From Synechococcus sp. M16CYN (lineage in GTDB: Bacteria > Cyanobacteriota > Cyanobacteriia > PCC-6307 > Cyanobiaceae), in contig NZ_AP029048.1 of assembly GCF_040371545.1 (NCBI RefSeq), positions 1,860,001 to 1,924,000 of the forward strand: 64,000 nt of DNA, read 5' to 3'. This document shows, one piece after another, positions 1 to 64,000 of this stretch. How positions within the stretch are numbered: position 1 is the first letter of the stretch; each line of letters begins with the position of its first letter. The notes under the pieces were generated by a model that was not told where the DNA came from, did no database searches, and saw only the letters and a list, made by a program, of their open reading frames with translations. The translations under genes were made by a program, and so were the position numbers.

Positions 1-129
1 GGATTTATCTTAAAAACTAATTTTATTCAGGAAAAGATTTACTTTATGGATAAAATCTACCAATAAACTACCTTTGAGAACTTGGGAGTACCAAATATTC
101 ATGCAAACAGGCAAAAAATCAATAAATCC

Positions 130-273
130 TTACTCGCCGCACCTCTCAGCTTCGGCTAACTCGCGTAAGAAACGTCGACGCTGTGGGGATTCGTAACCAG
201 TGAGTTGAGTTGTCGAGGCATGATTACGCATTTTTCTCAAATCCCTTGCGGGGCAGTTGTCTGTTCTGTTCAT
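130..273 (-). CDS. Small conserved-looking hypothetical protein (47 aa)
   Basis: A 47-codon reading frame from an ATG to TAA whose composition is GC-balanced, unlike the AT-rich DNA on both sides. The product is basic and polar, with one run (TGYESPQRRRFLRELAEAE) that looks like a short helical, possibly nucleic-acid-contacting segment. It has no signal peptide or membrane segment. I do not recognise a named family; the coherent codon use and the compositional island are the only reasons to call it. It could be the surviving end of a longer gene. Confidence 0.5.
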   Translation of the reverse strand: MNRTDNCPARDLRKMRNHASTTQLTGYESPQRRRFLRELAEAERCGE

Positions 274-2165
274 GGAATCGAAGTTTATCGGTTCTTGCGT
301 AACGAACCCCTTGTTGAGAGCCGTTTAGCGTAAATCTATAATGGCACATTACTCAATAAACGTAAAGACTATTATCAAAGCCGTTCATCCAGCACATCAG
401 CGGTAAGCAGCACTGGTGTTTAGCGTTACCTAATTTTATAGCAAGCCAAATATAATTATGTCACAACATTCAATAGTGTACTTCAAAATCAAGCAACCTA
501 ATTCAACTATTGGAAATGTTGTAATAGTTATTAATTAATCATAGGTTAGTGGTAATGTCAAGGAGGGATTGGTTAACTAGTTTCTGTTCTTCACTTATCT
601 TCTTCAAATTATAATTAAAATTTAGTTGCTATTTTTATATTCATTGACTTTAACCGCCTATATAGTGAGCTTTCATTTCATAACAGAATAGTAATAGGCA
701 GAAAAATACATTGTGATTTTATTAATTTTAACCACAAAAAGCATAATTAATAATATAGTGCTAAGTATTCTAAAAGTATTTAGGTCATTTATTATTTTTG
801 ATACACATTAAAAAGTAAGAATAGTTTTAATGCTTAAAATAAACAAACATCAGTATTTCTACACAATGACCTTGGCTAATATTATTTCTTATCAAGGTTA
901 GTGATAAGAGTATTGTATAATAATTAAATATGCTTGGAAAAGCAATCATATTACTTTTTGATTTTACTTATAAAACCAAAAAGCATTAAAATAAATTAAT
1001 ATTGATGATTATGAATATCAACATTAATTTAATAAAAATAATTAAATTAATGCTCCAGTTTAAAATTATTAAATTGCTGATTTTTAAAGGGATAAACTAT
1101 ATTATTTATACGGCATATAATAGTTTTGTTATTAACTTATTGCATAAATTTCAAAATATATTCATAAAAATTTGTAAATTAAATTCTGCAACTTAAATTT
1201 TATATAATTTATTTTTATAATAGATTAAACTTATAATAAAAGACAGTGGCTTATTCAGCAACAAAATTGTATTAAAATCATAAATTGCTTTATTATATCA
1301 CTTTAATGCTAAAATACCATGATAATTATACAATCGCTTGTTATCAAAAGCAACTCGATCTAGTTAACTATATTATTGATACTCTTGAATTCTTACTACA
1401 GGAAATTAAAACACCTGAAAATCATGATATTTGAGAGATTCTTTTCCAGCATTTACTTGCATAACATGCGAATACCTAATTTATTCATAATTTTAAAAGT
1501 TAAAATTATAGCTTTCATTTCTCTAAAAGTTAAATTCTAACTTGGCCACATCAATTCTTAACTTTTCTATTATCAACTATAAGCTTGATAAATTTTTACT
1601 AAAAATAAAATCATTGTACTCCTAACGTTTTTATTATAATTAAAATTTATATATTTATCTTTTTTATACTAAAAATTAATAGTATATTTGATTGATAAGT
1701 TTAGAGTTATTAAAAATAATTAACCTCCGAATTTAAAATATACGCGATATACACTGTTTAAAAGTCTTTTTTTAACCAATTGAAATTAAATAAAAAATTT
1801 ACAGAGATATTTTAATAGTTTTAACCATATCTCTAACTATATCAAATTGTCAATAATCTATACGAGCCACTACCCGCGACATGATATATTTATCGTTGCG
1901 AACTTATCATAATTTTTAAATAACGATACTAAATTTAGATAATTGCTAAATTTAGAAACTGTTAAACAACACTTTTACTAGGTTAGCATATGATTCAGTT
2001 CTAGTATTCGACATATTAAGTTTCTAGAATCTATTTCTATATTATCAACATGATATTAGATTTCTTAATCTATATTAAAGATGTTATATGAGTAAGTGTG
2101 ATTCTAAGCTCTAAAGCCAAGAGCATATCTGTTAATCTAATGACAGATAATTAAGTAAAAACAGG
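274..2165. other. AT-rich non-coding tract
   Basis: Nearly 1.9 kb of very AT-rich DNA with stops in every frame. A 64-aa frame at 1002-1196 is built almost only of Ile, Asn, Lys and Leu codons and looks like chance. The first 200 bases have more balanced composition, but I could not resolve a gene in them. No tRNA, repeat array or clear terminator was seen. Confidence 0.6.
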
Positions 2166-2345
2166 ATGACCACATCAGATACTGTTAATGAACAGCTCAA
2201 TAAGCTGCATAAGGCAATGGAAATCGCTAAAAAAAATAGAAATCAGCTTTTTATCGACAACATTCAACGAGACATTGAAGCATTAAAAATTGGTAAAGAA
2301 TCTCCAATTATTCAGGAATATCTGACGAAAGAAGAAATAAGTTAA
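2166..2345 (+). CDS. Small hypothetical protein (59 aa)
   Basis: ATG to TAA frame of 59 codons in the middle of non-coding AT-rich DNA. The predicted protein is soluble, charged and strongly helical (EQLNKLHKAMEIAKKNRNQL), with a second helix around IQRDIEALK, so it is probably a small two-helix protein. Codon positions look selected: there is a mix of Glu, Gln, Asp and Lys rather than the Ile/Asn/Lys soup of chance AT-rich frames. AGG lies directly before the ATG. Function unknown. It has no near neighbours and is probably monocistronic. Confidence 0.55.
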   Translation: MTTSDTVNEQLNKLHKAMEIAKKNRNQLFIDNIQRDIEALKIGKESPIIQEYLTKEEIS

Positions 2346-3277
2346 TTAAACTTAATTAATGTCTTATACAATTATAATTCTTTATTTTAAAAATACTACT
2401 TACATCTTTACACTTTATCGTCAAGTAATTAAGTATGTAGAAGCTATGCTTTATGAACCTATTATGATTGATTCATACATTATAAACTGAAAAATACTAT
2501 TGGTTTTGATGAAAGCTAGCGATTTTTTGACATATTGTTTTAGTTTTATTATCAACAGTACAAGTACTAAGAACACTAAAAACTCAGATAACAAACTTTC
2601 AACTTTGATCGCATGATTTAAATTAAGTGCAAATTTTTAGCAAGTTAATTTCTCACTATTGAAAAGTTTTTAAAAGCACAGACTAATACATTAATAAATA
2701 ATTACGATATACACATGTCCAAGATTGTTGATTTGGATACCTTAGATCTGTAGAAAAATGAGTAAAATTTATTAAGTATTAGATTAAGTCATACTTAGTT
2801 ATAAAAACTAAGTATGGCAGATACATACATTTTTCTAATAAAAAGATAAATGGTCGAAGGTATATCTGTTTACTGATTTGCCTCAAATGAACACGCTAAA
2901 CACATTAGTTCAAATTTGTGATGAGTGTCCCCTCAGAATTAGAAATAAGGTAATGACCTATTTGATAAGTCAAGCCGCTATTACTATGTGATAAGCTGGA
3001 CGACTACTGTCGCAGCACAGATATTACAGGCAGCCTAGTGCGGTGAGAACAACGAAGCCCGCAAAATGCTCACCGGAATTGACCGGAAGCATCTTGCTTC
3101 CAGTACCTCTGGGATTCTCAATAACGTCTAACAGATCTATCAATCACGGTTCTGTAGATAGAAAGAACAATACAACCCCCCAAGCATTGAGCCTGTCTGT
3201 GTCTCGCGCGGTATCGCAATCAACACTTTACCGACGATATCTTGGTTAAAGTGAATAATCTTTTGAATTTATCTCAC
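2346..3277. other. AT-rich spacer with a GC-balanced island (about 2990-3250)
   Basis: Mostly AT-rich filler. Between about 2990 and 3250 the composition turns balanced, and a 68-aa frame (3043-3249) plus a short alternative frame are open, but neither resembles a known protein. It does not match tmRNA, RNase P RNA or 6S RNA as far as I can tell. It may be a gene relic or an unrecognised RNA just upstream of the small membrane protein at 3278. Confidence 0.35.
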
Positions 3278-3421
3278 ATGAACCGGTCGCCAAATATCGC
3301 CTTTTTTAGTGGTACCGTGATCATTGCGATTATGGTGATGATTGCCTTCGCCAACATGGCCATTGCTGGTGGTTACTCTACAAATTATAAATTTGCGGAA
3401 ACCACCCCTAAGGTTATTTAA
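3278..3421 (+). CDS. Single-span membrane or secreted mini-protein (47 aa)
   Basis: ATG to TAA frame of 47 codons. After a short polar start (MNRSPN), residues 8-32 form one hydrophobic segment ending in Ala-Ile-Ala-Gly-Gly, followed by a polar tail ending in TTPKVI. It could be a one-helix membrane protein like the many small photosystem and NDH subunits, or a signal peptide (cleavage after AIA) with a very short mature part. I compared it from memory with PsbI, PsbJ, PsbK, PsbM, PsbT, PsbX, PsaI, PsaJ, PsaM, PetL, PetM and PetN and it matches none of them. It is probably genuine, with unknown function. No obvious Shine-Dalgarno is seen. Confidence 0.55.
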   Translation: MNRSPNIAFFSGTVIIAIMVMIAFANMAIAGGYSTNYKFAETTPKVI

Positions 3422-5591
3422 GTACAGTAACATAAATTATTAGTATTAGCACTCGGCCGAGTTCAAAGTCTTAACTCCTAAATAGTGTTTGCTCGTCTGT
3501 TATGCTAAACCGCCTTGCGCGCTTAGTCTTCACGTTAACGTGATAGATCTTTTTATATAAACAGATATACAAACACAAACTAATTATAATTTCGTCATGA
3601 ACTTTAGTTTAGTTTCTTTTCGGTTAGTTTAAGTCTTTCATCTAGTTTCAGCATATCCGGAATTGATCTATTAGAAGAAATCTTATTTAAATTTTGGCCA
3701 TCTCGCACGGTATTAAAGACCTTGATTACTTGGTTGTCTGCATCATTTGTAGCGCTACTATCAACTTCACTAGATTATTAGATATGCTGATCACCTCATA
3801 GCATTGACATATTTTGTTAGTCTTGTGTCTTAGATACACACATATATGTAGCGCCGCATCAGATTGTCAACTACGTATGTGTTAGTGGTTTACATTTTCT
3901 AGAATACTATCCAATTTAGTTTTACATCCTTAAGAGAGATTCTACATCTACACATTTTTAGCTCTGCAGTTAGGCAAGGAATAACTTTAAGGAGACTAAC
4001 GATTGAGATTAACAGCTCAATAAATCGTTATCAACAGCTTCAATTCTAGTATGCTTGGCTGTAATTGTAAGCCTAATTTTTATGTAGCTGATTATATATG
4101 TCATTAAAAATATTTTTAGTGCTTTCAGATAGCTTACAAAGTCTTTTATCTTTTTACCTGCTAATAAATAACTTAATTTCCTTAAGATTAATTCAAATCA
4201 AGAGTAATTCCATAATTATTTTAAGGTTTAGCTAATAGCCCCGCATAAACAATTTTAGTTTAAAATTTATCAAGTTATTTTTTGCTATAATTTTTCCCAA
4301 ACACTAAACTAATATAAAGAACGCAGCAAAAAATTTTGACTCTCATATAAATATCTTCTTTACTAAATATAGATCAAAAAAGCAATTATCAAACCATATA
4401 TTATAGGTCTGTTTCTTAATAATGAATAAAATACTCTTACTTGCCATAATATAATTGATAATCAAATTGATAACTATTTAACTTTTGTCTGTTTTGAGTA
4501 TTACTTAAATAACAGGGTTTTACCTTACATCGCTGATATTTTTTTGAGTATATCTTTGTCTTACTAATCTTCTACAGGTACAAGAATAAGGAGCTGAGGC
4601 TAAAGTAATTCGATTATATTCTATATGTCCATAATTATCACAGGTTGGAAAATTAAAGTTTTTTATAGTATATACCTTAAATATTTAAAGTTTTAGGTTA
4701 GCAGAATATCAAATTATAGAGGGCTCTTAAGGCCACTATTTAAAAGACTTTTTAGATTTTTGACGGCTTTTTACTTAACGCTAATCACTGTCTCTCCTAC
4801 CAAATTAAAAATCAACACGAGATTAATTGCTAGTGAATAGTAAACTAACTCTAACTCATTACATATTAATGTACTACCTTTTAATGTACTATCTTAATTT
4901 TCTAGTTTAAGTTGGTGAAGAAGAGAGGAGCATGACGTTACTAATCTTGCTTACCCTTTAGGTAACGAGACCGGAATTTAAAGAAACTTAATGCTCTGCT
5001 ACTTTTGAGTATTCTGCTGTTGTCTTAATGGCTCTTTTTACTAACCGTTAGTTATAAATAAAAACCTGTAAGCTCAGAGGTGCTTGTGATCGATCGCAAC
5101 TAATTACTCCCTTAGCAAATTTGAAGATCATATTGCAGCTGAGAGAGATAATAAAATTTTGGTAAATATAGGATGATCAGTTCATCTTCATTATAAGGCT
5201 AATCAGATCATTAATTCATTTTTAAGAGTGCTCTTATGAATTACTAATTGTGGTTTTGGTGTTTTAAATACCTCTGTTCAAAGCGTCCTATTAGCTTCTT
5301 CAATTTTTCATCTGCTCTGTATATATACTCTTAAACGAGAAAATTTTTACCAATATTATATACTTAATATATAGCGATTGTTGCTAACAACACCGACTTC
5401 TTTCGTAGGGAAATAAAGCTTGATTTAAGCCGCTAACATATGTATTAGATTAGAATTTATTTAGAAGAATTTCTAATGGTCTTCATATATCACAATGTTA
5501 TCTACAACACCAAGCGATTTAAATCCTTGAAAATGTATTTTTGCTTCGACGAAGATTTTTACTAAAGCAGTCAATTTCCTTCAATTAGGAA
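3422..5591. other. AT-rich gene-poor tract with one possible relic
   Basis: About 2.2 kb without a convincing gene. A perfect 12-base palindrome, CACGTTAACGTG, lies at 3531-3542. On the minus strand about 3604-3777 an open stretch without a good start encodes a coherent polar protein end (SIPDMLKLDERLKL near the C-terminus); it may be the tail of a lost gene. Elsewhere, stops occur in all frames. Confidence 0.4.
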
Positions 5592-6131
5592 CTATACAAA
5601 AAAATCTGAGATGCATATATCTTCTCTTTTTAGCAGGGCAAAGATAGTTCCAGCATTCCCACGACAGATTCGAAGCTGTCGATCCAATACAGTAATATCT
5701 AGCCATGCAGAAGAACGCTGTTTTATTTCACGCATCAGCGGGAGTCTTCTTTTACCAAGCAATTGAGATCCAATTACCCAACCCCCTCGAATGAATCGAA
5801 CCTCGACCCTCTTAACATTAATTATTTGCAGATTTGCCTGAACGCATATTCCACCAATTGATCCAAGCGGACCGCGAAGTCGTAGCAAATTGCATCCTCT
5901 TTTGTTAAAAGGATCAAGCACCTGCAAGTTATCAAGCCAAGGAGCTTGTTTCAGCCAAGGTTGCTTTGAACTACTCCAACGCAGCTCCCAAACTCCTTCT
6001 AGAAGCTCAGCATCTTTGGTCAAATCTGCAGGCTGCGCTATCTCAGCCGCGATAACCCGATTGCCAAGGCTCCTATCATCTGGTTGTCTCTGAAGGAGCT
6101 GAACCAGCTCACTATGGGCTTTATCCACCAT
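5592..6131 (-). CDS. PAP/fibrillin (plastid-lipid-associated) family protein
   Basis: A 179-aa soluble protein. Order of features: an N-terminal helical part (residues 1-45), the family's typical GVWELRWSSSKQPWLKQAPW signature (about 46-65), then a beta-rich domain with LRGPLGSIGGICVQA and RVEVRF strands, and a C-terminal VLDRQLRICRGNAGTIFALL block. Family knowledge: PAP/fibrillin proteins associate with thylakoids or plastoglobule-like lipid bodies and with photoprotection, and short versions are conserved in marine picocyanobacteria. Balanced composition and intact length indicate a live gene although it stands alone in AT-rich DNA with no operon partner. The exact ligand is unknown. Confidence 0.8.
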   Translation of the reverse strand: MVDKAHSELVQLLQRQPDDRSLGNRVIAAEIAQPADLTKDAELLEGVWELRWSSSKQPWLKQAPWLDNLQVLDPFNKRGCNLLRLRGPLGSIGGICVQANLQIINVKRVEVRFIRGGWVIGSQLLGKRRLPLMREIKQRSSAWLDITVLDRQLRICRGNAGTIFALLKREDICISDFFV

Positions 6132-8462
6132 TTTAGCCTCGGTCAGTCTGCTTGGAATATACTTGTCAGTGATGCTATCATTAGCAACCTATCAGTTCAC
6201 ATTATTAGTAGTATAAGCGAGATATTGAGTCTTGATGACAGTCACTCTGTGAGAACTCTTTGAGTTTGCATTACGCTTATAAGCGCAGCTCTAACACAAA
6301 AGTTGCCTGCCTAGCACATCTGCTGTCTTGACTATATTTAGGCAAAACTAATACTGAAGGCAATTCTCCCTGGTACACCTCTATAAGTAGTCTTTAATAC
6401 GTTTTCGTTTCTGATAATACATTCGGTAAAAGCTGAGATAGTAGACCACACCTTGGCTGCCGGTGCTGGATGGATACTTGTAGATATAAAAATTTCACGG
6501 TTGACATTAATTAACATATTTTAGCGGTTACCTCTAACGTTTAAATAAAATTGGTTAGGTTTATAATTTCTTGATAAGTAAGGACGAAATTCCTGCGGCA
6601 AATGCTATTCGATAGATTAGCAAAAAGGCGGTAAAAACATAGAAGCTTTTATTACTGGTTAGTCAGATTCCTGCTAAAGTCTTAGCTAGTAAAGTCAATT
6701 GCACTAGCAGAATCTAAGTCTAGTTCTCAACTTTTGAGATTCTTACGGGTCCTATTTATATATGGGATAAAGATAACAGCAAAGCTTGGCAATGACTAGA
6801 AAGCACTAGCTACTAAGGTTGAGCTGATAGACAAAGTCCTGAAGATCAAGTGCACCAACTGAAAGTAAAAAATCAGAGAAAGTAGCTTCTGAGCTTAAAT
6901 ATCAAAAATATAGCCAACAAATAGTCAAGCTACTTTACTTTTAATTAAAGTTTTTAGGGTTAGTTGTTTATTAATATTGCCAAGTGTAGTGTTACTTTTA
7001 TGACTCATTTTAATAGATTAAATTGCAAAAATTCTAGCAAAACTGGCAAAATGACACTATTTATAACTAAGAATACTTACCTATTTTTGAGACATTAATC
7101 GTATTAATCACAACAGATAAGCAAACATCGGTAGATTGCTATTAGTTTATAGCTATACAAAGATGAAAGCAAATTATTTGAGCATTAAGACCAGTACCAA
7201 TAGTAATCTACTTATAATATAAACTATTGATTATTAATCACCACTTACTAAGTCTTTTAGCAGTTAAAAACTAATTAGTTACAATCTTGTCATAACTGTA
7301 TAAATTACCATTTTTTCAGGTACTTAAAAATTTTAAGAGATATCAAAAATCATTAAAGATTAGAAATCTCCTAGAGAATTCCAAAAATAGTTTACAAAGC
7401 TACTTTATTGGTTCTTAAACCTAAAATATTTAAGCAGTCAAATTAATAAAACTTAATTAAGATTAAATAACAGCATAAATATTGTTACTGGTTAAATCAT
7501 TCCACTAACGCTATTTTTAATAGTAATTACCGGATAGTTTTTGAGTCTAATCCTACATAGAATCAAAATCTAATTGTTAATTTTGAGGAATTTTTATACC
7601 TAAAGATCTTGTTATTATTTTTTACTATATTATTAAACTAAATCAACTAAATCTAGAATCCTAAAATTAAGAAATTACGAAAAGAAATAAAATTGTTATT
7701 ACTAGATCTCACAAATTATTTCAACTAAGAAAAAATATTTGGGTTTAGCCAACTTTAAACTTTAAGATTACTTTAAATAAGTGTGCTATAAATATAATCT
7801 CTGTATCGCTAAATAGTAATTGTATTACAAATAAACAGATCGATTAAATTTTAATGAAACTTATTAACCTTTGAACAAATTCATATATTTCAGTCAATAA
7901 TAAAATTTTATTAAGATAAGGGATCTATTAGCCAGTGAAAACAAATAGATTAAGCAGTTAATAAGACTAGAGTACCTTACATTTGATATTGTTAAGTATT
8001 TTCAAAAAACTGCTAGAAGATTGTTCGATTGAAGCAGAATTAGGAAAATAAAATGTACCCAAAACAGGTAAACTATATATAGACGAAAGCAATAGTTATT
8101 AATATTATCTTTGATGATACAGGTTGCACGTCTATCATGGTAATCTAATTTATGTGGATCATTCAGTTATCTAAATAAAATAGATATCACAGATTTAATA
8201 GCCGATAATATTAACTATTATGTCTAGTACGTCAGAAAGATCATAATGCAATTAATAGTCATCAATATCTTTCTGCTTTTACGCACGTTTTGCTCTTCAA
8301 CTATGCGAATTGACAAAGAGAACCGAAGCTACTTACGAGTAAGAGAGAAGTTAGTCTTAAACTATGCGGCAACTAAACAATGCAAAGATTATTTCGACAA
8401 GGTAATTTTTCTTTGCTTTATACTCCTAAGAGGAGTAACTAAGAAGTCCTATATGATAGGTT
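6132..8462. other. AT-rich gene-poor tract
   Basis: About 2.3 kb with no supportable gene. A 75-aa frame at 8246-8473 on the plus strand overlaps the end of phhB and has no recognisable features. The short string aaaacatagaagctttt near 6634 recurs with one base fewer near 12053; whether this is a dispersed element or chance cannot be told by eye. Confidence 0.5.
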
Positions 8463-8789
8463 TTAAACGTTGATAACGTTTAGCTTGGCTGCTAATACTA
8501 CATCGGCTTGTGTTAGGCCATCTACTTTGTGGGTATAGATCAATACTTCAACATGTCCCCAGCCAAAAGAGAATTCAGCATGATGATTTTCGGCTTCACA
8601 GATTGCTCCCGCTGCATTTACCCAGTCAAGAGCAGTCTGAAAATCAATGAAGCGTAGGGAACGAGAAAGGTGATGATGAGCAATTACCTCCCAGCCTGGC
8701 AGTTGAGGGAGAAATGCTTTTAGCTCCGCTTCTGTGAGCTTTGGAGCACCTTCCCTACAGGGAATGCATGTTTGTTTGGCTAAATCCAT
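8463..8789 (-). CDS. phhB: 4a-hydroxytetrahydrobiopterin (pterin-4a-carbinolamine) dehydratase
   Basis: A 108-aa cytosolic protein, full length for the PCD/DCoH family. The N-terminal CIPCREGAPKLTEAEL block and LPGWEV are typical of the bacterial enzymes. The catalytic block EAENHHAEFSFGWGHVEVLI contains the paired histidines that act in dehydration of 4a-hydroxytetrahydropterin, and HKVDGLTQAD closes the active site. In cyanobacteria the enzyme recycles or handles pterins. The catalytic His pair argues that this is the canonical enzyme rather than the degenerate PCD-like Rubisco assembly factor (acRAF) of carboxysome clusters. An AAGAGG lies upstream of the ATG as a possible ribosome site. 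Confidence 0.9.
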   Translation of the reverse strand: MDLAKQTCIPCREGAPKLTEAELKAFLPQLPGWEVIAHHHLSRSLRFIDFQTALDWVNAAGAICEAENHHAEFSFGWGHVEVLIYTHKVDGLTQADVVLAAKLNVINV

Positions 8790-8904
8790 CGAGATTTCTT
8801 GCTACCTCTTGAAATACGTCTACGGTGTCCAGACTACCCCCAATCCCATCATTAGGTAACGACTGATTTTGGTAGGTGCTTAAAGACCTACTGGACTCTG
8901 AGTG
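8755..8904 (-). pseudogene. Possible 3' remnant of a gene upstream of phhB
   Basis: On the same strand as phhB and overlapping its start in another frame, 49 codons are open and read coherently (GGSLDTVDVFQEVARNLDG) to a stop inside phhB. There is no start codon and a TAA precedes the fragment. It could be the tail of a lost upstream gene that once was translationally coupled to phhB. The family is not recognised, and the fragment may also be chance. Confidence 0.25.
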
Positions 8905-9148
8905 TTAGATTTAGCAAGTTTTGCTGATTTCTCGGCACGATGTTACAAATAAGCTTTCTATAAGTCATAAAAATCTCAACACTAGATCAGTCAGACTAGG
9001 AACCAATATTAGAAATACTTAATCACCCTAATACTGCATACAGCAATCGACTGCATACGTCAAATAACAGATTATTCAAAAATTGGACTTATAAACTATA
9101 CAGTCAATGGCTTCTAGAGTAATGTCTATATCTAGAGAAGTCAAGCAG

Positions 9149-9200
9149 AGCCACTTATTTCTTTGAGCAGATTAGTATTTGCTCAAAGAAATAAGTGGCT
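9149..9200. repeat. Perfect 21-bp inverted repeat with 10-nt loop
   Basis: Arms at 9149-9169 and 9180-9200 are exact reverse complements (arm begins AGCCACTTATTTCTTTGAGC), separated by a 10-base loop (gattagtatt). No U-tract follows on either strand, so it is not a standard Rho-independent terminator. It lies in non-coding DNA between phhB and a weak frame at 9254-9484. A perfect 21-bp stem in an eroding AT-rich region suggests recent origin (small mobile element ends) or selection as an RNA structure. Confidence 0.85.
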
Positions 9201-9253
9201 CATCAAAAATTTAAGTCTACCTCGTCGAATGATTACAAGCATTCGCGAATAAA

Positions 9254-9484
9254 TTAAGCATCAGCGATGTAGATAAAATACTCACTGACCCGCTTTTCAG
9301 ACACCATCACAGTAATACCAATCCGCTGTTGGTTTCCAGGGCTAATTAATAAAGCTTTTAGTGGTTTTGCTTGTGTTATTCTGCTCGCATTAAAATAATG
9401 AAAAAACATGCAATGATGTATTGTCGGATAACAGCAATCTCTGTCTAACGATCGATATATGGTAGCGTTAAAAATAACTATCAC
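9254..9484 (-). CDS. Doubtful small frame (76 aa)
   Basis: An open frame of 76 codons. The C-terminal half (GNQQRIGITVMVSEKRVSEY) looks somewhat protein-like; the N-terminal half is rich in His, Cys and Tyr and looks like random sequence. No signal, membrane span or motif was found. It may be a relic of a longer gene whose 5' part has been lost. Reported only because it fills an otherwise empty stretch. Confidence 0.2.
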   Translation of the reverse strand: MIVIFNATIYRSLDRDCCYPTIHHCMFFHYFNASRITQAKPLKALLISPGNQQRIGITVMVSEKRVSEYFIYIADA

Positions 9485-10328
9485 TGCTCATTACTTTTTA
9501 AATATAAAAACTTTAGTCTAACTATTATTGTGATAGCTAAAAATTAAATTTGCATTTTAGATTACTCCAGAGCAATAGCTGGTGCAACTGGGATAATCAT
9601 AGTATTTCAATAGTGATCAAGCACTAATCATTTTCGGTTGCAGGGCCAAAAAATATCGAACATACTGACCAAAATAGGAAGTCAATATACTGACTAAATT
9701 TGATTAGCTAAATCTAAAAATAAAAAATAATCCTAGAAAAATAGTAGAATTAAAATGTAGTTAAACTCACTCAGAAAGAGGAGCTAAAGTGCATTAAATT
9801 AGATGCTCATTTAGAATAAAGAAATTAGAGAAATAGTCTTTGCTTAAAGTATTTACTTAAATATTTTATATAATGGAGAGAAGAATTACTTTTCATCAAC
9901 TATACTTTCAATAGTTAAGTTTTTTGACAATAAAAATTGAAGTGATTATCCTTTATAAGATAGGTAAAATTTTTATACTCTTAAAATCTATATAATATAT
10001 AAGAGTATATTTTAGATACTAAATATGGAGTATTCTCAAATCGCTGATAACAATTTAGAAAATTTTAATACTGTCAATGATAATATCGAGATTTTTAGCT
10101 TTTCTCATCAAAAAGTTTTGTATACCTTGCAACATAAACCGAGTTAAAAAGATGACTTAATAGAATAATTAATTTAGGTTAGTAAGTTTTAGCAAGTTTA
10201 AATAATATTTGATCTAAACTAGCTTGCAGCTAGCTAATCAAAAAACTGTTACTTTGACATAATAAAATATTAATCAGCTATTGACGCAAGCAAAATTTTA
10301 AGTAGTTTTAGTTATATAGTTTAAATTC
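9485..10328. other. AT-rich spacer upstream of the DUF2130 gene
   Basis: AT-rich, with one small frame at 10025-10147 (plus strand, 40 codons from ATG to TAA, polar, beginning MEYSQIADNN) that shares the low-GC composition of the next gene and may belong with it as a relic or leader. Nothing else is supportable. Confidence 0.35.
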
Positions 10329-11510
10329 ATGGAAGAAATTCAATGTCCACAATGTAACGCTATCTTTCAAGTTAATGAAAAAAGTTATGCGGATATTCTT
10401 AAACAAGTACGAGATAAAGAGTTTAAGCACGAGATAAAATCATTTAAAGACAGCTTAGAGCAAAAGCTTGAGGATACTGTAAGTAAGGTGAGAGCTGAAG
10501 AACAAAAATATGCTGCGGTTGAGTCTGTAGCAAAAGATAAAAAAATTGCAGAATATCAAGCAAGAATGGACAACTTTCAAGACAAAGTTAATTTAGCAAT
10601 TAATAAAGCCACGGAATTACTAAAAATTGAAAAGTCTGAGCTCAAACATGCTAATGAAAAGCTAATAATTCAACACAAAAATGAGATTATTAATTTGAAG
10701 AATAATCATAAAAATCAGATTAATTTTCTTGATGAAGAAATCATTAGAATTAAAGAGATGAAGTCACGTCAATCAACCAAAATGATTGGAGAATCATTAG
10801 AGGTTCATTGCAGAAATAGCTTAAATAAAATAAGAGCTTCATTATTTCCTAATGCTTATTTCGAAAAAGATAATAAAATATCTAGAACAAACAGCAAAGG
10901 CGATTACATTTTTAGAGATTATGATGAAGAAAATAATGAGATAATATCAATTATGTTTGAAATGAAAAATGAAGAAGATAACACAAGGATAAAAAAAAAG
11001 AATGATGATTTTCTCAAAGAATTAGATAAAGATAGACAAGAAAAAAATTGCGAGTTTGCTGTCCTTGTAACCCTACTAGAACCTGAAAATGATCTATATA
11101 ATCAAGGGATAGTTAATGTAAGCTATAAATATAGAAAAATGTATATCATCAGACCTCAATTTTTTATTGAAATTATTGTATTATTACGCGATGCAGCAAA
11201 AAATTTTGTTGGCCTCAAGAAAGAATTAGCTTTAGCTAAAGCAACAAATATTGATATTACAAATGTTGAAGAGCAACTTGAAATATTTAAGTCTTCGTTC
11301 ATGGTGACAAGTAAAAACTTTTCTAATAATTTTCAAATTGTCTTAGATGAAATAGACAAGTCAATTAATCGCTTAGAAAAAGCAAAATTAGCATTATTAA
11401 AAGCAGATAAAAATCTTACCGCCGCAAATAAAAAGGTAGATGCAATATCGATCAAAAAATTGATAAAAAATAGCCCGCTTCTTATGGAAAAATTTTTTGA
11501 AAATAATTAA
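10329..11510 (+). CDS. DUF2130 protein (RmuC-like, PD-(D/E)xK nuclease-like)
   Basis: A 393-aa protein. Residues 6-9 form a CPQC half zinc-ribbon. About 20-150 is a long, highly charged coiled coil. About 155-285 is the DUF2130 domain with GESLEVHCRNSL, then GDYIF (Asp about 192) and FEMK (Glu/Lys about 210-212), which fit the D...ExK arrangement of the PD-(D/E)xK fold. A second helical region ends the protein. The layout resembles RmuC, a recombination-limiting nuclease-like family, so a role in DNA processing is likely but unproven. The gene is much more AT-rich and Lys/Asn/Ile-rich than the core genes here, and it stands alone, both signs of transfer. Frame intact. Confidence 0.85.
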   Translation: MEEIQCPQCNAIFQVNEKSYADILKQVRDKEFKHEIKSFKDSLEQKLEDTVSKVRAEEQKYAAVESVAKDKKIAEYQARMDNFQDKVNLAINKATELLKIEKSELKHANEKLIIQHKNEIINLKNNHKNQINFLDEEIIRIKEMKSRQSTKMIGESLEVHCRNSLNKIRASLFPNAYFEKDNKISRTNSKGDYIFRDYDEENNEIISIMFEMKNEEDNTRIKKKNDDFLKELDKDRQEKNCEFAVLVTLLEPENDLYNQGIVNVSYKYRKMYIIRPQFFIEIIVLLRDAAKNFVGLKKELALAKATNIDITNVEEQLEIFKSSFMVTSKNFSNNFQIVLDEIDKSINRLEKAKLALLKADKNLTAANKKVDAISIKKLIKNSPLLMEKFFENN

Positions 11511-12332
11511 TAAAACTATTGATAACTAATAAGATAAACAATATGCTTAAAAAGCAGGAATTTAGCTATCTATAACGTTGAAGTACCCCATATTTCTTCT
11601 TAATAGGATAATTTGTTCTATATTAGTACGTGCGCTATTTAAAATTCGCTTAAAAGTAATACTGACTAGTTTGTACGTCATACACAGTCGAATATTTTTA
11701 AGACATAACTGACTAGTGCAGAGGTACACCTTGCAATTAGTATCTCATGCAGACGTAACGTTCTTCATAATACTTTTCAATTGATTAAAACCGCCCTTTG
11801 ATGCAAAAACGTATCTAGTAGTAGTTGACACAACAACCAGTAACTAAGTAACAGAATGTAACATTCTTTTAAGTGGCTACGTATTGTATGCCTCACATAC
11901 TAGCAAAGATAAATTTTTTATTGATTAGTTTACAGGAGTATATTTGGACCACCAACGCATTAAGTGATTAGCACGAGCAATAACCGCTTGCTATCCTTGT
12001 TTCCTTAGGATTTTTGTTTAGCGGTGATTATGGATAGTTATAAAAGTAGCCATGAAAACATAGAAGCTTTATTCAAAATATAATCAGTAGTCAATCGAAC
12101 AAATCTGAAAGAAATGGTATAAAATTAATCAAAATTTCACTAAATATATAAAGACTTATTATCAAATAAAACTAAAATAGTTTATTTAGATTTAATCATT
12201 GAAAACTAATTAGTTATTAAACTTAGGAATAACTATTGAATGTAAGCATTTCAATAAAAAGAATCTTTTTATATTTGCTTAATGGAATATTTGGCGTAAC
12301 CGGCCAGCCTTTTACCAACCGAATCTCTTTCG
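11511..12332. other. AT-rich spacer
   Basis: About 820 bases with no supportable gene or RNA. The short string actgactagt occurs twice (near 11662 and 11707). Confidence 0.5.
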
Positions 12333-12638
12333 ATGCTTACTCCTAAAACGAGACTAGTGCTTAGAGACATCCTGACTCGTTTGTCCAAAAACGAAAAGGT
12401 GACCTTAAAAGAAAGAATACTTCTGCAAAAATGGGCAGACAGGCACTCTACTGTTTGGCACTGGCTCCGCAGAGCTAGATCAATTCAAGTGAGTGGTCAT
12501 CTTGGACAAGATTCTGTTAACGGATTCATGCAACAAATGAATCTCCCAGGCCAATCACCGGAAGAACACTTTAACGGCTCACGAGATGATTTAGGAGATT
12601 GGTTTCAAGGGTCACCGCAATGGGTACGACGCAGTTGA
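12333..12638 (+). CDS. Conserved-looking hypothetical protein (101 aa)
   Basis: ATG to TGA, 101 residues, with balanced base composition, contrasting sharply with its surroundings. The N-terminal half is basic and helical (LSKNEKVTLKERILLQKWADR), then WHWLRRARS; the C-terminal half is polar and Gly/Gln-rich and ends in GDWFQGSPQWVRRS. It has no membrane segment or signal peptide. The style (Trp-rich tail, helical head) is that of a small soluble picocyanobacterial protein, but I cannot name a family. It is monocistronic. Confidence 0.7.
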   Translation: MLTPKTRLVLRDILTRLSKNEKVTLKERILLQKWADRHSTVWHWLRRARSIQVSGHLGQDSVNGFMQQMNLPGQSPEEHFNGSRDDLGDWFQGSPQWVRRS

Positions 12639-13661
12639 GGGCTAAATATCTGTCTAAATTTACTTGATAGATAGAATCATTAGATTGGTGATTTAAATAG
12701 TGCAAACTATTACTCAGCATTTTTATTTAATCAGTACTTGTTTTGAATATCATAGTTCAGCAGCAATAATACAGCTCTATCATTTAGACATTTTAGTTCA
12801 ATGATTAAATTAGCTATCATCTGACGTCTAATTCCCGCAATATCAAGAAACAAGCGTTTGATTCCTAAATAAAATCTCAACTAAGAGAATTATAAGCACA
12901 TTCTTAATACAATTAAAATCTATTAATTATTATAAAAAGCTTGCGAATGTATGTAATGAGTCAATATATATTGAAAGACACTTTGTCCAAAATGTTTTCA
13001 ATATTTAATAGTTTTACACGATAAGTAAAAGTTGTCGATTGTATAATTGTAAATATCTAGTGTTAAACAATTTTATTCACATAAATATTGATTAAATAAT
13101 TCAGATTAACTATAAAGCTGCGTAATCTTTTAAAGAAAAATGTGTATTAAAAATATACTAAAAATCAAATTTTTATATCCTTAATTGCTTAATGGTTATC
13201 TTCTCTGTAAATTACCTCTTAGCTCTAGAGGACAGAGATATCCTAAAACTTCTGGGTGCTATCGAAAAACAATGGGGCGAAAGGTTATCGCAGATATTAT
13301 GTCTGGAACCAAAAAGACGGCGTGGAGAAAAAGTAAGTTTAGCAGAAATTGCTATTGTGAAAACAAAGTACATATCGTAGCTGAAGCTGCAACTATCTAA
13401 ATGCTCTTTGAAAGACTTTAGTCCCCATGACCGACACCATCCTATTTGTCGATAATCCTAACATCTACCCACAAATCGTTCACATTATCAAAAAACTGAA
13501 AGATAGCCCCTGGAAACTCAGATGTAACTACCGGTAGACTAGCAAAAATAGAGGTGGAGCCATAATGTAGCTGCCAAAGCTTTCATCAAGTTCTAGCAAA
13601 TATCTATAAGAAAGTTAAGACTTTCCGACAAAAAATTAAATCATAAGCTATCAATAACTAG
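12639..13661. other. AT-rich spacer with weak frames
   Basis: About 1 kb. Around 13192-13380 (plus strand) a 62-aa frame contains a coherent stretch (ALEDRDILKLLGAIEKQWGE), and 13427-13537 holds another short frame starting MTDTILFVDNP. They may be pieces of one broken gene but share no recognised family. The rest is AT-rich filler. Confidence 0.35.
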
Positions 13662-13892
13662 TCAAATAATAGTTAAAATGAACCCAATCATAAACAATGG
13701 TAAAATAAATATCTTATTTGCACTCCCATCAGAATAAATTCCATATAGGCATACAAGATTATTGCTACTGTAAGGCTGAATGCAATTCCTTGTCTTAGTA
13801 GAATCGATAGCAATAAACAAAACGCCGACAATAGCAGCAGTAAAAATTACGGTGAAGAATCTCATCTGTTTGGTGTGAGTAGAGAACGTCAT
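13662..13892 (-). CDS. Small two-span membrane protein (76 aa)
   Basis: Residues about 10-28 (MRFFTVIFTAAIVGVLFIAI) and 60-76 (ILPLFMIGFILTII) are hydrophobic, with a short loop containing two cysteines (NCIQ and LVCLY) between them. If both ends face the cytosol, the Cys pair would lie outside and could form a disulfide. No family was recognised. Translation may start at Met10, just before the first span. The gene is isolated; moderate confidence that it is real. Confidence 0.4.
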   Translation of the reverse strand: MTFSTHTKQMRFFTVIFTAAIVGVLFIAIDSTKTRNCIQPYSSNNLVCLYGIYSDGSANKIFILPLFMIGFILTII

Positions 13893-13982
13893 CTGTTCGA
13901 TATATTTGCTATTGTTTCGTTAAAATAAGTCAAAACTACATCACTCATTCAGGAAATCTTTTAATAATTTCTTATCCCCGTT

Positions 13983-14342
13983 TTAGTCAATCTGTAAGGA
14001 CCTTATCGGCTTCAACATTCCAAAATACTGGTGCATCAGTATTCCGGATTTTTTAGTGGAATTAGGCCAAAGCCGTAGCTCACTATTAATCACTTTCAGC
14101 ACCTCATCTTTTCGCACCATTTACATAACTGCAACCTCAATCAGAGCGCAAAAACTCACAAGACTAATAGCTCGCTTGATACTTACCTTCACCATCTATG
14201 GCCACGCTTTTGCCACCACTCTATCAATCTCCAATATCTCACCATCATTATTACATAACGCCAAACTAAAATCCGCTTGCATAATACTTGCCGCCAGTCG
14301 CACCGTATCGCCAATTTTTAAAACTTCTTTGGGAAACTCCAT
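13983..14342 (-). pseudogene. Broken gene with two in-frame stops
   Basis: One frame of 120 codons from an ATG to a final TAA reads as coherent protein throughout, interrupted only by a TAG and a TAA. The best-kept part begins MEFPKEVLKIGDTVRLAAS and continues with an acidic segment including NNDGEILEIDRVV. After the stops it continues KDEVLKVINSELRLWP. The frame length and balanced composition argue that the stops are recent. The ATG overlaps the stop of the preceding broken gene (TAATG), so the two were a translationally coupled pair. Family unknown. Confidence 0.5.
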
Positions 14343-14615
14343 TACTTATGAAATGTGTTGACCACCATTGACATGATCTTTTTAGAAGCATCTTGTACTT
14401 CCTAATTCCATACGCGAATCATTGGAATGCCACTGGTCAAAAGATAGATCCACAGGTTCTCGTCTCTCCTATAGTTTCTCTAATTAAATTTGCTAGTCTC
14501 AACATCTTCAACGTGGCTTATATCATCGATTTTAATAGTGAGAGACCTTCCGTTATAAAAGACGATCAGGTTTAGTTTTATGTAAAGATTGCTTATTCCC
14601 TACTCAGGAATAAAA
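14342..14615 (-). pseudogene. Broken gene upstream of, and once coupled to, the 13983-14342 relic
   Basis: About 90 codons in one frame, with two internal TAG stops. Recognisable coherent pieces are FYNGRSLTIKIDDISHVEDVE, shortened here to its core GRSLTIKIDDISHV, and ENLWIYLLTSGIPMIRVWN. The final TAA overlaps the ATG of the next relic. No start codon is visible, so the 5' end is lost or lies in another frame. Family not recognised. Confidence 0.45.
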
Positions 14616-15092
14616 ATGTTTGGTTCATAGACCACTAAGTAACCAGCTATCTCAAGAAAGTTGACTAGCTGTTTTTCAGCTGGATTGACGTTTTTCTTGA
14701 AGTGTTTTCATGGTTTTTCTGTTTTCAGCTGTTTTTTGTGGATTAGCTGTTACCTTTCTTAGGCGGGTATTTTTTCTTTTTAGGATACCATCTCTTCTCG
14801 GTACTTCAGTAAACCCCAAACTGCAAATTGTTTTTAGCTCAGGCTGGTTTGAGACAGGAGTAATTGAGTAAAAGAGTCCTTCAAAGAGATCTTCAATGCT
14901 ATGTGAATAGCTTCTAATCCGTCCATCTGCATCTCTCCCCTTTCAGATTTCTTCTAGGCACAATTGGAGAATTACGTTTACGATTATGTCAGATGGTCGC
15001 CGAAAGGATTTCAGCAAGCTTTTGATTGTCTAGAAGCTCCTCAAATTTACTTCTCATTTCGTGACTTTCTATGGCAATCTTAAACCTTAAAT
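14616..15092. other. Eroded region with AGCTG-rich short repeats and minor minus-strand frames
   Basis: At 14640-14760 the string AGCTG recurs several times in T-rich context (agctgtttttcagctgg, cagctgttttttg), able to form small hairpins. Minus-strand fragments follow: a frame beginning MRSKFEELLDNQKLAEIL (about 15058 downward, one TGA inside) and a short frame with a good GGGGAGAG site before its ATG (MQMDGLEAIHIALKIS). These look like remains of small genes. Confidence 0.35.
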
Positions 15093-15572
15093 TTAAAAAA
15101 CAAATTTATATTCATCGATCCTGTGATTGCTTAGTTTGTATAAATGAACCTCGATCGCCTCATTTTCTGCCTCAGTTCTTTTCTCCGACTTGCTAAACAT
15201 ATATTTTCCAATTATTGAGTACCGCGGACACGAAATATCATAACTGATTCCATAAGAATTGTGCAGCATCTTGATCTCTACATAGACTTTCGCATTTGTT
15301 ATTTGACGCGTCTACGATTCAGCTTTGATATGTGATACCTCATCCCGCTTGGCGAATCTCCGTACAGCTATTTGCTACGCCTTGTAAGATCTAGTCAACC
15401 TTTTATTCGTTTTTAAGAGCTTGGCTGAGTTTAGCTTTGAAAAGTTTGCAGAACTTGCTCTAGACAAAGACTTCTCTTTCCCATCCCATTCACTCAAGCG
15501 CCGCTATTTGTCGGCAAGTTGATTTCGGTTATTTTTGTCCCTGTGACTTCTTAGCCCAACTCTCTTAACCTT
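15093..15572 (-). pseudogene. Broken gene with several in-frame TAG stops
   Basis: A single minus-strand frame of about 160 codons, interrupted by three TAGs, reads as a basic, DNA-binding-like protein: RVGLRSHRDKNNRNQLADK, then RRLSEWDGKEKSL, QIAVRRFAKRDEVSHI, and a C-terminal part beginning KVYVEIKMLHNSYGISYDIS. All interruptions are TAG, consistent with single C-to-T type decay of Gln or similar codons. The family was not identified; the basic N-terminal part would suit a regulator or recombinase, but that is a guess. Confidence 0.45.
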
Positions 15573-15676
15573 CTAAATCAACTATCGACCGTATCCCAGG
15601 CAACATCTTGCCAGGTTGGGGGCCAGTGGCCATAGTGCCTGGTGAAGTCGAATTGCTTTTGTGTCTGAACACGGCA

Positions 15677-15705
15677 CAAAAAACCGCCCGCTGAGAAAGG
15701 GGCTC
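15677..15705 (-). terminator. Possible Rho-independent terminator (minus strand)
   Basis: On the minus strand GCCC...GGGC with an eight to nine base loop is followed by GGTTTTTTG. The stem is short, but the G+C-rich hairpin plus T-run is typical. It would end transcription of the small frame at 15729-15998. Confidence 0.4.
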
Positions 15706-15728
15706 TTTTCTTGGTCTCAGAAATGCCC

Positions 15729-15998
15729 TTATGCACGAGGCGACAGAGTGTCGATTACTATCTCAGCGTGATCAGCCAAGGCGAAGAGAAGAGCTGCCAC
15801 GAGGATTACAAATAACCAGCCCCGCGGCAAATCACCTGCGTAGCAGGACTGTGCCTTGGTTGGTATAGGTGAACGTGAAACCCTGCTGCTTTGTCCCACT
15901 TGCGGCAGAGATTGCCATATCATCAATGATTTGCCGTTTGAGATGCCCTTTACATAGGGGCTAAGGAAAAACAAAGACTTCCGTACCGCCGCAGCCAA
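15729..15998 (-). CDS. Doubtful frame with C-terminal membrane span (89 aa)
   Basis: The last 35 residues contain a clean hydrophobic segment (GWLFVILVAALLFALA) followed by an acidic tail, and a terminator-like hairpin lies just downstream, which supports a genuine 3' end. The first 50 residues look less natural, so the gene may be frameshifted upstream. No family recognised. Confidence 0.3.
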   Translation of the reverse strand: MAAAVRKSLFFLSPYVKGISNGKSLMIWQSLPQVGQSSRVSRSPIPTKAQSCYAGDLPRGWLFVILVAALLFALADHAEIVIDTLSPRA

Positions 15999-16222
15999 GT
16001 CTTAAAAAGAAGTCGAGCGTTGCTGTCAACATGCGAACAGTGCGGCGCTTCGAGCGTTTGCTAAATAGATTCATTTAGCCTCCCTCATCGAAAGCCTCGA
16101 TGCCTTTCCAACTAATGACTTAATTTCGGCAGAGCTTTTGTGGGCCTGTCATTAAAGACAGCAGCCTTTGCTGACGTACTCGCAATTAGTCACAACAATA
16201 CTCAGGGGTCATGATCCCGTGA

Positions 16223-16717
16223 CCTGGGATCACTACGGCCCTCCGGAACTATAAACCCAAGCTGGGCAACCGAATCGCCGAGAAAACCTTTGGAGCCAAC
16301 TACAAGTCTTACTTGAACGTCGCCCTGCTGCATCTACAGGGCCGCAAACCAGCCCAGACATGCAAGGAAAGGCTAACTGAGCGCATCTTCGGCTGCTGTA
16401 GGGTCAATCAGAAGCCAGGCGTGAAACACGGCGAAGAACTCAAGCTGTGGATCGAAACGCCGAAATTACGCTCGGAGTGCTGCTTGGCCCCGAAGAAGTT
16501 CCTGGAATACGCAGTCGCCAGGCACCGATCAGCCTTAAAGGACTACCTGGGGCTACGCAATGTAGATGGCAAGCACAGGAAGAAGACCGTCCTCACCGAT
16601 GACTAAGTGATGGAGCTGATTCAGCTACTTCCGGATGCCTGAGGCAACGTCGTAGCGATCAGTGATGCAGCACGAGAAGCTCTTCGTTTATGTCACTCAA
16701 GCCTTCTCTACTTCTAG
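16223..16717 (+). pseudogene. Probable tyrosine-recombinase (integrase) relic
   Basis: About 165 codons in one frame with a TAA and a TGA inside. The first part (KLGNRIAEKTFGANYKSYL, then basic Lys/Arg-rich segments) suits an arm/core-binding region. The string KKTVLTDD-stop-VMELIQLLPDA closely resembles the LTDEEV..LI segment that begins the catalytic domain of phage-type integrases, with TAA where a Glu codon (GAA) would be expected. The Arg-His-Arg-Tyr catalytic part is missing beyond 16717. The family assignment rests on this one signature, so it is an inference. It lies 5 kb from ssrA, a classic integration target. Confidence 0.4.
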
Positions 16718-16751
16718 AAATCGATTAACGGCAAGGAAAGCTCTGGGCGCC

Positions 16752-16784
16752 GACGTAGCAGAAAGAGATGGACTGAGCTCCCGA
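16752..16784 (+). repeat. Diverged copy of the 17430-17462 coding segment
   Basis: Thirty-three bases here match 17430-17462 in 26 positions and in the same codon phase (DVAERDGLSSR versus DVTERDKLNSQ). The copy lies in a frame that soon turns into low-complexity sequence (a run of A then G), so it looks like the broken duplicate of the small gene at 17433. Confidence 0.5.
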
Positions 16785-16876
16785 ACCGGGCCGAGAGAAA
16801 AAAGGGGGAGGGGGGGAACTACTCATTTACATGTCGTTACAAAGCGCTTAACCTTTCTTCATCTCGATCATTTGCC

Positions 16877-17068
16877 ATGACCTCCTCAGCATCAAGCGAC
16901 AACTGGTATCAAAAGGATGCAGCAGCTCAGATCCGTACTGAGCGAAACCAAAAAGCTGAACTCTTAAACGGCCGCTTAGCGATGCTTGGCTTCGTTATTG
17001 GTCTGCTCACAGAGGCAATTACTGGCCACGGAATCTTGAGCCAGGTCACCTTCGGCATTTTTGGCTGA
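16877..17068 (+). CDS. hli: High-light-inducible protein (Hli, one-helix chlorophyll-binding)
   Basis: A 63-aa protein with a polar N-terminus and the diagnostic chlorophyll-binding helix ELLNGRLAMLGFVIGLLTEA (residues about 28-47), in which Glu and Asn/Arg ligate chlorophyll. A second short hydrophobic end follows. Family knowledge: Hlips sit in thylakoids with photosystem II assembly intermediates and CP47/ChlG, and quench or carry chlorophyll under stress. It is first in a tight group of small plus-strand genes (17074, 17199, 17433), which may be co-transcribed. Confidence 0.92.
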   Translation: MTSSASSDNWYQKDAAAQIRTERNQKAELLNGRLAMLGFVIGLLTEAITGHGILSQVTFGIFG

Positions 17069-17073
17069 AACTG

Positions 17074-17196
17074 ATGATTGATTACTCAACCGCTATTTGG
17101 GGCCTAGTTGCAATCACTGCACTGCTTTCGGCTGCTGTGATCTATATCTTGGCTCAGCCCACTGATTTGCCCATAATCAAAAATCGAGGTCATTAA
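17074..17196 (+). CDS. Small single-span membrane protein (40 aa)
   Basis: Starts 5 bases after the Hli stop. Residues 6-30 (STAIWGLVAITALLSAAVIY) are a single hydrophobic helix; the tail (PTDLPIIKNRGH) is polar. Size, position and topology suggest a thylakoid mini-protein working with the Hli protein, but no named family was recognised. It ends 2 bases before the next gene, consistent with an operon. Confidence 0.6.
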   Translation: MIDYSTAIWGLVAITALLSAAVIYILAQPTDLPIIKNRGH

Positions 17197-17198
17197 GG

Positions 17199-17399
17199 AT
17201 GTCGATCGACAACCGCTGTAGAGAGCAACAACGTGTTGCCGACCAAATGTTCACGGATTTCAAGTACACAAAACCTGGCTCTAAAGAGCAGATCCGAGCT
17301 TTAAACACTCTGAACTTCCTTGTTGGCATGTGGGTAGACTTCCTTTCGCAAGAAGAGAAGAGAATGCATTCTGCACTCACGCTTGAGTCCAGCACCTGA
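17199..17399 (+). CDS. Small hypothetical protein (66 aa) in the Hli group
   Basis: ATG starts 2 bases after the preceding stop. A soluble protein with a Cys/Arg/Gln-rich start (MSIDNRCREQQRVADQ) and a helical second half (ALNTLNFLVGMWVDFLSQEE). Family unknown. The tight spacing to the 40-aa gene and the Hli gene suggests one transcript. Confidence 0.55.
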   Translation: MSIDNRCREQQRVADQMFTDFKYTKPGSKEQIRALNTLNFLVGMWVDFLSQEEKRMHSALTLESST

Positions 17400-17432
17400 A
17401 ACAGAAACTGAAGCTATTTTATTGACTTTGAC

Positions 17433-17549
17433 GTGACAGAAAGAGATAAGCTGAACTCCCAAAGCGAGTTGACGCAGCCATATTTAAGCCAACGATGGTT
17501 GCGTGAAGAAGTGGCTGCTGCGTTTACTGCTCTCGTCAGCGACTTTTAA
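17433..17549 (+). CDS. Small hypothetical protein (38 aa), GTG start
   Basis: GTG to TAA frame of 38 codons beginning MTERDKLNSQSELTQPYLSQ and ending in a helix with RWLREEVAAAFTAL. A broken near-copy of its 5' part occurs at 16752-16784. It follows the Hli group by 33 bases. The coherent sequence and the duplication favour a real gene; function unknown. Confidence 0.45.
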   Translation: MTERDKLNSQSELTQPYLSQRWLREEVAAAFTALVSDF

Positions 17550-17621
17550 TACCCAGCACAGGCGCATCACGGTCCGTAAGATAGAGTAACGAAATAGAAT
17601 CAAGTCGGTTTGCTCTGGTGA

Positions 17622-18151
17622 TCAATGGAGGGATCCGCGGACTTCTCCATCGCCATCATCATTGAGATCTATGCTTTCGAGCCAAAAGCCGATGAGCATG
17701 GCTCCATGAGCCAATGCCTTTAGATTAGCATTCGCGGGTGTTGCTTGAGGCGGATAAACCGTTCCACTTCAAGTTTCGGACACTTCTGTGCGTCGCATTA
17801 GCGAAGGTACCTCGGATATGCGAACACCTAGCCAGACCTTACCAATAGCTGGTCCACATTATGTTGGTGGTTGAGCAGCTTTGCCACGGTTCCCCGTAGC
17901 GATTGTTGTATGCACTCTCACAGTCACCTCAGACCCAACGGGCGTTAGGTGCTTGAGGAGTGCCATAGATGCTACTCCCCAAGGGCGTTAGAAGGTTTCT
18001 GGTGAATCAATACAAGCGAAGCGAACTGCGATGCTTCTGCTTCTTTCAGAAACTGGAACCGTGTCGCCATCGCCAAATAAAAACCATCGTTGCAGCATTG
18101 GCGCTAGTCACAAAGCAAATCGCGAAAACCGGTATTAGGAAAGGCTTTCAT
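17622..18151 (-). pseudogene. Secreted thermonuclease-like (SNase) gene, decayed, with Excalibur-like tail
   Basis: Joining frames on the minus strand gives a signal-peptide-like start (MKAF, then a hydrophobic run ending in SANAA), then FGDGDTVPVSERSRSI and RFACIDSPET, which are the first Ca-binding and active-site strands of staphylococcal-nuclease-like proteins. RPWGV, LTPVGSEVTVRVH and NRGKAA follow, matching the next conserved strands. The 3' end encodes SIDLNDDGDGEV followed by GSLH, reminiscent of the Excalibur Ca-binding tail that often follows secreted nucleases. Frameshifts near the start plus a TAA after PETF and further stops make it non-functional. Its ATG overlaps the stop of the 63-aa frame upstream. 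Confidence 0.65.
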
Positions 18152-18339
18152 CGCATCCTTATTCCTGTTCTTTCCGCAGAGTATTTTGTAGGGAACACTG
18201 TCCCTGTCGCGATCAAACCTTGAGTTGCCTGCTCTGTACGATCTAACGGCTTCCTCACAAAAGCGGAAGATTCTGAAGTCTGAGCGGAGACGGATGGTGC
18301 GATCAAGACCGTCGCTGCCAATAGGACTGCAAAGCGCAT
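18148..18339 (-). CDS. Short secreted protein or fragment (63 aa)
   Basis: Clear signal peptide: MRFAVLLAATVLIAPSVSA followed by Gln-Thr, with likely cleavage after Ser-Ala (AxA-like). The mature part is only about 43 residues, polar, ending RTGIRMR. The stop overlaps the ATG of the nuclease relic (ATGA), so the two were co-translated. It may be a complete small secreted protein or the 5' half of a gene truncated by a frameshift. No known domain. Confidence 0.4.
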   Translation of the reverse strand: MRFAVLLAATVLIAPSVSAQTSESSAFVRKPLDRTEQATQGLIATGTVFPTKYSAERTGIRMR

Positions 18340-18414
18340 CTCCTGTTGCTTGGTTCAACCACTGTTGTGGTCACTTCAACTGATAGACATCACAAGGAGG
18401 CTGGGCTCACAAAG

Positions 18415-18543
18415 GTGGCTGAAGTCATGGGAGTCCTCCTGTTACTGGTGATGGCAATGACCTGTCTGGTGCCTAAAAGAGTCGTCCGGAAGGCTGACTA
18501 CCGCGCCCACAGACTCCCAAGGCTCCAAACTGACCTGAATTAG
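18415..18543 (+). CDS. Doubtful small membrane protein (42 aa)
   Basis: A GTG start (an upstream ATG at 18346 is also in frame) with an AAGGAGG about 17 bases before it. One hydrophobic run (VMGVLLLLVMAMTCLV) is followed by a basic tail. It may be real or a relic; no family. Confidence 0.25.
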   Translation: MAEVMGVLLLLVMAMTCLVPKRVVRKADYRAHRLPRLQTDLN

Positions 18544-18552
18544 GAATAATAA

Positions 18553-18771
18553 ATGAGAAGAGACTACGCCGCCATATTTCAAAAGAGACTTCAGAAAAAA
18601 CTCCCTTGGTTAAAGGCGATGAAGCAGTACAAGGGAATGAAAGACAAGACATTATTCATTTACACAATTCTCACAAGGCCAAATAATCTAGTTAACAAAG
18701 CTAGGTCTGGCTGTTCCGAATGCACACAATTGAGCAAAAAATTATCTAATGTTCAAGAAATACTTAAGTAG
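18553..18771 (+). CDS. Hypothetical protein (72 aa), possibly truncated by TAG
   Basis: Basic helical protein starting MRRDYAAIFQKRLQKKLPW. After the TAG at 18769-18771 the same frame continues coherently (RPDRILRGNLIKTEAFMDKE) for some 35 codons, so the original gene was probably about 110 residues or longer and the TAG is a recent lesion. The far end would overlap the minus-strand frame at 18875-19081. Family not recognised. Confidence 0.35.
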   Translation: MRRDYAAIFQKRLQKKLPWLKAMKQYKGMKDKTLFIYTILTRPNNLVNKARSGCSECTQLSKKLSNVQEILK

Positions 18772-18874
18772 CTCAAAGAAAATAGACCCGACCGAATTCT
18801 TAGAGGCAATCTCATCAAAACAGAGGCTTTCATGGATAAAGAAATTGGAGCTGAAAAGCTAACAACGGCGAAAA

Positions 18875-19081
18875 TCAATCCTTATCAATTGATTTCCTCC
18901 TTGCTTCCTCAGGTGAATCGGCAGAGTCACCATAGTAAGACTGAGCAGTGGCTGCAAAGTTTATAAACTTGAATAACCTGGCTATAAATGTGAATCTTTC
19001 AAGAAAGCAAGGGTAGCTTAGACTTTTCTTAGGCCCTCGTCCAGTCCATTCTTTGAAATAGAAAGCACCATATACCATCAA
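18875..19081 (-). CDS. Hypothetical protein (68 aa)
   Basis: A frame with a coherent end: FINFAATAQSYYGDSADSPE followed by a basic tail; the N-terminal half is aromatic and basic (FYFKEWTGRGPKKSLSYP). It is downstream of, and on the same strand as, the 19153 and CoiA-like genes and may belong to that decaying operon. No known motif. Confidence 0.35.
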   Translation of the reverse strand: MMVYGAFYFKEWTGRGPKKSLSYPCFLERFTFIARLFKFINFAATAQSYYGDSADSPEEARRKSIDKD

Positions 19082-19152
19082 CTTATTTTCTATTTAAAGG
19101 ATTTGCTCGGAATATTCTTCGTAAATTCCATACAAATCCAACCAAGCCCACA

Positions 19153-19491
19153 TCAGCCTCGCTGAGGTAAAAGTAGCAGATGAAAATGGCTAGTATCCTC
19201 GAGATAATTGATGAATAAATCAATAGGTATTCCATATTTATTGTCTTCGAAGATGCCTAAATCCGCATGCTCTCTCCACGCCCTAGATAGCTCGTTACTC
19301 AGATAAAGCTCGATTCCAGCTGCTATAGCAGCTCCCACAAGAGGTTCAGCACCTTTTTGCAAGAGGTGCGTTATGGCCTCCGCTGCAAAAATCTCGTCAC
19401 CATCTCGAAAGGAAAACTTGAGCCCCTTTAATTGTTTGACTAGTTCGGTTTTAATTCCAGTTTTTTCAAAGGTCGTGCCCTCCAATTTCAT
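19153..19491 (-). CDS. Hypothetical protein (112 aa)
   Basis: A soluble protein with a coherent sequence: a Lys-rich start (MKLEGTTFEKTGIKTELVKQ), an Ala/Gly-rich helical centre (EPLVGAAIAAGIELYLSNEL) and an acidic C-terminal half. The ATG overlaps the stop of the preceding frame by four bases (ATGA), indicating translational coupling, or that both frames once formed one protein now split by a frameshift. Family not recognised. It lies among decayed DNA-uptake and recombination genes, which may hint at its original context. Confidence 0.45.
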   Translation of the reverse strand: MKLEGTTFEKTGIKTELVKQLKGLKFSFRDGDEIFAAEAITHLLQKGAEPLVGAAIAAGIELYLSNELSRAWREHADLGIFEDNKYGIPIDLFINYLEDTSHFHLLLLPQRG

Positions 19492-19964
19492 GCTTTCTTG
19501 TATGGAGCTTCTGTATCTATCAGGGCCTCGATCTTGATAACTTTTCTATTTTGAGTCAACCAGTACTCAGCAGTTTCGCCAAGAGCCTTGGAGCCTTTAT
19601 TTTGCTTTCCATTCTTGAGAGTTGCTGTCTCCGACGGTATCAAGTAAGGAAAGGTATAGATAGTCTTCGAACCTCTACTGAAAATATCCAACTCTATATT
19701 TCGACTGTTTAACTCATATTTGCCGCACTTCGTCTAGTGTGTATTTTCCGACTCTTTTTATGCACACATCGTTTTTCCTTGCCCTGGATTTTGAGTGAGC
19801 AAAATGCAATGCTCTTTTTTTCCTCTTCTTAAGAACACATTGGCCCTGCACTCAGAGCAAACGATTAAGTTCTTACCGATTAACCATCCGCCATCGCTAT
19901 CCATCTGCAAGAATTTCTCCACGCTCATTGTTTCAAGCTTTACGAGGGAGAATGCGTAGTCCAT
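19488..19964 (-). pseudogene. CoiA-like (competence/zinc-ribbon) gene, frameshifted
   Basis: The first frame (from 19964) runs to CSECRANVFLRRGKK. There a run of seven A's shifts the frame: with one more A the sequence continues RALHFAHSKSRARKND, giving the CxxC...HFAH pattern of CoiA-like competence proteins and related nuclease-associated zinc modules. The shifted frame ends near 19714. A third frame then carries coherent protein (TIYTFPYLIPSETATLKNG, then LGETAEYWLTQNRKVIKIEA) to 19488. At least two frameshifts are therefore present unless the A-run is a sequencing error. The CoiA assignment rests on the zinc/HFAH motif. Confidence 0.55.
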
Positions 19965-20043
19965 CAGTTGATTTTTCTGCGATGAGCGATACTGCCTACG
20001 CTGAAAGAGACAAAAGATCTAGCTAAGTAAACCTTCATCACCA

Positions 20044-21483
20044 CTATTTTCCGCTCTGAATTTCTCTAACAATACTATCGATGGTATCGTTCAGCCTTGC
20101 TTCTCCGTTTTGCCCAGCCAGTTCCGAAAAGCGTCTCCCTTGAGGAATCAGTCTATTCTACGCTGATCCAACTGCTTCATTGAAACTCTTATTTAGGCGA
20201 ACCAAATTGCTACCGACGGCATTGAACTTGTCGACGAACGTCAGAAACCACTTGTGCAGCTCAACTGCATTGTTTTGGATCTCCTCGATATTGGTAGCGA
20301 TCTCTGCTTGTTGAATGGACATCGCCAGTCCCTTCAGGATTGCTAGCAAGCTTGTTGGGAACGTAAGGATGATGTTCTTGCTGAAGGCGTGCTCCAAGAG
20401 GTCTGGATTACGCTCAAGTGCCATCGAGAGCGCACCCTCCGTAGTAATAAAACAGCACTACACCGTCGACTACCTGCCCCAGGGAGCTGAGCTTGCTTGC
20501 GTAATCCTTCTTGCTCAGCAGGTCGATATGGCTGCGCACCTTCCGCAGGTGCTCCTTCAGGGCTGCCTCGCGTTGTGCATCATCGCTTGCTTGCAGTGCA
20601 TCCAGATAGCTCTCAATCGGTGCCCTGGAGTCCACGATCAATCGACGTGAACCAGGGGTAGTGATGACGCAGTTAGGTCGGTAGGTAGCCTCTTCTGTCT
20701 TAACGTGAACCTGTTCATCAAAATCGCAGTAGCTGATTAGCCCAACAAACTCCAAGATCCTTCGCAGGTTAACCTCACCCCAGCGCCCCTTGACGCTTGG
20801 GGATCTAAGAGCTGATGTCAGTTGTTGAGCAACTCTCTGAACGTCTTCGCTGCGTTACCGCAGATCCATCGTGGTCTGAGCGAGCGCTCCTAGTTTTTCG
20901 ACCGACTCCTTTTGCAGAACCTGCATCTGCTGGCGTAGTTGCTCCATCTGTTTGGCAAACGGCTTGCTGACGGTCTCTTTCGTTGACTTGAGGAGAGCAT
21001 CCCTTGAGCCATCGAGTATTTGTCCGCTGAGGGAGCGGAACTGGCTCAACAGGTCAGACCTGGTTTGCTCTAAGAATTGGGTCCGACTCTCTTGAGAGCG
21101 AAGCTTCTCAGCGATTTCAGCTGTTTTCTTACTGAGTGCTTCTTTCTCAGAGCGAACCTGCTCGAATGCTGCGGTAGTGCTGGCCTGAGAGGTCTTCAGA
21201 TCATCTCTCTCCTGCGTTACGGCACGAGTTGCATACGACTTACAGCCGCGACTTCCTTGGCTTCTTGAAGCTGGAGCTGTTGTTGCTTGATCTTAGCGTT
21301 CTGGGCTTCCAGTTGAAGGCTGAACTTTCCCAGTCCCTCGTTGGCTTGTCCCAGACGCTCCTCAAGGATTCCCAGGTCCCCAGTATTTCCAGCTGATCTG
21401 GACCTGCCAAATACCTTGCTCAGGATCAAGTCGACGATTACGCCGGTCAAAACCCCGGTGATGAAGAGGAGGACGGCTGACAA
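20044..21483 (-). pseudogene. rmuC: rmuC-like DNA recombination gene, decayed
   Basis: Pieces in order along the minus strand rebuild a full-length RmuC: an N-terminal membrane span (LLFITGVLTGVIVDLILSKV), coiled coil, KGRWGEVNLRRILEFVGL, the core RPNCVITTPGSRRLIVDSRA with SYLDAL and HIDLLSKKDY, then DGVVLF. A frameshift near 20420 breaks the usual FlPgE segment, after which ERNPDLLEHAFSKNIILTFP and the C-terminal RLIPQGRRFSEL follow. Lesions: a frameshift near 21230, TAA at about 20856, the shift near 20420 and TAG at 20158. RmuC family members limit inversions at short repeats and carry a nuclease-like fold. Loss is recent, since the core is easily recognised. Confidence 0.85.
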
Positions 21484-21710
21484 AACCGAACCATCAGCTC
21501 TGTTTGTCCTAACTCAAGTGTCAGAGCAGTTCTGATGCAGCTTCATAAGACGATCACTCCCTCAGCCTTCACTCGCTGCAATAAGAAAGTGTGACCCCAG
21601 ATGAATCATTAATGCCGGGAACAACCTGATTCGGGTCACAGTTACACCCTGGGTCACAGGACCAAAACCTCGGGAAGATCGCATCCAAGACTCTGGGATT
21701 TGCGATAGTT

Positions 21711-21730
21711 AAGGGGGCCTTCCAGCCCCC
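21711..21730 (-). terminator. Hairpin terminator after ssrA
   Basis: On the minus strand GGGGGC-TGGAAG-GCCCCC followed by a weak TTAACT. It lies directly downstream of the tmRNA coding piece and is the natural end of that transcript, although the U-tract is poor. Confidence 0.55.
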
Positions 21731-21734
21731 ATGA

Positions 21735-22012
21735 GTCATTTGGGTGATAAGGCTGACCTCACCCCATCTCCCTTAAAAGGGTCAAGCAGCAACAGGGGCT
21801 GTTTGACGGGAGAAACGTACGATGTTGTTCGCAGTTACGAGATTTGCTCTAACCGAGCAGGTTTCAGTCACTCTCCTTATGCCCCGTCGAAACCATTGCA
21901 GCCCCGAGAGGAGTAATGGAGCTGAGCGGAATCGAACCGCTGTCCGAAGCACTGGTGTGAATCACCTAGTTCGAAAAAACCGAACTCCGATATTCTGACA
22001 GTATTGCTCCCC
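21735..22012 (-). ncRNA. ssrA: Two-piece (circularly permuted) tmRNA
   Basis: The minus strand carries the permuted order found in alpha-cyanobacteria: first the acceptor piece (about 22012-21917) with the T-arm GGTTCGATTCC and 3' end CAGCTCCA, then a short intervening loop, then the coding piece starting GGGGCTGCAATGG at 21905. The resume codon GCG and the tag frame lie at 21832-21782 and encode ANNIVRFSRQTAPVAA followed by TGA, the expected picocyanobacterial tag. The acceptor and GGGGCTG ends pair as in alanine tRNA. tmRNA with SmpB rescues stalled ribosomes and tags nascent chains for proteolysis. Exact mature ends are estimates. The 5' end lies only some 16 bases from the divergent methyltransferase start. 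Confidence 0.95.
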
Positions 22013-22028
22013 AATAGCACAACAGATC

Positions 22029-23171
22029 GTGGGTCGTGAGAACCGACTATCGGCAGTGGCGGTATTTCCTCAGGGACTGGAAATTGCCGGCTGTGACGAG
22101 CTATCCGATTTGGGCGCCCACGACGTGCGTCCACTACGACGGGCCGTCGGCTTTCAAGCCGATATGGCCTGTCTCTATCGCCTCCATCTCCAAGCCCGTC
22201 TACCATTTCGCTTGCTCAGGGAAATGGCCCGTTTTCGCTGCCAAGGGCGCAACAGCCTTTACGACGGCGTCCGTCGAGCCCTTGACTGGGAGCGCTGGCT
22301 GCATCCCTCTATGAGTTTTCGCGTGGATGTTACCGGATCTGCGCCTGGGCTAAATCACAGCCATTATTCCGCTCTGCAAGTGAAAAATGCTCTAGTGGAT
22401 CAACAACGAGAGATTTGGGGTAGACGCTCATCGATTGACCTAAAAACCCCTGATCTTTCATTGCATCTTCATCTCAACGGTGGAACAGCGGTGCTCAGCC
22501 TAGATGGCAGTAGAGGAAGTTTGCATCGCCGAGGCTATCGAGTCGCCATGGGGACGGCTCCCTTAAAGGAAAACCTGGCCGCAGGGCTAATTCGGCTCAC
22601 TGGCTGGGATGCCTCGGTTCCTCTTGTGGACCCTTGTTGCGGATCTGGAGCACTCTTAATCGAAGCTGCCCTCATGGCACTCCAACAGGCTCCTGGTCTT
22701 GGTCATATCTTCAGCTTGAAAAGCTGGGCTGATTTTCAGCCTGAGCTCTGGCAACAAGAAAGTACTAAAGCGCAGCGACAACGTCGTAGAAATTTCAAGT
22801 TGCCACCCTTGCTTGGCATCGAAAAGGATCCAGCGGTAGCCGATCAAGCACGAAGCAATATAGCTGCAGCAGGATTACAAAAGATAATTGAAATCCGAGA
22901 TGGATCTTTTACAGCGCAGGACTTGCCGGAGGAACCTGGAGTTTTGGTTTGCAATCCTCCTTATGGTAAACGTATCGGTAATCAGAAAGATCTAGACCAT
23001 CTTTATACGACTTTAGGCATATTCGCTCGCGAAAAAGCTGTAGGTTGGCAACTATGGCTACTCAGCGGTAATCCAAAACTGACAAACAGCCTTCACATGA
23101 AAACATCAAGGCGCATTCCTATAAGTAACGGAGGTGTCGACTGCCGCTGGTTACAGTACAGCATTTATTAG
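22029..23171 (+). CDS. THUMP-domain class I SAM-dependent RNA methyltransferase (RlmL-like)
   Basis: A 380-aa protein: an N-terminal THUMP-type RNA-binding part (about 1-145, with QARLPFRLLREMARF), a linker with RRGYRVAMGTAPLKENLAAGL (cut here to its core GTAPLKENLAAGLI), then the methyltransferase with motif I DPCCGSGALLIEAALMA and catalytic motif IV NPPYGKRIG. This pattern is that of the 23S rRNA N2-guanine methyltransferases (RlmL N-terminal half, G2445). GTG at 22029 is the longest start; GTG at 22056 is an alternative that leaves more room for the ssrA promoter. Only about 16 bases separate it from the divergent tmRNA, so the promoters must overlap the genes. Confidence 0.88.
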   Translation: MGRENRLSAVAVFPQGLEIAGCDELSDLGAHDVRPLRRAVGFQADMACLYRLHLQARLPFRLLREMARFRCQGRNSLYDGVRRALDWERWLHPSMSFRVDVTGSAPGLNHSHYSALQVKNALVDQQREIWGRRSSIDLKTPDLSLHLHLNGGTAVLSLDGSRGSLHRRGYRVAMGTAPLKENLAAGLIRLTGWDASVPLVDPCCGSGALLIEAALMALQQAPGLGHIFSLKSWADFQPELWQQESTKAQRQRRRNFKLPPLLGIEKDPAVADQARSNIAAAGLQKIIEIRDGSFTAQDLPEEPGVLVCNPPYGKRIGNQKDLDHLYTTLGIFAREKAVGWQLWLLSGNPKLTNSLHMKTSRRIPISNGGVDCRWLQYSIY

Positions 23172-23312
23172 TAAGCATTAGTAAGCAGCAGATAAAATTC
23201 AAATAATTCTGAACTACGACATGGCAAAGAAATTGACCTAAAATATATAATAAATAGAACTACGGCGATTTAACAATTAAAATTAAATAACAACAATGAT
23301 GTTAAATAGATT

Positions 23313-23702
23313 TTAAATACGCCCTATTAAAGCCCGCATGGTTTTTGTTACACCTTCGACTGTCTGTGGTAAAAACGGGCCTTTGAGAACCTGACCACCA
23401 ATACGCAGTGTCACACCTGCAAAAACTAAATTACCAATAGCTAAAATAATCAAAGCCTGAATCAGACTTAGGCTCCAACGGCGTTGAGTCCAGAGAAGCA
23501 AGGCACTTTCTCCCGCCAACAGAGCTAGCATCATGGCCACACCTGCCATTGTCAAAAATAGACCGCCATTGATTAACCGACGTTTCTCGCGGTCGACCTC
23601 TTGAAATGCGATTCGCACATGCAGATCCATCACCGATGCCGCCAAAGCGGTAACTCGTGCTGCAGCACCAAAACCTCGTGAGGATTGTGATTCAGTCATC
23701 AA
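23313..23702 (-). CDS. Phage-holin-family (PF07332-like) membrane protein
   Basis: A 129-aa protein: a polar start, a helix with IAFQEVDREKRRLINGG, then two membrane spans (LFLTMAGVAMMLALLAG and LIQALIILAIGNLVFAGVTL) joined by an Arg/Trp loop, and a polar tail. This is the layout of the 'phage holin family' proteins widespread in non-phage bacterial chromosomes; despite the name, they are ordinary inner-membrane proteins of unknown role. The ATG overlaps the stop of the upstream DUF883-like gene by four bases, so the two form an operon and likely act together at the membrane. Confidence 0.75.
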   Translation of the reverse strand: MMTESQSSRGFGAAARVTALAASVMDLHVRIAFQEVDREKRRLINGGLFLTMAGVAMMLALLAGESALLLWTQRRWSLSLIQALIILAIGNLVFAGVTLRIGGQVLKGPFLPQTVEGVTKTMRALIGRI

Positions 23703-24121
23703 GAACGCCGACCTCCACGGAGCATGGCACCGAGTAATACACCAACACCGAGTGCCACACCGACAGCCAGCAGGGGACGCTGACGCACCGGCTGTTCAAT
23801 CCGAGGTCGAAGTGTGTTGTTGAGCTCATCCAATAACTGCTCTAATTGCTCCTCAATAGGATCGAGAGCATCCGCCAGGTTTTTACCACGATCGCCAGTG
23901 CTATGCATCAGCTCCTCCAACTGTTCGCGAACACCCTGAGGAGTAAGGCCGGTATTTCGCTCAATTAATCCCACGAGTTCATCAAAACTGCCGCGCGTCG
24001 CTTCCAGCGTATGGTGCGTCAAGTCGGGCCATCGTTTCTGGATGGTTGGCAGCAAGCTATCGAAACGATTGCGAAATTGGTGCTCGAAGTTGCCATTTGG
24101 CTGCGGCGAGGTCAAGTCCAT
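23699..24121 (-). CDS. YqjD/ElaB (DUF883)-like protein
   Basis: A 140-aa protein when started at the ATG at 24121 (the frame is open further upstream, but MDLTSPQP is the natural start and avoids most of the overlap with the plus-strand gene). The long helical region has ELVGLIERNTGLTPQGVREQ and LDPIEEQLEQLLDEL. It ends in a C-terminal Gly-rich membrane anchor (LLAVGVALGVGVLLGAML) with RGGRR, the signature of ElaB/YqjD-type tail-anchored, ribosome- or membrane-associated proteins. The neighbour downstream is the holin-family protein (ATGA overlap). Confidence 0.7.
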   Translation of the reverse strand: MDLTSPQPNGNFEHQFRNRFDSLLPTIQKRWPDLTHHTLEATRGSFDELVGLIERNTGLTPQGVREQLEELMHSTGDRGKNLADALDPIEEQLEQLLDELNNTLRPRIEQPVRQRPLLAVGVALGVGVLLGAMLRGGRRS

Positions 24122-24184
24122 AAAAAACGCCGTTGGCAAAACTATTCCCAGAGAGTAGGAAGACTGCAGCTTTCGAGAAGGTCT

Positions 24185-24544
24185 ATGCCTCGCTATGCAT
24201 TGTTGCGACATACCAGGGTGCCCAACGATCCAAATGGCTGTCATGTGGACCTTTTACTTGAAGATGGCACTGCCTGCCGCACTTGGCGTCTACCAGATGT
24301 GCCGTCCACAAACGGACTAAAACAAGACGCCATACCCCTGCCAGACCATGATCTGACCTGGCTAAACCCTGGCAGTGCACCAGTCTCAGGAGGACGTGGT
24401 TGGGCTGAACGCATTCGAGCTGGCCGTTATCAAGGTGAACTACCTGCCAATAAAAGAGTTCCTGTTAATGTGACACTGCTTGATGGTGATCTATCCGGGC
24501 ATCTGCAAATCGCTGAAGGGCAATGTTGCCTATTAAAACTTTAG
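24185..24544 (+). CDS. LigD 3'-phosphoesterase-like (PF13298-type) protein
   Basis: A 119-aa protein from ATG at 24185. It has PRYALLRHTRVPNDPNGCHV and DLLLEDGTACRTWRLPDVP, which correspond to the ...H.D..LE.dG...tW.vP core of the N-terminal phosphoesterase domain of DNA ligase D, and SGGRGWAERIRAGRYQGEL, the conserved later strand. The stand-alone version lacks ligase and polymerase modules; a role in cleaning DNA ends is possible but unproven. The true LigD metal-binding residues are only partly visible, so the catalytic status is uncertain. It is followed after 52 bases by smc on the same strand, and its start overlaps nothing if the DUF883-like gene starts at 24121. Confidence 0.65.
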   Translation: MPRYALLRHTRVPNDPNGCHVDLLLEDGTACRTWRLPDVPSTNGLKQDAIPLPDHDLTWLNPGSAPVSGGRGWAERIRAGRYQGELPANKRVPVNVTLLDGDLSGHLQIAEGQCCLLKL

Positions 24545-24596
24545 GATCTTCGAAGTCTCCGCTATCCTTGTGGGGAATAGTGGCTTCCATTCTTGA

Positions 24597-27500
24597 TTGG
24601 TTCACATCAAGCAGGTTGGCCTAACGCGCTTCAAGTCTTTCGGCGATGCAGTGTCGATTCCTCTGAAGGCGGGGTTCACCGTGGTAACAGGTCCGAATGG
24701 ATCAGGCAAAAGCAATATTCTCGATGGAATAATGTTCTGCCTGGGTCTAGCTAGCAGCCGCGGCATGCGGGCCAACTGTCTTCCAGACCTCATCAATAGT
24801 AGTATCTTTAAAACCGGCGAAGCAGGAGAAACATCAGTAAGCGTAAGGTTTGACCTTAGTGGCTGGCGACCCGATGCCGCGGAAAAAGGCCTCGAAAACG
24901 TGGAGAAAGGGCCTTGGATCCAACCTGGACAAAGAGAGTGGACGGTAACTCGCAAGCTACGAGTGATGCCAGGCGGCTCTTACAGCTCCAGCTACTCCGC
25001 AGATGGTGTGCCCTGTAACTTACGACAATTGCAAACCCAACTTCGCCGCCTTCACATCGATCCAGAAGGAAGCAACATCGTAGTTCAGGGCGATGTAACT
25101 CGTATCGTGTCGATGAGTAACCACGATCGCCGTGGCATAATCGACGAATTAGCCGGCGTCGCTCTATTCGATACGCGCATTGAGCAAACACGTCGCAAAC
25201 TCGATGACGTTCAAGACCGGCAAGCTCGCTGCAAGATCGCCGAGCAAGAGCTACTGACCATTTACCAGCGGCTCGGGAGAGATTGCGCCAAGGCCAGCGA
25301 GTATCAGAAGCTTCGAGAGCTCTTGATACTCGGGCAAGAACAGGAGATGGTACTGATCTTTGAGACTGCCAAGCAAGCTTTAACAGAACTCGGCATACGC
25401 CAACAAGGACTAGAAACTCAGAAGCGACAAAATGAGATTTTAATTGCCAACGGACGCGACACACTTGACGAAGCTATTGCCGAATTACAGTCTCTGCAGG
25501 AGCAGGTAAAATCCCTCGGAGAGGACCAACTGTTTTCACTGCAGGCCAAGCTGGCTGGTTTAGAAGCCAGCGGGTGCGAACTAGACCGGCGGGCTACCCA
25601 GTATCAGAAGGAAAGCCAGCAGTTGGAGAGACTACGCAATGATCTTTCGGGTCGGCAAAAAACCTGGCAGCACCAGTATCTCCAGTATCTAGAGCAAGAC
25701 AAAAACTCTCACCGAGAAAAACTGGCTGCTGCTGAGAAAGCTCTTGATGACTCAAGATCCGCAGTTGAGGTCTCCCGTCGCAAGGTGACTGATGTAGCAA
25801 ACCGTTCTGGCGCCTGGTTAGAAAAACAGAAAAGACTCAGTGTTCGCCGACAGGAGTTGCAAAGTGACGTGAGTCCGAAGTTGACAGAAAAACAACAACT
25901 TCAGGAGTGTCTGCGTCAGGAATTGGAACGACTGCAAGAGCTTCATCAGGAGCAACAACAAGACGACGCTGACAAACAAGAGATTCAGAAACAACTCACA
26001 ACTTTGGAAGAGGCTTGGCAGACTCTGCTTCGCTCGCTATACGAAGAGAAACAAGCTCTCCAACAGACAGTGGACTCGCTGGCGATCCAGCAGCGAACTC
26101 GCAGCCTTCTAGAAAAGGAGGGAACGCATCTTGAACGAGAGATCGCTTGCCTCGAAAGCCGTCGAGATGTCATTCAAGAAAGCCGTGGCACTAGAGCACT
26201 GCGCTTGCTACTCGAGGCCGGATTAGATGGCATCCATGGAACCGTAGCGCAACTGGGTGAGGTGCAACACCGATACCATCGTGCCCTCGAAGTTGCCGCT
26301 GGTGTTCGCCTTAGACAGGTAGTAGTAGACGACGACCGTATCGCAGCCCAAGCAATCGAGTTACTTAAAAGCCGCCACGCCGGCCGGCTAACCTTTCTGC
26401 CCTTGAATAAGATTTACGCCTCCGCCCGTGGCGCCCTTCCCTACGGAGGCTACATAGGCGACGGCTTTATCGGCCGCGCCGTGGAGTTGGTGCAATTCAA
26501 GCCCATATACAACCAAGTATTCACGTACGTCTTCGGCGAAACACTTGTCTTTACTGATCTCGCCACCGCCCGTCAGCAGTTGGGACGGTTAAGGGCTGTG
26601 ACTCTTGATGGAGAACTTCTGGAAAAAAGCGGCGCCATGACTGGAGGGAGTCTACCGCAATCTAACGATAGTTTTGGATTTGGATTTAGTAATGATCAAG
26701 ACGAAACCAAACCTTATCAGCGTCGGTTACTAGAAATTAGAACATCCCTCAGAGACTGCTGGCGCGAAGAGTCTGAGCTAGCCCAACTCTTAGAACAACA
26801 AAAATCCCAACTTCGCAAACTAGAACAGCATCAGGCAATCATTAACGCCGAACGCAATGCAGCGCAAAGGAACCGTGGTTCCTTGCTAGAACGCGAATGC
26901 CAGCGGGCCGAACGCTTATCGCATTTGCAAAAAAACCAAACCACCCAACGGCGAATACTAGAAGTCATCGACGAGAGACTAAGACCACTGCTTGACGAGT
27001 TAAAACAGCTAAATGAGGCTGAGCAAAGCAGTAGAGACAGCGATGATGCCGCAACTTGGCAACACCTTCAACACAACCTTGAGGCTGCAGATCGCCACTT
27101 AGAACTAGCGCGACAAGAGCGTGATGACCTGCTGAATGCTCAGCACGAATGTCAGCTCAGATTGGAACGATTGAAAGAATATGAAAATGTCTTGACAGCG
27201 GAAGAGCTTCGTTTCCAAGAGGATGTGCAAGCCCTTGCCAAAGCAAGAGAATCCTTGCAAGAACAACGGTCAGAACTGCAAGAAAAGTTAATGGTGCTAA
27301 AAGTCCAGCAACAGGATCTGCAAGAACACTTGGGTGCACAACGGTATGCCCGTGACGCGGCGGAGGAGAAAGTTGCCTGTCAGCGACAAGCCCTACAACA
27401 AGCCGAATGGAACTTCGAGCGTTTGAGAGGGGATATCGAGGAGCTTATTGAAAAGCAGCGTAATGGTGCCGTTCGTCTCAAGAAAATGGCGACAGCCCTA

Positions 27501-28190
27501 CCTAACCCACGCCCAGACATTCCTGAATCAGTGCGACTCGCAGGTTTAGAGGTTCTCCAAAGCAAGCAACAAACGATCCAGCGACAGATAAAAGCATTAG
27601 AGCCAGTCAATATGTTGGCTCTTGAGGAACTGCAAACCCTGGAGCAACGCCTTAGCGAATTGAATAACCGTCTTGACATTTTAAGTAACGAACGCGAAGA
27701 ACTGCTGCTCCGCATTGATACAGCAGCTACGCTGCGCCGAGACGCCTTTATGGAAGCGTTCAATGCAGTAAATAGCCATTTCGGTGAGATCTTCGCTTCT
27801 CTCTCTGAAGGCGACGGTTATTTGCAGTTAGAAAACGCCAATGAGCCGTTGGCAGGAGGACTAACCCTCGTGGCACATCCAAAGGGGAAAGCGGTAAGGC
27901 GCCTAGCGTCTATGTCAGGCGGTGAGAAATCCCTCACGGCTCTCAGCTTTTTGTTTGCTTTGCAGCGCTTTCGCCCTTCACCCTTTTATGGGCTCGACGA
28001 GGTAGATAGCTTTCTTGATGGTGTGAATGTGGAGCGCTTGGCCACTTTGATTGCTCATCAGGCTGAAAATGCTCAATTCATGGTGGTGAGCCATAGGTAT
28101 CCGATGATTAAGGCGGCTGAGCGCATAATTGGCGTCACTCAAGCCCGTGGTGCTCATACTCAAGTAGTCGGTCTTCCTGATGCAACCTGA
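24597..28190 (+). CDS. smc: Chromosome segregation ATPase SMC
   Basis: A 1197-aa protein, full family length, TTG start (MVHIKQVGLTRFKSFGD is the expected N-terminus, so TTG at 24597 is chosen). Walker A GPNGSGKSN is at about residues 32-40, followed by a long coiled coil. The hinge, at about 535-680, contains GIHGTVAQLGEV and later SGAMTGGS. A second coiled coil leads to the signature SGGEKSLTALSF at about 1105 and Walker B YGLDEVDSFLD at about 1130. SMC with ScpA/B loads at origins and aligns chromosome arms. There is no sign of decay. The gene is followed by the PRC-barrel gene after 79 bases, a common neighbour in picocyanobacteria. Confidence 0.97.
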   Translation: MVHIKQVGLTRFKSFGDAVSIPLKAGFTVVTGPNGSGKSNILDGIMFCLGLASSRGMRANCLPDLINSSIFKTGEAGETSVSVRFDLSGWRPDAAEKGLENVEKGPWIQPGQREWTVTRKLRVMPGGSYSSSYSADGVPCNLRQLQTQLRRLHIDPEGSNIVVQGDVTRIVSMSNHDRRGIIDELAGVALFDTRIEQTRRKLDDVQDRQARCKIAEQELLTIYQRLGRDCAKASEYQKLRELLILGQEQEMVLIFETAKQALTELGIRQQGLETQKRQNEILIANGRDTLDEAIAELQSLQEQVKSLGEDQLFSLQAKLAGLEASGCELDRRATQYQKESQQLERLRNDLSGRQKTWQHQYLQYLEQDKNSHREKLAAAEKALDDSRSAVEVSRRKVTDVANRSGAWLEKQKRLSVRRQELQSDVSPKLTEKQQLQECLRQELERLQELHQEQQQDDADKQEIQKQLTTLEEAWQTLLRSLYEEKQALQQTVDSLAIQQRTRSLLEKEGTHLEREIACLESRRDVIQESRGTRALRLLLEAGLDGIHGTVAQLGEVQHRYHRALEVAAGVRLRQVVVDDDRIAAQAIELLKSRHAGRLTFLPLNKIYASARGALPYGGYIGDGFIGRAVELVQFKPIYNQVFTYVFGETLVFTDLATARQQLGRLRAVTLDGELLEKSGAMTGGSLPQSNDSFGFGFSNDQDETKPYQRRLLEIRTSLRDCWREESELAQLLEQQKSQLRKLEQHQAIINAERNAAQRNRGSLLERECQRAERLSHLQKNQTTQRRILEVIDERLRPLLDELKQLNEAEQSSRDSDDAATWQHLQHNLEAADRHLELARQERDDLLNAQHECQLRLERLKEYENVLTAEELRFQEDVQALAKARESLQEQRSELQEKLMVLKVQQQDLQEHLGAQRYARDAAEEKVACQRQALQQAEWNFERLRGDIEELIEKQRNGAVRLKKMATALPNPRPDIPESVRLAGLEVLQSKQQTIQRQIKALEPVNMLALEELQTLEQRLSELNNRLDILSNEREELLLRIDTAATLRRDAFMEAFNAVNSHFGEIFASLSEGDGYLQLENANEPLAGGLTLVAHPKGKAVRRLASMSGGEKSLTALSFLFALQRFRPSPFYGLDEVDSFLDGVNVERLATLIAHQAENAQFMVVSHRYPMIKAAERIIGVTQARGAHTQVVGLPDAT

Positions 28191-28269
28191 ACTTGTGCAA
28201 GGCGAACTGCTACGACGGGTTGGCTAAGTCACAATGAATCAAATTGTCTATGGCTAAGGGCCCCCGCGC

Positions 28270-29250
28270 TTGACCCCGATCCCTTCAGTGAATGACGCCC
28301 TGGCGGGTGTTCCCAGTGACCGTCTCTGGCTACGTTCAGAGTTGATGGGCACTCAGGTAATCACCCGTGACACTGGTCGCCGGTTAGGTGTGGTGGGTGA
28401 GGTGATAGTCGACATTGATCGTCGCGAAGTAGTAGCTGTAGGTTTACGGGACAACCCGTTTACTCGCTTTTTGCCAGGTTTGCCGCGCTGGATGCCCCTG
28501 GAATGCATACGTCAGGTGGGTGATGTGATCTTGGTGGACTCTTCTGATTCCCTAAGTGAGAACTTCAATCCCGAACGTTACAGCCAGGTGATCAACTGCC
28601 AGGTAATCACTGAATCAGGACGACAATTAGGACGGGTTTTGGGCTTTGCTTTCGACATTGAAACCGGTGAGCTGGCTACTCTTGTGATAGGTGCGTTCGG
28701 AATCCCGCTGCTAGGGGAAGGGGTTTTAAGCACCTGGGAGATACCGGTTGAGGAAATTGTGAGCAGCGGACCAGATCGGATTATCGTTTACGAAGGTGCT
28801 GAAGACAAACTCAAACAACTGAGCAGCGGAGTGTTGGAAAAACTGGGCGTGGGTGGCCCCAGCTGGGAGGAGCAGGAGCGTGAACGTTACCGAGTCAATC
28901 TTGTACCGGTAGAAAACCAACTCGGTTCCGGGCAAACGCTAGAGCAAGAACAACAGCAGCAATCAAAAGTTTCAAAGGACGAATGCTTTGAAACAGAGGA
29001 AGAGCTGGAATATGTTGAACTCGACAACCAGCAACGTGAGGCTATTCCACAAAAGCGCTATCTAGAGGCAAAACCAATTGATCCTTTCGAGCGATCCCTC
29101 TACGATGATGGGCCTTATCCAGAGCGTCTAAGCCCTAAGGATGATTCATCACCAAAACGCGCAATGCCTGCTTCACGACGCCCTGTACAGAAGACCAGTG
29201 AGCCCCTCGACGTTGAGCCGATTCAAGATGAGCTAGATGACCCCTGGTGA
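28270..29250 (+). CDS. PRC-barrel domain protein
   Basis: A 326-aa protein starting at TTG (MTPIPSVNDALAG). Two PRC-barrel repeats are visible: LRSELMGTQVITRDTGRRLG (about 21-95) and YSQVINCQVITESGRQLGRV (about 105-185), each a small beta-barrel. The rest (about 190-326) is a charged, Gln/Glu/Pro-rich, probably disordered tail. Cyanobacterial PRC-barrel proteins are linked to thylakoid or ribosome/photosystem assembly surfaces, but no precise function is established. It lies downstream of smc on the same strand and converges with msrB. Confidence 0.85.
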   Translation: MTPIPSVNDALAGVPSDRLWLRSELMGTQVITRDTGRRLGVVGEVIVDIDRREVVAVGLRDNPFTRFLPGLPRWMPLECIRQVGDVILVDSSDSLSENFNPERYSQVINCQVITESGRQLGRVLGFAFDIETGELATLVIGAFGIPLLGEGVLSTWEIPVEEIVSSGPDRIIVYEGAEDKLKQLSSGVLEKLGVGGPSWEEQERERYRVNLVPVENQLGSGQTLEQEQQQQSKVSKDECFETEEELEYVELDNQQREAIPQKRYLEAKPIDPFERSLYDDGPYPERLSPKDDSSPKRAMPASRRPVQKTSEPLDVEPIQDELDDPW

Positions 29251-29528
29251 AGTTGATATCGATATGCTGATTAACGACCAATAGTCTTAAGATTAGACGG
29301 TAGCGCCGCAGGAGGGGGGCACATCCAAAACACTATCTATCGATGCCCTCAGTTCCGTCCTAGCTTTAGCTGGGGCAGTTTATTGCGAATTCAGTATTCC
29401 TAAAAATCTCAACCCCAATCACCCGCATCACAATCAGGCATGCAGTGGCCATTGGTGAGGGTGAAATGACAAGAGCTACGAGTTTTTGTGACGATGACAG
29501 CGAACGCCTTAATTAGACGCAATACAAA

Positions 29529-29930
29529 TCACGTTGCCTTAAAGTCCAATGATGCACTGTTGACACAGTAACGCTGACCCGTAGGAGCTGGGCCATCTGA
29601 GAAGACGTGGCCTAGGTGGCTGTCGCAGCGAGCACATGTGATTTCCGTGCGCACCATGCCATGTGTAGTGTCTTGTTTGGTAATGATTGCCTCCGGGTTT
29701 ACCCCATCCCAGAAACTTGGCCATCCTGTACCTGATTCGAATTTAGTGGTTGAACTGAACAGTGGAGTCCCGCAGCAAATGCAGTGGTACATACCAGAAG
29801 CCTTGTTGTTCCAATACTTTCCGGTGAAAGCCCGCTCAGTTTCCCCACAGCGAGCTATGCGATACTGCTCACTTGATAGCAGCCTCTTCCAATCCTCAAC
29901 GCTGCGTTTGATCCGATCGGGACTAGTCAT
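29529..29930 (-). CDS. msrB: Peptide-methionine (R)-S-oxide reductase
   Basis: A 133-aa protein from ATG 29930 (MTSPDRIKRSVEDWKRLL); the frame is open 17 codons further, but that would run into the next gene. Two zinc CxxC motifs are present (YHCICCGTPLF and CARCDSHLGHVF), with SGTGWPSFW as the substrate pocket and RYCVNSASL containing the catalytic Cys. It reduces methionine-R-sulfoxide in proteins using thioredoxin, an oxidative-stress repair function. It is downstream of the LpxB-like gene on the minus strand and convergent with the PRC-barrel gene. Confidence 0.95.
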   Translation of the reverse strand: MTSPDRIKRSVEDWKRLLSSEQYRIARCGETERAFTGKYWNNKASGMYHCICCGTPLFSSTTKFESGTGWPSFWDGVNPEAIITKQDTTHGMVRTEITCARCDSHLGHVFSDGPAPTGQRYCVNSASLDFKAT

Positions 29931-29977
29931 AGCAACATAACTATTCAGCGCAAATACCTTAAAACGGACGGCAGGTT

Positions 29978-31231
29978 TCAAGGGATGAGGTCACACACCT
30001 CAGCTGCTAAGGCCGCTATAGCACCTGGCTTCCCGCGCAAGGATCGCAGGTCCTGCCGTTGCCCTTCCAAGCGATCTGGGGAAGCCAACCATTCGATCGC
30101 TTCAGTTGCTATCTGTCGGGGCATAATTTCACCAATCCTCTCAGGCACGACCTTGCGGCCCGCAGTGATATTGGGCCAAGCAAAGTATCCACCATTGCTC
30201 ACCCTTCGAAATATTAACAAAATGCTGATCAATCTACGCAAACCTGGAAGGCGGGCCAATAACCCAAGACCTCCATCCCAGGCCTGCATCACATCCAAAT
30301 GCTGCGTCGGCACTATCACTATCATAGGTACTGCTAAAGCTCCGATCTCAGCAGTGTTCGCTCCTACGGTTGTGAGCGCCAAAGTGCACTGACTTAATGG
30401 ACCATGGGCTGGATGCTGCCGGAATAGTTCAATGTGCGTCCCAGCTTTTGTGATCAAGACATCGTTATTAATATCAACGACAGTGGATCTGTACCGGCGT
30501 GCAATTGGATTTGCCCGACTGGCAAACCACAGCAGCTCCTTGACACTTGTGGTGGGTGCCAGTGGCAACAGGAAACGACACTCGGGGCGTTCACGAGCGA
30601 TGTGATCTGCGGTCTCTAGGAAAAACGGCATTCCGACACTCAATTTGGCCGGTTTAGACCCTGGCAATAACGCCACCCACTGGCCCTCCTCCAGAGGAGC
30701 ATCACAACGGGCGAAAGATGAGAGATCAGCCATCAGATCGCCGACAACCCGACAACGAGCTCGATAGCGAATCGGCAATCGACTCCGCACTGTCTCTGAC
30801 ATTGCTGCTATGCGGTCATTCCACTGCGGCCAACGCGCAATCCATTCCGCATAGGTGATATGACGATAACCAAGACGAGCGGACAGCAGTACTGTCCAGA
30901 ATTGATCACCACCGAGAAACACTACGATTCCTTGATGGGGCCAGGGTCCGAAAAGACTAGGGCGCAGCAGCAATGACCAAAATGAACAAGCCGGAACTAT
31001 GCGATCAAATAGCTGCCAGGACTGAGCCACTGCATGCTCATGCCCCGTGGCATTGGGACACGGTACCAGTGCCAATCGCAGACTGGCCAATGAGCTGACG
31101 GCTTGCGGTCGGAATTGCTGAAGACTGTGGAGACGTTTAGCTAGAGGACGTACCCAAGTGGTCAGTTCACCTGGGGCATTGGAGACAAGGACAACAGCAA
31201 GTCCTAGTTCGTTATTTCGGGTATTGGCCAA
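29978..31231 (-). CDS. Lipid-A-disaccharide-synthase-like glycosyltransferase-fold protein
   Basis: A 417-aa protein. The frame is open through the adjacent tRNA gene, so the true start must lie after it; TTG at 31231 (ANTRNNELGLAVVLVSNAPG) fits. The N-terminal VVLVSNAPGELTTWV is the Rossmann start typical of the cyanobacterial LpxB-related family. GIVVFLGGDQFW, VALLPGSKP and the C-terminal LTTVGANTAEIGALAVPMIV correspond to the nucleotide-sugar binding side (GAN..E in place of SGTA.LE). It is probably not a true LpxB, because this is the divergent, widely conserved cyanobacterial paralog of unknown substrate. It lies downstream of tRNA-Leu. Confidence 0.75.
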   Translation of the reverse strand: MANTRNNELGLAVVLVSNAPGELTTWVRPLAKRLHSLQQFRPQAVSSLASLRLALVPCPNATGHEHAVAQSWQLFDRIVPACSFWSLLLRPSLFGPWPHQGIVVFLGGDQFWTVLLSARLGYRHITYAEWIARWPQWNDRIAAMSETVRSRLPIRYRARCRVVGDLMADLSSFARCDAPLEEGQWVALLPGSKPAKLSVGMPFFLETADHIARERPECRFLLPLAPTTSVKELLWFASRANPIARRYRSTVVDINNDVLITKAGTHIELFRQHPAHGPLSQCTLALTTVGANTAEIGALAVPMIVIVPTQHLDVMQAWDGGLGLLARLPGLRRLISILLIFRRVSNGGYFAWPNITAGRKVVPERIGEIMPRQIATEAIEWLASPDRLEGQRQDLRSLRGKPGAIAALAAEVCDLIP

Positions 31232-31240
31232 TGGATAAAG

Positions 31241-31322
31241 TGCGGATGGCGAGACTTGAACTCGCAAGGCCGAAGCCACACGCCCCTCAAGCGTGCGTGT
31301 CTACCAATTCCACCACATCCGC
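31241..31322 (-). tRNA. tRNA-Leu (anticodon GAG)
   Basis: An 82-base cloverleaf on the minus strand: acceptor GCGGATG/CATCCGC, anticodon stem CACGC/GCGTG around TTGAGGG (anticodon GAG), the long variable arm typical of class II Leu tRNA (TGGCTTCGGCC), and T-arm GAGTTCAAGTCTC. CCA is not encoded; the discriminator is A. Confidence 0.95.
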
Positions 31323-31452
31323 GCAGTTGATTCAGCCGTCCAGGCTTTCTCAGTGAGCGATCATACTGGCCAAAGTTGTGATCGATCGCATTGAACATGC
31401 CAATTTGGTCCTAACTGGTAAGATCTGGTCACAAGCTTGTCGACTCTGCGGG

Positions 31453-32799
31453 ATGTCTATCGGCAAAGTGCTGATCGCCAACCGCGGCGAAATCGCTCTT
31501 AGAATTCTGCGGAGTTGTAGAGAGCTCGGTATCGCCACAGTTGCTGTTTACAGCTCTGTAGATAAGGATGCCTTACATGTTCAGTTGGCCGACGAAGCAG
31601 TTTGCGTGGGTGAAGCTCAGAGTAATAAGAGCTATCTTAATGTTCCCAATATTCTTGCAGCAGCTACTTCACGCGGCGTGGGCGCCATCCATCCAGGTTA
31701 TGGCTTCCTGGCCGAAAACGACAAGTTTGCCGAGATGTGCAATGAGCATGGGTTGATGTTTGTCGGACCGTCTCCCCATGCGATTCGCTCCATGGGTGAC
31801 AAGTCAACCGCTAAAACGACGATGCAATCTGTCGGCGTCCCCACGGTTCCTGGTAGTGAAGGCTTGCTGTCCAGTTTCCAAGACGCTGCCCAGTTGGCGG
31901 CTGAGATGGGTTATCCCGTAATGATTAAAGCCACGGCCGGTGGGGGTGGACGCGGCATGCGTCTCGTGCCCGGGCCAGATCAAATCGAAAACCTTTACAA
32001 GGCTGCCCGAGGAGAAGCTGAAGCCGCGTTTGGCAATCCCGGACTGTATATGGAAAAATTTATCGACCGTCCGCGACACGTCGAAGTTCAGGTACTGGCT
32101 GATCGTTACGGTAACGTCATTCACCTCGGAGAACGGGACTGCTCCGTTCAGCGTCGCCACCAAAAACTACTCGAGGAAGCCCCGAGCTCTGCTCTCAATC
32201 CTGAGCTAAGGCGAAAGATGGGTGAAGCAGCTATCGCTGCCGCTCGTAGCATCAAATACGAAGGTGCCGGCACTGTTGAGTTTCTTTTGGATCGCAGTGG
32301 CGGCTTCTATTTCATGGAGATGAATACTCGCGTTCAGGTGGAGCATCCTGTCACGGAAATGGTTACTGGTGTAGACATAATCGCCGAACAGTTGCGCATT
32401 GCCGGAGGTGAACCCATCAGCATCAGCCAAGAAGATATTCAGCTCAACGGTCATGCAATCGAATGCAGAATCAATGCAGAGGACGCCCGCCACAATTTTC
32501 GGCCAGCCCCCGGGCGAATCACTGGATGGCTTCCCCCTGGAGGCCCTGGCGTCCGCGTTGATAGCCACGTATACACCGGTTACGACATTCCTCCGTTCTA
32601 CGACTCTCTCATTGGCAAAGTCATAGTCTGGGGCAAGAACCGACAGCATGCAGTGACTCGCATGAAGCGCGCCCTTAACGAGTGCGCAGTCACCGGAATT
32701 CCTACCACCATCGAGTTTCACCTGGAGATGCTTGACAGGCCAGAGTTTATCGACGGCGATATTCACACCAAGTTTGTTGAGCAGGAGATGCTGCCCTAA
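31453..32799 (+). CDS. accC: Acetyl-CoA carboxylase biotin carboxylase subunit
   Basis: A 448-aa protein from ATG 31453; the frame is open upstream, but MSIGKVLIANRGEIALRILR is the canonical start. It is an ATP-grasp enzyme: IHPGYGFLAEN, the glycine loop TAGGGGRGMRLV, GERDCSVQRRHQKLLEEAPS for ATP and bicarbonate binding, and EMNTRVQVEHPVTEMVTG with the metal/catalytic Glu, Asn and Arg. It carboxylates the biotin of AccB in fatty-acid synthesis. Intact and of normal length. It converges with yggT. Confidence 0.97.
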   Translation: MSIGKVLIANRGEIALRILRSCRELGIATVAVYSSVDKDALHVQLADEAVCVGEAQSNKSYLNVPNILAAATSRGVGAIHPGYGFLAENDKFAEMCNEHGLMFVGPSPHAIRSMGDKSTAKTTMQSVGVPTVPGSEGLLSSFQDAAQLAAEMGYPVMIKATAGGGGRGMRLVPGPDQIENLYKAARGEAEAAFGNPGLYMEKFIDRPRHVEVQVLADRYGNVIHLGERDCSVQRRHQKLLEEAPSSALNPELRRKMGEAAIAAARSIKYEGAGTVEFLLDRSGGFYFMEMNTRVQVEHPVTEMVTGVDIIAEQLRIAGGEPISISQEDIQLNGHAIECRINAEDARHNFRPAPGRITGWLPPGGPGVRVDSHVYTGYDIPPFYDSLIGKVIVWGKNRQHAVTRMKRALNECAVTGIPTTIEFHLEMLDRPEFIDGDIHTKFVEQEMLP

Positions 32800-32863
32800 A
32801 GTCTGAGTCTCCGTTCCCGACAGCACGAAACGTCTTTAGTCAATGCCGATTGCCCACCTTTAT

Positions 32864-33178
32864 TCAAATATTACGAATCAGAATTTGTGACAAAATCCCC
32901 TGCTGCCCGACCAGTAGTTCTCGTAGCAAGCTGATCAATCCGACCCAGATAACAGGCGTGACATCTACGCCCCCGATTGGTGCGACCACCCGGCGGGTAG
33001 GAACTAACACAGGTTCTGTTGGCCAAGCAATCAGAAGCCAGACTCCACGGCTCATGTCCACCTGCGGATACCAGGTGAGCACAATGCGAAATAAAAACGC
33101 AAGAGTCCAGACGGCTAGCAACAGCCCAAGTACAAGGTGAGCAACCGGTAAAACCTTAAGCAATAGCTGTGTCAGCAT
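32864..33178 (-). CDS. YggT-family membrane protein
   Basis: A 104-aa protein from ATG 33178 (MLTQLLLKVLPVAHLVLGLL); an ATG seven codons upstream is also open. Two membrane regions (residues about 8-35 and 70-95) flank the conserved LTWYPQVDMSRGVW and PTEPVLVPTRRVVAPIGGVD, the family core. YggT/Ycf19 proteins are linked to thylakoid and nucleoid organisation and cytochrome maturation in photosynthetic organisms. The neighbours accC (convergent) and psbX (divergent) are the usual picocyanobacterial order. Confidence 0.9.
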   Translation of the reverse strand: MLTQLLLKVLPVAHLVLGLLLAVWTLAFLFRIVLTWYPQVDMSRGVWLLIAWPTEPVLVPTRRVVAPIGGVDVTPVIWVGLISLLRELLVGQQGILSQILIRNI

Positions 33179-33269
33179 CACAAACCTCAAAGCAATCAAG
33201 CCTTCATCGTAGAAACTGGACTTGGATCACTAGGATCGCTCCGGCCTCGATTTAGACGGCGACACCGCT

Positions 33270-33392
33270 ATGACCTCCTCTCTCTCAAATTTTCTGAGCA
33301 GCCTCCTCTGGGGATCTGTAATCGTTGTTGTGCCTGCCACCATCGCGCTGATTCTGGTGAGCCAGGCTGACCGCGTCGATCGCAAGCTTTAA
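33270..33392 (+). CDS. psbX: Photosystem II protein PsbX
   Basis: A 40-aa protein starting [20 protein letters not shown], followed by a continuous hydrophobic helix and the polar end [10 protein letters not shown]. PsbX is a one-helix PSII subunit near the QB site and cytochrome b559 that affects plastoquinone turnover. It was found by reading the sequence because it is too short for most gene callers. It is upstream of ycf66 on the same strand, the conserved picocyanobacterial pair. Confidence 0.95.
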
Positions 33393-33441
33393 ACCAACAG
33401 CTGCTATTGTTCGTAGACTGGGGCTCAAGTGGGAGCGCACT

Positions 33442-34458
33442 TTGGTTAACGCCAGTCTCAATTGGGCCAGCATTGTCGGGATTGTGTTGGCTATTGGTGG
33501 CGCCCTGCTTTATTTCATGCGCTCCTTCAAGCCTGCGCTAGCGAGGGATTACGACGTCTTCTTTGCAGCGATTGGACTTCTGTGCGGAGGAATTCTGTTC
33601 TTTCAAGGCTGGCGCCTTGATCCAATCCTCCAGTTTGGCCAATTCCTTCTAGCTGGTACTACTGTTTTCTTTGCTTACGAAAGTGTACGACTAAGAGGCG
33701 TTGCGACGGAGCAAGCGCGGCGCTCTGCTTACTTTGACGATGAACCTTCCGTGAGCGGAGGTAATTCGATACCCAGTAAGCTCCAGGCCGAGAGCGGTTG
33801 GTATGAAGAGACCGGCTATTTTGGCAGGCCTCGGCCCGCCCAACGCAGCTTCGATAGTCGTGATACGGCGCTTGGCAATCAATCTGAAGGAGACTTTTAC
33901 CGTTCGCACCAAACGGATCATAACGTCATTCCTGAAGAAGCCGCTAGTCGACGAGCCCGCAGGCGAGATAAAGGAATTCAAGATTGGACAACCGACGACG
34001 AACGCTCCCAACGTTTAGTACGGTTCCGTGCTGGAGAAGCTAACGATGAACGCAAACCTGATTTTGGTCAGCGTCGCTTAAATCGAGATAGTCAGCGTCG
34101 TGGCAGTAGCCCTATCGGCCGCAGAGAACGCCCCGCCGGTGGTTTTATTAGATCTGACAAACTTGACGCAGAAGATGCTGCTTTCAGCCCCAGCGTTAAC
34201 TCGGCATCACCCCAGGGCAAAAACCTTTCTCTGAATTCGGTACGCGGGCGTGACAAGACTAGCAACAGCAGTCGACCCACTAGTAATCGTCCTATCAGCA
34301 GCCGGAGCCGCTCCAAGAACCCATCACAAACAGCCAGTCGGTATTCGTCCAATGGTGCTAGCGCTAGTGGCCAAAATTCATCCGGTGAAGCTACCGACAG
34401 TCGCACACCGCTACGCAGCCTTAGTTCTCGAGACAACAACTCCCGTTTCGACGACTGA
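33442..34458 (+). CDS. ycf66: Ycf66 family protein
   Basis: A 338-aa protein with TTG start (MVNASLNWASIVGIVLAIGG). The N-terminal Ycf66 domain has three hydrophobic segments (NWASIVGIVLAIGGALLYF; FFAAIGLLCGGILFFQGW; FLLAGTTVFFAYESVRLRG) with RLDPILQFGQ between them. The rest (about 100-338) is a very polar, Arg/Ser/Asp-rich, repeat-like, disordered tail. Ycf66 is a conserved thylakoid protein of cyanobacteria and some plastids of unknown role. It is downstream of psbX. Confidence 0.92.
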   Translation: MVNASLNWASIVGIVLAIGGALLYFMRSFKPALARDYDVFFAAIGLLCGGILFFQGWRLDPILQFGQFLLAGTTVFFAYESVRLRGVATEQARRSAYFDDEPSVSGGNSIPSKLQAESGWYEETGYFGRPRPAQRSFDSRDTALGNQSEGDFYRSHQTDHNVIPEEAASRRARRRDKGIQDWTTDDERSQRLVRFRAGEANDERKPDFGQRRLNRDSQRRGSSPIGRRERPAGGFIRSDKLDAEDAAFSPSVNSASPQGKNLSLNSVRGRDKTSNSSRPTSNRPISSRSRSKNPSQTASRYSSNGASASGQNSSGEATDSRTPLRSLSSRDNNSRFDD

Positions 34459-34469
34459 ACCGACTCTCC

Positions 34470-34994
34470 TTGCCGTTATTAACATTAACGGTGGCACTCA
34501 TCGGAATCAGCCTTGCTAGCTGTACAGGCCGAGTGGAACAGGCAACCGGTGGCTCTATAGCGACAAGTCAACATGATCCAGCGCTTAGTGGAAATGGACA
34601 ATGGCTTGCTGTGATCAGCGATCTGCAAGGACGGCAAACAGTGCAATTACGCAATGTGCCCAATGGGTCCATACAGGCATTACCGCAACTAAGGCGTTAC
34701 CAACCACATAGCTCGCCCTCGCTGAGCTGGAATGGGCGATACCTTGCCCTAATCATTCAGGATGGACGACGACGGATAGTGACCATCGCCGATAGACTAA
34801 AAAGAAATTTACATACAGTTCAGCTTCCAGGTGAACGAAACCCTGTCAATGTCAGTTTAGCGCCCGATGCTCAAAGCCTCGCTTTGCAAGTTACAGATCA
34901 AGGTTTTTGGCGTGTAGAGATTTTTGATCTAAGTGATCTGTTGGAATTAGATCAGGTGGCAGGCCAAACGCTCAGCACACCCCCTTTCAAATAA
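34470..34994 (+). CDS. TolB-like beta-propeller lipoprotein (174 aa)
   Basis: TTG start 11 bases after ycf66. Signal peptide with lipobox LTVALIGISLASCTG, so lipidation at Cys18 is likely. The mature part has repeats of the WD40/TolB-propeller kind: ALSGNGQWLAVISDLQGRQT, SLSWNGRYLALIIQDGRR and SLAPDAQSLALQVTDQG, each about 40-45 residues apart, so it is about three blades and incomplete alone. It probably works with the similar lipoprotein at 35000, five bases downstream. Location: periplasmic or thylakoid-lumenal face. Confidence 0.75.
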   Translation: MPLLTLTVALIGISLASCTGRVEQATGGSIATSQHDPALSGNGQWLAVISDLQGRQTVQLRNVPNGSIQALPQLRRYQPHSSPSLSWNGRYLALIIQDGRRRIVTIADRLKRNLHTVQLPGERNPVNVSLAPDAQSLALQVTDQGFWRVEIFDLSDLLELDQVAGQTLSTPPFK

Positions 34995-34999
34995 GCACC

Positions 35000-35488
35000 A
35001 TGAGACGCTTCATCTTGAATTGGTGGGGTGTGCTGTTGATTCTAGTAGCGGGATGTAGTAGCGGGCGTCCGAAGCCAAGACCAGACATTAACGGGATGCT
35101 GCGCCAAACTATGAGCAGCCGCCGAGACCCATCCCTTGGTCAGGCATGGCTGGCAAGCTTGGGGAACGAACGAGGCGGACGTGAACGCGTGCAGTTGATT
35201 GATTTGAAAAATCGTCGACTAGTTCCCTTACCAGGTATAAACCGAGCTGATTCCCAACCGATTAGCGTGAGCGTAAGCAGTGATGGTGAGCGCTTAGCAG
35301 TGGTTCAACAACGTGATAACCGCACCGAAGTGTTCTTATATCGCCGCAGTGTCGGCGCATTGCAACAGCTGCCTCTAGATCCCCCTGGCGTACCTCGATC
35401 AGTAAGTCTCGATGGCCTAGGACGGCTCCTGGCAGTACAAGTAAGCCGAAACGGAAGATGGGAGATTGATCTAATTCATCTACCATAA
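35000..35488 (+). CDS. TolB-like beta-propeller lipoprotein (162 aa), second of a pair
   Basis: ATG start 5 bases after the previous gene. Signal peptide with lipobox LLILVAGCSSG (Cys19). Propeller-type repeats: RDPSLGQAWLASLGNE, SVSSDGERLAVVQQRDN and SLDGLGRLLAVQVSRNGR, the same spacing and DG.rlA pattern as its neighbour, so the two are paralogs by duplication. The stop abuts the stop of the convergent hli gene with no base between. Confidence 0.75.
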   Translation: MRRFILNWWGVLLILVAGCSSGRPKPRPDINGMLRQTMSSRRDPSLGQAWLASLGNERGGRERVQLIDLKNRRLVPLPGINRADSQPISVSVSSDGERLAVVQQRDNRTEVFLYRRSVGALQQLPLDPPGVPRSVSLDGLGRLLAVQVSRNGRWEIDLIHLP

Positions 35489-35692
35489 TCAAGGTAATAG
35501 GCCCGCCCAACGCAAAAAAGTCTCACCACTCGTTACTTCAATGATCAATATGGCTACAAAGCCAATCATGGCAAAGCGCCCGTTCACTCTCTCGGCGTAG
35601 GCACTCCAACCAAACGTTGGGACTTCGGTTGTAGTCGCAGATCTCGTTTGGCTTTGGGTGGTTCTAACAGTGTTAGTGGTCTCGGAAGTCAT
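35489..35692 (-). CDS. hli: High-light-inducible protein (Hli)
   Basis: A 67-aa protein: a Thr/Ser/Gln-rich head and the chlorophyll-binding helix YAERVNGRFAMIGFVAILIIE (core ERVNGRFAMIGF). It is the last gene of a minus-strand group HIT-ABC-hli (8 bases after the ABC gene). The head is longer than in the other Hli here. It likely binds chlorophyll at photosystems under light stress. Its stop directly touches the stop of the convergent lipoprotein gene. Confidence 0.93.
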   Translation of the reverse strand: MTSETTNTVRTTQSQTRSATTTEVPTFGWSAYAERVNGRFAMIGFVAILIIEVTSGETFLRWAGLLP

Positions 35693-35700
35693 CAGGTAGA

Positions 35701-37707
35701 TCAGAAGCGATCGAATTTATAGTCTGCCGCAGGCAATAAACGCCATCCTCCATGTCCATCCAGCTCTAAGACCGTGTCGTGAAATTCGGTCAAAGTGGGG
35801 CGATGACCAACGCTGATAAATGACATCTCACGACGACAAAGTAAATTATAAAGATGGCGTTCCGTCGCCACGTCTAAAGCGCTAGTGGCTTCATCTAGGA
35901 CCACCATTTGTGGGGCATTTAAAAGCAGACGAGCAAAAGCTAGTCTTTGTTGTTCTCCAAGGGACAATAAGCGCGGCCAATCCTGCTTCACATCCAGATT
36001 GGGATAGCGATTCAGCAAATCAGGGAGACGTACTTCAGCTAAAACAGCTAGAAATTGATCTTCCGCGAACCGATCGGACTGCAGCGGGTAGGCTAACTGC
36101 TCACGCAATGAACCCAGAAGCATGTACGGCTTTTGGGGAATAAATAACAAATCGCCAGCTGAAGGTCTCTGGATTTCACCACCAGACTGGACTGGCCAAA
36201 GACCACTCACTAAACGTAAGAAAGAAGTCTTTCCGCATCCAGAGTGACCTACCACCAAAAGACTTTGGTGTGGTTCGAGGCTAAGGCTAAGATCACGAAT
36301 CAGCACCCTCTCGCTGTATGGGGGTACGAGATTTACATGCTTCAACAGGAGGCAGTTATTCTTAACAGTTTGAGGGGCTATGTCGATAGTATTGGATAAA
36401 CCCTCACCGTCGGCACTAATTTCATCCACACGGCCCTGAAAACTTTCAAGTCGAGAAATGCTAGCGGAGAATGCTGCTAAGCGATCGATGTTATTGACGA
36501 TGTAACTGACCGAAAATAAAACCTGAGAGAATGCTATACTTGCTTGACCAAAAACACCGAAATCAACCTCTTTTGCAAAATAAATTGGAGCTATTACTAA
36601 CCAAGGAAGGAAACGCGAAAAATAATCATAAGAGCGCTGAATAACGCTGATCAAAGCTTCCCAAACTATCAAGTTGTTATAGTTTTTAATTGCCCCATTG
36701 AGGCGACGATTTGCTTCTTTACTTTCTTGCCCTTCGCCGCCATAAAAAGCAATAGATTCAGCATTATCACGAATATGAACCAGTCCATAGCGAAAGTCTG
36801 CTTCAAGCTTCAGCTGTTGGTAATTTAGGACAACAAGTTTTCGACTCGCAAATATAATTAAACTTGTTCCTATTACTGAATAAACTAAAAGGAATAATGC
36901 AAGGCGACTATTAATTGTCCAAAGAACAATAATGAAACTTAGAAAGGTTAGTAAAGCAGAAATTACTTCTACAATAACACTCAAACTAGTGATCGTAAAA
37001 CTCCTTGTATCATCTGAAATTCGCTGATCAGGATTATCAATATCAGAAGCATTCTCATCATTTGGATTGAGAACATAGTAGGCGCGATTAGCAAGATAGC
37101 GGTTAAGCAGGCGTGAACTAAGCCATTGACGCCACATTAAACCGACTTTAGGAATTAAATAACTCTGGATAGCCCGGATTGGCAAAGCTAAAACTAGACA
37201 AAATGCGTAAATCGCGACAATTTTCCAAAAACTGCTCTCGTCATATCCAACCAGGGCATTTTCAATATTTCGGGCAATAAAACTAATACCTACATTGATT
37301 CCATTAATCACAAGGATTAGTAGAGCAATCACGCCAAGAAGCAACCAAGGTAGCCAATGACCCTGACGAAGTTTGCTACGAAAAACTACAAAACAGCCTC
37401 CACCCATCAAGCCAAGCGCGCTGACCAAAGGACCAATCCAGCCATCCCAAATGGCATCGACGCGCTCAGGAACCCCTGGCAGAAAACGTTCTTGAAGGCT
37501 TGGACTTAGAGCTCCACTGATTCCGACTATTGCCGTTAGCAACAGCAAAGTAACACCGATGACAACCATTAATAGAGCCACCACTAGCAGCAAAAACTGC
37601 CAGGAGCGATTCTCCTCAACTGGGAGAAAATACGGTTGCGCGAGGCGTTGTAACCGGCCTAGCTGTAAACCGAAATCTCGAAACGGACGCCTTGAAGATG
37701 TTGTCAT
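35701..37707 (-). CDS. ABC transporter, fused membrane and ATPase (SbmA/BacA-ABCD-like)
   Basis: A 668-aa half-transporter. The N-terminal about 1-400 has several membrane spans, including the conserved segment YYVLNPNDENASDIDNPDQR (peroxisomal/SbmA-like ABC_membrane_2 signature). The C-terminal ATPase has Walker A GHSGCGKTS at about 486-494, signature LSLGEQQRLAFARLL, Walker B QMVVLDEATSALD and H-loop VGHRP. It forms homodimers in the thylakoid or plasma membrane; the substrate is unknown (the family carries vitamin B12, peptides or acyl compounds). It lies 24 bases after the HIT gene. Intact. Confidence 0.9.
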   Translation of the reverse strand: MTTSSRRPFRDFGLQLGRLQRLAQPYFLPVEENRSWQFLLLVVALLMVVIGVTLLLLTAIVGISGALSPSLQERFLPGVPERVDAIWDGWIGPLVSALGLMGGGCFVVFRSKLRQGHWLPWLLLGVIALLILVINGINVGISFIARNIENALVGYDESSFWKIVAIYAFCLVLALPIRAIQSYLIPKVGLMWRQWLSSRLLNRYLANRAYYVLNPNDENASDIDNPDQRISDDTRSFTITSLSVIVEVISALLTFLSFIIVLWTINSRLALFLLVYSVIGTSLIIFASRKLVVLNYQQLKLEADFRYGLVHIRDNAESIAFYGGEGQESKEANRRLNGAIKNYNNLIVWEALISVIQRSYDYFSRFLPWLVIAPIYFAKEVDFGVFGQASIAFSQVLFSVSYIVNNIDRLAAFSASISRLESFQGRVDEISADGEGLSNTIDIAPQTVKNNCLLLKHVNLVPPYSERVLIRDLSLSLEPHQSLLVVGHSGCGKTSFLRLVSGLWPVQSGGEIQRPSAGDLLFIPQKPYMLLGSLREQLAYPLQSDRFAEDQFLAVLAEVRLPDLLNRYPNLDVKQDWPRLLSLGEQQRLAFARLLLNAPQMVVLDEATSALDVATERHLYNLLCRREMSFISVGHRPTLTEFHDTVLELDGHGGWRLLPAADYKFDRF

Positions 37708-37731
37708 CAGCCCATTTTGACTGTGGCGGGC

Positions 37732-38073
37732 TCAACCAGGGGGCCAGGCTAGGGGACGACCACCGATTACATGAACGTGGAGGTGAAACACCGTTTGTCC
37801 AGCCCCAGTACCACTGTTAATTACTGTGCGCCAATCGTTCAAGCCTTCTTGTCGAGCCACACGAGCCGCCACTAATAACAGGTGCCCAAGAAGGGTCTGA
37901 TCGCTCTCCACCGCCGATCGTAAACTCTCAATTGGTCGGCGGGGAATCACCAGAACATGAATAGGCGCTTGAGGAGCAATATCTCGAAACGCTAGACAAA
38001 ACTCATCGCTATACACCTTGTCGCAAGGAATCTCGCCGTGAAGAATTTTTCTGAAGATCGTGTCGTCCGCCAT
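37732..38073 (-). CDS. HIT-family nucleotide-binding protein (HinT-like)
   Basis: A 113-aa protein, starting MADDTIFRKILHGEIPCDKV. The histidine triad is at HLHVHVIGG near the C-terminus, with IPRRPIESL and the C-terminal RPLAWPPG as in HinT purine-nucleoside phosphoramidases. Cytosolic. It is first of the minus-strand group HIT-ABC-hli. A plus-strand fragment (38118) is divergent upstream. Confidence 0.93.
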   Translation of the reverse strand: MADDTIFRKILHGEIPCDKVYSDEFCLAFRDIAPQAPIHVLVIPRRPIESLRSAVESDQTLLGHLLLVAARVARQEGLNDWRTVINSGTGAGQTVFHLHVHVIGGRPLAWPPG

Positions 38074-38117
38074 AACAATTGACAGGGAGGTGAAAAGGAA
38101 ATGAGACTAGAGAGACG

Positions 38118-38225
38118 ATGTCCCAGCGCCTTACCTCACGGACGCGAGTCAAGCCTACCGCTGTTGAAGTGGACCTCTGGTTTAGCCTTAAGTGTATCTG
38201 GGTCTTAGTCGATCAGGATCCCTGA
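38118..38225 (+). pseudogene. Broken gene divergent from HIT (first 35 codons)
   Basis: ATG to TGA frame of 35 codons with coherent sequence (SQRLTSRTRVKPTAVEVD then LWFSLKCIWVLVDQDP). The same frame continues sensibly for about 15 codons beyond the TGA and then degenerates; another coherent frame (MPVKSLGLPVILDNTSENAP, 38413-38556) follows. Together these look like relics of one or two small genes. Family not recognised. Confidence 0.35.
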
Positions 38226-38579
38226 CGGGTTATCAAAAAATCTCGGGAACTAGCTTGCTCCACCTTGTAAAACAGCGAACCCCGCTAACTCAATTGTATC
38301 GATAACAACCAGGACCCAATCAACCGCCCTAGGTCTAACCGTGCTGCTCAGTCAAACTGGGGTCGGATAGCAGCTTAGGATCGCGTCACTGCATGATCGC
38401 TCTTATGAACCTATGCCTGTAAAAAGTCTGGGCCTCCCGGTGATTCTTGATAATACCAGTGAAAACGCGCCGTCCCTCAGGGTAGTAGTTGAGGTGGTCC
38501 CCTACATTGGAGCAGCCTCTGCACCAACCGCTATTCAGGCCTTCAGAACGCGGTAGTAAGACGCGTCAGCCAAGGCCCA
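38226..38579. other. Eroded spacer between HIT and DUF3747 genes
   Basis: Balanced composition but no intact gene; contains the 47-codon plus-strand frame at 38413-38556 noted with the previous entry. No RNA gene seen. Confidence 0.4.
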
Positions 38580-38837
38580 TCAATAGCTACTACCTGTGTC
38601 CGACCTACTAGTAACCCGCATCGTTGCGCGGACTTGCCCGACGGCAAGAGAAACTGAGATAGCAATAACGAATGTTGATAGATGCAAGCTCACTAACCAT
38701 GTATAATCTTGCAGTCTTTGTAACTGATACATATACGCTTCGTCGCTGAATACACCAAAAGCTCGGGTAAATTCCTCGATTAGCCAGTCATGATATGTCC
38801 AGCATCTACTGTTGCACCAATTACGATAGGCAATCAA
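38580..38837 (-). CDS. Possible small membrane protein coupled to the DUF3747 gene (85 aa)
   Basis: TTG start overlaps the stop of the DUF3747 gene (TTGA), suggesting coupled translation. The sequence has a soluble helical head (DWLIEEFTRAFGVFSDEAYM), one hydrophobic span (LHLSTFVIAISVSLAVG) and a polar tail. Coherence is moderate and no family is known. It may be a real gene or a decayed one. Confidence 0.3.
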   Translation of the reverse strand: MIAYRNWCNSRCWTYHDWLIEEFTRAFGVFSDEAYMYQLQRLQDYTWLVSLHLSTFVIAISVSLAVGQVRATMRVTSRSDTGSSY

Positions 38838-39388
38838 TTTGTTCGAGTAATATCCTGATAAATATAGAGATGACCAAGAGCTTTCTCACCATAAGCACGT
38901 CGCATCAATTTCCATCCTGGCTGAAGTTTAAGCTGAACAAAACCACTAGCTATTCCACCCGAACGAGCAACTGTAAATATCGGTTTAGAGGGATTAAGCG
39001 TCGGAATAGCTAACAGCTCTAAGTCGCCGCCGGTTTTTACCACGGTAAAACGATAGTTAGTACCCATATCGTCTTCGCCAAGACGCAGAGAATAACCGTT
39101 GCTATCAGTGTAGCGATTACAGATGCCTGTGAAATCGAAGCCAGAGAGAAGAGGACTTACCATTGCCGGTGTAGATCTGCTGACTGAGAAACACGGACGT
39201 TTGTTAACTCGCTGCTCGTAAATGTTCAGCTGCGACCTTGCGCTCCGGCCGATCGGAGCAGCAACTAATACGAAGTTGGATTCTTCAACGGGAATAGCTG
39301 TAAACAGAGAGCCCTGAGCTAAAACTGGCACAGTGCTTAACACAGAAAAAGAAAATCCGGCAGCAGCTGGCAAGAAACGGGCAACCAT
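38834..39388 (-). CDS. DUF3747 secreted protein
   Basis: A 184-aa protein from ATG 39388 (MVARFLPAAAGFSFSVLSTV, signal peptide ending VLAQG); the frame is open 21 codons further upstream. The mature part has the family pattern FVLVAAPIGRSARSQLNIYE, KRPCFSV, DFTGICNRYTDSNGYSLRLG and a C-terminal lectin-like beta-strand region. Two conserved cysteines probably form a disulfide, so it is exported. The family is restricted to cyanobacteria and of unknown function. The neighbour upstream on the same strand is a small membrane protein. Confidence 0.85.
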   Translation of the reverse strand: MVARFLPAAAGFSFSVLSTVPVLAQGSLFTAIPVEESNFVLVAAPIGRSARSQLNIYEQRVNKRPCFSVSRSTPAMVSPLLSGFDFTGICNRYTDSNGYSLRLGEDDMGTNYRFTVVKTGGDLELLAIPTLNPSKPIFTVARSGGIASGFVQLKLQPGWKLMRRAYGEKALGHLYIYQDITRTN

Positions 39389-39447
39389 GGTTGAAAGCTT
39401 ATTCAAATGAATCATGAAACTCGTTACCCGTCCCAAACTGATGTAAC

Positions 39448-39639
39448 TCAAGCTGGTTTATTCAAGCGAATGGCCACAATAAGCGTCACGATCGTTCCGG
39501 GTGCAGCGACTGCCAAAATCCAGCTGGTAACGAGGACACCGAGATCGGGGTCACCATACCCTAGCTCAAACACGCAACCGGTACTAGCAATTCCCAAGAT
39601 GCAAGCCAAAGCAAGAAATAACCCGGCCAAAGGTTTCAT
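39448..39639 (-). CDS. Small membrane protein (63 aa)
   Basis: From ATG 39639 (MKPLAGLFLALACILGIAST, then GCVFELGYGDPDLG and VTSWILAVAAPGTIVTLIVA). The longer open frame to 39687 would overlap def, so the shorter start is preferred. There are two hydrophobic segments around a Gly/Asp loop; the first ends in STGC, which could even be a lipobox. No family name. It sits between def and the DUF3747 gene on the same strand. Confidence 0.6.
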   Translation of the reverse strand: MKPLAGLFLALACILGIASTGCVFELGYGDPDLGVLVTSWILAVAAPGTIVTLIVAIRLNKPA

Positions 39640-39649
39640 CTGTATGAAT

Positions 39650-40264
39650 TCAAGAAATGCTTTGGACGTACTGAGTTTGAAAGCCATGCTCTTTCAATTC
39701 TTTCCGAAGGCAAACTTCATCAGTTACGCGATCTACAAAAAGCACACCATTGAGATGGTCTATTTCATGTTGAATGCAACGAGCCATTAAGCCATCTGCT
39801 TTCATCTTTCTTGGCCTTCCCATGTCATCGCGATAACTCAGCTCAATAGCTGTGGGCCTCACCACATTGAGATATACACCGGGAATGCTGAGACAACCCT
39901 CCTCATAAGCATTGAGATCAGCACTAGCAGAGGTGATCTCCGGATTAATCAACACTAAAGGTGGCGTGGCAGCGTTTTCCAGATCAAGATCAATCACTAA
40001 CAACTGCTGATGAACCGCCACCTGGGGGGCAGCCAAACCAATACCCTTCGCGGCATACATACTGCGTAGCATGTCTCGTGCCAGTTCCTGGATCTGGTTG
40101 TTCACCTTGCCAATGCGCTGGGCTGGCTGACGAAGCACTGCGGCACCAAGGGTGTGAATCTCCAGTGGAGGAATATCCAGCACAGTTTTCGGTACCAGCA
40201 CTGCCTCCATGGTCTTATCAGCCCTTCTAGCCAACTGCGCGAAGCTTACCGACAAAGCCACCAT
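39650..40264 (-). CDS. def: Peptide deformylase
   Basis: A 204-aa protein from ATG 40264. All three metal motifs are present: GIGLAAPQV, EEGCLSIPG and QHEIDHLNGVLF, where the Cys and the two His bind Fe/Zn and Glu is catalytic. The N-terminal extension (about 35 residues: ALSVSFAQLARRADKTMEAV) is normal for cyanobacterial Def. It removes the formyl group from nascent proteins. The frame is open further upstream without family support. Confidence 0.95.
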   Translation of the reverse strand: MVALSVSFAQLARRADKTMEAVLVPKTVLDIPPLEIHTLGAAVLRQPAQRIGKVNNQIQELARDMLRSMYAAKGIGLAAPQVAVHQQLLVIDLDLENAATPPLVLINPEITSASADLNAYEEGCLSIPGVYLNVVRPTAIELSYRDDMGRPRKMKADGLMARCIQHEIDHLNGVLFVDRVTDEVCLRKELKEHGFQTQYVQSIS

Positions 40265-40983
40265 TGCATCGATCCGACATTTTAAACGACACCGGACAGG
40301 CATCCGGGTTGAAAGAACCGAAGTTGTCCAAAGTATTACTGAAGATATGCTTGAAGCGATCTTTTTTTGAGCAGCAACCTGCGGATAACGAATGCACCAT
40401 AGTCGCACTAAGCCGTGTCGGCAAACCAAATACATTGAACATTGGGAATTTCACCAGCACCAACAAATCAGCGCCGCTGCTGGGTGCATAACTACGGTGA
40501 CCGCAGGTTTTTCATCAAATCTAATTTTGATTTATTGAATGTTAGTTACATTATGCTGAAGAGAGGAGAATTCAGAACTTGATGATGGGGCCTAATGCAA
40601 TTTATAAATTCATGGTCATCGGTGCTGAAGCCAAGCCAAGCTCGCGGTCTTACGTGGGCTGATATAGCGACGGAACTTAATACCCCGAGTTTTGCTACGC
40701 TTCAGTCACACGTCAACACTTTTTTAGGTTTTGATGACCTTACTTAATGCCTTTACTAAACTATAACACCAAGGGTACCGTAATCCGTGATTGAACCAAT
40801 ATTCAAATCGAACAAAGACTCTAAGTCAGCCTACTAACCCACTGTCTCTCTGCAAAAAAGCTCTGGCCGTCTATTGCTCCAGTTTCGCAGTAACCCGATA
40901 ACGTCTCTCCTGTAGCCAATAAAAAGGAAGCCGCAATAAATCTACGGTGTTACCAGATTTTGTAGCGGTACGCAGGGAAGAAG
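40265..40983. other. Spacer between def and sufS
   Basis: About 720 bases. In related genomes def often has a divergent hydrolase gene beside it, but here only short frames remain (for example 40264-40491 plus strand), without recognisable motifs. Possibly an eroded gene. No RNA gene seen. Confidence 0.4.
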
Positions 40984-42270
40984 CTAGCCGTGCTTCCGCA
41001 GGAAAGCCACCGTAGAAGCAAGCTCGTCGCTGAAATTGTTAATCTCTTCGGAGGTGTTTGTGAAACTTAAGCTGGCGCGAGCTGAAGCTGTTACCCCGTA
41101 GTAACGATGAAGCGGCTGGCAGCAATGATGGCCACTACGAATGCAAATGCCAGATGTATCCATTATTACAGCGATGTCGTCAGCATGCACGCCGTCCACA
41201 AGAAACGTGGCTAGGGCACCACGTCCAGGCTGTTGCTCAGGCGTTGGGCCCAAAATACGGAGGCCTTCGATCTCTTGCAACTGAGAAAATAGCTGGAGGG
41301 TAAGCCGAGCTTCCCATGCTCGAATCGATTCTAAACCGATGACTTGCAAATAGTGAAGCGCTGCGCTCATTCCTACAGCTTCACCGATAGCAGGGGTGCC
41401 AGCCTCAAATTTGTGAGGTAGTGCTGCCCAGTTGCTGTGATCTAAAAAAACGTCCTGAATCATCTCACCACCTCCAAGGAATGGTGGCATTTCCTCAAGA
41501 AGCGCTTCGCGTGCCCAAAGGAACCCAATCCCGGTCGGACCGCATAGCTTATGAGAGGAACCCACCAGAAAGTCGGCTTCCATTGCGGCTACATTGATCC
41601 CTTGATGCGCCAGACTCTGGCATGCATCAACCAACACCAAGGCACCGATACCATGGGCAGCTGGGATGACAGCCTCAAGCGGATTGCAGCAACCCAAAGT
41701 ATTACTGATGTGCGCTAGGCTAACCAAGCGTGTACGTTTATTCAGTTTCGCCTGGAAATCCTCCAAATCAAAGCGACCCTCTTTAGTGATGCCGACGTGC
41801 CTTAATACACAGCCGGTACGCCGAGCCAGAAGCTGCCAGGGTACCAGGTTGCTGTGATGCTCCATCAATGTAAGCAATACTTCATCTCCTACACAAAGAT
41901 TGGCGTCACCCCAACTACGCGCCACAAGGTTGATCGCCTCGCTGGCATTGCGGGTAAAGACGATCTCGCGAGGACTATTCGCACCAATAAATTTAGCTGC
42001 AGTGCTGCGGGCTGCCTCAAACGATTCAGTCGCGCGAGCACTGAGCTGATGAGCTCCCCGATGCACATTGGCGTTGTTACAGCTGTAGTAATGCTGCATA
42101 GCCTCAAGCACTTGCCGCGGTTTCTGACTAGTAGCAGCGTGGTCTAAATAAATCAAAGGGCGACCACTAGGAGATTTCTGACCAAAAATCGGAAAATCAG
42201 CACGGTACCGTGCTGATAAATCGCTGATATCAGCATTGGATCGCACCTCGGCGGTGCCAGGCTTGGTCAT
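40984..42270 (-). CDS. sufS: Cysteine desulfurase SufS
   Basis: A 428-aa PLP enzyme from ATG 42270. It has YLDHAATSQKP, the NANVHRGAH segment, VDACQSLAHQ, the PLP-lysine site GSSHKLCGPTGIGF and the catalytic-Cys loop RSGHHCCQPLHRY. It abstracts sulfur from cysteine for Suf Fe-S assembly. The start overlaps the sufD stop by four bases (ATGA). It is the last gene of the minus-strand operon ftrC-sufB-sufC-sufD-sufS. Confidence 0.97.
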   Translation of the reverse strand: MTKPGTAEVRSNADISDLSARYRADFPIFGQKSPSGRPLIYLDHAATSQKPRQVLEAMQHYYSCNNANVHRGAHQLSARATESFEAARSTAAKFIGANSPREIVFTRNASEAINLVARSWGDANLCVGDEVLLTLMEHHSNLVPWQLLARRTGCVLRHVGITKEGRFDLEDFQAKLNKRTRLVSLAHISNTLGCCNPLEAVIPAAHGIGALVLVDACQSLAHQGINVAAMEADFLVGSSHKLCGPTGIGFLWAREALLEEMPPFLGGGEMIQDVFLDHSNWAALPHKFEAGTPAIGEAVGMSAALHYLQVIGLESIRAWEARLTLQLFSQLQEIEGLRILGPTPEQQPGRGALATFLVDGVHADDIAVIMDTSGICIRSGHHCCQPLHRYYGVTASARASLSFTNTSEEINNFSDELASTVAFLRKHG

Positions 42271-43460
42271 GAAATCAATCCCTTCAATACTCGTTCCAAT
42301 GGTTGCCAAACCCGGGCATGAACCGGGAGCGTATCCACCACCTCCTGACATGCTCCTCTCAGCAATAACACTGCTGCCTCCGATGCGCTAATGCCACGGC
42401 TCTTCAAATAAAAGAGTTCGTCCTCCTGCAATTGAGAAACAGTGGCGCCATGAATACAACGAACATCGTCTGCCAAAATCTCCAACTCTGGTTTGGTGTC
42501 GACTCGTGCCCGCTCTGACAACAAGAGATTGCGACTGAGTTGAGCTGCGTTGGTGTGTTGAGCTTGGCGCGGCACAGCGATCGCGCCACTAAATATGGTG
42601 TGGGATCGTCCTGCAGCTAAACACTTCTGCAATTGATCAAGTTCTCCCTCTGGACCCTCGAAACGTACCGCCGTATGGACCGCCAACTGTTGCTCACCAT
42701 CGGCAACAGCTAAGCCTTTCAAATTGGTTGTTGCTTGTCCGCCGACCTGAACTACCCGGGATTCCAGTCTACCCAAAAACCAACCTTGCATCACAGAGGT
42801 AAATCTGTACTGGCTATGCGGCTCCTGCTCTACAGCCAACTGGGTCAGCAACGATGCAATACCATCGGCACAGGCCACCAACCCGTGGTTTAGCCGTGCT
42901 TCCTGTCCAAGATGCACCTCTAAAATATGGCTATGAGCTGCTCGGTCTTTCCCAATGAAGACTTGCAACAAGTCGACTTCTGCTTCCTCCTCCACCAAGA
43001 TCACCACTCGAGTTGCAGTAAGGCCAGATGTAGTAGTAATGATTAGCTCTAATGGCGGCACGTTGCCTCGCACCCGCAAAGCCAGAATCTGATGAGTCGA
43101 AGCACGGTTAAACTCAGTCAACCAGTCGTCGCTGTAACCACAGCGGCATAACGTGTGGCCGAGCATCTGCTCCAGTTCGTGGGGCTTCAGCACGGTGAGT
43201 TCTTCCGGCAAGTTCACGCCTTCTAAGGGGTCGCTAATGCCATCTAGTACAAGCCTCAACGTACCGTCCACTACTGGCGGTGTATCCGGTGACTTGCTAG
43301 AAACCGTACTGATCGGCAATTGGCTAACACCCTCAAGTCGACGTAAATCAGTCAAACGCCAAGCTTCTTGATGACGCGTTGGCAAACCAAGTCGATTTAA
43401 TGCCTCTCTACCTTTTTGCCGGACTGGTGTTAGAACGCTTTGAATGCTCGATAGAGCCAT
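42267..43460 (-). CDS. sufD: Fe-S assembly protein SufD
   Basis: A 397-aa protein. The right-handed beta-helix core is typical of SufB/SufD; visible family segments are TRHQEAWRLTDLRRLEG, ARVDTKPELEILADDVRCIHG and DELFYLKSRGISASEA. It forms the SufBC2D scaffold with SufB and SufC. The start follows sufC by 3 bases and the stop overlaps sufS. Intact. Confidence 0.95.
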   Translation of the reverse strand: MALSSIQSVLTPVRQKGREALNRLGLPTRHQEAWRLTDLRRLEGVSQLPISTVSSKSPDTPPVVDGTLRLVLDGISDPLEGVNLPEELTVLKPHELEQMLGHTLCRCGYSDDWLTEFNRASTHQILALRVRGNVPPLELIITTTSGLTATRVVILVEEEAEVDLLQVFIGKDRAAHSHILEVHLGQEARLNHGLVACADGIASLLTQLAVEQEPHSQYRFTSVMQGWFLGRLESRVVQVGGQATTNLKGLAVADGEQQLAVHTAVRFEGPEGELDQLQKCLAAGRSHTIFSGAIAVPRQAQHTNAAQLSRNLLLSERARVDTKPELEILADDVRCIHGATVSQLQEDELFYLKSRGISASEAAVLLLRGACQEVVDTLPVHARVWQPLERVLKGLIS

Positions 43461-43463
43461 GGT

Positions 43464-44252
43464 TTAGATAGCTCCTTGCGCAGCAAGCTCCTTATCTACC
43501 CAGTCGTAGCCGGTTTGCTCTAATTCCAGCGCCAACTCTCGGCCGCCAGTACGAAGAATGCAACCTGAAGCCATTACGTGGACATAGTCCGGAGTGATCT
43601 CATCAAGAAGGCGTTGATAGTGTGTAATTAAAAGGGTTGCATTCTCAGCGGTAGCTAACTGATTCACACCGTTGGCTACGATGCGCAGTGCGTCTATGTC
43701 TAGACCAGAATCGGTCTCGTCGAGAACCGCAACCACAGGTTCAAGCAAGGCCATCTGCAAAATCTCATTGCGTTTCTTTTCTCCACCTGAGAAACCCTCA
43801 TTGACACTGCGCTCCAGGAATGCCGGATCCATTTGAACAATCTTGAGACGTTCGCGAACGTGATCTTCGAAATCAAAGGTATCCAACTCTTCAAGTCCCC
43901 GCTTGCCACGACGTGCGTTAGTGGCGACTCGCAAAAATTCCAAATTACTCACACCGGGAATTTCTACCGGATACTGAAAACCTAAGAAAAGACCAAGCCG
44001 CGCCCGCTCCTCCGCTTCTTGCTCAAATAAGTCCTCACCGCGATAGCGCACGGAACCGGAGGTAGCGCGGTAAGCTGGGTGCCCTGCCAGCACCTTAGAC
44101 AAGGTGCTCTTTCCGCTGCCATTACGTCCCATGACGGCGTGGATTTCGCCAGCTCGCACCTGAAGATTCACACCTTTTAAAATGGGCTGATCCTCTACAG
44201 AAACGTGTAGATCATTGATGTCAAGAAGAAGCTCAGCGTCGGGGCAGATCAC
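43464..44252 (-). CDS. sufC: Fe-S assembly ATPase SufC
   Basis: A 262-aa protein from GTG 44252 ([20 protein letters not shown]); the open frame reaches upstream into the sufB end, so GTG is preferred. Walker [13 protein letters not shown], the SufC-typical [16 protein letters not shown], signature [11 protein letters not shown] and Walker [13 protein letters not shown] with HYQRLL as the H-loop. It drives conformational change in SufBC2D. Confidence 0.95.
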
Positions 44253-44295
44253 TTGAAAGAGAATTGATAGAACAAAGTGATGCTGAGAGTAAGGA

Positions 44296-45735
44296 TCAAC
44301 CCACGGACCCTTCAAGCTTGAGAGCCAGCAGCTTGTCGGCTTCCGCCGCAAATTCCATCGGCAGCTGGTTAAACACGTCTCGGCAAAAGCCGCTCACCAT
44401 CATTGAAACCGCCTCCTCAAAATCGATACCACGACTTTGCAGATAGAAGAGTTGGTCCTCAGAGATTCGGCAAGTACTGGCTTCGTGTTCAATAGCAGCC
44501 TGAGGTTGCTGCGAACGGATATAAGGGTAAGTGTTAGCTGCGGCTTGATTACCGATCAACATAGAATCGCACTGGCTGTAATTCCGAGCACCTTTAGCTG
44601 CAGTACCCATCTGCACAAGGCCACGGTAGCTGTTGCTGGAATTACCAGCACTGATACCCTTGCTCACGATCGTAGAACGTGTGCGAGGGCCAACATGAAT
44701 CATTTTCGTACCTGTATCCGCCTGCTGACGATTGTTCGTGAGAGCTACAGAATAGAACTCACCTACGGAGTCAGCGCCTTGTAAAACACAGCTAGGGTAC
44801 TTCCAGGTGATTGCCGAGCCAGTCTCCACTTGAGTCCAGCTAATGCGACTACGAGCACCTCGGCATTGACCACGCTTGGTGACAAAATTGAAGATGCCGC
44901 CAACACCATTCTCGTCGCCAGCGTACCAGTTCTGAACAGTGGAGTATTTAATGGAGGCATCATCCAGAACCACCAGCTCCACAACGGCAGCATGTAGTTG
45001 GTTAGTGTCGAACATCGGTGCTGTACACCCCTCGAGATAACTCACCGAAGCACTCTCCTCGGCAACGATCAGAGTGCGTTCAAACTGACCTGTGTCACCA
45101 GAATTGATCCGAAAATAAGTCGAGAGCTCCATAGGGCACTTTACTCCTTTCGGAACGAACACAAAGGAGCCGTCGCTAAACACAGCAGAATTGAGAGCAG
45201 CGAAATAGTTATCATTACTAGCCACTACCGAACCTAAGTAACGTTCAATGAGCTCTGGATGTTTTTTAACCGCTTCTGTGAAAGAGCAGAATACTACCCC
45301 GTACTCAGCCAGCTTTTCTTTGTAAGTAGTAGCAACTGAAACGCTGTCGAACACCGCGTCAACGGCGACGTTGCTGAGGCGCTTTTGCTCACTAATAGGG
45401 ATACCCAGCTTATCAAAAGTTTCAAGTAGCTTTGGGTCAACCTCGTTGAGGTGCGCTTTTTTTTCTCGCTGCTTTGGGGCAGCGTAGTAGACGATGTCTT
45501 GATAATCGACTGCATCGTAGCCCAAGGCAGCCCAGTTGGGCTCTTCCAATGTGAGCCAGTGGCGAAAGGCTTTGAGCCGGAAGTTGAGCAGAAAATCTGG
45601 CTCGTCCTTCTTCGAAGAGATAAGTCGGACGACCTCGTCATTCAGACCCTTGTCGATCTTATCAGTCTCGATCTCAGTCACAAAGCCGTACTTGTACGGC
45701 TGGCTGACGAGATCCCGAGTGGAGGTGCTGGTCAT
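44296..45735 (-). CDS. sufB: Fe-S scaffold protein SufB
   Basis: A 479-aa protein, full length. [11 protein letters not shown] at the start, [38 protein letters not shown] and the C-terminal [20 protein letters not shown] carry the conserved Cys/Glu/His positions of the scaffold. It starts 5 bases after ftrC. Intact, high confidence. Confidence 0.97.
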
Positions 45736-45740
45736 TCAAG

Positions 45741-46097
45741 TCAGCCTGCGGCGGCTTCGATCATTTCCGTAGTGATAGTCTGCGTCTTTTGTGGACAAGC
45801 GAAAGGGTTGTCTTCAGTAAGGAACAGCATGCAATGACACTCCTTACGCTCACGCATGGGAACACAAGGGCAATTCCAAAACGCTTGAGACACTTCTGCC
45901 TCCTTGTCTTCGTAATGACGGCAAGGGCAAAGAGCACTGCCAAGTTGATCCTTGTGACGTGCAAGACCCTTAAGGACGACAGCGGTCACGCTGGACTCAG
46001 AGCAGAAGTACGTGCCTGTGCGCTGAGCGTAAGCTTGCGCGAATTTGCGGATGATTCCCAGACTTTCAGCGGTCGGCTCGGGAGTGGCGTCAGACAT
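45741..46097 (-). CDS. ftrC: Ferredoxin-thioredoxin reductase catalytic subunit
   Basis: A 118-aa protein from ATG 46097 (MSDATPEPTAESLGIIRKFA). The [4Fe-4S]/redox-disulfide cysteines are all present: TYFCSES, CPCRHYEDK, NCPCVPMRE and ECHCMLF. FtrC passes electrons from ferredoxin to thioredoxin in the light. It is the first gene before sufB, with only 5 bases between, so it is likely co-transcribed with the Suf genes that build its cluster. Overlap with the plus strand is none of note. Confidence 0.96.
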   Translation of the reverse strand: MSDATPEPTAESLGIIRKFAQAYAQRTGTYFCSESSVTAVVLKGLARHKDQLGSALCPCRHYEDKEAEVSQAFWNCPCVPMRERKECHCMLFLTEDNPFACPQKTQTITTEMIEAAAG

Positions 46098-46215
46098 GGA
46101 GTGAAGTGGCAAACTACGAAACCCCGAGGTTTCCTTAGCTTAAATTCTAGGCCAAGATGCTCCCCGCTGGTGACTTCAACCATCACCGTCACGTTCCGTG
46201 AAAGTTCGACTTCTC

Positions 46216-46480
46216 ATGGCAAGGACTAGTGATTTAGCTGATTTAGCCGAAACACAATGCATGCCAGTTTACGCGATTGCGGATACTATTTCTGGACTCC
46301 GACATATTGAGGGCTATTTTTGACCTTTCTTGGTCTGGCTTATCGGAAGACGCTTTTAAACGATTGCTTTAACGACAAGAGAAAGAGAAAGCGTTTTATT
46401 GCCCTAATGCGTATACCAAGATAGCCAACGAAGCAATGACTTGCTTGAGGCGTAACTACAACAGTTTTCTTGACTGCTAA
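46216..46480 (+). pseudogene. Broken small gene upstream of the cpcS cluster
   Basis: Two frames join into about 88 coherent codons: ARTSDLADLAETQCMPVYAI to HIEGYF, then after a single-base shift at 46321 FDLSWSGLSEDAFKRLL, TAA, QEKEKAFYCPNAYTKIANEA and a final TAA. One frameshift and one nonsense codon therefore inactivate a small soluble protein. I do not recognise the family. It is divergent from ftrC. Confidence 0.5.
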
Positions 46481-46706
46481 GCAGAGAAATCTATGCCAGG
46501 ATCATACGGAGTTGATCCCCAATGAAAAGCGCATTTTTTTAGTTTGATTAGAATCAATATAGAACCGCCGAAAACTCTCGACTGTAGGTCACGTAATCGC
46601 CCCCAATTTGTTCCACTGTGTCCGGTTGCAACGCGTAACGCGTGTCCACTAGTAGTCGAAGGTAGACACACTTGGGTGGTTTCGAAATTAAACCGATTAA
46701 TATTCA
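46481..46706. other. Spacer before the 111-aa gene
   Basis: No gene supportable. Contains the partial palindrome cgcgtaacgcg near 46633 but no terminator. Confidence 0.4.
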
Positions 46707-47042
46707 ATGAGAATCGACGCTGAAACGATCGCCCGCATCGACTCTACGCTCCTCCCTCAGTTGGATCGTCATCATCTACGACTGCTTATTCACTGCCTTG
46801 AGAGCTTTCGTAGCATGAATCGTAAAACCGACGGCGCCTTGCCTGACGTAGATCAGCGGCGTCGTTGGTGCGAACAACAGCCAATGGTGGCAAGAGACAC
46901 AAGATTCTTGAACGTTCTTCTCAGCCAGCTAAACAACGCAGCGCTGCAGCTTGAGTTACTTGCCGACAGCTGTGGCAAGCAGCCGCTACACCTCAGCCTT
47001 GATGACCTGATCGCAGCAGCAGAAATACGCTGCCAAAACTAG
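46707..47042 (+). CDS. Conserved-looking hypothetical protein (111 aa)
   Basis: ATG to TAG, a soluble, all-helical protein (ETIARIDSTLLPQLDRHHLR; CLESFRSMNRK; FLNVLLSQLNNAALQLELLA). It is 49 bases before the cpcS-type lyase on the same strand, so probably in one transcript with the phycobilisome genes. No recognised domain; intact, balanced codon use. Confidence 0.65.
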   Translation: MRIDAETIARIDSTLLPQLDRHHLRLLIHCLESFRSMNRKTDGALPDVDQRRRWCEQQPMVARDTRFLNVLLSQLNNAALQLELLADSCGKQPLHLSLDDLIAAAEIRCQN

Positions 47043-47091
47043 ACTTTGCACTATTGAGCTGCCATTGTTTCAGTGCAGCTATCCCACGGCG

Positions 47092-47688
47092 ATGACTCTT
47101 GAGATCCCCAATGCTCTCAGTTTCTTCCGTCTTAGTTGCGGTCGTTGGAAATCCCAACGCAGCCAGCATCACTTGCTTCATCGCCGGGCTGAAGCCGGCT
47201 CATCTTTTATTGTTGTCGAGGAGCTATCGAAAAGCGATGAACGGCTTGCTGAAATCGCTAAATGCAATGGTGAAGCGGTCAGCCGACTCATCGGCGGTTG
47301 CCGGGTCCGCTGGAGCGGATCTATGGCTTGGGATCGCGTCGGTGAATCTCATCAAGACCAGACCATGTTTGGCTTGATCCCTACTGACGACGCCGGACGC
47401 CACGGCCTATTGCTGCGGGATCGGGGTTACGCCGAAAAAACCCCAGTCGCTGGCCAGTTCCACATGGATGATGAAAACGGTCTCATCCTTGCCACAAATT
47501 ACGAAATGATGAGCTCTCTAGAGCGCTTTTGGTTTGCTGGACCAAACCTGCGTTTACGCACAAGCACTGTTCAAGGGCTCTCCAACAACGCATCTTTCTG
47601 CATGGAAACCCGCCAGCTGGACAAAGGTTTTGAAGCCCCCATTCCTCCATCATCAAGTGCAAGTTCACTTGCGCCATTTGGCTGGTGA
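47092..47688 (+). CDS. cpcS: Phycobiliprotein lyase, CpcS/CpeS family
   Basis: A 198-aa protein from ATG 47092 (MTLEIPNALSFFRLSCGRWK). The family pattern of a lipocalin-like barrel is visible: FFRLSCGRWKSQRSQHHLLH, CRVRWSGSMAWD, DDENGLILATNYEMMSSLER and FWFAGPNLRLRTSTVQGL. It attaches bilin to a cysteine of phycobiliproteins. The exact subunit served (CpcS, CpeS or another) cannot be told from sequence alone. It lies 107 bases upstream of cpcG, which fits a phycobilisome operon. Confidence 0.85.
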   Translation: MTLEIPNALSFFRLSCGRWKSQRSQHHLLHRRAEAGSSFIVVEELSKSDERLAEIAKCNGEAVSRLIGGCRVRWSGSMAWDRVGESHQDQTMFGLIPTDDAGRHGLLLRDRGYAEKTPVAGQFHMDDENGLILATNYEMMSSLERFWFAGPNLRLRTSTVQGLSNNASFCMETRQLDKGFEAPIPPSSSASSLAPFGW

Positions 47689-47795
47689 GTAAATTTGCTC
47701 AGGTAACTACTACGGAATGTAATTGCTGCCACTGAGCACTTAACCAAGCTACCCAACAATTTATGCGATCATCCTGTGTGAACGCTGTAGCGCGC

Positions 47796-48566
47796 ATGGC
47801 CATTCCCCTTTTGGAGTACGCACCGATTACTCAGAACTCACTAAGGGCAGGGGTTTCAAATCTTCGTGTTGGCTCCGAAGAGGTGACCCGCGCATATTCC
47901 ATGGCAATCGCTATGGATCCTGAGAATCTCAGGACAGTAATCGAGAGTGCTTACAGGCAGATTTTTTTTCACGCTTTCGAAACCGATCGAGACGTGAACC
48001 TTGAATCCCAGCTACGTGATGGACAGATTACCGTCCGCGACTTCATTCGCGCTTTGGTTCTTTCAGATACTTTCAAACGAACTTTTTATGGCTTTAACAG
48101 CAACTACAAGGTGGTTCGTCACCTAGTAGAGCGCATTCTAGGTCGTAAAGTAAATGGTAGGGGAGAAGAACTGTCCTGGTCGATTGTGATCGCAAGCAAG
48201 GGCCTGGAAGGTTTAGTTGACGTATTACTAGACAGCGATGAGTATCTCGACGCTTTCGGATATGATTCCGTTCCGTATCAGAGAAATCGCGTTTTGCCTG
48301 GCCGTGAGCTAGGGGACACTCCTTTCAACATCACTAGCCCACGGTACGATGAATATTATCGAGGAATATTTGGATTTCCCCAAATCGTCTTCATGGGAGG
48401 TCCTGGGAAGAAACTGCCCGAACGCGCTAAGATCAAACGCGGCGGCTCTCCTGGCGATTACTTAGAGTGGCTCAAAGATATTCCCATATCAAACGGACGA
48501 GTCAACTCAACTTCGACAGATATCGACTATATGTCGCGCGTACCTTACCGCAGTGTTGGTCGCTGA
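47796..48566 (+). CDS. cpcG: Phycobilisome rod-core linker CpcG
   Basis: A 256-aa protein from ATG 47796 (MAIPLLEYAPITQNS is the standard CpcG N-terminus). The PBS linker domain (about 20-180) has ESAYRQIFFHAFETDRD, QLRDGQITVRDFIRALVLSD and LVDVLLDSDEYLDAFGYDSV. The C-terminal tail is basic and hydrophobic (ending DYMSRVPYRSVGR), as in CpcG, where it docks to the allophycocyanin core. A terminator follows at 48585-48614. Confidence 0.95.
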   Translation: MAIPLLEYAPITQNSLRAGVSNLRVGSEEVTRAYSMAIAMDPENLRTVIESAYRQIFFHAFETDRDVNLESQLRDGQITVRDFIRALVLSDTFKRTFYGFNSNYKVVRHLVERILGRKVNGRGEELSWSIVIASKGLEGLVDVLLDSDEYLDAFGYDSVPYQRNRVLPGRELGDTPFNITSPRYDEYYRGIFGFPQIVFMGGPGKKLPERAKIKRGGSPGDYLEWLKDIPISNGRVNSTSTDIDYMSRVPYRSVGR

Positions 48567-48584
48567 CCGGAGGCAAATCCAAAT

Positions 48585-48614
48585 GCGGATGCAGGGCTTC
48601 GGTTCCGCTTTTTT
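48585..48614 (+). terminator. Rho-independent terminator after cpcG
   Basis: GCGGA at 48585-48589 and TCCGC at 48604-48608 form a stem with a 14-base loop, directly followed by TTTTTT. It lies 19 bases after the cpcG stop. Confidence 0.6.
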
Positions 48615-48731
48615 GTGATTTTTGACACTGATCCCCATAATCTGGGGTCAGCATCTACTGACCTAGTGTCGGACTCAGCGTTCGAAAAGGAAATTTTGGG
48701 CTCAAAATGATCCCGAACTAAACCTGGAGCT

Positions 48732-49835
48732 TTGGACGTGTCCCCAACTATTTCATCGCTGGCACGTCTAACACTCCGTCAACTTCGTCAAATCGCTAGC
48801 GATCTAGGAGTACCGCTCTACAGCCGTAAGAGCAAAGAAAACCTTGTTAATGAGGTGGCTGCTCGCCAAGAAAATCGTGATAAAGAGGTCAAGGCCAGGG
48901 AAGCTGAGCTCAGTGCACCCTCAACTTCTGTAGCAGGAACCCGTGTGGTTTTCCTTCCCCGTGATCCCCAATGGGCTTACGTATTTTGGGAGATTTCAGA
49001 TATCGATCGCAAACGTGCTCAGAAAGAAGGAGCCAACCATCTGTGCCTGCGCTTGTTCGACGTAACCGGGAAGCAGGATAGCAAGGCACATCCGCATACA
49101 TTGCAGGAGGTCACCGTTGACAGTCACAGTACAGAATGGTATCTTCCTATACCTCTATGCGATCGTGACTATCGTGTCGAGCTCGGTTACCGTGTTGCCA
49201 ACGACTGGATGTCGTTAGCCTTCTCGTCGGTTGCACGTGTTCCCGCTCTCCATCCCAGCGAGCAAATCCTCGATCAGTTTGTTCCATTCAGCCTGGACAT
49301 GTCAGCGCCGGCTTCGCCGGCCATATCAGAGCCTCCAGATGCACCACTGTACGAGCAAAAATCTATCAGCAGCAGCGGTCTACACGAACGCTTGTATCAA
49401 AGTGCCACTGTTCACTTTCGACGTCATCGGACTGGTTCAGAAGAGTTTCACGAAACCATTTACAACTCTTTGGATTCCAGGCAACCCGCGCTCAGTAGTT
49501 CTGGTGTGGGTCTATGGGCCAGCGGCCGCAATGATTCTGGACTAGGTGGAGTGGCCGCCGCACGTCAACGCTTCTTCTGGTTGGTAGCCGATGCAGAACT
49601 GATTGTTTACGGAGCAACTGACCCTTCTGCACAACTAACGATCGGTGGAGAAGATGTACCCCTATCGTCAGACGGCACATTCCGGATTCAGGTGCCGTTT
49701 CGCGACGGTGGACAGGCTTATGCTATTAGAGCAGTAGCTGCAGATGGCGAGCAGAAACACAACATCACATTCAACTTTGAGCGTCGAACAACAGACGATA
49801 ACAACAGTTCGGCGAGAGGAACCCACACCGAATGA
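48732..49835 (+). CDS. DUF4912 protein
   Basis: A 367-aa protein; TTG at 48732 and GTG at 48738 are possible starts. The N-terminal SAP/Rho-like helix pair LARLTLRQLRQIASDLGVPL and YSRKSKENLVNEV suggests nucleic-acid contact. It is followed by the DUF4912 beta-sandwich domain (about 70-190, VVFLPRDPQWAYVFWEISD), a Pro/Ser-rich linker and a second beta domain with YGATDPSAQLTIGGEDVPLS (about 295-350). Families of this type occur near glycosyl and cell-surface genes; function unknown. It overlaps the next gene by four bases. Confidence 0.8.
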   Translation: MDVSPTISSLARLTLRQLRQIASDLGVPLYSRKSKENLVNEVAARQENRDKEVKAREAELSAPSTSVAGTRVVFLPRDPQWAYVFWEISDIDRKRAQKEGANHLCLRLFDVTGKQDSKAHPHTLQEVTVDSHSTEWYLPIPLCDRDYRVELGYRVANDWMSLAFSSVARVPALHPSEQILDQFVPFSLDMSAPASPAISEPPDAPLYEQKSISSSGLHERLYQSATVHFRRHRTGSEEFHETIYNSLDSRQPALSSSGVGLWASGRNDSGLGGVAAARQRFFWLVADAELIVYGATDPSAQLTIGGEDVPLSSDGTFRIQVPFRDGGQAYAIRAVAADGEQKHNITFNFERRTTDDNNSSARGTHTE

Positions 49836-50038
49836 TTCTAAAGTCTCCTGGCTGTGATGCGTCAACTAGCCTACGTTGGCTTGTGGCAATTACTCCCCTC
49901 GTAGGGGCCATAGGTTTTCCACTTGCAATCCCAATAGTGATGATTCGCATTGGCGTTGGGGTAGGAATTGGCCTTACTCTTGTGCTTAGTTTGCTCTGGT
50001 TTATTGTTATGCTAAAGACAGCTGAAATGCCTCACTAG
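49832..50038 (+). CDS. Small membrane protein (68 aa)
   Basis: ATG overlaps the DUF4912 stop by four bases (ATGA), showing coupling. Two adjacent hydrophobic segments (LRWLVAITPLVGAIGFPLAI; GVGIGLTLVLSLLWFIVML) and a short polar tail. Its place behind the DUF4912 gene suggests the two products interact at the membrane. No family name. Confidence 0.65.
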   Translation: MILKSPGCDASTSLRWLVAITPLVGAIGFPLAIPIVMIRIGVGVGIGLTLVLSLLWFIVMLKTAEMPH

Positions 50039-51568
50039 AGATAACATAGCAATTGTTTTTTTGCTTCTCTTATATTCTTAGGCTTAAAAACATCTAAAAT
50101 AAAAAACTTTCTTATAGCAGCCTTAATAAAAATTAAATCTTTTTATTAAAAACAACTTTTGTTTTTAAAAACGTTATTTTTTTCGTGGAAAATTATGTTT
50201 CTTAGCTGAATTCTTTTGGTATATACTTTCAATAAAAACTATAATTCTAAAAAATTCTTAATCTAAATAATTAGATAAATACAGCCAAAAGTAATGAATA
50301 ATTTATTGAACTAAAGGTATTTATTAATATATTCATAAAGTTTTTATAAAACAAGCCTTTTACGCTAACAGCCTATTTACTATTATACAAAGATTTTATA
50401 TTAAATAAATGCTTTTTTAAATTTACTTGTTAGTTTTAAATCTAAAATTTTTTAAGAACTAAATTAACAAATAGATTCCTTGTATTTTGGAGCCTAAAAG
50501 TATTATTAATTAATGTTAAAGTAAGCAACAATAAGTAAAATATTTACTCTTTTATAAAGTTAAATAAAGCAGCTTGCAGTCCATAATTGTAGTACTCTGA
50601 GTACGATTTATCTCGATAATAATTATCGAGATAAAAATAACGTCTATAAATGTACTAAAATACATCACTACTATACTAACAATAAAAAATATTCCTAGCG
50701 ATAAATATTTTATTTACTTATCTAAGATCTTGCGAAAATTATTAAAACTTTTACTGCATCAAGCTGATCTCAAAAATCTAGGTATTTGCTGTTCCTGACA
50801 TCAGTATTAAAAAATAGAATTAGAAAGCTTGTGTTATTCTTTCAATAATCTACCAAAGTTGTAACTTTATGCATCAGCTTACAGATAAACTTATGAACTA
50901 TCTCTACTTTCTGCTTATTCTAAAGAGACATTTTAAAGTTCTTTATTGCAGAGGCATATGTATTATGCATAGCCACATTAATAGTAAATAATTAGTATTG
51001 CTACAGATAGACTTGCCTGCTGTCTAGTTGGTTTATAAGGCTAACTCTTAAGAAACTTGAAAGAGCAAATAGTGCTGGCATGGTTCTGATCAGGTGGTCC
51101 TTAAGTCGAGGACATATTTTAAATGCAGTTCAAGTCAATAACTCGGGCATGAATAGTAGTTATTCCGGTCTAGTGTACAGACTATTACCTTTCGTGTTTA
51201 ATATCAATATCTTTGCCTGATTGGCCAATCTGGCATCGCGATAGGCCACACATTACAACTCACTATTAGACAGCCAACGCTTCATTTCTAAGTATTCCTT
51301 ATGAGCTAGCTTGCTCAGTTATTTTCGGTTGATCGTCCTGATGATACTCAGGAAACTTCGACTTGAATTAGTGGCTGACTTTCAAACTTGGAAGGTAACC
51401 CGCTCAACTGATCCTGTTACCACGAGCCCAAGTAGCAATACTAGAAAAGACTAGAATGCGATTTTTAGGACATTTCAAGACCTAGGGGTGGCGATGTCAA
51501 CTGGTCCACTTGGCATCTATATAAATTGATCTTATGTTTATGTTTTGCAAAACGCCATTGTTGCAGTG
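50039..51568. other. AT-rich gene-free tract upstream of pgm
   Basis: About 1.5 kb; the first 1 kb is extremely AT-rich, the last 0.5 kb balanced. Around 51300-51460 a plus-strand open stretch reads coherently (LAQLFSVDRPDDTQETS; after a shift ADFQTWKVTRSTDPVTTSPS), possibly the remains of a gene lost before pgm. It contains two adjacent palindromes at 50592-50635. No RNA gene recognised. Confidence 0.45.
50592..50635. repeat. Two adjacent palindromes
   Basis: GTACTC-T-GAGTAC at 50592-50604 is followed after two bases by a 14-base inverted repeat with one central base at 50607-50635 (arm TTTATCTCGATAAT). They could form two stacked hairpins or a dimeric regulator site. No T-run follows. Confidence 0.7.
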
Positions 51569-53230
51569 ATGACGACGACCTCAACCTCTATGAGACCAAG
51601 CCAGCATGAGGTTCGTCTCAACAGTCCATTTACCGATCAGAAACCTGGTACTTCTGGTTTACGCAAAAGTAGCAAGCAATTCCAACAGCCTCATTACTTG
51701 GAGAGCTTCATTGAAGCCGTGCTGCGCACCCTGTTAGGTGTCAAAGGAGGCACACTGGTGCTAGGGGGTGACGGTCGGTTCGGCAATATCCACGCTATTG
51801 ACGTGATCCTGCGCATGGCTGCTGCCCATGGAATAGATAAGGTGATAGTCCCCGTCGATGGAATACTTTCTACTCCGGCAGCTTCACACCTGATCCGCGC
51901 TAGGCAGGCGATCGGGGGAGTCATACTCTCCGCCAGTCACAATCCTGGCGGGCCCGATGGGGATTTTGGTGTCAAGGTGAATGGAGCAAATGGCGGTCCC
52001 GCGCCGGCTTCCTACACCGATGCAGTGTTTAAGTGCGCCAAAACTCTGACCCATTACTCGATAATAGAATTCCAACCAGTTTCCCTTGAAAGCCCAGGTG
52101 AGCAAGCAATCGGTAAGATGACAGTTGAAGTCATCGACGGTGTCGATGACTTCGTTACTTTAATGCAGCATTTATTTGATTTTGATCAAATCAGAGATTT
52201 GATCCGCAGCGGTTTTCCGCTGGTCTTTGATGCTATGCATGCGGTCACCGGTCCCTACGCCAGGCGATTGTTTGAAGATCTGCTTGGAGCACCTGCGGGT
52301 AGTGTTCGCAACGGTATTCCACTAAAAGATTTCGGTGGAGGACACCCCGACCCCAACCTTACCTACGCGCACAAGCTCGCCAAACTTCTCCTGCAAAGTG
52401 ATGATTATCGCTTTGGTGCTGCCTGCGATGGGGATGGAGACCGCAACATGATCCTAGGGCACCGCTGTTTTGTGAATCCTAGTGATAGCCTGGCGGTGCT
52501 TGCCGCTAACGCCACATTAGCGCCAGCCTATAGTGACGGTCTAGCTGGAGTAGCCCGCTCGATGCCGACCAGTGCTGCTGTTGATGTGGTAGCCAAGGAG
52601 CTGGGTATCAACTGCTACGAAACGCCCACAGGTTGGAAGTTTTTTGGGAATCTACTCGACGCTGGACAAATCACTCTCTGCGGAGAAGAGAGCTTTGGTA
52701 CCGGTAGCAACCACATTCGTGAAAAAGATGGTCTTTGGGCAGTGTTGTTTTGGCTTCAAATTCTGGCAAAGCGTCAATGCAGTGTAGCCGATCTCATGAA
52801 TGAACACTGGGAGCGCTTTGGGCGGCACTATTACTCTCGCCATGATTATGAAATCGTGGATAGTGTCACAGCCCAATCGCTTTACAGCAGGCTTGAGACC
52901 ATGCTGCCTAGCCTTAAAGGGCAAATCTTTGCCGGGCGCACCGTCAATGTAGCCGACAACTTTAGCTACACCGACCCGATTGATTTTTCGGTGACCAAAG
53001 GTCAAGGTTTACGAATTTTGCTGGAAGATGGTGGCCGTATTATCGTTCGCTTGTCTGGAACTGGTACCAAAGGAGCAACAATCCGAGTTTATTTAGAAGA
53101 CTATGTACCTAGTAGTGATAATCTCAACCAAAATCCTCAAATCGCTCTTAAAGATATGATCAGCGCTATTAATGCTCTATCTGAAATCCAGCAGCTAACT
53201 GGCATGAATCAACCCACTGTAATTACCTGA
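51569..53230 (+). CDS. pgm: Phosphoglucomutase (alpha-D-glucose phosphate-specific)
   Basis: A 553-aa protein from ATG 51569. GTSGLRKS near the N-terminus (about 31-38), the active-serine loop ILSASHNPGGPDGDFG (about 119-134), the metal loop CDGDGDRNMILG (about 286), the sugar loop CGEESFGTGSNH and the phosphate loop SGTGTKGATIRVY. It interconverts glucose-1- and glucose-6-phosphate, linking the Calvin cycle, glycogen and cell-wall sugars. Intact. It stands alone between AT-rich tracts. Confidence 0.96.
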   Translation: MTTTSTSMRPSQHEVRLNSPFTDQKPGTSGLRKSSKQFQQPHYLESFIEAVLRTLLGVKGGTLVLGGDGRFGNIHAIDVILRMAAAHGIDKVIVPVDGILSTPAASHLIRARQAIGGVILSASHNPGGPDGDFGVKVNGANGGPAPASYTDAVFKCAKTLTHYSIIEFQPVSLESPGEQAIGKMTVEVIDGVDDFVTLMQHLFDFDQIRDLIRSGFPLVFDAMHAVTGPYARRLFEDLLGAPAGSVRNGIPLKDFGGGHPDPNLTYAHKLAKLLLQSDDYRFGAACDGDGDRNMILGHRCFVNPSDSLAVLAANATLAPAYSDGLAGVARSMPTSAAVDVVAKELGINCYETPTGWKFFGNLLDAGQITLCGEESFGTGSNHIREKDGLWAVLFWLQILAKRQCSVADLMNEHWERFGRHYYSRHDYEIVDSVTAQSLYSRLETMLPSLKGQIFAGRTVNVADNFSYTDPIDFSVTKGQGLRILLEDGGRIIVRLSGTGTKGATIRVYLEDYVPSSDNLNQNPQIALKDMISAINALSEIQQLTGMNQPTVIT

Positions 53231-53610
53231 TTAATTGGGGTCAAGACCTGAACACTATCTCCGACTAAAGAAGCAAAAATAACATAAATCGACTTAGGCA
53301 TGGCTTTGCTATTAATCAATACCTTGAGAAAAATGGTAAGCTACAGCAACACTGAAAGCTAAGGCCCATAGTGATCTAAGGTCTACCGAAAGATTTCTCT
53401 AAAAGTGTCAACTGGGTTACGGATCCGAATTTTGTGTTTAAACCTGATTTCCATCTATAAGGTACCTAGCGCCCGCACCTGACACTTGCATCGGGAAGAG
53501 GGTGTTACGTACTCATATAACAATGGGAACAACCAAAGCCAAAATGGAAGAGTAAGGATCTACTATAACTTGTCAAAAATAGCCAAACAAAACGATGGTA
53601 GATTTTATGC
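53231..53610. other. Spacer after pgm
   Basis: About 380 bases of balanced composition but with stops in all frames. No terminator with a T-run was seen after pgm. Confidence 0.4.
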
Positions 53611-53703
53611 GTGAGCACCACTAACCAAAATTGGGGAGACTTGATGAATGATGAGATTGTCACTATCGTAGCCGCCCAGAACAGTGCTTTGCTAAGAACC
53701 TAG
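53611..53703 (+). CDS. Doubtful mini-protein (30 aa, GTG start)
   Basis: Frame MSTTNQNWGDLMNDEIVTIV ending LLRT; coherent but very short, and its stop overlaps the end of the minus-strand frame at 53700-53927. It could be a relic. Confidence 0.25.
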   Translation: MSTTNQNWGDLMNDEIVTIVAAQNSALLRT

Positions 53704-53927
53704 TTTTCTCTTAATGCTGATGCCAGTTTCTTACCCATTATCTCCTGATTGATGATAAGGTCAACAATCAAAGTTATACCATTATTAGCAAGACCCATCA
53801 CCGTTACTAGGCGTATATGATTCAGTGTTTGGTTCATGCTATTTGATAATATCAGCATATTAAATAATATAGTCGTGGGCATAGCCAGCAAAGTATAGCT
53901 TAAACACGCAATCGTGACTTTTTTCAT
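53700..53927 (-). CDS. Small two-span membrane protein (75 aa)
   Basis: ATG start (MKKVTIACLSYTLLAMPTTI). Hydrophobic residues about 4-28 and about 38-60 (VTVMGLANNGITLIVDLII), then a basic tail (MGKKLASALREN). Lys-Lys after Met is typical of an inner-membrane start. No known family and no ribosome site seen. Isolated in AT-rich DNA. Confidence 0.4.
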   Translation of the reverse strand: MKKVTIACLSYTLLAMPTTILFNMLILSNSMNQTLNHIRLVTVMGLANNGITLIVDLIINQEIMGKKLASALREN

Positions 53928-54599
53928 AATTAGAAACCAAGAAAATCATTTCCATCAACCTCGCGACGGCCAAGTAATTAACGCAACAATTAATTGTTAT
54001 CTATAACAAATAAAATTACGCTTGCCACTACACGATCACTGCTTCCACTAAATCACTACATAGCTGAAAAAGTTGATGTCATTTGGCTATTATAACTTGC
54101 TCAAATGATGAAATTAACAAGAATTCCTAATTTATTGTTTGACAATCGCTTATCATGATTGGCAAAGATGTCAAACCTGCTAATCTTCAAGCCATAACAA
54201 TAGTTAGAGCGTATGCAATTATCCTTAAATGTATGTGACTCATTATAAAAGAGTTGTACTCCTTGCTCAGGTTACTCCTTGCTTAACTGTAATGAAAGTG
54301 GTAAGGTTTCTAGTGCTTTTGGATCCTCTTAACATTTCCGCAGCGCTATACTGTCAAAATCGTTTTCTCACCAATTACGTGACATGAACTAAGATATGTT
54401 CATGTCTGCGATTATTACTACTCTCCTCATGATTCTAAACAATAGTGATAGAGCAAAGCGCTCATGCTGTCGTTCTTTCTAGAAGCTATTATCACCATGT
54501 CGATGTTTATATTCAACTCCCCAATCTCTAACTTTGACTACAACTACTTAACAGGGGCTTAAAGCTTAATCAGATAAAAATGTAAGTGTATAATACACC
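53928..54599. other. AT-rich spacer
   Basis: About 670 bases without a supportable gene; only short frames (25-31 codons) such as one at 54293. Confidence 0.5.
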
Positions 54600-54809
54600 T
54601 TAGGCTTTAGACATCTTGACATCATCAGTATTAATATCTTGATTCGAGCTAGGAACAGCTACCGGCTCACGAATCTTCCGCTCTCACTCCAAAACGACTC
54701 TTTGTTTCCTGAAAACAGAAGCTGGACGTGCATGCACAACAATCTCACAGACGAGATAGCCAAGATAATTGTTAATCAAGAGCGGTTTCGTTTGATAAGA
54801 ATAATCCAT
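54600..54809 (-). pseudogene. Small gene with one in-frame TGA, otherwise well preserved (69 codons)
   Basis: A strong ribosome site (CAGGGAGGT) precedes ATG at 54809. The frame reads DYSYQTKPLLINNYLGYLVC, EIVVHARPASVFRKQRVVLE, then TGA at 54686-54684, then ERKIREPVAVPSSNQDINTD and ends VKMSKA with TAA. Codon quality is the same on both sides of the TGA, so this is one gene of 69 codons plus a stop. Either the TGA is a recent mutation (for example from CGA) or the truncated 41-aa product still functions, or it is a sequencing error. Function unknown; the basic middle (RKQRVVLE) suggests a nucleic-acid or membrane-surface contact. Confidence 0.6.
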
Positions 54810-55099
54810 GACTAGTAATACCTCCCTGCTAAAGGATAAACCTTTATTTAAGACGACTGCTCAACACACTAGTTGTTACAGGAAAGATCAGGGTTCTACC
54901 TCAGGCTAATAAGCATTATGCAAGTCAACAATCGTTAGCTTGATATGTAAGCGTTCAGCAAGATTGTAGGAAAAGTTTATTTAGACTTGCCTCGCCCAGA
55001 ATCATCTTTTAACTGAGACAGTAAAGTATAAAAAGCCCTCACAGTGCCAGAGTTTAGGTGATGACACCTAAGGTCTCACCCTTAGATGGGAAAACAAAG
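54810..55099. other. Spacer with hairpin TTAGGTG-ATGA-CACCTAA
   Basis: A perfect 7-bp stem with 4-base loop at 55064-55081. On the minus strand it lies just after the DUF1400-like gene stop, and a GCTTTTTAT run follows some 20 bases later, so it may be part of the terminator of that gene. Confidence 0.4.
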
Positions 55100-55708
55100 C
55101 TAACGAACAGCAGTCTCAGGTAACTGAGAGTTAGCCTGGATGCAGGCTGGAAGGAACACGTACCAAGACATTAGAGAGGTACACTGGGCGTCTCCTTGGC
55201 ACTTGTTAGGAGCACAGACATTTTGGGAGCCGGTATAAGTACCGCAGGTGTCAGCCAAACGAAAATGGACTGGCAAGGCGGTCATAATGCCAGCAGAAGA
55301 AATCTCACCGTCAATAGAATCGGCTATGATAGCCGAACGAAGAGCCGCAACAGCCGTCTTTTTCATGCGCCAGTAAGGAAAGTAGGATGCGGTCTGATCT
55401 TTAAGAAACTCGATACCGTCACTTGAATACAAGAAACGAGATACGCCAATCACGTCAACACCGTAGCTCTTGATCATACCCGTCCGAATTTCTTCGGAAG
55501 TCCAACCAGACTTGTTAACACCAGCATCTAGGGCACGATTAGTAGCTTTACTGGTTTCGAAGAAAGTTTTAAATTCCTTGAGGGTTACGCTCCAAACAGC
55601 GCCGCCTGTATTCCAGCGCACAGGAAGTTTCGTGCCAGCTTCAGTGGGTGTAGCAAAAGCTGCCAAAAAAGCACCTGTGAGAATACCAGTAGCAAGATGA
55701 GTAAACAC
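55100..55708 (-). CDS. Secreted DUF1400-like protein with Cys-rich tail
   Basis: A 202-aa protein using GTG at 55708 (MFTHLATGILTGAFLAAFAT, signal peptide ending PTEAG); the open frame extends 15 codons upstream. The mature N-terminal part (about 25-150) matches the DUF1400 module normally found before an alpha/beta hydrolase domain: VWSVTLKEFKTFFETSK, KSYGVDVIGVSRFLYSSDGI and ALRSAIIADSIDGEISSAGI. Here no hydrolase follows; instead the end has five cysteines (DTCGTY, NVCAPN, NKCQGD, QCTSL, LPACIQ), likely disulfide-bonded. Exported. The DUF1400 assignment is by pattern and moderately sure. Confidence 0.7.
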   Translation of the reverse strand: MFTHLATGILTGAFLAAFATPTEAGTKLPVRWNTGGAVWSVTLKEFKTFFETSKATNRALDAGVNKSGWTSEEIRTGMIKSYGVDVIGVSRFLYSSDGIEFLKDQTASYFPYWRMKKTAVAALRSAIIADSIDGEISSAGIMTALPVHFRLADTCGTYTGSQNVCAPNKCQGDAQCTSLMSWYVFLPACIQANSQLPETAVR

Positions 55709-56106
55709 TGACGGTAAATATGGAGGCCTGTTGAAAATTAATCCTTCGAGCAAAAACCGCCAACTTAATTAAGCAAAAACCTACCCAATTCAATTGATCC
55801 TGCTCATTCGGGCCACTTAGTTCACAGGCTATGGCAAAAATTGTGCGGCTCACCTAACGAGCCGTACGCTTTCTGTTGAAGTAACACCCCAATGTACTTT
55901 GGCTATTCCGATGATTACTGGCTTCAGATTTCACGCACTCCAGCTAACATGGTGAACATCTTCGACTGCTGTCCCTAACAAGGTCACAAGGTAGCTCCAT
56001 GTTTCTCTCAAGAGGATGGTAAGTCTTAGCTGCAACTTAAGAAGCTTGTGATTTCGGAAATCGCCTAGGCCGCATCCAAGGGCAAGATATTAAGGCACTG
56101 AGAACC
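55709..56106. other. Spacer between the DUF1400-like gene and the coaX group
   Basis: About 400 bases, balanced composition, no gene. A 6-bp stem CGGCTC-acctaac-GAGCCG occurs near 55841-55860 without a T-run. Confidence 0.4.
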
Positions 56107-56295
56107 TCAGTAAAGAGTAGCGCTGTACTCCATAAAGAACTCATTTAGTGGACTTGCACCTCTAACACGCTCTATCGACTCAGGACCCTGTGCTGTAATC
56201 AATCTTTCTGAGAAGTTCATAGAACGCGAATGCACAAGAATGAACGCATCGAGCGTAAGTATTTCACGGTGAAGATAGCGACAGTGGCATCGCAC
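56107..56295 (-). CDS. Small hypothetical protein (62 aa) downstream of coaX
   Basis: The start ATG lies 26 bases after the coaX stop on the same strand. A soluble protein with RCHCRYLHREILTLDAFILV and FSERLITAQGPESIERVRGA, SPLNEFFMEYSATLY at the end. Codon use is coherent throughout and the C-terminal half reads as a genuine helical protein. It may be the third gene of the cysH-coaX operon. Family not recognised. Confidence 0.5.
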   Translation of the reverse strand: MRCHCRYLHREILTLDAFILVHSRSMNFSERLITAQGPESIERVRGASPLNEFFMEYSATLY

Positions 56296-56321
56296 ATACT
56301 TCTCAGTAACTCAATCCTGGA

Positions 56322-57023
56322 CTAGGGATATTCGTCCAGCAGGTGGAACAACCCACGCAACTGCAAATTAGGGTCTAGCTGTACTTGTAAAGGCGTGTTC
56401 CGAAGCTCTGCTACAAGCAATTTGGCATCTCCTCCACATAACCAGAGTACCCCACTGCAAGCCTTCTGAGCCTCCCGTATAGCTGCAACCATAGATTGAA
56501 ATACGCCACGACGCATGGCTAATACAGTTTTCTTTGGGAATCTCTCTTCATCCGGAGGGGCAAAAGGCACCGTTGGCAAGGCCTCCGTACCTTTTGTCAT
56601 CGCTGAAAGCTGGAGTCGGTAACCAGGAATTAGCTGACCACCTAAAAAAGCTCCATCGGGTGAAAGCACAGTAATGCTGAGTATAGTGCCAGCATCTGCA
56701 AGTAACAGTCCAGAGGATAGGTCTAACGACAACGCAAGGCTGTGCGTCCAGCCGGCCCAGGCACCAATTGCCCGATCCACCCCCAGCCAAGGCGGACAAC
56801 CCACCAAGGGAACATCTTGGAGTGTAATGCGACGCTTCCCGGCGGCAGACAAACACTCGGGAACAGCTCCAACTGCTGCCCATCCAGATAATTCTCCTGT
56901 GAGACGAGCTAGATCTGGATATGCATGATCGAAACGTGTCCCAAAGGAATCTCGCTCCCCCCAGTGCCATCGGCTGTTGCCAATTAGCAATACGCGTCGT
57001 GTGTTATGGGGTAGCTCTGTCAT
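56322..57023 (-). CDS. coaX: Type III pantothenate kinase
   Basis: A 233-aa protein from ATG 57023 (MTELPHNTRRVLLIGNSRWH); the longer open frame lacks support. Family motifs: the second phosphate loop LLADAGTILSIT, GVDRAIGAWAG (the GxDR motif) and GGQLIPGYRLQL. The first motif, usually DxGNT, reads LIGNSRW, so the usual Asp is replaced. CoaX phosphorylates pantothenate as the first step of CoA synthesis. The start overlaps the cysH stop by four bases. Confidence 0.88.
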   Translation of the reverse strand: MTELPHNTRRVLLIGNSRWHWGERDSFGTRFDHAYPDLARLTGELSGWAAVGAVPECLSAAGKRRITLQDVPLVGCPPWLGVDRAIGAWAGWTHSLALSLDLSSGLLLADAGTILSITVLSPDGAFLGGQLIPGYRLQLSAMTKGTEALPTVPFAPPDEERFPKKTVLAMRRGVFQSMVAAIREAQKACSGVLWLCGGDAKLLVAELRNTPLQVQLDPNLQLRGLFHLLDEYP

Positions 57024-57820
57024 ATGCCTTCTCCCATCAGTCCTTCTACCCGCTCCTGAGGCAGATGTATACCGCATTCCTGCTTCAATCCACCGAAACG
57101 CGTATCCCGACCGTTGAGATCTCCCGCATCTGGACCACTAGAATGCCAATCGCCCACTGTAGAATATCCCTGATCAAACAAAGGATGCTGAGGCAGTTCG
57201 TTGTCCTGCATGTAGTCAAAGACATCCCTCCTAGTCCATTCTAGGATGGGTCTTAATGAAAGCCGTTCTCGAATTGGGTCAAGCCAGGTCATTGAGCGAC
57301 GGTGGTCCGTTTGCCCACTCCTAACCCCGCTAGCCCAACAATAAATATTGAGCCGGGCCAGTGATTGCTCTAGGGGTTCAACCTTGCGAATCCAATGATA
57401 AAGCTCAAGATCAGCCACAGCTCCAGTATCCCAAAGGCGACCATGCAATGCTTCCATTCGGGCTGGTGAGACCATGCTTTGCGCCACCACCAAACGAATG
57501 TCAAATAACCCGGTGAGCTGCTCGACATAGGTGTAGGTCTCCGGGGGGAGGTAACCTGTATCGACCCAAATCACCGGAACCAAGCTCCCCCACGGCAGTT
57601 GGTTCAACATGTGCAATAGCACAGATGACTGAATGCCAAAGCTGGTTGTCAACGCAAAATTTTCACCAAATTGTTGGTAAGCCCAAGCCAAACGTTCCTG
57701 AGGCGGAAGACCCTTAAGAACCAAACGATTTTGACGCAGCGTTTCAAACTGCAAATCATCTTGATTGGCCGGTTCTACCTCTACCGACGTGCGCGCTATT
57801 ACGTCAGGAACCTCGATCAT
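57020..57820 (-). CDS. cysH: Phosphoadenylylsulfate (PAPS) reductase
   Basis: A 266-aa protein from ATG 57820 (MIEVPDVIARTSVEVEPANQ). Motifs: LTTSFGIQSSVLLHML (PP-loop), VDTGYLPPETYTYVE, SGVRSGQTDHRRS and the catalytic-Cys end KQECGIHLP. The paired cysteine motifs that bind a [4Fe-4S] cluster in APS reductases are absent, so this is the PAPS, thioredoxin-dependent type. It reduces activated sulfate to sulfite. It is upstream of coaX (overlap) and divergent from the NADH dehydrogenase gene. Confidence 0.92.
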   Translation of the reverse strand: MIEVPDVIARTSVEVEPANQDDLQFETLRQNRLVLKGLPPQERLAWAYQQFGENFALTTSFGIQSSVLLHMLNQLPWGSLVPVIWVDTGYLPPETYTYVEQLTGLFDIRLVVAQSMVSPARMEALHGRLWDTGAVADLELYHWIRKVEPLEQSLARLNIYCWASGVRSGQTDHRRSMTWLDPIRERLSLRPILEWTRRDVFDYMQDNELPQHPLFDQGYSTVGDWHSSGPDAGDLNGRDTRFGGLKQECGIHLPQERVEGLMGEGI

Positions 57821-57885
57821 GCAGCCATCCTCCCCTGTCGCCGATTTAGTCACTCTGTCTATCGTTGAACAAATCATTACCGCCC

Positions 57886-59034
57886 ATGACACCACATACT
57901 TCCTCAGCGGATGCCGTGGTGATTGTCGGTGGCGGATTTGGTGGGTTGTTTTCGTCTCTCGCTGTTCATAGGCAACTTCCTGACTGTCCTGTGGTTTTGA
58001 TTGAACCCCGAAAGCAATTTCTTTTTCAGCCTTTGCTTTACGAGCTTCTTAGCAATGAGCTGCAGGAATGGGAAGTCGCCCCCCGATACAGCCAGCTAGT
58101 AAGCAATAAAGGCATCTGTTGGCTAAGGGATAGAGTAATCGGTATCGATCGCCTTACACACACTCTGCAGACTCTCTCAGGGGATCGAATCCCCTGGGGC
58201 CAGTTGGTGATCGCCACTGGATCAAAGCCCAACGACTTTGGTATTCCAGGAGTGAGGGAACACGGCAGCGGATTCTGCAATCTCAGCGATGTTCGATACC
58301 TCCGTCAATTGGTGCAAGGTTTTCATCGTCGGAGACACCCCAATGCTGCCCTGGCAATCGTTGGTGCAGGGTCCACAGGTGTTGAGCTGTCGTGCAAGCT
58401 GGCCGACCTTCTTGAAGGCAAAGCAAGGATTCATCTCATTGAGATGGGAGACAGCATCCTTCCCAACAGCTCCGCCTTTAACCGGGAACGTGCCAACGCT
58501 GCCCTTGAGCGTAAAGACGTAATCATCCACTTGAACACATCTGTGACACGAGTCGAAGCGAATCGGGTAGTTCTACGTGAAGACGATGCAATTGCTCATC
58601 AAGGTCTGGTCTGGACGGCTGGCAATCAGCCTGATTTCCCTTGCTTACAACCTCCACCCTCCATCATTCGAGGCCGACTTGCGGTAGACGGTGACCTACG
58701 GCTCCAAGGGAGTACTGACATATTTGCCATTGGAGACACTGCCATCACAATTGACCATCCAGTCCCAGCAACCGCGCAGGTAGCAATGCAACAAGGCGAA
58801 GCGGTCGGAGAAGCTATCGCAACCTTGCGCATTGGTGAAAAACCACCAATGTTTCAGTTTAATGATCGCGGAGAAATGCTTAGCCTCGGAATTGGCGACG
58901 CGACACTTACAGGCCTTGGAATTACGATGGCTGGCCCTCTAGCCTTTCAGCTGCGCCGAGCTGCCTACCTCACAAGGATGCCTGCCTTATCGGTGGGGGT
59001 TCGCTCAGCAGCCGCCTGGTTGATAAACCGTTGA
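57886..59034 (+). CDS. Type II NAD(P)H dehydrogenase (NDH-2-like)
   Basis: A 382-aa protein from ATG 57886 (a TTG 7 codons upstream is also open). It has the FAD-binding loop VVIVGGGFGGLFSSLAV, the NAD-binding loop LAIVGAGSTGVELSCKLADL, the LVIATGSKPNDFGIPG strand and the second FAD loop DIFAIGDTAI. It is membrane-associated, oxidising NAD(P)H with a quinone without proton pumping, and is thought to act as a redox sensor in cyanobacteria. It is the first gene of a plus-strand operon with hflX (TTGA overlap). Confidence 0.9.
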   Translation: MTPHTSSADAVVIVGGGFGGLFSSLAVHRQLPDCPVVLIEPRKQFLFQPLLYELLSNELQEWEVAPRYSQLVSNKGICWLRDRVIGIDRLTHTLQTLSGDRIPWGQLVIATGSKPNDFGIPGVREHGSGFCNLSDVRYLRQLVQGFHRRRHPNAALAIVGAGSTGVELSCKLADLLEGKARIHLIEMGDSILPNSSAFNRERANAALERKDVIIHLNTSVTRVEANRVVLREDDAIAHQGLVWTAGNQPDFPCLQPPPSIIRGRLAVDGDLRLQGSTDIFAIGDTAITIDHPVPATAQVAMQQGEAVGEAIATLRIGEKPPMFQFNDRGEMLSLGIGDATLTGLGITMAGPLAFQLRRAAYLTRMPALSVGVRSAAAWLINR

Positions 59035-60695
59035 AACAAGCACATCTCGGCGGCCGTACCAAAGGACTGCGTCGAAGCCAGCAGCGTCAGCTCGATCGAC
59101 TTAGCCAGCGCCGTCATCCAGAAGGTAGCGGAGTAGATATTCTCGCTTTGGAGAGGCTGAGTGAGCTTGTTCTCAAACTAAAAACACCGCTCCACTTAGT
59201 AATTGACGGCCGCGGCCTTTGTCGTCTGTTGTGGCTAGGACCCCTCTCTGGCAACAATTCCCTCCTGGAACATATCCCTAACGCACCCCGTCGACAAAGC
59301 GGCGGCTGGCGGCTAGTGAGTTGTTCATTTTGCAAAGACGGGTTGAGCTCAGATCCCGCCGATGCAGTTGTTGCTCTAGACCTGGCACCACGTCAATGGC
59401 TACGCTTTGGTCCCAATCCCGCCGCAGACGGCATCCGAACGGCTGAACTCCTCCTTCCGGACTCTAGTCAAGCCAACGGCTGGCGTCATCAAGACAAGGG
59501 AGACCTGCGGCAGCTCTGTAAGATCGAGCCAGAAGAGCACTTCCCACTAACCGAAAGAACTACCCAAAGCGCGGAGCGGGTGCTGTTGCTCACTTTGACT
59601 GAGAATGAGCCAAGCAAAGGCAATCGTGAGCTGGCAGAACTGAAAGGTCTTGTGCGCAGTGCCGGAAGAAAAGCCGTTGCTGTAGTAAGTCAAAGAAGGA
59701 GCAACACTAATCTCCAAACCCTTTGGGGTAGGGGAAAACTGCAAGAGGCAGCATTAGAAGTACTTCGAAATGGTGCCTCGCTAGTTATCACAGATCGTGA
59801 GCTGACGCCGGTTCAAGCCCGCAATATTGAACGCCTTGTTAACTGCCCAGTTTCAGACCGCAGTGAATTGATCCTCGACATCTTCGCCCAGCGGGCTGGT
59901 AGTGCCGCCGGCCGACTGCAAGTCGAATTGGCTCAGTTGCGCTATCGACTTCCACGGCTCCTGGGGCGAGGTCAAAGTCTTTCACGCCAGGGTGGTGGTA
60001 TCGGCACTCGTGGAGCAGGAGAAACCCAGTTAGAAAAAGATCGTCGGGCTATAAGCCGACGAATTGAACGACTCTTACGGGATCAACACCAACTCCAAAT
60101 CCATCGTAGCCGCTTACGCGATCAACGCCGCGGACTGCCGAGGGTTGCATTGGTCGGATACACAAACGCCGGAAAGTCGAGCCTGCTAAATGCCCTTTGT
60201 GGAAAACGAGAAAGCGACCGGGTATTGGTGGAAAATAAATTATTCGCTACCCTCGACCCAACCACTCGCAAACTTGATCTGCCCCGTCCTGGGGACAAAC
60301 CCAAACGAATGCTTCTCACCGATACGGTGGGCTTTATCAGAGACCTTCCAGCTCCTCTTGTGGAAGCATTTCGCGCCACCTTCGAAGAGGCTCTTGATGC
60401 TGATTTGGTGCTTTTAGTAGTCGATCTTGCTGATCCAAACTGGATCGATCAACTTGGCACAGTGCACCGATTGCTCGATTCCTTGGGAAGTACATCCTTA
60501 CGACGGGTAGTCGCCAATCAAATTGATCGCTGCGACCTGGAAGCGATCAGCGCCATTCGCGAGCAGGAACCCGATGTCTTATTGCTGTCAGCTGTCCGCG
60601 GGGATGGTCTACAGGAGCTTCAAGAGTGGCTACGTGGGCAATTCTTTGATGCTGATGCAAAATCGCCTGCGATGACAACAAGCAACTTGTCATAA
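59031..60695 (+). CDS. hflX: GTPase HflX
   Basis: A 554-aa protein, TTG start overlapping the previous stop. A cyanobacterial N-terminal extension of about 180 residues precedes the HflX domain (NTNLQTLWGRGKLQEAALEV; RSELILDIFAQRAGSAAGRL; GGGIGTRGAGETQLEKDRR). In the G domain, G1 is GYTNAGKSSLLNAL at about 375, followed by DPTTR, DTVGFI, NQIDRCD and SAVRGDG. HflX splits or rescues ribosomes under stress. Its stop shares one base with the next start. Confidence 0.95.
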   Translation: MKQAHLGGRTKGLRRSQQRQLDRLSQRRHPEGSGVDILALERLSELVLKLKTPLHLVIDGRGLCRLLWLGPLSGNNSLLEHIPNAPRRQSGGWRLVSCSFCKDGLSSDPADAVVALDLAPRQWLRFGPNPAADGIRTAELLLPDSSQANGWRHQDKGDLRQLCKIEPEEHFPLTERTTQSAERVLLLTLTENEPSKGNRELAELKGLVRSAGRKAVAVVSQRRSNTNLQTLWGRGKLQEAALEVLRNGASLVITDRELTPVQARNIERLVNCPVSDRSELILDIFAQRAGSAAGRLQVELAQLRYRLPRLLGRGQSLSRQGGGIGTRGAGETQLEKDRRAISRRIERLLRDQHQLQIHRSRLRDQRRGLPRVALVGYTNAGKSSLLNALCGKRESDRVLVENKLFATLDPTTRKLDLPRPGDKPKRMLLTDTVGFIRDLPAPLVEAFRATFEEALDADLVLLVVDLADPNWIDQLGTVHRLLDSLGSTSLRRVVANQIDRCDLEAISAIREQEPDVLLLSAVRGDGLQELQEWLRGQFFDADAKSPAMTTSNLS

Positions 60696-62506
60696 TGGCT
60701 GAGTTAATCAGCGCGCTTCAGACACCGCACGCTTTGATTACTTTATCGGTTTTAGGTCTCGCGGTGATTCTATTCGTCACCGGAGCTTTAGCTCCAGAGT
60801 TGACGGGTTTACTCAGCTTAGGATTGCTCCTGGCAAGTGGGGTTCTGACCCCCCGAGAAGCTCTCGCCGGCTTTGGTAGCCCTGCCCTCATAACGTTGAT
60901 AGGTTTGTTTCCTGTCTCAGCAGCACTCTTCAAGAGTGGAGCCCTCGATCGTCTACGGAGCCTGATCGCCTCAGAACAAATCCGTTCCCCACGACGGCTC
61001 ATCGCCTTGATGGCTTTTGTCATTGCTCCAGTCTCAGGCGTTGTTCCTAATACGCCAGTCGTGGCATCGTTATTGCCCGTTATTGAAAACTGGTGCCATC
61101 GCCATGACATCTCACCATCAAGAGTGTTACTCCCCCTATCCTTTTCCACAGTTCTAGGGGGCACGCTCACACTGCTGGGTAGCTCAGTGAACCTGCTTAT
61201 CAGCGATATTAGCCAACAGCTCGGTTATGGCCCTTTTGAGCTGTTCAGTTTCACATTGATTGGCCTGCCTGTATGGCTTGTGGGGGCTTTGTATCTAGTT
61301 ATGGCTCCTCGAATACTACTGCCAGACCGCGGTCATGATCTTGATGACCTAAACCTGAGTTCCCAACGCAGCGGATACTGCACTGAGGTCACCATCCCAT
61401 CCGACTCAGAACTGGTGGGGCGATCACTGCTCAACAGTCGTCTACAACGTCGGTTTGATGTCGACGTGCTCGAACTTCAACGAGGGAGTGAGAGGCTCTT
61501 GCCGCCATTGGCTGACCGCCTTCTTGAGGCTGGTGATCATTTGATTTTGCGTGTCACTCGTGCGGACTTACTTCGTTTGCAACAGGATCAAACAGTACAT
61601 CTGACAACCCAGAAACAGAAACCCGGCTCTAGCCTCGATCCTGGGCAAGGAAGCGGCCAAAAAACAATAGAGGCTTTGTTACCAGCAGGATCAACCCTGG
61701 CGGGAGCAAGTTTGCGGGAATTGCGATTTCGACAAAGGCACAACGCTACAGTATTAGCCCTGCGCCGTGGCCAAGAGACCGTTCAAGAGCGGCTGGGACA
61801 AGTGGTACTTCGAGGAGGTGATGTGTTGTTGTTACAAGCACCACTCGACTCTATACGCGGCCTTCAATCCAGCAATGATCTTCTTGTACTCGACCGGTTG
61901 GAAGACGATCTCCCTACTGTTGGCCGCAAACCGGTCATGGTAAGCATCACTGTTTTGATGCTGATATTGCCCACCATCACCCCGATGCCGCTGGTTGCTG
62001 CAGTTCTACTTGCCATGGTGTCGGTCGTTGCTACCGGCTGCCTCAACCTTGGCGAACTGCAACGCTCCATCCGCCTCGATGTCTTTCTACTGCTTGGATC
62101 CTTGACCAGTTTTAGCGTTGCTCTCCAGGCTACAGGCTTAGCAGATGCGTTGGCTTCCAGTGTGCAGCAATGGATCGACGGCTGGCCGACTTACAACGCA
62201 CTAGTAGTAATTTTCATCGGTACAACGCTATTAACCCAGATCATGAGTAATGCGGCTTCAGTTGCATTACTAGCCCCCGTTGCAGTGCAATTAGCACCAG
62301 CTCTCGGGTTGTCGCCTTCCGCTCTGTTGATTACCGTGTTATTTGGAACCAGCCAATCGTTTCTGACCCCTGTGGGATACCAAACCAACTTGATGGTATT
62401 TGGCCCAGGTAGGTACTGTTTTCTCGATGTCACTCGTTATGGCTTGGGACTGACCTTGATCATGACCACACTTGTGCCCACACTAATTCTCTGGCATTAC
62501 AGCTGA
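60695..62506 (+). CDS. SLC13/DASS-type transporter with two RCK-C (TrkA-C) domains
   Basis: A 603-aa membrane protein. About 1-205: the first half of the membrane part (VILFVTGALAPELTGLLSLG; FVIAPVSGVVPNTPVVASLL). About 215-395: two cytosolic TrkA-C modules (CTEVTIPSDSELVGRSLLNS; ALLPAGSTLAGASLRELRFR, with DHLILRV and DVLLLQA ends). About 410-603: the second membrane half (GTTLLTQIMSNAASVALLAP). It carries sulfate, dicarboxylate or a similar anion with Na+; the substrate is not predictable. Its place just before ktrB suggests co-regulation of Na+ and K+ movement. Confidence 0.9.
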   Translation: MAELISALQTPHALITLSVLGLAVILFVTGALAPELTGLLSLGLLLASGVLTPREALAGFGSPALITLIGLFPVSAALFKSGALDRLRSLIASEQIRSPRRLIALMAFVIAPVSGVVPNTPVVASLLPVIENWCHRHDISPSRVLLPLSFSTVLGGTLTLLGSSVNLLISDISQQLGYGPFELFSFTLIGLPVWLVGALYLVMAPRILLPDRGHDLDDLNLSSQRSGYCTEVTIPSDSELVGRSLLNSRLQRRFDVDVLELQRGSERLLPPLADRLLEAGDHLILRVTRADLLRLQQDQTVHLTTQKQKPGSSLDPGQGSGQKTIEALLPAGSTLAGASLRELRFRQRHNATVLALRRGQETVQERLGQVVLRGGDVLLLQAPLDSIRGLQSSNDLLVLDRLEDDLPTVGRKPVMVSITVLMLILPTITPMPLVAAVLLAMVSVVATGCLNLGELQRSIRLDVFLLLGSLTSFSVALQATGLADALASSVQQWIDGWPTYNALVVIFIGTTLLTQIMSNAASVALLAPVAVQLAPALGLSPSALLITVLFGTSQSFLTPVGYQTNLMVFGPGRYCFLDVTRYGLGLTLIMTTLVPTLILWHYS

Positions 62507-62541
62507 TCCTGAATAATACTGGTCGCACCGAGACACATCCT

Positions 62542-63951
62542 TTGCTTGCCCGACAGGCTATCCAGCAAAATCAGGGCTGGCGTATTCGCCTTACTGTGCC
62601 GCAATTCACCGTAGTGACTGCATTACTTGTAGTGCTGCTCGGTACGCTGCTATTAGCAACATCATTATGTTCATCAACTCGCGTCGGACTTTGGGAAGCC
62701 CTATTCACGGCGACTTCCGCCATCACCGTTACCGGATTATCAATTATTGATGTTGGAGTTGATCTTACTGGCGTTGGCCAAGCAGTTCTGGCTCTGATGA
62801 TCCTGACGGGTGGACTTGGGTTGATGGCTATTACCACTTTCCTTCAGGGATTTGTAATGCATGGCACAGCGCTGCGACGACGATTAGACCGCGGTCAAAC
62901 TCTCGACGAATTTGGTGTGGGTGGGGTCGGTAGCACTTTTCGCGCCATCACCCTAACCGCCCTTGTGGTGATTACGCTAGGAGCGGTGGTGCTTTATAAT
63001 TACGGATTCGACGACATTTCCAATAGCCGAGAAAGATTGTGGGCCGCTGTATTCCATAGCATTTCAGCTTACAATAACGCTGGCTTTGGACTTTGGTCAA
63101 ACAGCTTAGAGCGATACCACTCCAGTCCCACCGTAAACGCTGTGGTGATGCTGCTCGTCATCATGGGAGGGCTGGGTTGGAGGGTAACTAGTGACGTAGC
63201 AAGACAAGGATTACGGCCTAATCGTCGTCGGCTCAGCCTACATTCACGACTGGTTATCCATACCACCATGCTCCTCATTGGATTCGGAACTCTAGGTCTG
63301 GCAATGACCGAATGGCTGAATAAAGGTGAGGTGTTTATTGAAATGACATGGCCTGAACGTTGGATGACCGCTTTGTTTGAATCCGTGACCGCTCGCACCG
63401 CAGGCTTCACCACAATTCCTTTGTCTCTAGAAAACATCACGGAGTCAGGACTGCTGTTACTGATGACCTTGATGTTCATTGGCGCCAGTCCCGGTGGAAC
63501 TGGCGGAGGTATTAAAACCACCACGGTAGTGGCACTGATGGCCGCAACACGTTCTACCCTGCGTGGCCGAGAAGCGGTTGTGATTCGCAATCGCGAGATT
63601 ACCGACAAGATCGTGTTAAGGGCTGTTGGTATAACTATGGCTTCTCTACTGTTTGTATTGGGGATGGCTCTGCTGATAAGCATTGGCAGCAATCTCAACG
63701 GGGGGGATTCATTCACATTTTTAGAAATGCTATTTACTTGTATTTCAGCTTTCGCTACCGTGGGGCTTGATTTAGGTGTTATTGAAAAACTAAGTCACTT
63801 CGGTCAAACGGTACTACTTATTGGTATGTTTGTGGGGCGACTCGGCATCCTTCTTTTACTCAGTGCGATCTGGGAGACAGCAACCAGAGAACAAATTCAT
63901 ATTTATCGCCAAAATCGAATTGGTTATCCTCGCGAAGATCTATATGTCTGA
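62542..63951 (+). CDS. ktrB: K+ transporter membrane subunit KtrB/TrkH family
   Basis: A 469-aa protein, TTG start. Four membrane-pore-membrane repeats are visible, with the selectivity glycines in TVTGLSI, AYNNAGFGL, TARTAGFTT and FATVGLDLG, and the intramembrane loop SPGGTGGGIKTTT after the third pore. It forms the Na+-dependent K+ uptake channel-like transporter with a KtrA ring. The partner gene begins 24 bases downstream. Intact. Confidence 0.93.
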   Translation: MLARQAIQQNQGWRIRLTVPQFTVVTALLVVLLGTLLLATSLCSSTRVGLWEALFTATSAITVTGLSIIDVGVDLTGVGQAVLALMILTGGLGLMAITTFLQGFVMHGTALRRRLDRGQTLDEFGVGGVGSTFRAITLTALVVITLGAVVLYNYGFDDISNSRERLWAAVFHSISAYNNAGFGLWSNSLERYHSSPTVNAVVMLLVIMGGLGWRVTSDVARQGLRPNRRRLSLHSRLVIHTTMLLIGFGTLGLAMTEWLNKGEVFIEMTWPERWMTALFESVTARTAGFTTIPLSLENITESGLLLLMTLMFIGASPGGTGGGIKTTTVVALMAATRSTLRGREAVVIRNREITDKIVLRAVGITMASLLFVLGMALLISIGSNLNGGDSFTFLEMLFTCISAFATVGLDLGVIEKLSHFGQTVLLIGMFVGRLGILLLLSAIWETATREQIHIYRQNRIGYPREDLYV

Positions 63952-63975
63952 GTACATTCAAAGGATCGTAAATCT

Positions 63976-64000
63976 ATGAAGGAGTGGTGGCGGTGGAGCC
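63976..64000 (+). CDS. ktrA: Start of ktrA (partial, cut by window end)
   Basis: ATG followed by codons for MKEWWRWS at the very end of the window, after a 24-base gap from ktrB. The Trp-rich start and the position directly after ktrB fit the NAD-binding regulatory subunit KtrA of picocyanobacteria. Only eight codons are visible, so the identity is inferred from context. Confidence 0.55.

Follow-up and report, generated by a model that had tools for sequence, protein, structure and literature searches.

The window analyzed here (the whole stretch of DNA, 64,000 nucleotides long) carries an intact ssrA, the permuted tmRNA gene, at positions 21714 to 22001 on the minus strand (RF01851, 308.9 bits; tmRNA* according to ARAGORN). 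The genome consists of two contigs of 1,940,073 and 17,326 bp. CregCyn, the cyanobiont of Citharistes regius, has been described with a chromosome of 1.94 Mb and a plasmid of 17 kb (PMC11150560), and the Synechococcus of the window fits CregCyn, which dwells in a dinoflagellate. On one side, ssrA adjoins an intact core gene for an RlmL-like methyltransferase (22029-23171, plus strand), which holds this place at 68-82% identity in all of the 20 ssrA loci of the genus that formed our comparison set, while the opposite side is variable. Coding density, calculated as the share of 2-kb bins covered by open reading frames (ORFs) of at least 100 amino acids, was 0 to 0.2 in nearly every bin to the left of ssrA, and mostly 0.8 to 1.0 in the 16 kb to the right. 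This step lies at ssrA and is sharp, which counts for an island. The decay extends leftward and ends near 1856.8 kb on the genome, at the first of the intact capsule and sulfotransferase genes. G025 (genomes of relatives are numbered with G, their loci with L) has the same chromosomal content past its distal attachment site, likewise capsule and sulfotransferase genes, which also speaks for an island.

To the left of ssrA, broken genes for an SNase-type nuclease, a CoiA-like protein and RmuC had been proposed on the minus strand by an earlier, sequence-only reading, and all three were indeed recognizable and disrupted. The rmuC relic (20047-21483) is spread over three frames with two internal stops (one TAA and one TAG); it matched PF02646 (4.6e-47 and 2.9e-22), and its two main segments were 74-77% identical to the intact protein of G003 by tblastn. 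The CoiA-like relic (19566-19964), with a frameshift and two stops, showed 88% and 73% identity to positions 8376-9026 of locus L102 in G144. The intact G144 homolog of 216 amino acids passed the Pfam CoiA_N model (PF25164) with 36.3 bits at a cutoff of 26.3 and gave no match to the CoiA nuclease family, so that only the N-terminal CoiA domain is represented. The third gene (about 17640-18160) encoded a secreted SNase-family nuclease with an Excalibur calcium-binding tail. It is left as three segments with internal stops, at about 17640-18074, which aligned over both the SNase and the Excalibur part of its homolog in G004 (L033, 7149-7859; E = 1.9e-16), and the sequence DLNDDGDGE of the tail is still legible. 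In the intact G004 homolog, PF00565 (8.4e-19) is followed by PF05901 (2.9e-5), the order SNase and then Excalibur.

An intact module on the plus strand (16877-17396) consists of a high-light-inducible protein gene (hli; PF00504) followed by ORFs of 40 and 66 amino acids, all with open frames. The same order was found in G016, with identities of 78, 66 and 86%. The third gene of the module occurs in 30/34 genomes of the genus, and its sole full copy in the genome of the window lies inside the wreck, which may be why the module was kept. The module is unrelated to DNA processing. Both this module and the second of the two integrase relics described below had been missed by the sequence-only reading.

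The far end of the region is formed by relics of two integrase types. The type-B tyrosine integrase relic (about 16158-16660, plus strand) covers residues of about 82 to 265 and is 64% identical to the integrase of L108. Its nearest relatives are the integrases of G021 and G025 (64-65%; for G021, 64% over 157 residues), with which it clustered in the tree with a support of 100/100 (L079 and L080). The relic lacks the whole catalytic domain, and the columns R274, K302, R381, H404 and Y413 all lie past its end. An integrase-like relic had been assigned to 16223-16717; the integrase is real, but its span differs, and 16643-16717 (plus strand) is the tail of a gene for another, small secreted protein that is also present in the ssrA islands of G021 and G025 (82% over 17 amino acids; E = 2e-5 and 4e-5). 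The second relic belongs to a type-A, XerC/D-like integrase (15775-16119, minus strand; residues 227-361) and showed 44-62% identity to its relatives, with E values down to 6e-28. In the genus, the type-A integrase normally begins at the ssrA 3′ end, whereas the relic in the window lies past the far end of the island, as the type-A gene does in G015.

Intact type-B relatives keep the catalytic set almost without exception (R 34/34, K 33/34, R 34/34, H 34/34 and Y 33/34), and they combine the R-K-(H/Y)xxR-H-Y set of tyrosine recombinases with similarity to known members. The profile of the family matched the XerC-like structure 4a8e (6.8e-6), and distant members matched a PHROG integrase. Two type-B members of the ssrA type gave no match in PHROGs or NCBIfam, nor did the one of them that was run against Pfam, and the relic itself matched nothing in Pfam, NCBIfam or PHROGs. 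In a phage collection, neither the island nor its integrase was matched at the DNA or protein level. When the best 30 matches to the G015 integrase were ranked, the top 17 all (17/17) had the ssrA 3′ end duplicated outside the gene, no more than a few hundred bases from the integrase N terminus, compared with 1/13 among the next 13. Since the members of its clade carry these copies, we assigned the type-B relic to ssrA, and it is predicted by kinship to have targeted this gene. What is new here is a clade of ssrA-seeking integrases that is sharply defined but poorly catalogued, and that is hardly recognized by the family libraries tested.

Comparison of the 20 loci showed that, across the genus, the 3′ side of ssrA is a hot spot of integration. 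At 10/20 loci, a type-A integrase begins between −25 and +41 relative to the ssrA 3′ end. In G002, G021, G024 and G015, the last 40-50 bases of ssrA are repeated 6-9 kb away, and in three of these four genomes the start of a type-B integrase (400-435 codons), pointing back toward ssrA, lies immediately to the inside of the copy. G021 and G025 possess an ssrA-end copy beside a type-B integrase about 28 kb from ssrA, so that G021 displays serial copies at about 9 and 28 kb, each with an integrase of its own. In G015, the type-A integrase is displaced outward and lies directly past the att copy. Type-B islands insert at the ssrA end and displace the type-A gene, with an intact ssrA at one border and its last 40-50 bases repeated at the other, next to the type-B integrase. 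The attachment site is the non-tRNA-like 3′ end of ssrA (about 21714-21760 in the window), copies of which flank the islands of the relatives. The layout of the window (ssrA, element arm, cargo, type-B relic, type-A relic) matches that of these intact islands.

At the proximal border, a 129-base element arm (21585-21713, unstranded) shares about 75% identity with its counterpart in the G015 island (L049, 11195-11318), and no match was found at any other compared locus. As the arm abuts ssrA and matches G015, an element boundary is present at the ssrA 3′ end. Three GGGTCAC sites lie within it, at 21591 (inverted), 21633 and 21651, and they are probable arm-binding sites of the integrase. GGGTCAC sites also occur beside the G015 integrase, and clusters of three were detected in only 2 of 16,259 tiles of the compared sequences, which overlap and both represent the G015 arm. 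A duplicated ssrA end had been anticipated as the att site; neither an ungapped scan nor a short-word BLAST for a degenerate att revealed a distal copy above chance level in the window. Residue spacing relative to G015 indicated a deletion junction (about 16126-16157, unstranded) that fuses both integrase relics. Type-A residue 227 or thereabouts is located at 16119 and type-B residue 82 or thereabouts at about 16158, only about 40 bases apart, while the corresponding two points in the intact G015 island are roughly 1.2 kb apart and have the att copy between them. The missing att duplication is explained by this deletion. A GGGTCA-like stretch at 16206 was considered as a distal arm and rejected, as its reading frame is integrase coding sequence.

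Taken together, the region is very probably what decay has left of a small integrative island whose insertion point was the 3′ end of the permuted tmRNA gene. This bears out the decayed island with an integrase at ssrA that the sequence-only reading had postulated, through an integrase clade with ssrA-end copies, a preserved arm, and intact islands with att duplications at the same site in relatives. It is a remnant and not an intact member, as both the distal ssrA-end duplication and the catalytic residues are gone. Recombination by the type-B integrase between the chromosomal site and an attP copy of the ssrA end would have made ssrA whole again, together with its terminator hairpin. Once the cyanobacterium had moved into the dinoflagellate host, rmuC, the CoiA-like gene and the SNase gene would have lost selection and been broken by stops and frameshifts; we infer this order, with decay after the change of host. 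A single deletion would have taken the N termini of both integrases, type A and type B, together with the distal att copy, after which the element could no longer excise. The hli module would be the only part remaining open.

The arm resembles that of G015, but the integrase relic resembles those of G021 and G025, and therefore two elements may be mixed. Serial elements at ssrA could have left a patchwork, with the arm derived from a G015-like element whose integrase is lost and the relic from a G021/G025-like element. The arms of G021 and G025 carry CGGGATAAA repeats rather than the GGGTCAC of the G015 type, serial insertion is documented by the two copies in G021, and two integrase types are present among the relics of the window. 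However, a single type-B relic remains, the layout corresponds to one insertion as in G015, and arm sites can diverge among related integrases; we regard such a composite as a tentative possibility. That the broken genes are assembly errors of a single-cell amplified genome is extremely improbable, even though the genome was obtained by whole-genome amplification with nanopore and Illumina reads (PMC11150560): intact genes with as many as 1,197 codons lie nearby, the lesions comprise large losses and numerous stops, with identities falling to 44-64%, and all sequences were recovered from two other host cells as well (PMC11150560). The plasmid was rejected as the source of the island, as its integrase is of a different type and it has neither an ssrA end nor a DNA match to the window. 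A prophage was dropped because structural genes are absent.

Could the SNase, CoiA-like and rmuC genes instead be old core genes of the ssrA neighborhood, with the integrase relics being incidental? A single observation speaks for this: G296 belongs to a different genus, and its rmuC, from the clade of the window copy, follows a type-A integrase at a distance of 2.4 kb from ssrA. The ancestral order of the three genes without an integrase was not found, and rmuC was present at 0/20 ssrA loci of the genus. The genes are also sporadic: rmuC was detected in 31/400 genomes of the family, and the CoiA-like gene in 2/300 including that of the window, the other being G144; a query across all species added nothing beyond a single distant, partial match from a planctomycete bin. 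In the rmuC tree, the window copy fell into a clade (100/100) with G004, G296, G144 and G057, apart from most of the genus, and the nearest copies are spread across genera, against the species tree. We consider a core-gene origin close to refuted and very unlikely.

The idea that SNase, CoiA-like protein and RmuC formed one system for DNA uptake or against foreign DNA, which extends the DNA uptake and processing theme of the sequence-only reading, did not hold up well either and appears unlikely. SNase and rmuC genes are indeed close together in G266, with 235 bp between them, and also in G038, where they accompany a type-B-like integrase beside a tRNA-like 3′ end, and RmuC-domain proteins serve in phage defense in the Shield system of Pseudomonas (PMC10270631). 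Yet the trio occurred together in no neighborhood examined, competence genes are absent nearby, an uptake role is unsupported, only the N-terminal domain of CoiA is represented, and the region includes the hli module. The partners of rmuC in relatives range from type I restriction genes (G008, G016, G273 and G131) to genes matching the HmaA, HmaB and HmaC models (G003 and G007) to none. These frequent defense neighbors suggest by analogy that the rmuC of the window may have had a defense role. The ssrA islands of both G004 and G153 contain SNase genes, and in G144 the CoiA-like gene lies 37 bp from a type-B-like integrase. Each of the three genes travels with integrases, but separately, and the cargo of the decayed island probably comprised a loose assortment of accessory genes for DNA processing or defense, not an uptake system.

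The islands of CregCyn were reported to be without transposition genes, and a plasmid was suggested as their source, with the timing left open (PMC11150560). The integrase fossil at ssrA shows that site-specific integration into the chromosome of the symbiont did occur and that decay came afterwards; ancestors of the symbiont took up ssrA islands on the chromosome. On balance, we favor the view that in picocyanobacteria an unrecognized family of tyrosine integrases specialized for the permuted ssrA, at its non-tRNA-like 3′ end, drives the genus-wide hot spot, and that the CregCyn relic shows its action on the symbiont chromosome, so that the islands of CregCyn need not be plasmid derived. The 17/17 rule predicts the target of this barely annotated integrase clade and helps to locate the borders of picocyanobacterial islands.

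Islands at ssrA, including cyanobacterial ones at the non-tRNA-like 3′ end of the permuted gene, were reportedly treated by Williams in 2003 under the title Traffic at the tmRNA gene. The window shares with known ssrA islands the target gene, the use of the gene end, a tyrosine integrase and, in its intact relatives, the duplicated gene end. It departs from them in that its own copy is lost, the element is dead and its integrase clade is barely recognized by family libraries. Genomic islands at the tmRNA gene have been described before (PMC11915505). Islands of marine Synechococcus are likewise hypervariable, located near RNA genes and integrases and equipped with accessory cargo (PMC2441476), but that paper does not mention tmRNA, and the island of the window is decayed and resides in a symbiont. 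Tycheposons and other tRNA-targeted elements of picocyanobacteria also bear integrases at RNA genes, and the relative in G038, which carries SNase and rmuC, has a tRNA-like 3′ end as its border, whereas the element of the window targets ssrA. ShdA, the RmuC-domain anti-phage protein of Shield, resembles the rmuC product in its RmuC domain, in a predicted N-terminal membrane segment and in the defense neighborhoods of the relatives; Shield has been reported from Pseudomonas only (PMC10270631), however, and the gene of the window is a relic for which no Shield partner genes were identified. The decayed ssrA island is thus of a known kind, and what is new is the sharply defined integrase clade together with the fossil of a chromosomal island in a symbiont.

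Inside the decayed integrase island to the left of ssrA, an hli module encoding an HLI protein, a 40-aa open reading frame (ORF) and a 66-aa ORF was found to be still intact (window positions 16877-17396). Its nearest copies were those in G016 to G018 and not in G001 or G003, although the latter two genomes are the nearest relatives. Farther left, the first ~14 kb of the window (1-14000) showed a GC content of 26 to 34%, compared to 50% for the genome, and open frames were scarce. The genes for a PAP/fibrillin protein (5592-6131) and pterin-4a-carbinolamine dehydratase (8463-8789) were intact within this stretch, as was a DUF2130 gene (10329-11510; surroundings of 28% GC). Nearly all genomes of the genus have a DUF2130 homolog; identity to these homologs was only ~50%, a divergence that could reflect either fast evolution or replacement. 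Another stretch of low coding density (0.2 to 0.6; GC, 0.35 to 0.45) was observed on the right side of ssrA (50001-56000).

The ssrA locus of the relative G004 (L033, 3077-10099) displayed three serial type-A (XerC/D-like) integrase genes or fragments adjoining ssrA, with an SNase gene in between. In G038 (L066, 3991-8906), a gene for a TPR protein stood between an SNase gene and rmuC, which was followed by a type-B-like integrase gene; the end of this row adjoined a partial tRNA 3′ end. SNase was present in two copies on the 17-kb plasmid of M16CYN (L144), which also had two HLI-like matches and a Phage_integrase protein. The plasmid showed no DNA similarity to the window but shared these kinds of genes (SNase, HLI-like, integrase) with the ssrA island.

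Both arms of the elements in G021 and G025 (L107, L108 and L123), whose integrases group with the type-B relic of the window, contained CGGGATAAA repeats, which likely constitute an arm-site code. This code differs from that of the intact ssrA island of G015, in which the arm repeats read GGGTCAC.
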